Source: Chrysochromulina tobinii
Lineage: Eukaryota > Haptophyta > Prymnesiales > Chrysochromulinaceae
NCBI GenBank assembly: GCA_001275005.1
Contig: JWZX01002952.1
Coordinates: forward strand, 1-20,453
Direction: 5' to 3'
DNA: 20,453 nt
The stretch's first letter is position 1, and every line of letters begins with the position of its first letter. Position numbers and translations under genes: made by a program. The notes below the pieces were generated by a model that was not told the DNA's origin, searched no databases, and saw only the letters and a list, made by a program, of their open reading frames with translations. Shown in pieces: positions 1 to 20,453 of the stretch.

Positions 1-1611
1 CTCCTCCTCCTCTTCCTCCTCCTCCTCCTCCTCTTCGTCCCACGCCTCGGGCATCACCAGACCAGTGTGAATGTGAATGGGCATCACCAGACCAGCCTCC
101 GCCGCCGCAGCGAGCACTTTGGCTCGCGCCATCCCGAGCGCCGCCCTCGCCGCCTCCTCCGCTACCGTCGCCGCCTGCACCTCCTCCGCCATCACCGCCA
201 CCTCCGCCTCCACCGCCCGCAGCAGCGCCTGCCCCTCGCCGCCGAAGCCGTTACCTCGTTCGATCTCGCTCGCGAGCTCGCGCTCCGAGATTGCGAGCTC
301 CTCGCAGCATGCATCGAGCTGCGCCTGCGCCGTCGCGAGCGCCGCCTGCGCCGCGAGCGCCTCCTCGACGGCGGCCTGCCATGCCGCGAGCCGCCAACTG
401 CTCTCCCCGAGCGCCGCCAGGGAGGCTGCTTCGTGTGCCTCGGTGGCCTCGAGCTCGGCCGCCCGGTACGGCGCGAGCCACGACGCGTGTGCGCGCGCCT
501 CGTGCAGATCCGCCGCCTCCACTGCCGCCGCCGCCGCCTCCACTGCCGCCGCCGCCTCCACTGCCGCCGCCGCCTCCGCCGCTGACAGAGGCTCGAGGAC
601 GACACGCAAGCGCATCGGGCCGCCTGCCGCCGGCGCCGTCTCGGGCGCCGTCTCGGGCGCCGTCTCGGGCGCCGTCTCGGGCGCCGTCTCGGAGACAAAG
701 TCGAGCGCCAGGCGCGCCACGTGGAGCGCCGTGTCGGGCGCCTCGCCGAGCGCCTCGCCGAGCGGCCGCGCCGTCTCGGGCGCTACCGCCTCCTCACCCA
801 CCCACGGGTTTCGGCAGCCCGAGCGCGCGAGCAGCCGCGAGATCCAGATGCCGATCTCCTCGAGTGGCTCTTCGTCCTCGTCGGCCGCCTCCTCCTCGTG
901 GTCGCTCTGCAACTCGTACCGCGAGCTCGGCGGCAGCTCGTGCACGCCGCACGCGTCGAAGCCGACGTCGTCGCCCTCGGCTCCGTCCTCGTCCTCGTCA
1001 CCCGCCTCTTCCTCCTCCTCCTCCTCCTCCTCGTCGTCGTCGTCCTCGTCCTCGTCGACTTCCTCCTCGTAGTCGGACAGGATGTCGAGCTCGAGCATCG
1101 GTGGCGCCACGACCATCGGCGCCACCATCTTCTCGATCGGGAGCGCCGGCACAGCGCGGCGAGCCACCTGGTTGCGCACCTTCTTGTGCATGAGCGCGGA
1201 GCCGATCGGTGAGGAGGCCTCGCCATCCATTACGCCATCCATGGTCTCCGCGTCGAGCGACAGGGTCCCGAGGGACGAAGACTCATCGGCCAGATCCAGG
1301 GCATGCTGAATGAGAGCGGAGGCCATCGCACGAGCCGCCAGCGAGCGAGCGAGCGTGGCGTCATCTTCCGTCGTCGTGTCCTTCACGGCCGCGGGCGTCT
1401 TGGTGGTGCGCCGAAGCGGTGACGGCTGGGGTGCGGCCTTCCTGAGACCACCCGAAGCGGCAAACTGCGCCACATTGTGCTGCGACGGCGAGCGCGGCGC
1501 GAGCGGAGAGCGCGGCACGACGTCGGTAGCGGCGCTGCGCTGACGAAGGACCTGCATCATCGATTTCAAAGCGTTGACAGGTTGGTTCACACAGCTCAAC
1601 CGTCCCGCCAT
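1..1611 (-). CDS. Acidic Ala/Glu-rich coiled-coil-like protein, C-terminus beyond left edge
   Basis: The minus strand is open from an ATG at 1611, preceded directly by an in-frame TGA, to base 1, giving 537 residues with no stop. It begins MAGRLSCVNQ; a second in-frame start (MMQVLRQRS) lies at 1560, and neither has a strong start context. The N-terminal third is Ser/Ala/Pro-rich. A very acidic run of Glu and Asp follows (about 1000-1080 on the DNA), then a short ordered-looking stretch (EEIGIWISRLLARSGCRNPW). After five ETAP repeats comes a long Ala/Glu/Leu-rich segment with heptad-like spacing, probably coiled coil, and a second poly-Glu run at the edge. The plus-strand frames here give only Ser/Ala or Arg/Pro low-complexity peptides, so the minus strand is preferred. 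I do not recognise the family. Role unknown; a scaffold or nuclear acidic protein is possible. No intron is needed. Confidence 0.6.
   Translation of the reverse strand, partial: MAGRLSCVNQPVNALKSMMQVLRQRSAATDVVPRSPLAPRSPSQHNVAQFAASGGLRKAAPQPSPLRRTTKTPAAVKDTTTEDDATLARSLAARAMASALIQHALDLADESSSLGTLSLDAETMDGVMDGEASSPIGSALMHKKVRNQVARRAVPALPIEKMVAPMVVAPPMLELDILSDYEEEVDEDEDDDDEEEEEEEEEAGDEDEDGAEGDDVGFDACGVHELPPSSRYELQSDHEEEAADEDEEPLEEIGIWISRLLARSGCRNPWVGEEAVAPETARPLGEALGEAPDTALHVARLALDFVSETAPETAPETAPETAPETAPAAGGPMRLRVVLEPLSAAEAAAAVEAAAAVEAAAAAVEAADLHEARAHASWLAPYRAAELEATEAHEAASLAALGESSWRLAAWQAAVEEALAAQAALATAQAQLDACCEELAISERELASEIERGNGFGGEGQALLRAVEAEVAVMAEEVQAATVAEEAARAALGMARAKVLAAAAEAGLVMPIHIHTGLVMPEAWDEEEEEEEEEEEE
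632..692 (-). repeat. 12-bp tandem repeat coding ETAP x5
   Basis: Five back-to-back copies of a 12-bp unit (GGCGCCGTCTCG on the plus strand) encode Glu-Thr-Ala-Pro repeats in the acidic protein. The unit length is a multiple of three, so copy-number change would keep the frame. A GCC/GCA-rich run at 510-585 codes similar Ala-Val-Glu repeats. Confidence 0.8.
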
Positions 1612-1829
1612 TCACACTTTCCGCTGAGTGTAGGTTTTTGTGTGTCACCGCTAGATAATAAGCGTTCAGCGTTCAGCAAAAAAACCGTTCCCACTAATAT
1701 CATGTAGTATCTCTAGCTACCTAATTGCTCGTTCCCTCATTGAAAAGCACTCAGCACGTCGGAGCACTAAGCACCATGCACTAAGCGATCCCCGCTGCCG
1801 CGCGTGGTCGCGACGGCGGGGAGCGCTCG
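1612..1829. other. Gene-free spacer with a GC hairpin
   Basis: This spacer holds the 5' flank of the acidic-protein gene and the 3' flank of the membrane-protein gene, both on the minus strand. It is more AT-rich than the flanking genes. An imperfect inverted repeat at 1790-1821 (arms CCCCGCTGCCGCG and CGCGACGGCGGGG, about two mismatches) lies just after the membrane-protein stop and could form a 3'-UTR stem. The short unit GCACTAAGCA and variants of it recur around 1748-1786. No gene is visible. Confidence 0.5.
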
Positions 1830-2468
1830 TCAGCTCGAGTGCAGCGCGCCATGCCGCGTCCTGTACCAGTCGCGCGGTTTAGTCAGCAGCATTCCAGTGT
1901 TGAGCAGCACGTCGATGACGCCGACCGCGAGCTTGAGGAGCACGTACAAGCCGTAGATGGCGTACAAGTCGCCGACGGGGCAGGGCTCCGCACAATTTTT
2001 CGACGCGAGCGACGAGTTGAACGGCGGGAACAGCGTGTCCGGGAAGCAGACGGCGATGGTGATGAGCGGCGTGCCCATGCCTCCGAGCTTGAGGAAGAGG
2101 TCGATCCAGACGAGGAGGAGCGTCACGACAAGCGCCTCGCCGTAGGCGCGCTCCTCGGTGTTCAGCCGCACGAGCACGACAAACGCGAACGCGAGCACCG
2201 AAAAAAAGTTGAGCACCGCCGTGAAGCTCAGTAGGCCTTCGCATCCGGCGAACAGCGCGGCGCCGCAGCTGCGCGAGCACAGGCCATAACAGGTTGTGGC
2301 GAGGACGTCGACGGCGAGCAGCGCCATGCGGAGCGCCGCGAAGAGCGGCACCGCCAGCAAACGCTCTTGCTCGGAGAGCCGCGAGCAGCACGCGCCGGCG
2401 AGCCGGCAGAGAGCTTGACCCATTGCGGCCGTCCGACCCGCTCGCCGCCGCTCCTGAAGTCTTTTCAT
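1830..2468 (-). CDS. Small four-helix membrane protein, unknown family
   Basis: An open frame of 212 residues with about four hydrophobic segments: residues 37-60 (LLAVPLFAALRMALLAV), 73-105 (around LNFFSVLAFAFVVLVRL), 110-132 (ALVVTLLLVWIDLF) and 165-192 (IYGLYVLLKLAVGVIDVLL). A loop before the last helix has paired cysteines and an N-S-S glycosylation-like site (FNSSLASKNCAEPC), so it may face the lumen or exterior and carry a disulfide. The longest start is at 2468. A better Kozak context (GCAATGG) lies at 2423 and would begin MGQALCRLAGACC, with Gly-2 and nearby cysteines suggestive of lipid modification; I favour this start but list the longer frame. The family is not recognised. The hydrophobic pattern makes a real gene likely. 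It is divergent from CFAP100. Confidence 0.65.
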   Translation of the reverse strand: MKRLQERRRAGRTAAMGQALCRLAGACCSRLSEQERLLAVPLFAALRMALLAVDVLATTCYGLCSRSCGAALFAGCEGLLSFTAVLNFFSVLAFAFVVLVRLNTEERAYGEALVVTLLLVWIDLFLKLGGMGTPLITIAVCFPDTLFPPFNSSLASKNCAEPCPVGDLYAIYGLYVLLKLAVGVIDVLLNTGMLLTKPRDWYRTRHGALHSS

Positions 2469-2641
2469 TCACGGGAGCAAGAGAGAGAGAGAGTCGTGTG
2501 AAGTCGTGTTTCTACCTTTTCTCACCACTGCCTCACTCGATTACGAGAGCCATTTGAGCGGCGTTTGTCGTTCCGCAAGGCAAGGTCCCTTCTGTCAGGC
2601 CGTGCCGTTCATAAGCCGCGTGCGGCCTCGGACGGCTAGCG
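2469..2641. promoter_or_regulatory. Short divergent promoter region
   Basis: The 173 bp between the start codons of the membrane protein (-) and CFAP100 (+) must hold both 5' UTRs and promoters. Visible are a GA microsatellite at about 2479-2493, a short direct repeat GTCGTGT/AGTCGTGT at 2494-2511 and a pyrimidine-rich stretch at 2508-2535. I see no TATA box. Inferred from gene arrangement only. Confidence 0.4.
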
Positions 2642-5000
2642 ATGCCGAGCGACAACCCGTTCCACGTGCCTGTCGACGAGGAGGTATTCGCGCTGCGCGA
2701 CGAGGAGGCGCAGCGCAAGCGCGCCGAGCGTGAGCAGGCGAAGCAGCAGCATGTGTGGGAGAAGGGCGTCAAGAAGAACCCCAGCGCTGCGATGATGGCC
2801 GAGCTGGCCGGCAGCGACGGCAGCGCGGCGCTGCAGCAGTCGAAGCTCAACCTCGTTGCCGCTGCCACGCGCGATCGGCGCAAGGAGAAGGAGCACATGG
2901 GTGAGTTCATCGCCAAGAAGCGCGAGATGTTCCTGGTGCAGATGTCGCTCGACACCAAGCGCGCCGAGATCCGAAAGCTCGAGGAGCGCGCACAGCAGCG
3001 TGAGGAGGTGCGCACCGCGCCGGCAGCGTGCACGCGCTCGTCGTGTGCTTCGGGTCGCGAGGCAGCGCTGCCGCCAGACCCGGCTGCTGGTGTCGCCGCC
3101 TGCCACGCACGGCTCAGGCGCTGCCGCCGCCGACGCCGACGCCGACGCCGCCGCCGACGGCGGCGACGGCGGCTGCCTCTCTGGCGGCAGGCGCTCGCTG
3201 CAGCGGCGCGTCCATCTTGCGCGCTGGTGGCGCTGTCTCTCTGCGCGCCGCGCGCGTGCCGTGCGGTGCAGCTGCGATGTGCGGCGCCCGTGTGCGACTG
3301 TGCGCTGACGTGCTGCCGCGTGTGCGCGCCATCGTCGCAGGCGCTCAGGAAGAGCGAGCAGATGCTTGAGGAGGACGCGCTGCGCTTCGATCAGTTCCTC
3401 AAGGACAATGACCAGAAAGCGGTGCAGGCGATCAAACGGGCCGAGGCTGAGACGAAGGCCAAGTCCGAGAAAGTGCAGGAGATCAAGAAGCTCAACATGC
3501 AGATCACGCAGATCAAGAGCGAGATGTCCAAGTTCGAGGAGCAGCTCGAGGATTGCCGCAAGTACGTATGGCCTGATGGCCTCCTGTTTGCCTTCCGATT
3601 GCCTTCCGATTGCCTTCCGATTGCCTCCTGATTGCCTTCTGATTGCCTCTTGATTGCCTCTTGATTGCTTCTTGATTGCCCTCTGGTTGATCGAGGAGCA
3701 TTTAAATCTGGCCTTCCTCGACTCGAGCGTGCCTTGCATGCAAGCGCTCACCACGACGCCATCTGGCCTTCCTCGACTCGAGCGTGCCTTGCATGCAAGC
3801 GCTCACCACGGCGCCCTCACCTTCCCACAGGTACAAGGCCTTTCTCGACAAGCTCACACCGACAGAGTACTTTGAGGAGCAGGAGCGCCTGCGGCAGCAG
3901 AGGCGCGTGCTGCGCAAGCAGGCGAAGCTCGCGATCAGACAAGAGGAGGTGAACATTCAATTCGAATTGGACCGGGCGGCACGACTCGCGGCAGAGGCGG
4001 CCGAGGCGACCAAGAAGGGCAAAAAGGCGCGCAGCCGCAAGGAGAAGGAGGAGGAGGAGGCGGCGCGGCTCGCGGCCGAGAAGGCAGGCACGGCGCCCAA
4101 GCTCACGCTGGATGACGTGTCTGATGATGAGGAGCCTGAGGAGGAGAAGGAGGTGCCGATGTACTTCAAGACGCCGCAGCAGCTGCTCGATATCTTCACA
4201 GCACTCGAGGAGTCCAATCTCTTTTTGATCCAAAACTCGCAGGAGACGGAGGCGGCCCTCGAGGAGCTGCGCACCAAGTTCGCGGAGACGCGCACGCACA
4301 TGGAGGCCGAGAGCGAATCGCTAAAGGTGCAGATCGACCACCTGAAGAGCGGCATTGCCGTCGAGCGTGACCACTCCGCCGTGCTCGCCGAGCGTGCGGG
4401 CCGCCGCGGGGGCGTCGCTGAGCAGGAGCAAACTCTCGAGGCCCTCGCGCTGAAGGTGAGCGAGGTGTACCGCGCCATCTTCCCCGAGGCCGATGCGTCC
4501 GTCTCGACGCTCCAGGTACGATCTCCCTTGATCTCCCTTGATCTCCCTTGATTGCAAGTGCTCACCACGGCGCTGGATGGGCTCTCGACGCTCCAGATGC
4601 TGACCAACATTGAGGCGCAGCTCGAGGAGCTCCTCGGCGAGATCGAGACCATGCCGCAGGTACGCCGAGGACCCTTGATTGCATATTGATTGCCTTTGAT
4701 TGCCTACTGATTGGCGAGCTCGAGACGATGCCGCAGGAGGAGGTGGAGATTGCCGAGCGCGCGAAGGAGAAGGAGCGGCGCACGCGCGCGCGCGAGATCA
4801 AGCTGGAGCTCGCCATCAAGGCGCAGGAGGAGCGGATCCAGCGCTCGATACGGCGCGCGCAGGAGCCGGTCAAGCGGCGTGAGGGCAAGCCCATCATGTT
4901 CCGATCGGTGCTCCAGGTGCGCAAGAAGAAGGTCGTCGTCAAGAGTGACTACAATGAGGAGGACGACGTCAACTTTTACCTGGGCATGGGCGACGATTGA
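2642..5000 (+). CDS. CFAP100: CFAP100/MIA1-like cilia and flagella protein, five exons
   Basis: Exons 2642-3007, 3341-3561, 3831-4515, 4597-4659 and 4737-5000 join in frame to 532 residues. It starts MPSDNPFHVPVDEEVFALRD, like CFAP100 (CCDC37; Chlamydomonas FAP100/MIA1). Residues 95-200 carry the DUF4200-type coiled coil: KKREMFLVQMSLDTKRAEI, then KSEQMLEEDALRFDQFLKDN, then EQLEDCRKYKAFLDKLTP. A Lys/Glu-rich middle and an acidic stretch (DDVSDDEEPEEE) precede further coiled coil; the C-terminus ends YLGMGDD. In Chlamydomonas, MIA1 with FAP73 forms the MIA complex, which modifies inner-arm (I1/f) dynein in the axoneme. Exon borders rest on GT-AG sites and frame: the second junction uses donor GTACGT at 3562 so that KYKAFLDKL is restored. 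Intron 1 is GC-rich without the repeats seen in introns 2-4. The minus-strand 372-residue frame here is a shadow. Confidence 0.92.
3008..3340 (+). other. CFAP100 intron 1, GC-rich
   Basis: A 333-bp GTGCGC...GTCGCAG intron, phase 0. The frame stays open through it, but the translated insert is Arg/Cys low complexity and interrupts the coiled coil between QQREE and ALRKSEQ. A GCCGCCGAC/GCGGCGACG-rich stretch at 3121-3178 is self-complementary and could fold. It lacks the dispersed intron element and the flank duplication found in the other introns. Confidence 0.75.
3562..3830 (+). repeat. CFAP100 intron 2 with two introner-like copies
   Basis: A 269-bp intron, GTACGT to CCCACAG. Its first part is an array of GATTGCC units separated by TTCC, TTCT or TCTT (3596-3690). 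Then a 55-bp unit is duplicated in tandem (about 3706-3760 and 3761-3815), each copy carrying TTGCATGCAAGCGCTCACCA (3734 and 3789). The donor side GTACGTATGGCC resembles the start of the next exon, GTACAAGGCC. Confidence 0.85.
4516..4596 (+). repeat. CFAP100 intron 3, introner-like with duplicated exon end
   Basis: An 81-bp intron beginning GTACGATCTCCC. It holds three or more CTTGATCTCC units, then TTGCAAGTGCTCACCACGG (the dispersed core, from about 4551). Its last 15 bases nearly repeat the 15 bases before the donor: CTCGACGCTCCAG lies at both splice junctions. Phase 0. Confidence 0.85.
4660..4736 (+). repeat. CFAP100 intron 4 flanked by a 24-bp duplication
   Basis: A 77-bp intron beginning GTACGCC. 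Its interior is TTGATTGC / TGATTGCC repeats. The 24 bases before the donor and the last 24 bases of the intron are the same apart from two mismatches (both end ATGCCGCAG), so the exon 4 end is duplicated at the acceptor. Phase 0. Confidence 0.85.
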
Positions 5001-5340
5001 AAGTCTCCACAGACTACACACGAGACTTTAGAGACCTCGTCCGCGCGTACGTTGTGTGGGCACCACTACATCCAGGTTCAGTGGGGATGATGCAGCGCGC
5101 TCAGGACGGTCTGTATCTTGTATCTCCGCGTTCCGCGAGTCCAGCCCGGCGCGGCGAGCGTGTGGAGTTCTAGTCATTTGGCGTTGTGCGTTGCGTCCGG
5201 AGAAGATAGTTTCTTTTCTCCAGGCGCGCCGTTACGTGTGACGGGCCCCGGCGCAGGCTGCAGGCGCAGCCCCGCATTCCTACCGCACGCGGCACGGCAG
5301 CTGCTGGTGGTTGAATTCACATAGCACACGCACCGCGTGA
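5001..5340 (+). other. Gene-free spacer between CFAP100 and the GT31-like gene
   Basis: The spacer holds the CFAP100 3' UTR and the 5' flank of the glycosyltransferase gene, in head-to-tail order. The short frames here are not convincing. I see no clear polyadenylation signal, repeat or RNA gene. A membrane-anchor exon for the downstream gene could in principle lie here, but I could not find one. Confidence 0.4.
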
Positions 5341-6549
5341 ATGCACAATGGAGTGAAACCACTTTCTCCCGACACATGGCGCGCTATTGCGCGGCGCCCG
5401 ATCCCCACGAGCGGCGTCGCCGTGCTCGGCGTGTTCACGGCAGAGGAGAACGGTGCACGGCGCGAGGCGGTACGCACGTGGCTACGCGACGCCACCCATG
5501 CCAAGCCACTCCTGGCCAGGTTTGTGGCGCGCGGCGCTGGCAAAGCTCCGGTGCTCATGCGGGAGGCACGCGAGTACGGCGACGTCGTGCTGCTCGAGGG
5601 TCCCGCCGAGATGTCGCGCTCAAATGGCCCGCTGCTCACGCTCATCCTGTGGCTGGAATGCGCGCTCCGTGCATGGCCGCGTGCGGCGCTCATCGGCAAG
5701 GCGGACGATGATGTGTGGGTGCACGTGGATGCAACAGCTGCGCATCTGCAGGGCTCGCTGGATGCGCTGCGCATGCTGCCCCACGTTGCCGATCACGAGC
5801 TGCCGCTCATGTACTGGGGGCTCATGGAAACCTACGGGTGGAGCCTAACGAGCCATCGCCCGATGGGCTTCTCGTACAAGTATGGCTCCTCGCACCCCAC
5901 GTGTGTCGTGCAGAACAAGTCGGATCACACGCTCGTCGCGCCGGTGCACTTTGCAAAAGGTCCGATGTACTTCGTCTCGGCGCCGCTCGTCATGCAGCTC
6001 GTCAATGACCCAGAGTTGCGAGCATACACGACAATTGTGATCGCCTCGGCCAACTATACGGCGGGCTCGCGCCACAGGGTGTTGCCTTGGGAGGACGTCT
6101 ACACTGGCCTCGCATTGACGCGCTCGGTGGCGGGCGTGAGCGCCGCCTATGTGCACATGGGCTCGCGCGTTGCTGGCGAATCGTACGGCATCTACTCGAA
6201 GGTGGGCTTCGGGCACAACACCATCCTCTTCCACGCCAACACGAAGAGCTCGCGCAGCATGGAGCGCTACACGGCCATGCACCGTTGGGCGCTCAAGCAT
6301 CACTGCGACTCGGGCATGCCCGTACGGAGCGCCACGCTGCGCTGTGACTCGCCCGAGCTCAAATCGTGCACGGGCGCGCGGTGGAAGCGGTGCCTCTACG
6401 TGCACAATTACACCGCGTGCCCGCAGCCGGGCCCAAAGTGGCGCGGCACGGGTTCGAGCACGATGTCGATGAATCACACCGCAATAGGCAGGGCCAGCAA
6501 ACAAATCGCAAACGAGATCTCAAGTGCACGAAGTGTAAGTACAGCCTAA
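5341..6549 (+). CDS. GT31-like (beta-1,3-galactosyltransferase family) glycosyltransferase
   Basis: 402 residues, no intron needed. GT31 hallmarks in order: VAVLGVFTAEENGARREAV with RTWL (about residues 26-48, matching the family's R..IR.TW); the DXD-type metal site KADDDVWVH (about 120-128); KGPMYFVSAPLVMQ (about 206-219), matching the family's G.GY..S segment; and the WEDVYTGLAL motif (about 248-257). A Cys-rich tail follows (HHCDSG, RCDSPELKSC, YVHNYTACP). Such enzymes transfer a hexose from a UDP-sugar in the Golgi. Odd: a stop lies directly upstream of the start and no signal anchor is visible, so the N-terminus may be incomplete or lie in an unseen upstream exon. A donor-like GTAAGT at 6534 sits just before the stop, so the last residues are uncertain. 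Confidence 0.85.
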   Translation: MHNGVKPLSPDTWRAIARRPIPTSGVAVLGVFTAEENGARREAVRTWLRDATHAKPLLARFVARGAGKAPVLMREAREYGDVVLLEGPAEMSRSNGPLLTLILWLECALRAWPRAALIGKADDDVWVHVDATAAHLQGSLDALRMLPHVADHELPLMYWGLMETYGWSLTSHRPMGFSYKYGSSHPTCVVQNKSDHTLVAPVHFAKGPMYFVSAPLVMQLVNDPELRAYTTIVIASANYTAGSRHRVLPWEDVYTGLALTRSVAGVSAAYVHMGSRVAGESYGIYSKVGFGHNTILFHANTKSSRSMERYTAMHRWALKHHCDSGMPVRSATLRCDSPELKSCTGARWKRCLYVHNYTACPQPGPKWRGTGSSTMSMNHTAIGRASKQIANEISSARSVSTA

Positions 6550-6919
6550 GTACAGCCTATAAGAACTCAGGGGTCTCGTCCATGGTCTCGTCGCACAGAA
6601 AATCGCGATAGCCATAGCCGGATAGCGCGAAGCGGTTCGAAGACAGCGTCGTTCCCACGTTGCGGGGCTCAGCGGGGCTCTCTAGCGGCATAGCAGAATT
6701 CCCCCGGCGTGCCTACACCATGATCGCGATCCGCGATCGCTGCCGTTCCAAAATTGTCTTCGGAAAGTCGTTACTCAAAAAGTTAAACTGAATGTTCCAT
6801 AAACAGAAAACAGCGTTACACGAGGGTTGCCGACTGCCGCGTGAGACGTCCCACGAGTTGCGTGGTCGACCATTTGCGTCCGGGGCGGAGACGTCAGGCC
6901 ACTCCCCGTGACGGCCTGC
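6550..6919 (+). other. Gene-free spacer
   Basis: About 370 bp between the GT31-like gene and the next plus-strand gene. It contains small direct repeats (TAAGTACAGCC at 6534-6557; GCGGGGCTCA at 6662-6680) and overlapping palindromes GATCGCGATC and GCGATCGC at 6722-6740. An AT-richer patch at 6749-6810 may hold the upstream gene's 3' end. No gene is supported. Confidence 0.4.
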
Positions 6920-9900
6920 ATGAGCTCGTTGTACCCCACGGGGGGTGCCAGCTCCGCGCGAACATCAGGGTCGACGACGTCACGGGCGACGGGCGAGTCA
7001 TCGAGCCGCAAGGCCGCCCTGGCGATACGGCGCCCTCGGCGATACGGCTTCTTGAGCAAGCAATCGACAGATGCCCTCGCAGCCGCCGGGCGCAACGATG
7101 AGGATGAGGATGCCGATGCCTACGGGCCCATGCCATCGTATGGACCGCCATCAGAGAAAAGGCATCCGACACGTTCGATTAGCAGCGCAGCAAACTCGAC
7201 TACTAGTAGCGCTCCGAGCTCAGCTCGCTCGCGGAGCTCAAAGTTACCGCTGCTCATCGCCTACGATGAGGTGCAGGGGATGCAGCGAGCGCACTGGAAG
7301 CACGCGCCGCCCGCGTCTGAACCCGAATACCTCCCGAACGACCTGGTGACGAGTCGGATAGACAAGGCCAAGCGGGAGCGCGCGCTTCTGGAGACGCGGG
7401 TGCGGGACATGGTGGTTGCAGCGATGGAAAACCCGGATCCGATCGTAGTGGTCAGCCCACGGGCGTCGCCACGCACACAGCCGGCCGCCCCTGTTCTGCC
7501 CACGCCACCGCCACCGCCCGCCCCAGCGCCTGTGTTCACGGCGCCGCAGGCACCCACGCTACCACGCAAAGCCGTCACCGTGCGCAGGGGCAAGTACGAC
7601 GCCAGTCAAACCTTCGTACTCGGCGGTGCCGATGACGCCGGCGACCTGCTTTCGGAGCTTGCCGACTTTGACCGCCTCTTGAAATCCAGTGCTCGGCGCT
7701 CCACCCAGCAGTCGAAGCAACCGAGTCCGAAGGGGTCGCCGCGCCACAAGCATGGCGCACTTGAGGCGGCTCCTGCCGCAGCTGCGACTGAGGCGGTTGC
7801 GCCGTCAGCCCAGGACGAGAAAGCGCACTCGAACCCCAGAATCACGAGCGCGAACGTCAACAAGCGCGTCCGTTGGAAGGCTGACCGCAAGGTGGCGCAC
7901 CAACGATGGCGGACGCTCGGATGGCGTTTGGCAGTGCTGCGGGCTGCGGGCGAGAAAGGGATCTCTTGGACGAGTCTGCTGGTGCAGGAAGATGCGGCCG
8001 AGCTCGCCTCGGTCCTCGGTCAACGCACGGGGAGGAAAGCCCCCTCCCTAGTGCCTCGCAGGATTGGAGAGCTGAGCGTGGCTACGAAGAGTGCGGATGT
8101 CAACGACTTGATCGCGCAGGTGGGCGCTCGCGAAACCATTCGATCACGGTGGATCCTGGCGAAGCAGAAATTGAAGGTGACGCGTGCATTCCACCGCCCC
8201 GAGACCCCACTGGTCATCAAGGCGAAGCGCACGTGGAAAGACAGCGAGGAGCCCGAGCCCGTCATGGCTTCGTCGAGCACCTTTGATGCGTCGCATCATC
8301 GAGGGGCACGCCGTGCGCACCTGGCGCTCAAGCTTGCCGCCAACATGAGCGACTCCGAGGACGCGAGTGCCTTCTTCAGCACTTGCGTGCAGGAGCTCTC
8401 GCGCATGCGCTACTCGATTGCTGCGCCCGTGGAGGCGGCCGCGTCCGTGTACAGGGACGAGCCGCAGACGAGCGGCGACATTTGGTCCAAGGATCAGGCG
8501 GCGAGGCGCGAGTCCCAGAGCTTGATGCTCCGGTACGAGGACGAGGACGAGGACGAGGTTGGGCGCTCCAAGCACGTCCACTTTACGGGCATCGAGTTCC
8601 GAGGCAACAGGAAGAGGGACCTGAAGCACACGCTGCCGAATGTGCACTGGCTCCCTCCGAGGCACGTGGCGATCCAACGCACGCATCGGCTCGTGCCCGA
8701 CTCTCACTTTGCCCTGGCAGCAGTCAACGGGTCGGATTGGCCAAAGGCTGATGGCGGCGCATGGCGCCAGTATGTGCGCGAGCGCCGGACTCTCGACAAG
8801 AATGCCGCGTCGATTGCAGCCGCGGAGGCCGCGGCGGCAGAGGAGGCCGCCGACCTTCAAAAGTCCCTGGACAAGGTCACGAGCGGGCTCGCGATGAGAG
8901 CCGGACAGATGCGTACGTCCGAGGTGTCACTCAAATGGGGGGACGGGAGTGGCTTTGGCCGCTTTGTACTCGATGAGAGTTTGCTCACACGTGCATTCGG
9001 CACGGAGGGCGAGGCCGACGAAGGGAGCGACAGCGGCGACGACGCCAACGAGGACGACGACTTTGTCTACCGGTCTGAAGCAGCTGGGGAAGGGGGTGGG
9101 GGGGGAGATGGAAAGGACGGAGATGGTGATGGTGATGGAGATGGTGACGGCCGTTCACGTGGAGGCAATCAACATGACGGAAGCTCACGTGACGGCAGTT
9201 CACATGGCCGCAGTTCACGTGACGGCCGTTCACGTCGTGGCGATGGCGGCAAAGCAACTGCTACTCCGAAGCACCTAGGCACGCTAGCGGAGGACGATGC
9301 GATCGCCTGGGGAGACCCGGCCGTGGCCGAGGGGATGGCGACGCATGCCGGCATGCCCTTGCCTCCCGATTTTTGGGGTGCTGCCAAAGGAACCAGCACA
9401 GCCACAGGCGGCGGCACGCGCTTCCGAGGCGGCGGGTGCGAGGTCAAGCATTACCCGCCGCCGCCACCTGAGCCAAACTATGGGATTGAGACCGGCTTTG
9501 CGCAGCTCAAGGATACCAGTTTCGACCCCGACGACGACCTCGAATGGATGCACAAGTCGCCTACATGCTGGACGCCGCGCAAGCAGGGCCCGTTGGCCTG
9601 CGACGCTGAGGACTTGTTCGACAACCATTCGGCCGTTGCGACGGCGTGGAAGCATGACTGGGCAGGCACGACGTGCGGAGCCGCCGAGGCCGCCCACCGC
9701 AAAGACGGGATCGCGATGGAGAAGCAGCGCATCTTCGGCAGAAAGGGCCTCACTCCGGAGTGCTGCTACGAGCTCCATAAGATCTGCGAGCGGTGGTACC
9801 CGTTGCTCTTTGAACACGGGGAGCTCCTTGATGGCCTCTGAGTGCGCCTTGAACCGCCTCGATTGCGCCCGAGTGCCTCCTTCATCAGGTACCCGGTGCT

Positions 9901-11008
9901 CGTGCGCATCTTTTGCTACTACTCGACCATCGACGCCGACGTGAGCCGCATGGTGCATTGCATGTCGCACATGGGCTTCATGCTCTTCGTCGACGAGTCG
10001 GGCCTCTGTGACTTACATCCAAACGAGGAGACGATGCGCGCCGTCCAGGTGCCCACTTCGCGCCACGCCAAGGGGCGCGGCGAGGACGGCTGGGAGTTGC
10101 TCTGGATCTCCGTCAACGAGTCCGCGGGGAGCAAGGAACAGAAGAGCTGGAACCTGAAGGCACGGCTCACGCGCAATGAGTTCATCGAGATCCTCGTGCG
10201 CGCCGCCATCGACGACGATGACGACGGGCCTCAGAATCCCGCGGAGATGCCGCGCGTACTGCAGGAGCTCTTCGAGGACATGATGAACGTCGGGCGCCAG
10301 CCGCATGCCGGCATGGTCCTGCACGACCGGAACTCCTTTTTGCGAACCTACTGCTACCGACGCGAGGTGTGCGCGGTCCTCGCACACCACGAGAAGACGC
10401 TCCGCTGCATCTACACCGTCTACTCGGAGCTGGGCTCGGGCGCCGTCGACCTCAAGGGCTCCTCCGGCCTCATGGGGGTCCATGAGTTCCTCAACTTTGT
10501 GCACGACATCGGCATCATTCGGGAGATCGGCCACCGCACCACCTCTGCCATCTTTGGCATGTCGCGCATGCTCACCTTCAACGAGGCCTCCAGCAAGGCC
10601 CAGAATTCGACTCTGACGCAGCTCACCTACGAGGGCTTTCTCGAGGCGGTGGTGCGCCTGGCGCTCGTCAAGGCGCTCCCGTCGGACCGGGACATGCGCA
10701 AGCACGGCTTCCAATTCCCGGGCGAGTTCTTGGGCGCGATGCTCGACACGGGCGGGTACGCGTACGAGAGATGGGTGGACTCGGCGCGCAGCCGGATGCG
10801 CAAGGGACAGGGAGATCCGATCTGGCGGCGCGTGGACATGCTCTGCCTGCTCTTCGTGGGCGTGATGCAGTTTGGCATCGAGAAGAGCAAAAAGGGCGCG
10901 CTGCTGCTGCTGCGCGGCTCGCCGGACGAGGTGCTCACCAAGGAGGAGGTTATGCGCTTCTGGAAGTCGCCCACCCCTTTGGTCTTCGAGAGGCAAACAT
11001 CGTCTTAG
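6920..11008 (+). CDS. Large conserved-looking algal protein with one intron
   Basis: Exons 6920-9795 and 9889-11008 join through donor GTACCC and acceptor TTCATCAG to 1331 residues. The join restores KICERWYPVLVRIFCYYSTI, while reading through meets a TGA at 9839. The first ATG is 6920 (MSSLYPTGG), in weak context; an upstream exon is possible. The N-terminal 400 residues are Ser/Pro/Lys-rich and disordered-looking, with a Pro run (PTPPPPPAPAP). A basic helical stretch follows (KRVRWKADRKVAHQRWRTLG). An Ala/Glu helix and a Gly/Asp/Arg-Ser low-complexity linker (about residues 715-780) precede the C-terminal half. That half has helix pairs such as RNEFIEILVRAAI, MGVHEFLNFVHDIG and TYEGFLEAVVRLAL, like degenerate EF-hand or flagellar-type algal proteins, but lacks canonical DxDxDG loops. 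Function unknown; a cytoskeletal or ciliary role is only a guess. Confidence 0.8.
9129..9239 (+). repeat. Imperfect 15-bp coding repeats
   Basis: GATGGTGATG runs (9121-9150) pass into imperfect 15-bp units of the type GTTCACGTGACGGCC or CAGTTCACATGGCCG (9150-9238). They encode Gly-Asp and Ser-Ser-Arg-Asp-Gly repeats. Several units contain the palindrome CACGTG, which probably follows from the repeat. Confidence 0.7.
9796..9888 (+). repeat. 93-bp intron flanked by a direct repeat
   Basis: The intron starts GTACCCGTTGCTC and the next exon starts GTACCCGGTGCTC, so one side is a near-copy of the other. The interior has CTCGATTGCGCC, related to the TGATTGCC units of neighbouring genes' introns, but no copy of the GCTCACCACGG core. 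The length is a multiple of three, but it contains an in-frame stop. Confidence 0.8.
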
Positions 11009-11160
11009 ATGCCCCGTCTCACACCGCCCCCGTGCGGTACCCGCCATGGTGTTAATGATTATGTGTGAATGTGAATGTGCGCAGTGTGATTTCTCCCGTA
11101 ACTAACACGTTCACAGACCGTGCTGTACTTGTGAATTCGGACGTGTTGTGTGTATTCATA

Positions 11161-14100
11161 ATGAATTCGGACGTGCACGAACGTGCAAAGAATGGGGACG
11201 CTCGGTTTCTTCCACTCGGCCACCGTCGCATGTCCCTCTTTGGGCTGCGCATCCCAGAGCTCAACCCGCCTCGTGCCAAGAAGACGCCCGCGCCCGCGTT
11301 CGAGGCCTCCGAGTTCACGCTCTGCCAAGACCCAAATCGGCCGCGCACCGATGACGATAAGGAGCAAGGCGAGGATATCCAGAAGCCTGAGGGCTGGGGC
11401 TTTCACGACGACAGCCCGGATTTCACGAATGGATGTCTCGAGAAGATGGAGCTCGAGCGCGAGCTGATGGATGCGACAGCACCGGAGCTGTATGCGCTCG
11501 AGGATATCCAGAAGCCGGAGGGCTGGGGCTTTCTCGAAGGGCACGATCTGGGCGTGCATCCCAGACCGACTCCAGGACCACTCGCGTTCTCTGTAAATGA
11601 AGAGGATGGTACATCAGCCAGCCCTCTCGAGTTTCGCGCCATGGAGCACGAAGCAGTCCACATGCAACGGAGCAATGCCAGTATGTCATGCGGTTGTACC
11701 AACGCACTGGCATGCGGTTTGCACAGCGCACCTCCGTGGCAGCACTATCAACGCCTCCCTTTGAGTGGCGCACAGAGCTCGACCTCTGGCGATGCCGCAG
11801 CCGTCTCAACCTCCACCACAGCCGCCAGCAACTCCTCACTGCCTGGGGCCGAGCTGGTCAGCACCTCCTCACTGCCTGGGGCCGAGCTGGTCAGCAACTC
11901 CTCACTGCCTGGGGCCGAGCTGGTCAGCAACTCCTCACTGCCTGGGGCCGAGCTGGTCAGCGAGTCCGACCTTCGAATGCTCGCCGATGCGCAGGCAGCC
12001 GGCGACGCCTTTGCCGAGCAGCGCCGCATGATTGAAGACCTGATGAAGGACCCGGGCGTCTTTGGAGGACTGGTTGCTTTGCAAGTGGAGCACAACCGAT
12101 ACAGTCTTCCAGGCTCGCCGATGTACGAACGATTCGTAGCCTCCAGGGCAGGCGAGCCGCCGCTGCCGTTGCGCATCGTGTTCCATGGCACTGCCGCTGA
12201 GAACATCGAGCCTATCTTGGCAAATGGAATGGACCCGTCCAGGCGTGGTATGCACGGCCAACATTATGGGCCGGGAGAGTACTTCGCGACGCGCGCGCTT
12301 ACGAGCGTGCGTTTCGCGCTTAGGGGTGCACGGGATTGGGCCTCGACGCCCAGGCTACTCGTCTTCCTTGTGTCGGAGCAGGAGGTTCAGCCTCGGGCCC
12401 CTGACATTGTCGTCGTCAACGATGTGTCGCGCGAGCTGCCCCTGGGCACCGTGACATTTCAAATGGTGGGTGCTGACGTGATGGCGTTAGATGAGATGGC
12501 CCGACAGGCGAAGGCCGCAGCGGAACGCGCGAAGGAACGCGCGAAGGCCGCAGCGTGGAAGGCCATGCAAAAGGCCCGCATCATGCAAGGGCTCATTCGG
12601 GGTGATCTCTATGAAGCGAGCGAGATGTACGCGGCCGTGATGCAATCGAGCGAGCCGAGAACGGCCGAGGCCTTTCAGTCCTCAAAACAGAAAGCCTTTC
12701 AGTCCTCAGTGCCACGCTGGGCGCATGAGCTGCGTTTCTATCTGCAAGATGTCGAGCGCGAGTGCGTCGTGGCGCTCTTCCCCGGTGTGATTCCAGTAAG
12801 GCACGACTCCATTACTGGTATCTTCCGCGACGATGTGAGCTTCAAGTGGCCACCGACGGCATGGGACATGAGTCAGTCTGAGTCCTCTCCCTCGGCAGGC
12901 AAGCGGCGTCTCGACGACTCCGACGACACCGGACGGGACGACAACGATGCAGATGTCCTCAAGGAACAAGCGGCCAAGCTCGAGGCGGTGGCGGTGGACG
13001 CCGAGGCCCGAGCGCAAGCCGCCAGAGCGCACGCCGCCAATGCGGACTGGCGGACGTTGGCATCGGGTGGCGGCCTGGGCGGCGGCCTGGGCGGCATCAT
13101 GGGCGGCGGCCTGGGCGGCGGCCTGGGCGGCGCCATGGGTATCAACCCATGGGCGATGCATGCCCCGCTTGCGATGATACGCGGTCCACGCCCTGCAAAC
13201 TGCCTAGATGGCTGCGTCAACCCGGCAGCCGGCCTGCATCATCGCATTTGCCCCAATCGAGGCATTCACTCGACGGTGCCCCTGCACACTCAAGTGCCAC
13301 CTTCACACCCCCAAGTGCCACCTTCACACCCCCAAGTGCCACCTTCACACCCCCAAGTGCCACTTCACACTCAAGTGCCGATAGGACGTCACGTCGTGAG
13401 CCGCAGCTCCGAGGGCCATCAGGCGTCATCAGGCGTCATCGGGCGTCATCAGGCGTCATCAGGCGTGAGCCGCAGCTCCGAGGGCCATCAGGCGTCATCA
13501 GGCGTCATCGGGCGTCATCAGGCGTCATCAGGCGTGAGCCGCAGCTCCGAGGGCCATCAGGCGTCATCAGGCGTCATCGGGCGTCATCAGGCGTCATCAG
13601 GCGTGAGCCGCAGCTCTGATGAGGCGCTGCGACGGGCGCAGGGAGGGCGACACGCGCCTCGGTCGACTGTCGTAGCCGTGATGAAGGAGCTCAAGCGGTT
13701 TCATCACGGCTCATGGGGCGGCTCGGGGCGCTGTGTTGAGCGCGAAGCGACCGATGGCATGGCCGACGATACCGACGCGGACGACGACTTTCGCGCCCAT
13801 CTCCTCGACGACGCCGACGTGCTCCGCTGGCGCGTGGAGATGCGCCTTCCACCGGACTCGCTGCTCGGGGCACAGCTCGCTGCGCATGCCGCGCGCTGGG
13901 GTGGGCGCGCGGTGGTGGAGCTTGAAGTGCTCTTCGGGGACGACTTTCCCGCGTCGCCGCCCTTTGTGCGTGTCGTCTCGCCGCGCTTCGCCTTCCACAC
14001 TGGCCACGTCACCGTGGGCGGCTCGATCTGCATGCAACTCCTCACGACAAGCGGCTGGGACAGCTCCTTCACCGTGGAGGCTACCCTTGTGATGGTACGT

Positions 14101-14217
14101 GATGCCATGCTGAGTGGTCATGGCGCGCTCGATAGCTCGCGTGCTCACGTGCCATATTCAGAGGCAGAGGCAAGGCACGCGTTTCGCCGTGTGGCTCAGC
14201 AGCATGGGTGGGTGTGA
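11161..14217 (+). CDS. PARP-type ADP-ribosyltransferase fused to UBE2Q-like E2 domain
   Basis: 1018 residues from the ATG at 11161 (MNSDVHERA); the frame is open further upstream without an ATG, and MSLFGLRIPE at 11230 is an alternative start. Residues 335-430 are a PARP catalytic core: LRIVFHGTAAENIEPILANG with His-342, then YGPGEYFATRALTSVRFAL with Tyr-374. The third triad position is not a clear Glu, which suggests mono-ADP-ribosylation or loss of activity. An Ala/Lys coiled coil, Gly-Leu repeats and Pro/His and Ser/Gly minisatellites link to a C-terminal E2 fold (about 840-1018): VELEVLFGDDFPASPPFVRV, then GHVTVGGSICMQLLTTSGWD with candidate catalytic Cys-957, as in UBE2Q. PARP-UBC fusions are, from memory, known in fungi and some protists. 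Probably links ADP-ribosylation to ubiquitin signalling. No intron is required, unlike its neighbours. Confidence 0.85.
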   Translation: MNSDVHERAKNGDARFLPLGHRRMSLFGLRIPELNPPRAKKTPAPAFEASEFTLCQDPNRPRTDDDKEQGEDIQKPEGWGFHDDSPDFTNGCLEKMELERELMDATAPELYALEDIQKPEGWGFLEGHDLGVHPRPTPGPLAFSVNEEDGTSASPLEFRAMEHEAVHMQRSNASMSCGCTNALACGLHSAPPWQHYQRLPLSGAQSSTSGDAAAVSTSTTAASNSSLPGAELVSTSSLPGAELVSNSSLPGAELVSNSSLPGAELVSESDLRMLADAQAAGDAFAEQRRMIEDLMKDPGVFGGLVALQVEHNRYSLPGSPMYERFVASRAGEPPLPLRIVFHGTAAENIEPILANGMDPSRRGMHGQHYGPGEYFATRALTSVRFALRGARDWASTPRLLVFLVSEQEVQPRAPDIVVVNDVSRELPLGTVTFQMVGADVMALDEMARQAKAAAERAKERAKAAAWKAMQKARIMQGLIRGDLYEASEMYAAVMQSSEPRTAEAFQSSKQKAFQSSVPRWAHELRFYLQDVERECVVALFPGVIPVRHDSITGIFRDDVSFKWPPTAWDMSQSESSPSAGKRRLDDSDDTGRDDNDADVLKEQAAKLEAVAVDAEARAQAARAHAANADWRTLASGGGLGGGLGGIMGGGLGGGLGGAMGINPWAMHAPLAMIRGPRPANCLDGCVNPAAGLHHRICPNRGIHSTVPLHTQVPPSHPQVPPSHPQVPPSHPQVPLHTQVPIGRHVVSRSSEGHQASSGVIGRHQASSGVSRSSEGHQASSGVIGRHQASSGVSRSSEGHQASSGVIGRHQASSGVSRSSDEALRRAQGGRHAPRSTVVAVMKELKRFHHGSWGGSGRCVEREATDGMADDTDADDDFRAHLLDDADVLRWRVEMRLPPDSLLGAQLAAHAARWGGRAVVELEVLFGDDFPASPPFVRVVSPRFAFHTGHVTVGGSICMQLLTTSGWDSSFTVEATLVMVRDAMLSGHGALDSSRAHVPYSEAEARHAFRRVAQQHGWV
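11371..11540 (+). repeat. In-frame 129-bp-spaced duplication (EDIQKPEGWGF)
   Basis: A segment coding EDIQKPEGWGF occurs at 11371-11403 and again at 11500-11532, with near-identical DNA. The spacing is 129 bp (43 codons), so the frame is kept. No GT/AG pair makes the interval an obvious intron; it is best read as a duplicated peptide motif. Confidence 0.7.
11828..11960 (+). repeat. 33-bp coding minisatellite (SLPGAELVSNS x4)
   Basis: Four nearly identical 33-bp units, starting at about 11832, 11865, 11898 and 11931, encode 11-residue repeats SLPGAELVSNS just N-terminal to the PARP domain. Copies differ at one or two bases, so the expansion is recent. Confidence 0.9.
13063..13138 (+). repeat. 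Gly-Leu coding repeat
   Basis: GGCGGCCTGGGC units encode GGGLGGGLGG twice, separated by Ile-Met and ended by Ala-Met. This is a flexible glycine-rich linker between the PARP half and the E2 half. Confidence 0.75.
13291..13379 (+). repeat. 21-bp coding minisatellite (VPPSHPQ)
   Basis: Units begin at 13291, 13312, 13333 and 13354 (CAAGTGCCACC followed by TTCACACCC), coding VPPSHPQ repeats in the linker before the E2 domain. The period is a multiple of three. Confidence 0.85.
13396..13613 (+). repeat. 69-bp coding minisatellite
   Basis: GTGAGCCGCAGCTC starts at 13396, 13465, 13534 and 13603: three full 69-bp units plus a partial fourth, each coding about 23 residues (SRSSEGHQASSG, VIGRHQASSG). 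Each unit contains inner repeats of GGCGTCATCA. The unit carries donor-like GTGAGC and acceptor-like CCGCAG, but excising 13396-13613 would shift the frame, so it reads as coding. Confidence 0.85.
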
Positions 14218-15058
14218 ACGGGTGGGGGTGAACGGGTGGGTGCGGACTTCACTGCAAACCAGCCAACCTCTCCGTGAGAGCTAGCGGTGATTGCGTTCAC
14301 AGAGCGGGTGACGCCTGGGGTGATTGCGTTCACAGAGCGGTCGACGCCTAGGGGGACGGAAGCAGCTGCTGGTCTATGAAGTGACGCCTGGGGGCTGGGG
14401 AAGCAGCTGGTCCATAGTGACTGTCATGCGAAGATGCGGTTCACGTGTTACGCCTACCGCGCCGAGGCCATGCCAATAGGACGTCACCTGTGAAGAGGAG
14501 TGTCAAGCGCCGTGGTGAGCGCTTGCATGCCTACCGCGCCGAGTCCATGGCCTCTGATGAGCTCTGATGAGCTCTGATGAGCTCTGATGAGCTCTGATGA
14601 GCTCTGATGAGCTCTGATTGCCTACCGCGCTGAGGCCATGGCCGAGGCGCGCTGCCCGGGAGCTGGCGGACAACGAAGACGGGCAGTCCGAACCTCCCGC
14701 CCGATATCTTATTTAGAAGGAGACTGCTGGAACGTACGCGGTAGGGTACATGCGGAGCGGTTGTGATCGCCTGTGACGATCAACGACCATGAAGCCATGC
14801 CGAGCTCGGGCACGATGGGTTGCTATTATCCGGTCATGATTATCGTATCCTCAACCTTATATTTGAAGATTGAAAATCGAAGTACGTCATTGGTTAAATT
14901 GGTTTTTTATTGTTTTTCAACAACGAAGCGAATCGACTACCTGAGTCCACACGGGCCGGCACATCAGGGCCACGACGACAGCCCCCGGACGGACTCCGTG
15001 TAAACAGTAAAGCGTGACGGGACCCCCTCCGGTGCAACCCTTTTCCTGAACCGAACGC
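14218..15058. other. Gene-free convergent intergenic region, repeat-rich then AT-rich
   Basis: The region lies between the convergent ends of the PARP-E2 gene and the GT90-like gene. It holds duplicated GTGATTGCGTTCACAGAGCG (14287, 14320), CGACGCCTAGGG-like units, repeated GAAGCAGCTG (14358, 14399), a separately listed repeat cluster, and an AT-rich stretch at about 14815-14945 (TTGGTTTTTTATTGTTTTTC). The 76-residue frame at 14773 has no recognisable feature. No RNA gene was recognised. Confidence 0.5.
14452..14643. repeat. Intergenic introner-like copy with triplicated flank
   Basis: A 22-24-bp unit (GCCTACCGCGCCGAGGCCAT and variants) occurs at 14452, 14529 and 14620. Between the first two lies the dispersed element in minus orientation, from GCATGC to CTCTTCACAG, followed by GTGACGTCC exactly as an intron acceptor would be. 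Between the last two are about six 10-bp units CTCTGATGAG (14552-14618). No coding frame joins across it, so this is either a non-genic insertion or part of an unrecognised or decayed gene. Confidence 0.7.
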
Positions 15059-17995
15059 TCAGCGCGGCGCCTTCGGTCGGTAACTGCCAGATCGCCACTG
15101 CTCGTACGCCTCGGCGGCGAGCGCGCTCACGTTGCTCGTACCCATGAAGCGCTCGGGCACGAGGCGCGCAAAGCGCCGGTACAAGCCCCGCATGCCGGCC
15201 GTCGAGTTGCAATCTCGCGCGACCTCGTGCGCGGGCGGGATGGTGACGAATCCCTTGACGAATCCCTCGTCGGCCTGGCCGTTGGTGACGAATTCCTCGT
15301 CGGCCTGTCCGAAGAATTGGGACGCGCAGCCGCCGCGCGTGCTGCGAAGGTTTCCCCACAGGCACTCTCGTTCCGAAGGATTGATCGGGCTGGCACGGTG
15401 AGCCCGGGCGCATGCCTCTGCCGCAGTCTGATCAGGGAGGCCATCAGTGGTCACCAGAGGCAATCAGAGCTCGGGCGCATGCTTCTGCCGCAGTCTGATG
15501 ACGCGAAGGGGAGGCGCAATCCTGTGGCCATCACAGGTGGCAATCAAGTGGCCATCAAGTGGTCATCACCTGCGTCCTCCAATCGAATAGAGAAGCGTAC
15601 GAGCTCAGCAATCGGTGCCAATAGGACGTTACAAACTCAGGGTCAAGCACGTGGTAAGCGTAGTCGCCGCTCCGGCTCGCCACCTGTGGGGAAACAGGAG
15701 AGTCGAGCGCCGTGGTGAGCACTAGGTGAGCACTTGCATGCCGACGGCCACGTGGCCGGCGAGGTTTCGTCAATAGAGGTTCGTCACCAGTGCTGCGTCC
15801 TTGCGCGCTTGTGCTTGTGCCAACACGGCGCCTAGGTCGTCCACGGCGCGCGATGAGGCGAAGTGCTCGCTTTCGGACAGGCCCGCGTGCCAGAACTGCT
15901 CGTAGACTCGCGGGCAGCTTGCGCCTTCACAGCCAGCTGCATGGCTGCCTAGGAGCGCGAGGCGCAGAGGAGAGTCGAGCGCCGTGGTGAGCACTTGCAT
16001 GCTTCGGAGCGCGAGGCGCAGAGGAGAGGCGAGCGCCGTGGTGAGCGCTTGCATGCTTCGGAGCGCGAGGCGCAGAGGAGAGGCGAGCGCCGTGGTGAGC
16101 GCTTGCATGCTTCGGAGCGCAAAGGGAGGCTCGTTCACAGCTGGCCCTTCACACCTCGTAGCACGAGGGAGGAGCAGAGGAGAGTGTACTTGAAGCCCAC
16201 AGCGAAGGAATGGCCGGGCAGCGAGAGTAGCAGCTGCCGATCGCACCTGCCTCGGGAGGTCATCAGAGGTCATCATACGCAATCAGAGGTAATCAGGGTC
16301 AAACAGACGCAATCAAAGGCCAACGTCTATATTCACCACGCCTCGGGCGGCACCCCATCAGAAAGCGAGCAGTGCGCCCCACAGAGCTTCACGTCGGCTT
16401 GGACGCGTGGGGGCAGCGGCACGGTGCCGCTCACGATCGCATCCGAGTAGGCGCGCCGCTGCACCTGTGGGGAACGTGGAGAGTCGAGCGCCGTGGTGAG
16501 CACTTGCATGCCGCTCACGATCGCATCCGAGTAGGCGCGCCGCTGCACCTGCATGCAATCATGAGCGAGAAGCAATCAGGGAGATGCAATCCGGGAGATG
16601 CAATCCGGGAGATGCGATCACGTGTGTCTCGCCGCCTCGCCAGAAGAGAGAGCGCTGCTTGGACGCGTACCTATTGAGGGTCGCAATCATATGCAATCAG
16701 AAGTCATCCTCAGAGTGCATCAGAGTCCATCATCGGGGATCATCAGAGGTAATCGGAGGCGCACGGGAGCCGTCGCCCAGCGCGGTAGATGGCCTCTCGC
16801 TCCACCGGCCAGCCCCGCGGCACCTGTGGGGAGAGGCAAGGGATGGGCGCCGTGGTGAGCACTTGCATGCTCGCTCTCGCTCCACCGGCCAGCCCCACGG
16901 CACCGAGTACGCGGCGGCCGAATCGGCATCAATGAGGTTCGTCAAGCGGCCGAATCGGCATCAATGAGGTTCGTCAAGCGGCCGAATCGGCATCAATGAG
17001 GTTCGTCAAGCGGCCGAATCGGCATCAATGAGGTTCGTCAAGCGGCCGAATCGGCATCAATGAGGTTCGTCAAGCGGCCGAATCGGCATCAATGAGGTTC
17101 GTCAAGCACCGAGAACGCGGCGGCCGAATCGGCATCAATGAGGTTCGTCAAGTACGAGAAGGGCGCGAACGAAAAGTCCGGCATCATGAGATCTCGATGC
17201 TCATTGGAGACGCGGGCGTTGGAGAGCAGAGGCACCAGGCCGCACCTGTGCGACAAGCAGTGAGGCAATCAGCATGCAATCAGGCCTCATCAGTGCAATC
17301 AGGCCTCACCTGTGCGACAAGCAGCGAGGCCAGCAGGGAGACAACCAGGTAACAACCAGGAATGCCATCAGCGACGCAAGCAGCGACGCAAGCAGCGACG
17401 CAAGCAGCGACGCAACAGGAGGCCAGTCATCCCAAAAATTTGGGAGGCCAGATTATCCCAAATTTGGGAGGCCATGCAGACATCCGCGCAAGCACGGAGG
17501 CACTACGGCGCACCAGTCGTAGCGAGCGAATTGGTAGGGCTGGTCGTGCGGGTTGAGCACGGCGGTGAAGTTTGGCAGCGGCGGCAGCACGCCCTCGTCG
17601 ATGCGCTGCTGCACCGCCGCGAGCTGCTGGATCGCGGCCACCGGTCGGCCCGGCCAGTGGCGCATTGGTCCGCGCTCGTCGCCTGGGTCCTGCAGGATCA
17701 TCGCCTGCAGCCGACCATGGACGCTGCGCACCAGCATCATGTTGGTGAGCACGGAGCGCGGCCCTTGAGAGCGCACGCGGCACAGAGTGGCGTCCACGTC
17801 CGGGATGCGCCGGCGCGCGATGTCGCAATCCTTCTTCTGCCGCCGCCACCACGAGACGTCACGATCGAGGTTGCGCAGCACGCACTCGCGCGCGGCCGCG
17901 GTGGTCGCCGGCGACCACTGCCCGGCCGCATCGTACGGCAGCGCGCACGGCAGCGGCGGCAGCGGCGGCCGACGGCCGTGAGGCTTCTTCGCCAT
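15059..17995 (-). CDS. CAP10/GT90-like glycosyltransferase, nine exons
   Basis: Assembled by hand, 5' to 3': 17995-17514, 17245-17110, 16823-16765, 16670-16622, 16464-16337, 16246-16155, 15948-15788, 15683-15570, 15427-15059. All junctions are GT-AG and in frame; 529 residues. The start has a strong Kozak context (AGAATGG). GT90-like motifs in order: LPNFTAVLNPHDQP (140-153), LMMPDFSF (180-187), KQRSLFWRGGETH (230-242, the FWRG signature), QRRAYSDAI plus ADVKL (244-269), LPGHSFAVGFKYTLLCSSLV (294-313), VYEQFWHAGLSESEHF (330-345), and YWHRLLSSYASLF (390-402). Family members move glucose, xylose or related sugars in the secretory pathway; substrate unknown. No signal peptide is seen (MAKKPHGRRPP), so an earlier exon may be missing. 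Exon 7 could start 12 bp later, and exon 5 has an exact upstream duplicate. The 122-residue tail is not recognised. Confidence 0.82.
15428..15569 (-). repeat. GT90 intron 8 with a copy of the next exon's start
   Basis: A 142-bp intron (GTGATGACC to GATCAG). Its middle holds a near-copy of the first 30-odd bases of exon 9 (ACTGCGGCAGAAGCATGCGC), itself preceded by TCAG, so two in-series acceptors precede two copies. The upstream copy soon meets a stop. The rest is TGATGGCC/TGATTGCC repeats. Confidence 0.8.
15684..15787 (-). repeat. GT90 intron 7, introner-like
   Basis: A 104-bp intron. The dispersed core is at 15703-15742 in the gene's sense direction, with an extra partial internal duplication (TAGTGCTCACC), then a pyrimidine run and CCCCACAG. 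The donor GTGACGAA resembles the next exon's start GTGGCGAG. Confidence 0.85.
15949..16154 (-). repeat. GT90 intron 6, three tandem introner-like units
   Basis: A 206-bp intron holding the core three times in sense orientation (15974-16002, 16030-16056, 16083-16110), period about 54 bp, each followed by CTCTCCTCTGCGCCTCGCG. The sequence after the donor (GTGTGAAGGGCCAGCTG) recurs at the start of exon 7 (CTGTGAAGGCGCAAGCTG). Confidence 0.85.
16247..16336 (-). repeat. GT90 intron 5, TGATTGC/TGATGACC repeats
   Basis: A 90-bp intron beginning GTGAAT and ending CGAGGCAG. It is mostly units of the type TTTGATTGCG, CTGATTACC and TGATGACCTC. It has no copy of the GCTCACCACGG core. Confidence 0.75.
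16465..16621 (-). repeat. GT90 intron 4, introner-like plus a 39-bp exon copy
   Basis: A 157-bp intron from GTGATC to CCCCACAG. It contains GATTGCATCTCCC repeats, then at 16510-16548 an exact 39-bp copy of the first 39 bases of exon 5 (16426-16464), preceded by GCATGCAG. The dispersed core follows at 16484-16511. The copy could act as an alternative exon. Confidence 0.85.
16671..16764 (-). repeat. GT90 intron 3, TGATG/TGATTGC units
   Basis: A 94-bp intron beginning GTGCGCCTCCGATTACC; the next exon begins GTACGCGTCCAAGCAGC, a diverged direct repeat. The interior is CTGATGATCC / TGATTGCA units. It ends CAATAG, an unusual pyrimidine-poor acceptor. Confidence 0.75.
16824..17109 (-). repeat. GT90 intron 2: introner-like element plus 32-bp array
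   Basis: A 286-bp intron (GTGC to CCCCACAG). At 16915-17106 it has six near-perfect 32-bp tandem copies of a unit matching the end of exon 2 (coding LTNLIDADSAA; parent copy at about 17121-17152). It next has a near-copy of the start of exon 3 (16871-16910, with PWGW where the exon reads PRGW), then the dispersed core (16845-16870). No AG lies in the 32-bp unit, so the array has no internal acceptor. Confidence 0.85.
17246..17513 (-). repeat. GT90 intron 1 with palindromes and short tandem repeats
   Basis: A 268-bp intron from GTGCGCC to GTCGCACAG. It holds two CCCAAA...TTTGGGAGGCCA copies (palindromes at 17431-17444 and 17457-17468), four 12-bp units AGCGACGCAAGC (17368-17415), GATTGCC repeats, and two copies of the acceptor region GCTTGTCGCACAGGTG, giving alternative 3' sites. 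The donor GTGCGCC resembles the exon 2 start GTGCGGCC. Confidence 0.75.
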
Positions 17996-18293
17996 TCTGG
18001 AGAGCCCGCGCGGAAAAATGGAGAAAGCCACGCGGACCTTTTCGAACTTGGAAGAACGTTACTTTCCAAGTTGGAACCACGAGCAATGCTGCATGCACAC
18101 AGTTAGCTGCATGTACAGTTAGCCCCTCGCACTCACGCTGCGATCCCAGTCTGTGCGCAACCCGGGCCCCTGACCGCCCTCCGCGCTCGCGCTTCGCTCC
18201 CCGTGCGCCGCCTGGTCCACGCTTCGCTTGCATGCACCTGCCACCTCTCCCCCGAGCCCGACTACAGACTTCCCATGCAATGACCAGCACTGC
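17996..18293 (-). promoter_or_regulatory. 5' flank of the GT90-like gene / 3' flank of the TPR gene
   Basis: The 298-bp head-to-tail spacer contains a perfect 9-bp inverted repeat, AACTTGGAA (18045-18053) and TTCCAAGTT (18064-18072), with a 10-base loop, about 50-80 bp upstream of the GT90 start. A direct repeat GCTGCATG..ACAGTTAGC lies at about 18089-18123. The stem could be a UTR hairpin or a dimeric protein site. No gene is seen. Confidence 0.4.
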
Positions 18294-20453
18294 TCACGCC
18301 GTCCATCTCATCAGGTGGTGTCCATGCAGGGACCTGGCAGCCTCTTCCTCCTGCGAGAGCGCCGCCGCGCAGCGGCGCGTATCAGGGTGCTCCGGCCCGA
18401 GGACGGTCCTCATGCGCTCGAGGGCCGCTTGCATCGGACTGAGCCCTCCGCCTGCCGCGCACTCGAGCCGGGCGTGGACGGCCTCAAGCATCAGCGTCGT
18501 GTCCACCGTCGGGCCCAGCGCCGCACGCGCCGTGCTGAGCACGCGGGCATCCACGAGCGCGCGGGCGCTCTCGATGCGGCCTTGCGCGCGGCGCACGTCT
18601 GCGAGCCAGGCTCGCGACTCCAGCCGGGTGCGATGGCCCTCTGCGAGCGTGGCGGCGCAGCCGTCATGTGCTTCGAGGAGCAAGGTCTCGGCCTCGCCCA
18701 GCCGGCCCTGGTCGTGTAGCAGCTGCCCGAGGTTGTTTATTGAGTTGAGGGTGTCCGGATGCTGATCGCCGAGCGTCGCACGCATCGCCTCGAGTGCTTC
18801 GCGGAGCAGCACGCCCGCCTCGTTCAGCTTGCCCTGGGCCCGCAGTAGCCAACCCAGATTATTCATCGAGGTGAGGGTGTCCGGATGCCGATCGCCGAGC
18901 GTCGCACGCATCGCCTCGAGCGCCTCGCGGAGCAGCACGCCCGCCTCGTCGAGCTCGCCCTGGGCCCGCAGCAGCACCCCCAGATTATTAATTGAGGTGA
19001 GGGTGTCCGGATGCCGATCGCCGAGCGTCGCACGCCTCGCCTCGAGCGCCTCGCGGAGCAGCACGCCCGCCTCGTCGAGCTTGCCCTGGTCCTGCAGCAG
19101 CGACCCCAGATTATTAATCGAGGTGAGGGTGTCCGGATGCCGATCGCCGAGCGTCGCACGCCTCGCCTCGAGTGCTTCGCGACACAGCACGCCCGCCTCA
19201 TCAAGCTTGCCCTGGGCCCGCAGCAGCGACCCCAGGTTATTCATCGAGGTGAGGGTGTCCGGATGCCGATCGCCGAGCGTCGCACGCTTCGCCTCGAGCG
19301 CCTCGCGGAGCAGCACGCCCGCCTCATCGAGCTTGCCCTGGGCATACAGCAGCGACCCCAGATTATTCATCGAGCTCAGGGTGTCCGGATGCAGATCGCC
19401 GAGCGTCGCACGCCTCGCCTCGAGCGCCTCGCGGAGCAGCACGCCCGCCTCGTCGAGCTTGCCCTGGTCCTGCAGCAGGGACCCCAGATTATTGATCGAG
19501 CGGAGGGTGTCCGGATGCCGATCGCCGAGCGTCGCACGGCTCGCCTCGAGTGCTTCGCGAAGCAGCACGCCCACCTCGTCGAGCTTGCCCTGGGCGTACA
19601 GCAGTGACCCCAGATTATTCATCGAGCTGAGGGTGTCCGGATGCCGATCGCCGAGCGTCGCACGCTTCGCCTCGAGCGCTTCACGGAGCAGCACGCCCGC
19701 CTCGTCGAGCTTGCCCTGGGCGTGCAGCAGCGACCCCAGGTTATTCATCGACATGAGGGTGTGTGGATGCCGATCGCCGAGCGTCGCACGAATCGCCTCG
19801 AGCGCCTCGCGGAGCAGCACGCCCGCCTCGTCGAGCTTGCCCTGGGCGTAGAGCAGCGACCCCAGGTTATTCATCGAGGTGAGGGTGTCCGGATGCCGAT
19901 CGCCGAGCGTCGCACGCCTCGCCTCGAGCGCCTCGCGGAGCAGCACGCCCGCCTCATCGAGCTTGCCCTGGTCCTGCAGCAGCGACCCCAGATTATTAAT
20001 CGAGCCGAGGGTGCCCGGATGCCGATCGCCGAGCGTCGCACGCTTCGCCTCGAGCGCCTCGCGGAGTAGCACGCCCGCCTCGTCGAGCTTGCCCTGGTCC
20101 TGCAGCAGCGACCCAAGGTTATGCTGCAGCACCGACGTCGCCCGCTCCTGGCTCGGGATGCGCATCAGAGCCGCGCGGCCCTCCGCCGCGAGCCACTCGC
20201 GCAGCGACGCGCACACCGTCGTTGTCACCGCGCCGATGCCGCCCTCGAGCTTCGCCACCTCGGCCAGGATGTAGTCGCGGTCCTCGACCATGGTGATCTG
20301 CGCGTCGGCCGCGTCGATGCCTGCCACGATGCCCGCAATCTCGCCAAAGCGCCTCGTCAGCAGCGCCGCGAAGCCGTCCACGTCCGCGGGCGCGAGCACC
20401 ACGTGCAGCGTCGCGCCCTTGGCGAGCGCCTTGACGAGCTCGAACAAGCACCA
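18294..20453 (-). CDS. TPR-array protein (kinesin-light-chain-like repeats), N-terminus beyond right edge
   Basis: The frame is open to the last base, so the N-terminus is missing; 719 residues are in the window. The visible start (WCLFELVKALAKGATLHVVL) resembles the end of a TIR-like domain found before such repeats in algal proteins, where a WC.FE motif is typical; this is inference. About residue 105 onward are 11 nearly identical 42-residue TPRs (NNLGSLL..QGKLDEAGVLL, REALEA.RATLGDRHPDTL), then two or three degenerate ones (LGQLLHDQGRLGEAETLL; AVHARLECAAGGG), and a short tail ending HLMRWTA. The NNLG/HP-TL pattern matches the kinesin-light-chain/nephrocystin-3 TPR class. Likely a protein-interaction scaffold; the partner is unknown. 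No intron is visible. The 340-residue plus-strand frame over the array is a shadow caused by the 126-bp period. Confidence 0.85.
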   Translation of the reverse strand, partial: WCLFELVKALAKGATLHVVLAPADVDGFAALLTRRFGEIAGIVAGIDAADAQITMVEDRDYILAEVAKLEGGIGAVTTTVCASLREWLAAEGRAALMRIPSQERATSVLQHNLGSLLQDQGKLDEAGVLLREALEAKRATLGDRHPGTLGSINNLGSLLQDQGKLDEAGVLLREALEARRATLGDRHPDTLTSMNNLGSLLYAQGKLDEAGVLLREALEAIRATLGDRHPHTLMSMNNLGSLLHAQGKLDEAGVLLREALEAKRATLGDRHPDTLSSMNNLGSLLYAQGKLDEVGVLLREALEASRATLGDRHPDTLRSINNLGSLLQDQGKLDEAGVLLREALEARRATLGDLHPDTLSSMNNLGSLLYAQGKLDEAGVLLREALEAKRATLGDRHPDTLTSMNNLGSLLRAQGKLDEAGVLCREALEARRATLGDRHPDTLTSINNLGSLLQDQGKLDEAGVLLREALEARRATLGDRHPDTLTSINNLGVLLRAQGELDEAGVLLREALEAMRATLGDRHPDTLTSMNNLGWLLRAQGKLNEAGVLLREALEAMRATLGDQHPDTLNSINNLGQLLHDQGRLGEAETLLLEAHDGCAATLAEGHRTRLESRAWLADVRRAQGRIESARALVDARVLSTARAALGPTVDTTLMLEAVHARLECAAGGGLSPMQAALERMRTVLGPEHPDTRRCAAALSQEEEAARSLHGHHLMRWTA
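18739..20125 (-). repeat. 126-bp tandem array coding the TPRs
   Basis: Eleven consecutive 126-bp units share long identical stretches (for example GGATGCCGATCGCCGAGCGT and CTCGTCGAGCTTGCCCTGG on the plus strand). Synonymous sites are also conserved between units, which points to recent duplication or gene conversion rather than selection on protein alone. Confidence 0.9.

Follow-up and report, generated by a model that had tools for sequence, protein, structure and literature searches.

Results

Two genes of the window carry the same repeat in their introns

The window analysed here is one entire contig of the haptophyte Chrysochromulina tobinii (JWZX01002952.1, 20,453 nt), from an assembly of 53 Mb in 2,253 contigs. 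A CFAP100-type gene lies on its plus strand (2642–5000), with exons at 2642–3007, 3341–3561, 3831–4515, 4597–4659 and 4737–5000. The spliced product is 532 aa long and contains a DUF4200 domain (PF13863, 5e-38). In alignments with six relatives, including two products of MMETSP transcripts, there is no gap at any of the four junctions; a relative in Chrysotila carterae is 65% identical. On the minus strand, a GT90 gene occupies positions 15061–17995, with modelled exons at 17995–17514, 17245–17110, 16823–16777, 16670–16622, 16464–16337, 16246–16155 and 15924–15788, and the next one starting at 15683; its C-terminal end was read by eye. The spliced product matches PF05686 (3.5e-14) over a segment spanning its junctions. 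Elsewhere the contig encodes a TPR protein on the minus strand (18297–20447), with an array of tandem 126-nt units of 42 residues each with 12 register positions, a long frame on the plus strand (11065–14217) with PARP-like and E2 ubiquitin-conjugating-like domains and several minisatellites between them, and a protein (9842–11005) 46% identical to one of Chrysochromulina rotalis, the only named relative among 12 matches.

The original prediction was that a dispersed, introner-like element recurs in sense orientation within the introns of these two genes. All nine sites that it listed are present on the strands given. Full 24-nt cores, GCATGCAAGYGCTCACCACGGCGC (at most 4 mismatches), were found at eight of them (3736, 3791 and 4550 on the plus strand; 15979, 16033, 16087, 16488 and 16847 on the minus strand), and a half core at 15707. 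The nine sites follow the direction of their host gene, and the naming of the hosts as CFAP100 and GT90 agrees with the domain matches above. That most copies precede CCCACAG is true when counted per intron (four of six: CFAP100 intron 2 and GT90 introns 2, 4 and 7), but not per copy (four of nine). A tenth core and the target duplication described below had been missed.

In CFAP100, intron 2 (3562–3830) contains a minisatellite, a pair of 55-nt units with one core apiece, and CCACAG. The first core (3736–3759, 1 mismatch) is the tandem neighbour of the second (3791–3814), which is followed by CCACAG at 3825–3830. Upstream of both, GGCCTTCCTCGAC at 3710–3722 may be what is left of an exon 3 duplicate (compare 3837–3849), with a score of 11 that is under the control threshold. 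Intron 3 (4516–4596) has a mirror form: it brings a GTACG 5' splice site, repeats and a core (4550–4573), and its 3' end (4583–4596) repeats the upstream exon end (4502–4515). The same mirror form, without a core, was recognised by eye in intron 4 (4660–4736), where 4713–4736 repeats the exon end 4636–4659.

In GT90 (minus strand), intron 2 (16824–17109) consists of 32-nt repeats, a left copy, a core (16847–16870) and CCACAG. The left copy (16874–16903, 30 nt, 1 mismatch) reproduces the exon start at 16794–16823. The 32-nt tandem repeat (16914–17105) copies the preceding exon end, TTGACGAACCTCATTGATGCCGATTCGGCCGC, and exon sequence has therefore been amplified within the intron. Intron 4 (16465–16621) is a minisatellite followed by a left copy (16512–16548, 37 nt) identical to the exon start 16428–16464, a core (16488–16511) and CCACAG. 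Three tandem cores (15979–16002, 16033–16056 and 16087–16110) are found in intron 6 (15925–16154), which is without CCACAG and has an uncertain 3' splice site. Intron 7 (15684–15787) has the half core (15707–15720), in which the second half alone is intact, beside a partial repeat of itself, and CCCCACAG. The tenth core (14507–14530, minus strand), located some 530 nt downstream of the apparent stop codon of GT90, is followed by TCACAG and then GT.

The core is dispersed in the genome and often precedes a putative 3' splice site

Searching the assembly with up to 3 mismatches returned at least 2,363 cores (1,142 and 1,221 on the two strands), a lower bound like all our genome-wide core counts, and no match to the reversed pattern. 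Within the window, the 14-nt half-core (up to 3 mismatches) occurs 24 times, for 9.0 expected and a maximum of 16 in 100 shuffles. The surroundings of the core were read in a set of 280,602 bases in 40 merged pieces, made of the window, 30 loci round exact cores, and 20 stretches of 10 kb drawn at every 28th contig from C14 to C546. This set contains 71 distinct cores (up to 4 mismatches), eight of them within the evenly spaced 200 kb; as it is enriched for cores, per-site rates given below are not genome rates.

CCACAG was present within 60 nt after 47 of the 71 cores and absent after 24. The next two bases in the 47 cases were GT (40), GC (4), GA (2) or GG (1). In the whole assembly, an exact half-core followed after 5–30 nt by CCACAG was found 698 times, and never with the reversed controls. 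The next bases were GT in 590 of the 698, GC, GA or GG in 74 (42, 19 and 13, by hand count from the printed list), and did not start with G in 34. The main form is a core, a pyrimidine tract and CCACAG, in many cases preceded by a second copy of the bases with which the next exon begins. The core brings a branch-point-like CTCAC, which we take to correspond to the YTNAY motif, and the tract and AG follow. In the 27 clean cases defined below, the putative branch A lies 39–61 nt from the 5' site and 22–38 nt from the AG. As predicted, the repeat is common to unrelated genes (JmjC, phosphatase, SNF2, GST, CFAP100 and GT90, all with core and CCACAG). Between GCATGCAAG and CCACAG, no inverted repeat was visible by eye, and some introners are also without one.

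Two further occurrences were recorded. Several tandem half-cores, GACGCTCACCACGGCGC, on the minus strand of L002 at about 2136–2198 (contig C8) would be translated, in the frame inferred for the stretch, into DAHHGA repeats, as though intron sequence had turned coding. At the very end of L051 (4495–4543), a contig from a virus collection, a core is followed by a pyrimidine tract and CCACCACAG, then GTGAG. Three tested ORFs of this contig had no Pfam match, and it may be algal rather than viral.

A long duplicate of the target probably supplies one splice site

The original prediction mentioned no visible terminal inverted repeat; a strong terminal signature is present all the same, a long target duplication, which can serve as one splice site. 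Duplicates were detected by aligning, with core words masked, the 60 nt that follow the AG and the 120 nt that precede the core, for the 53 cores with any 3'-splice-like motif (the 18 of 71 without motif were left out). The cut-off was the 99th percentile of 1,060 unpaired cross-contig pairings. A duplication above control was found for 32 of 53 copies, and in 27 of these 32 the duplicate begins at the first base after the AG. For the other 21 copies no duplicate above control was seen; some are array members, and others may be old or have short duplicates, which the detection threshold also conceals.

In the 27 clean cases, the duplicates are 24–44 nt long (median 32), have a median identity of 94%, with three perfect pairs, and lie 0–20 nt from the core. 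The bases preceding the two copies agree in 22 of 27 cases at position -1, as for the usual G before GT, in 13 at -2, in 12 at -3 and in 8–10 farther out. Since the agreement fades upstream of -1, most of CCACAG belongs to the element. The left copies (n = 29) start with GT in 23 cases, with GC in three and otherwise in three (one GA, two misaligned or array cases); G is found at +5 in 22 of 29, versus 61% of 49 exon copies. An unbiased search for duplications with sharp edges was dropped because minisatellites and a one-base edge ambiguity overwhelmed it, and a scan anchored at AG-GT was adopted. Duplicates were found at 28 of 557 GT preceded by CAG, versus 75 of 25,852 GT after non-AG triplets, in a hit list that still includes tandem repeats and counts some duplicates again from the reverse strand.

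Longer duplicates tend to go with shorter gaps (rho -0.48, p = 0.011, n = 27), and the smallest observed distance from 5' site to core is 25 nt. With an element so short, this minimum requires a duplicate of about 25 nt or more, and the long duplications may in part reflect survivorship.

Mirror introns, bare cores and a second family

Ten of the 24 cores without CCACAG stand upstream of another core in an array. Two cores (C65:9741 and window 4550) belong to mirror introns, which bring GCACG or GTACG and repeat the upstream exon end at their 3' end; C40:6894 shows a 32-nt repeat of the mirror kind, cut off by the end of the locus. Elsewhere, bare cores lie between duplicates of 24 and 37 nt without splice motifs (C40:12666/12714 and C114:3993/4068), in units of 48 nt (C40:12666–12737) and 75 nt (C114:3993–4091) whose duplicates are exact or near-exact. 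The nine window sites lie in introns of the two gene models; genome-wide, the predicted confinement to introns has these bare cores as apparent exceptions. Together with the mirror form, the bare cores disfavour a copying rule that requires an AG end, and a pure lariat model, in which the copied piece must end at AG, is weakened.

A second intron family, TGATTGCCTCCCTCATCAGGT, has 1,697 matches in the assembly (up to 1 mismatch; control 0). In the 280,602-base set, nine of its 24 3' ends have a duplicate above control, 18–41 nt long and starting at base 0 in all nine. This family is a minisatellite, (CTGATNRCC)n, ending in CTCATCAG, with the same left-duplicate anatomy; examples are C266:7833, C546:1–10000 near 630–705, and L017 near 1269 and 2729.

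Dispersed short elements in high copy number, with target duplications and a co-opted splice site, are what known introners consist of (PMC9860276), and a non-autonomous DNA transposon of this usual type, moved by a transposase not yet found, would explain them. However, the duplications (24–44 nt, and 18–41 in the second family) compare with 3–9 bp in the introners characterised in the available text of that report, no inverted repeat is visible by eye at the ends, the 5' end varies, and two unrelated sequences have the anatomy in common. We consider such a transposon improbable.

Copies of one contig resemble each other beyond the core

Tails and 12-nt heads were more alike within than between contigs (49 copies; 74 versus 1,088 pairs, at least 300 nt apart). 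Among 500 label shuffles, the observed value was reached four times for tails and never for heads, and the five closest heads among 1,366 pairs were all from the same contig. In C88:9169, the 13 nt before the core are foreign to its own exon. Extended to 14 nt, this stretch agrees at 13 of 14 positions with the left copy of C88:11523, which derives from an exon. C546:2765 and 3248 have 16–18 nt in common with C546:108, where part of this segment looks exon-derived (the duplicate score at 108 is 16.0, at threshold). From these traces, copying seems to begin at no fixed position within the donor intron. The data point to copying between introns of one contig, in a few contigs (C546, C88 and C8); we infer the direction of copying between neighbours.

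Predicted excision regains conserved proteins, and empty sites exist

Left copy plus element measure 65–93 nt in 27 of 29 cases, and 142 nt in two array cases. Their lengths modulo 3 distribute as 10/4/15, so that retention would cause a frameshift in 19 of 29. After excision in silico, Pfam matches run across the junction for JmjC (1.7e-16), dual-specificity phosphatase (1.2e-24), SNF2 (1.1e-26) and GST C-terminal (8.9e-10) domains; the fifth excised-junction peptide had no Pfam match. Conserved proteins are regained by removing duplicate and element in CFAP100, GT90, JmjC, phosphatase and SNF2, and judging by these reading frames the element copies are probably spliced out as introns. With such recovery of proteins and 2,363 cores dispersed genome-wide, the introner reading of the original prediction is supported.

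Five joined exon flanks were compared with the assembly. Apart from the sites themselves and C977, a near-identical copy that is occupied, they matched two phosphatase paralogues and one SNF2 paralogue, which represent two of the five junctions. All three paralogous sites are uninterrupted across the junction and have a single target copy; with 83–89% identity they are paralogous rather than allelic. Nothing further in the assembly matched the remaining three junctions. Separately, the contig pairs C29/C977, C101/C235 and C609/C1003 have the same or nearly the same element tails, and in C29/C977 the exons match as well; these pairs are possibly haplotypes or recent duplicates.

Could the core be a conserved branch-point and 3' splice signal that does not move, with the duplications being ordinary tandem exon duplications? 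Its CTCAC is indeed at a normal branch-point distance, and introns without core have the same anatomy. Yet the core stands exactly between two copies of local exon sequence, paralogues have neither element nor duplicate, donor-specific sequence is carried along, and cores without splice motifs exist. Moreover, an identity over 24 nt exceeds the known needs of a branch point. Given the empty sites, donor traces and bare cores, we reject the view of the core as no more than a branch-point signal, or of the duplications as ordinary tandem ones, and give the combined reading hardly any credit.

Most cores are called in sense orientation by a codon model

Four reading frames of the window (2,299 codons) served to train a codon model, which then gave the correct strand for GT90 exon 1 and for each of six pieces of the TPR gene, kept out of the training. 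The model placed 44 of the 71 cores in sense and nine in antisense orientation, with 18 undecided. Six of the nine antisense calls are sense by gene model, duplication or tandem neighbour: window 16488 and 15979 are within introns of the GT90 model, C40:8997, C65:9032 and C88:9953 have a sense duplication above control, and C88:10035, at threshold, is the tandem neighbour of C88:9953. The three antisense calls without sense support (C6:10626, C546:1208 and window 14507) are each followed by CACAG and GT on their own strand.

Discussion

The family described here is an introner system of a haptophyte with an unusual scar. Its best explanation, to which we attach a probability of about 0.6, is an introner-type element that duplicates its target and spreads by repair-coupled copying. 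The anatomy, the regained proteins and the empty paralogous sites are directly visible; for the process itself, our preference, at moderate confidence, goes to copying coupled to repair rather than to a transposase or an RNA route.

A piece of some 40–60 nt (core with CTCAC, pyrimidine tract, CCACAG) would be copied into an exon, about 20–45 nt of the target being duplicated at insertion. If the duplicate begins with GT or GC, its upstream copy would act as 5' splice site and the element would provide branch point and 3' splice site. Left copy and element would then be removed together, and the reading frame regained exactly. In mirror insertions, the element would bring the 5' splice site, and the AG would be taken from the duplicated exon end. 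The process may start with two offset nicks or a staggered break in the exon; filling in of the overhang would generate the duplication, and the gap would be bridged by copying a core-bearing intron, often a nearby one of the same contig. Against this route counts the exact AG end in 27 of 32 copies with a duplication, which needs shared GT/GTRCG microhomology or selection. Also on the negative side are the 21 of 53 copies with no duplicate above control, the 24 of 71 cores lacking CCACAG, empty sites that are paralogous instead of allelic, and the small number of contigs with a donor signal.

The same exactness would follow directly if the 3' part of an excised intron RNA were reverse-transcribed at a nicked exon. 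Such target-primed copying, of the SINE/LINE-like kind, would leave a 3' end fixed at AG, while the 5' end and the length of a long target duplication would vary. The main form has this signature: 27 of 32 copies have an exact 3' end, the element reaches a variable distance into donor sequence on its 5' side, and duplication length varies; a strong sense bias also fits. The mirror and bare-core forms do not have it, as they carry duplicates though not ending at AG, and likeness is strongest within a contig, which is unexpected for free RNA. We regard the RNA route as unlikely and repair-coupled copying as probable.

A wider form of the proposal, which we put forward tentatively and at less than even odds, dispenses with the mobile element. 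The back part of an existing intron, in many cases from the same gene, would be copied into a broken or nicked exon, with 20–45 nt duplicated, by a cellular intron-creating pathway of repair (or RNA-templated) type without transposase. Two unrelated intron sequences would have spread alike, so the process would be general and the sequence incidental.

How does the family compare with described systems, as far as the available text of the reports goes? The introners of Micromonas, Aureococcus, Symbiodinium, Chrysochromulina and other organisms (Gozashti et al. 2022, PMC9860276) are likewise near-identical introns at unrelated positions with target duplications. They also bring one splice site and co-opt the other, the Symbiodinium family bringing the 3' and the Chrysochromulina family the 5' site. 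Their duplications are of 3–9 bp, and of 4 bp in the Symbiodinium and Chrysochromulina families, against 24–44 nt here; many families have inverted repeats, whereas none was seen in ours. By these descriptions, the variable 5' extent and the apparently local donors also set our family apart. Fungal introner-like elements, as described in PMC9860276 (see also PMC4457414), are similarly sequence-similar introns at new positions, with a bias to genes, and those of ascomycetes are described as lacking target duplications and inverted repeats (PMC9860276). In Amoebophrya, also a marine protist, repeated intron families have direct repeats of 3–5 nt at their borders (PMC7789003), but with inverted repeats of 8–20 nt and mostly non-canonical splice sites, unlike the GT/GC-AG sites and long duplicates without visible inverted repeat of our family.

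The neointrons of Daphnia pulex (PMC4202315), with a mean length of about 78 nt, similar to that found here, repeat the adjacent exon end at the opposite intron end in the same way, and were explained by staggered double-strand breaks. The accessible text gives repeats of 4–12 bp, compared with 24–44 nt here, where in addition the inserted piece belongs to a family repeated thousands of times. In tandem exon duplication gains (potato RdRp, PMC4974935; Drosophila, PMC2891723), a duplicated exon stretch can also give splice sites, but our family has a dispersed foreign piece between the copies. For 213 introns of all classes, repeats close to the ends are reported as 4–30 bp, with a mean of 11.4 (PMC11782384). 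On these published values, our target duplications are longer than those of introners (3–9 bp) or Daphnia (4–12 bp). A literature search covering passages of freely available papers found no account of the core family or of introner duplications of 24–44 nt.

The origin of new spliceosomal introns is an old question, and few systems have been caught in the act. Here candidate gains number in the hundreds within one genome, and their scars can still be read, with exact junctions, the two copies of the target and sometimes the likely donor. Because long variable duplications and local donors misfit the transposon model, which accounts for most introners, the system can separate models based on DNA transposition, repair and RNA. 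It also suggests that a target duplication can give, besides a splice site, the minimum spacing that a working intron needs.
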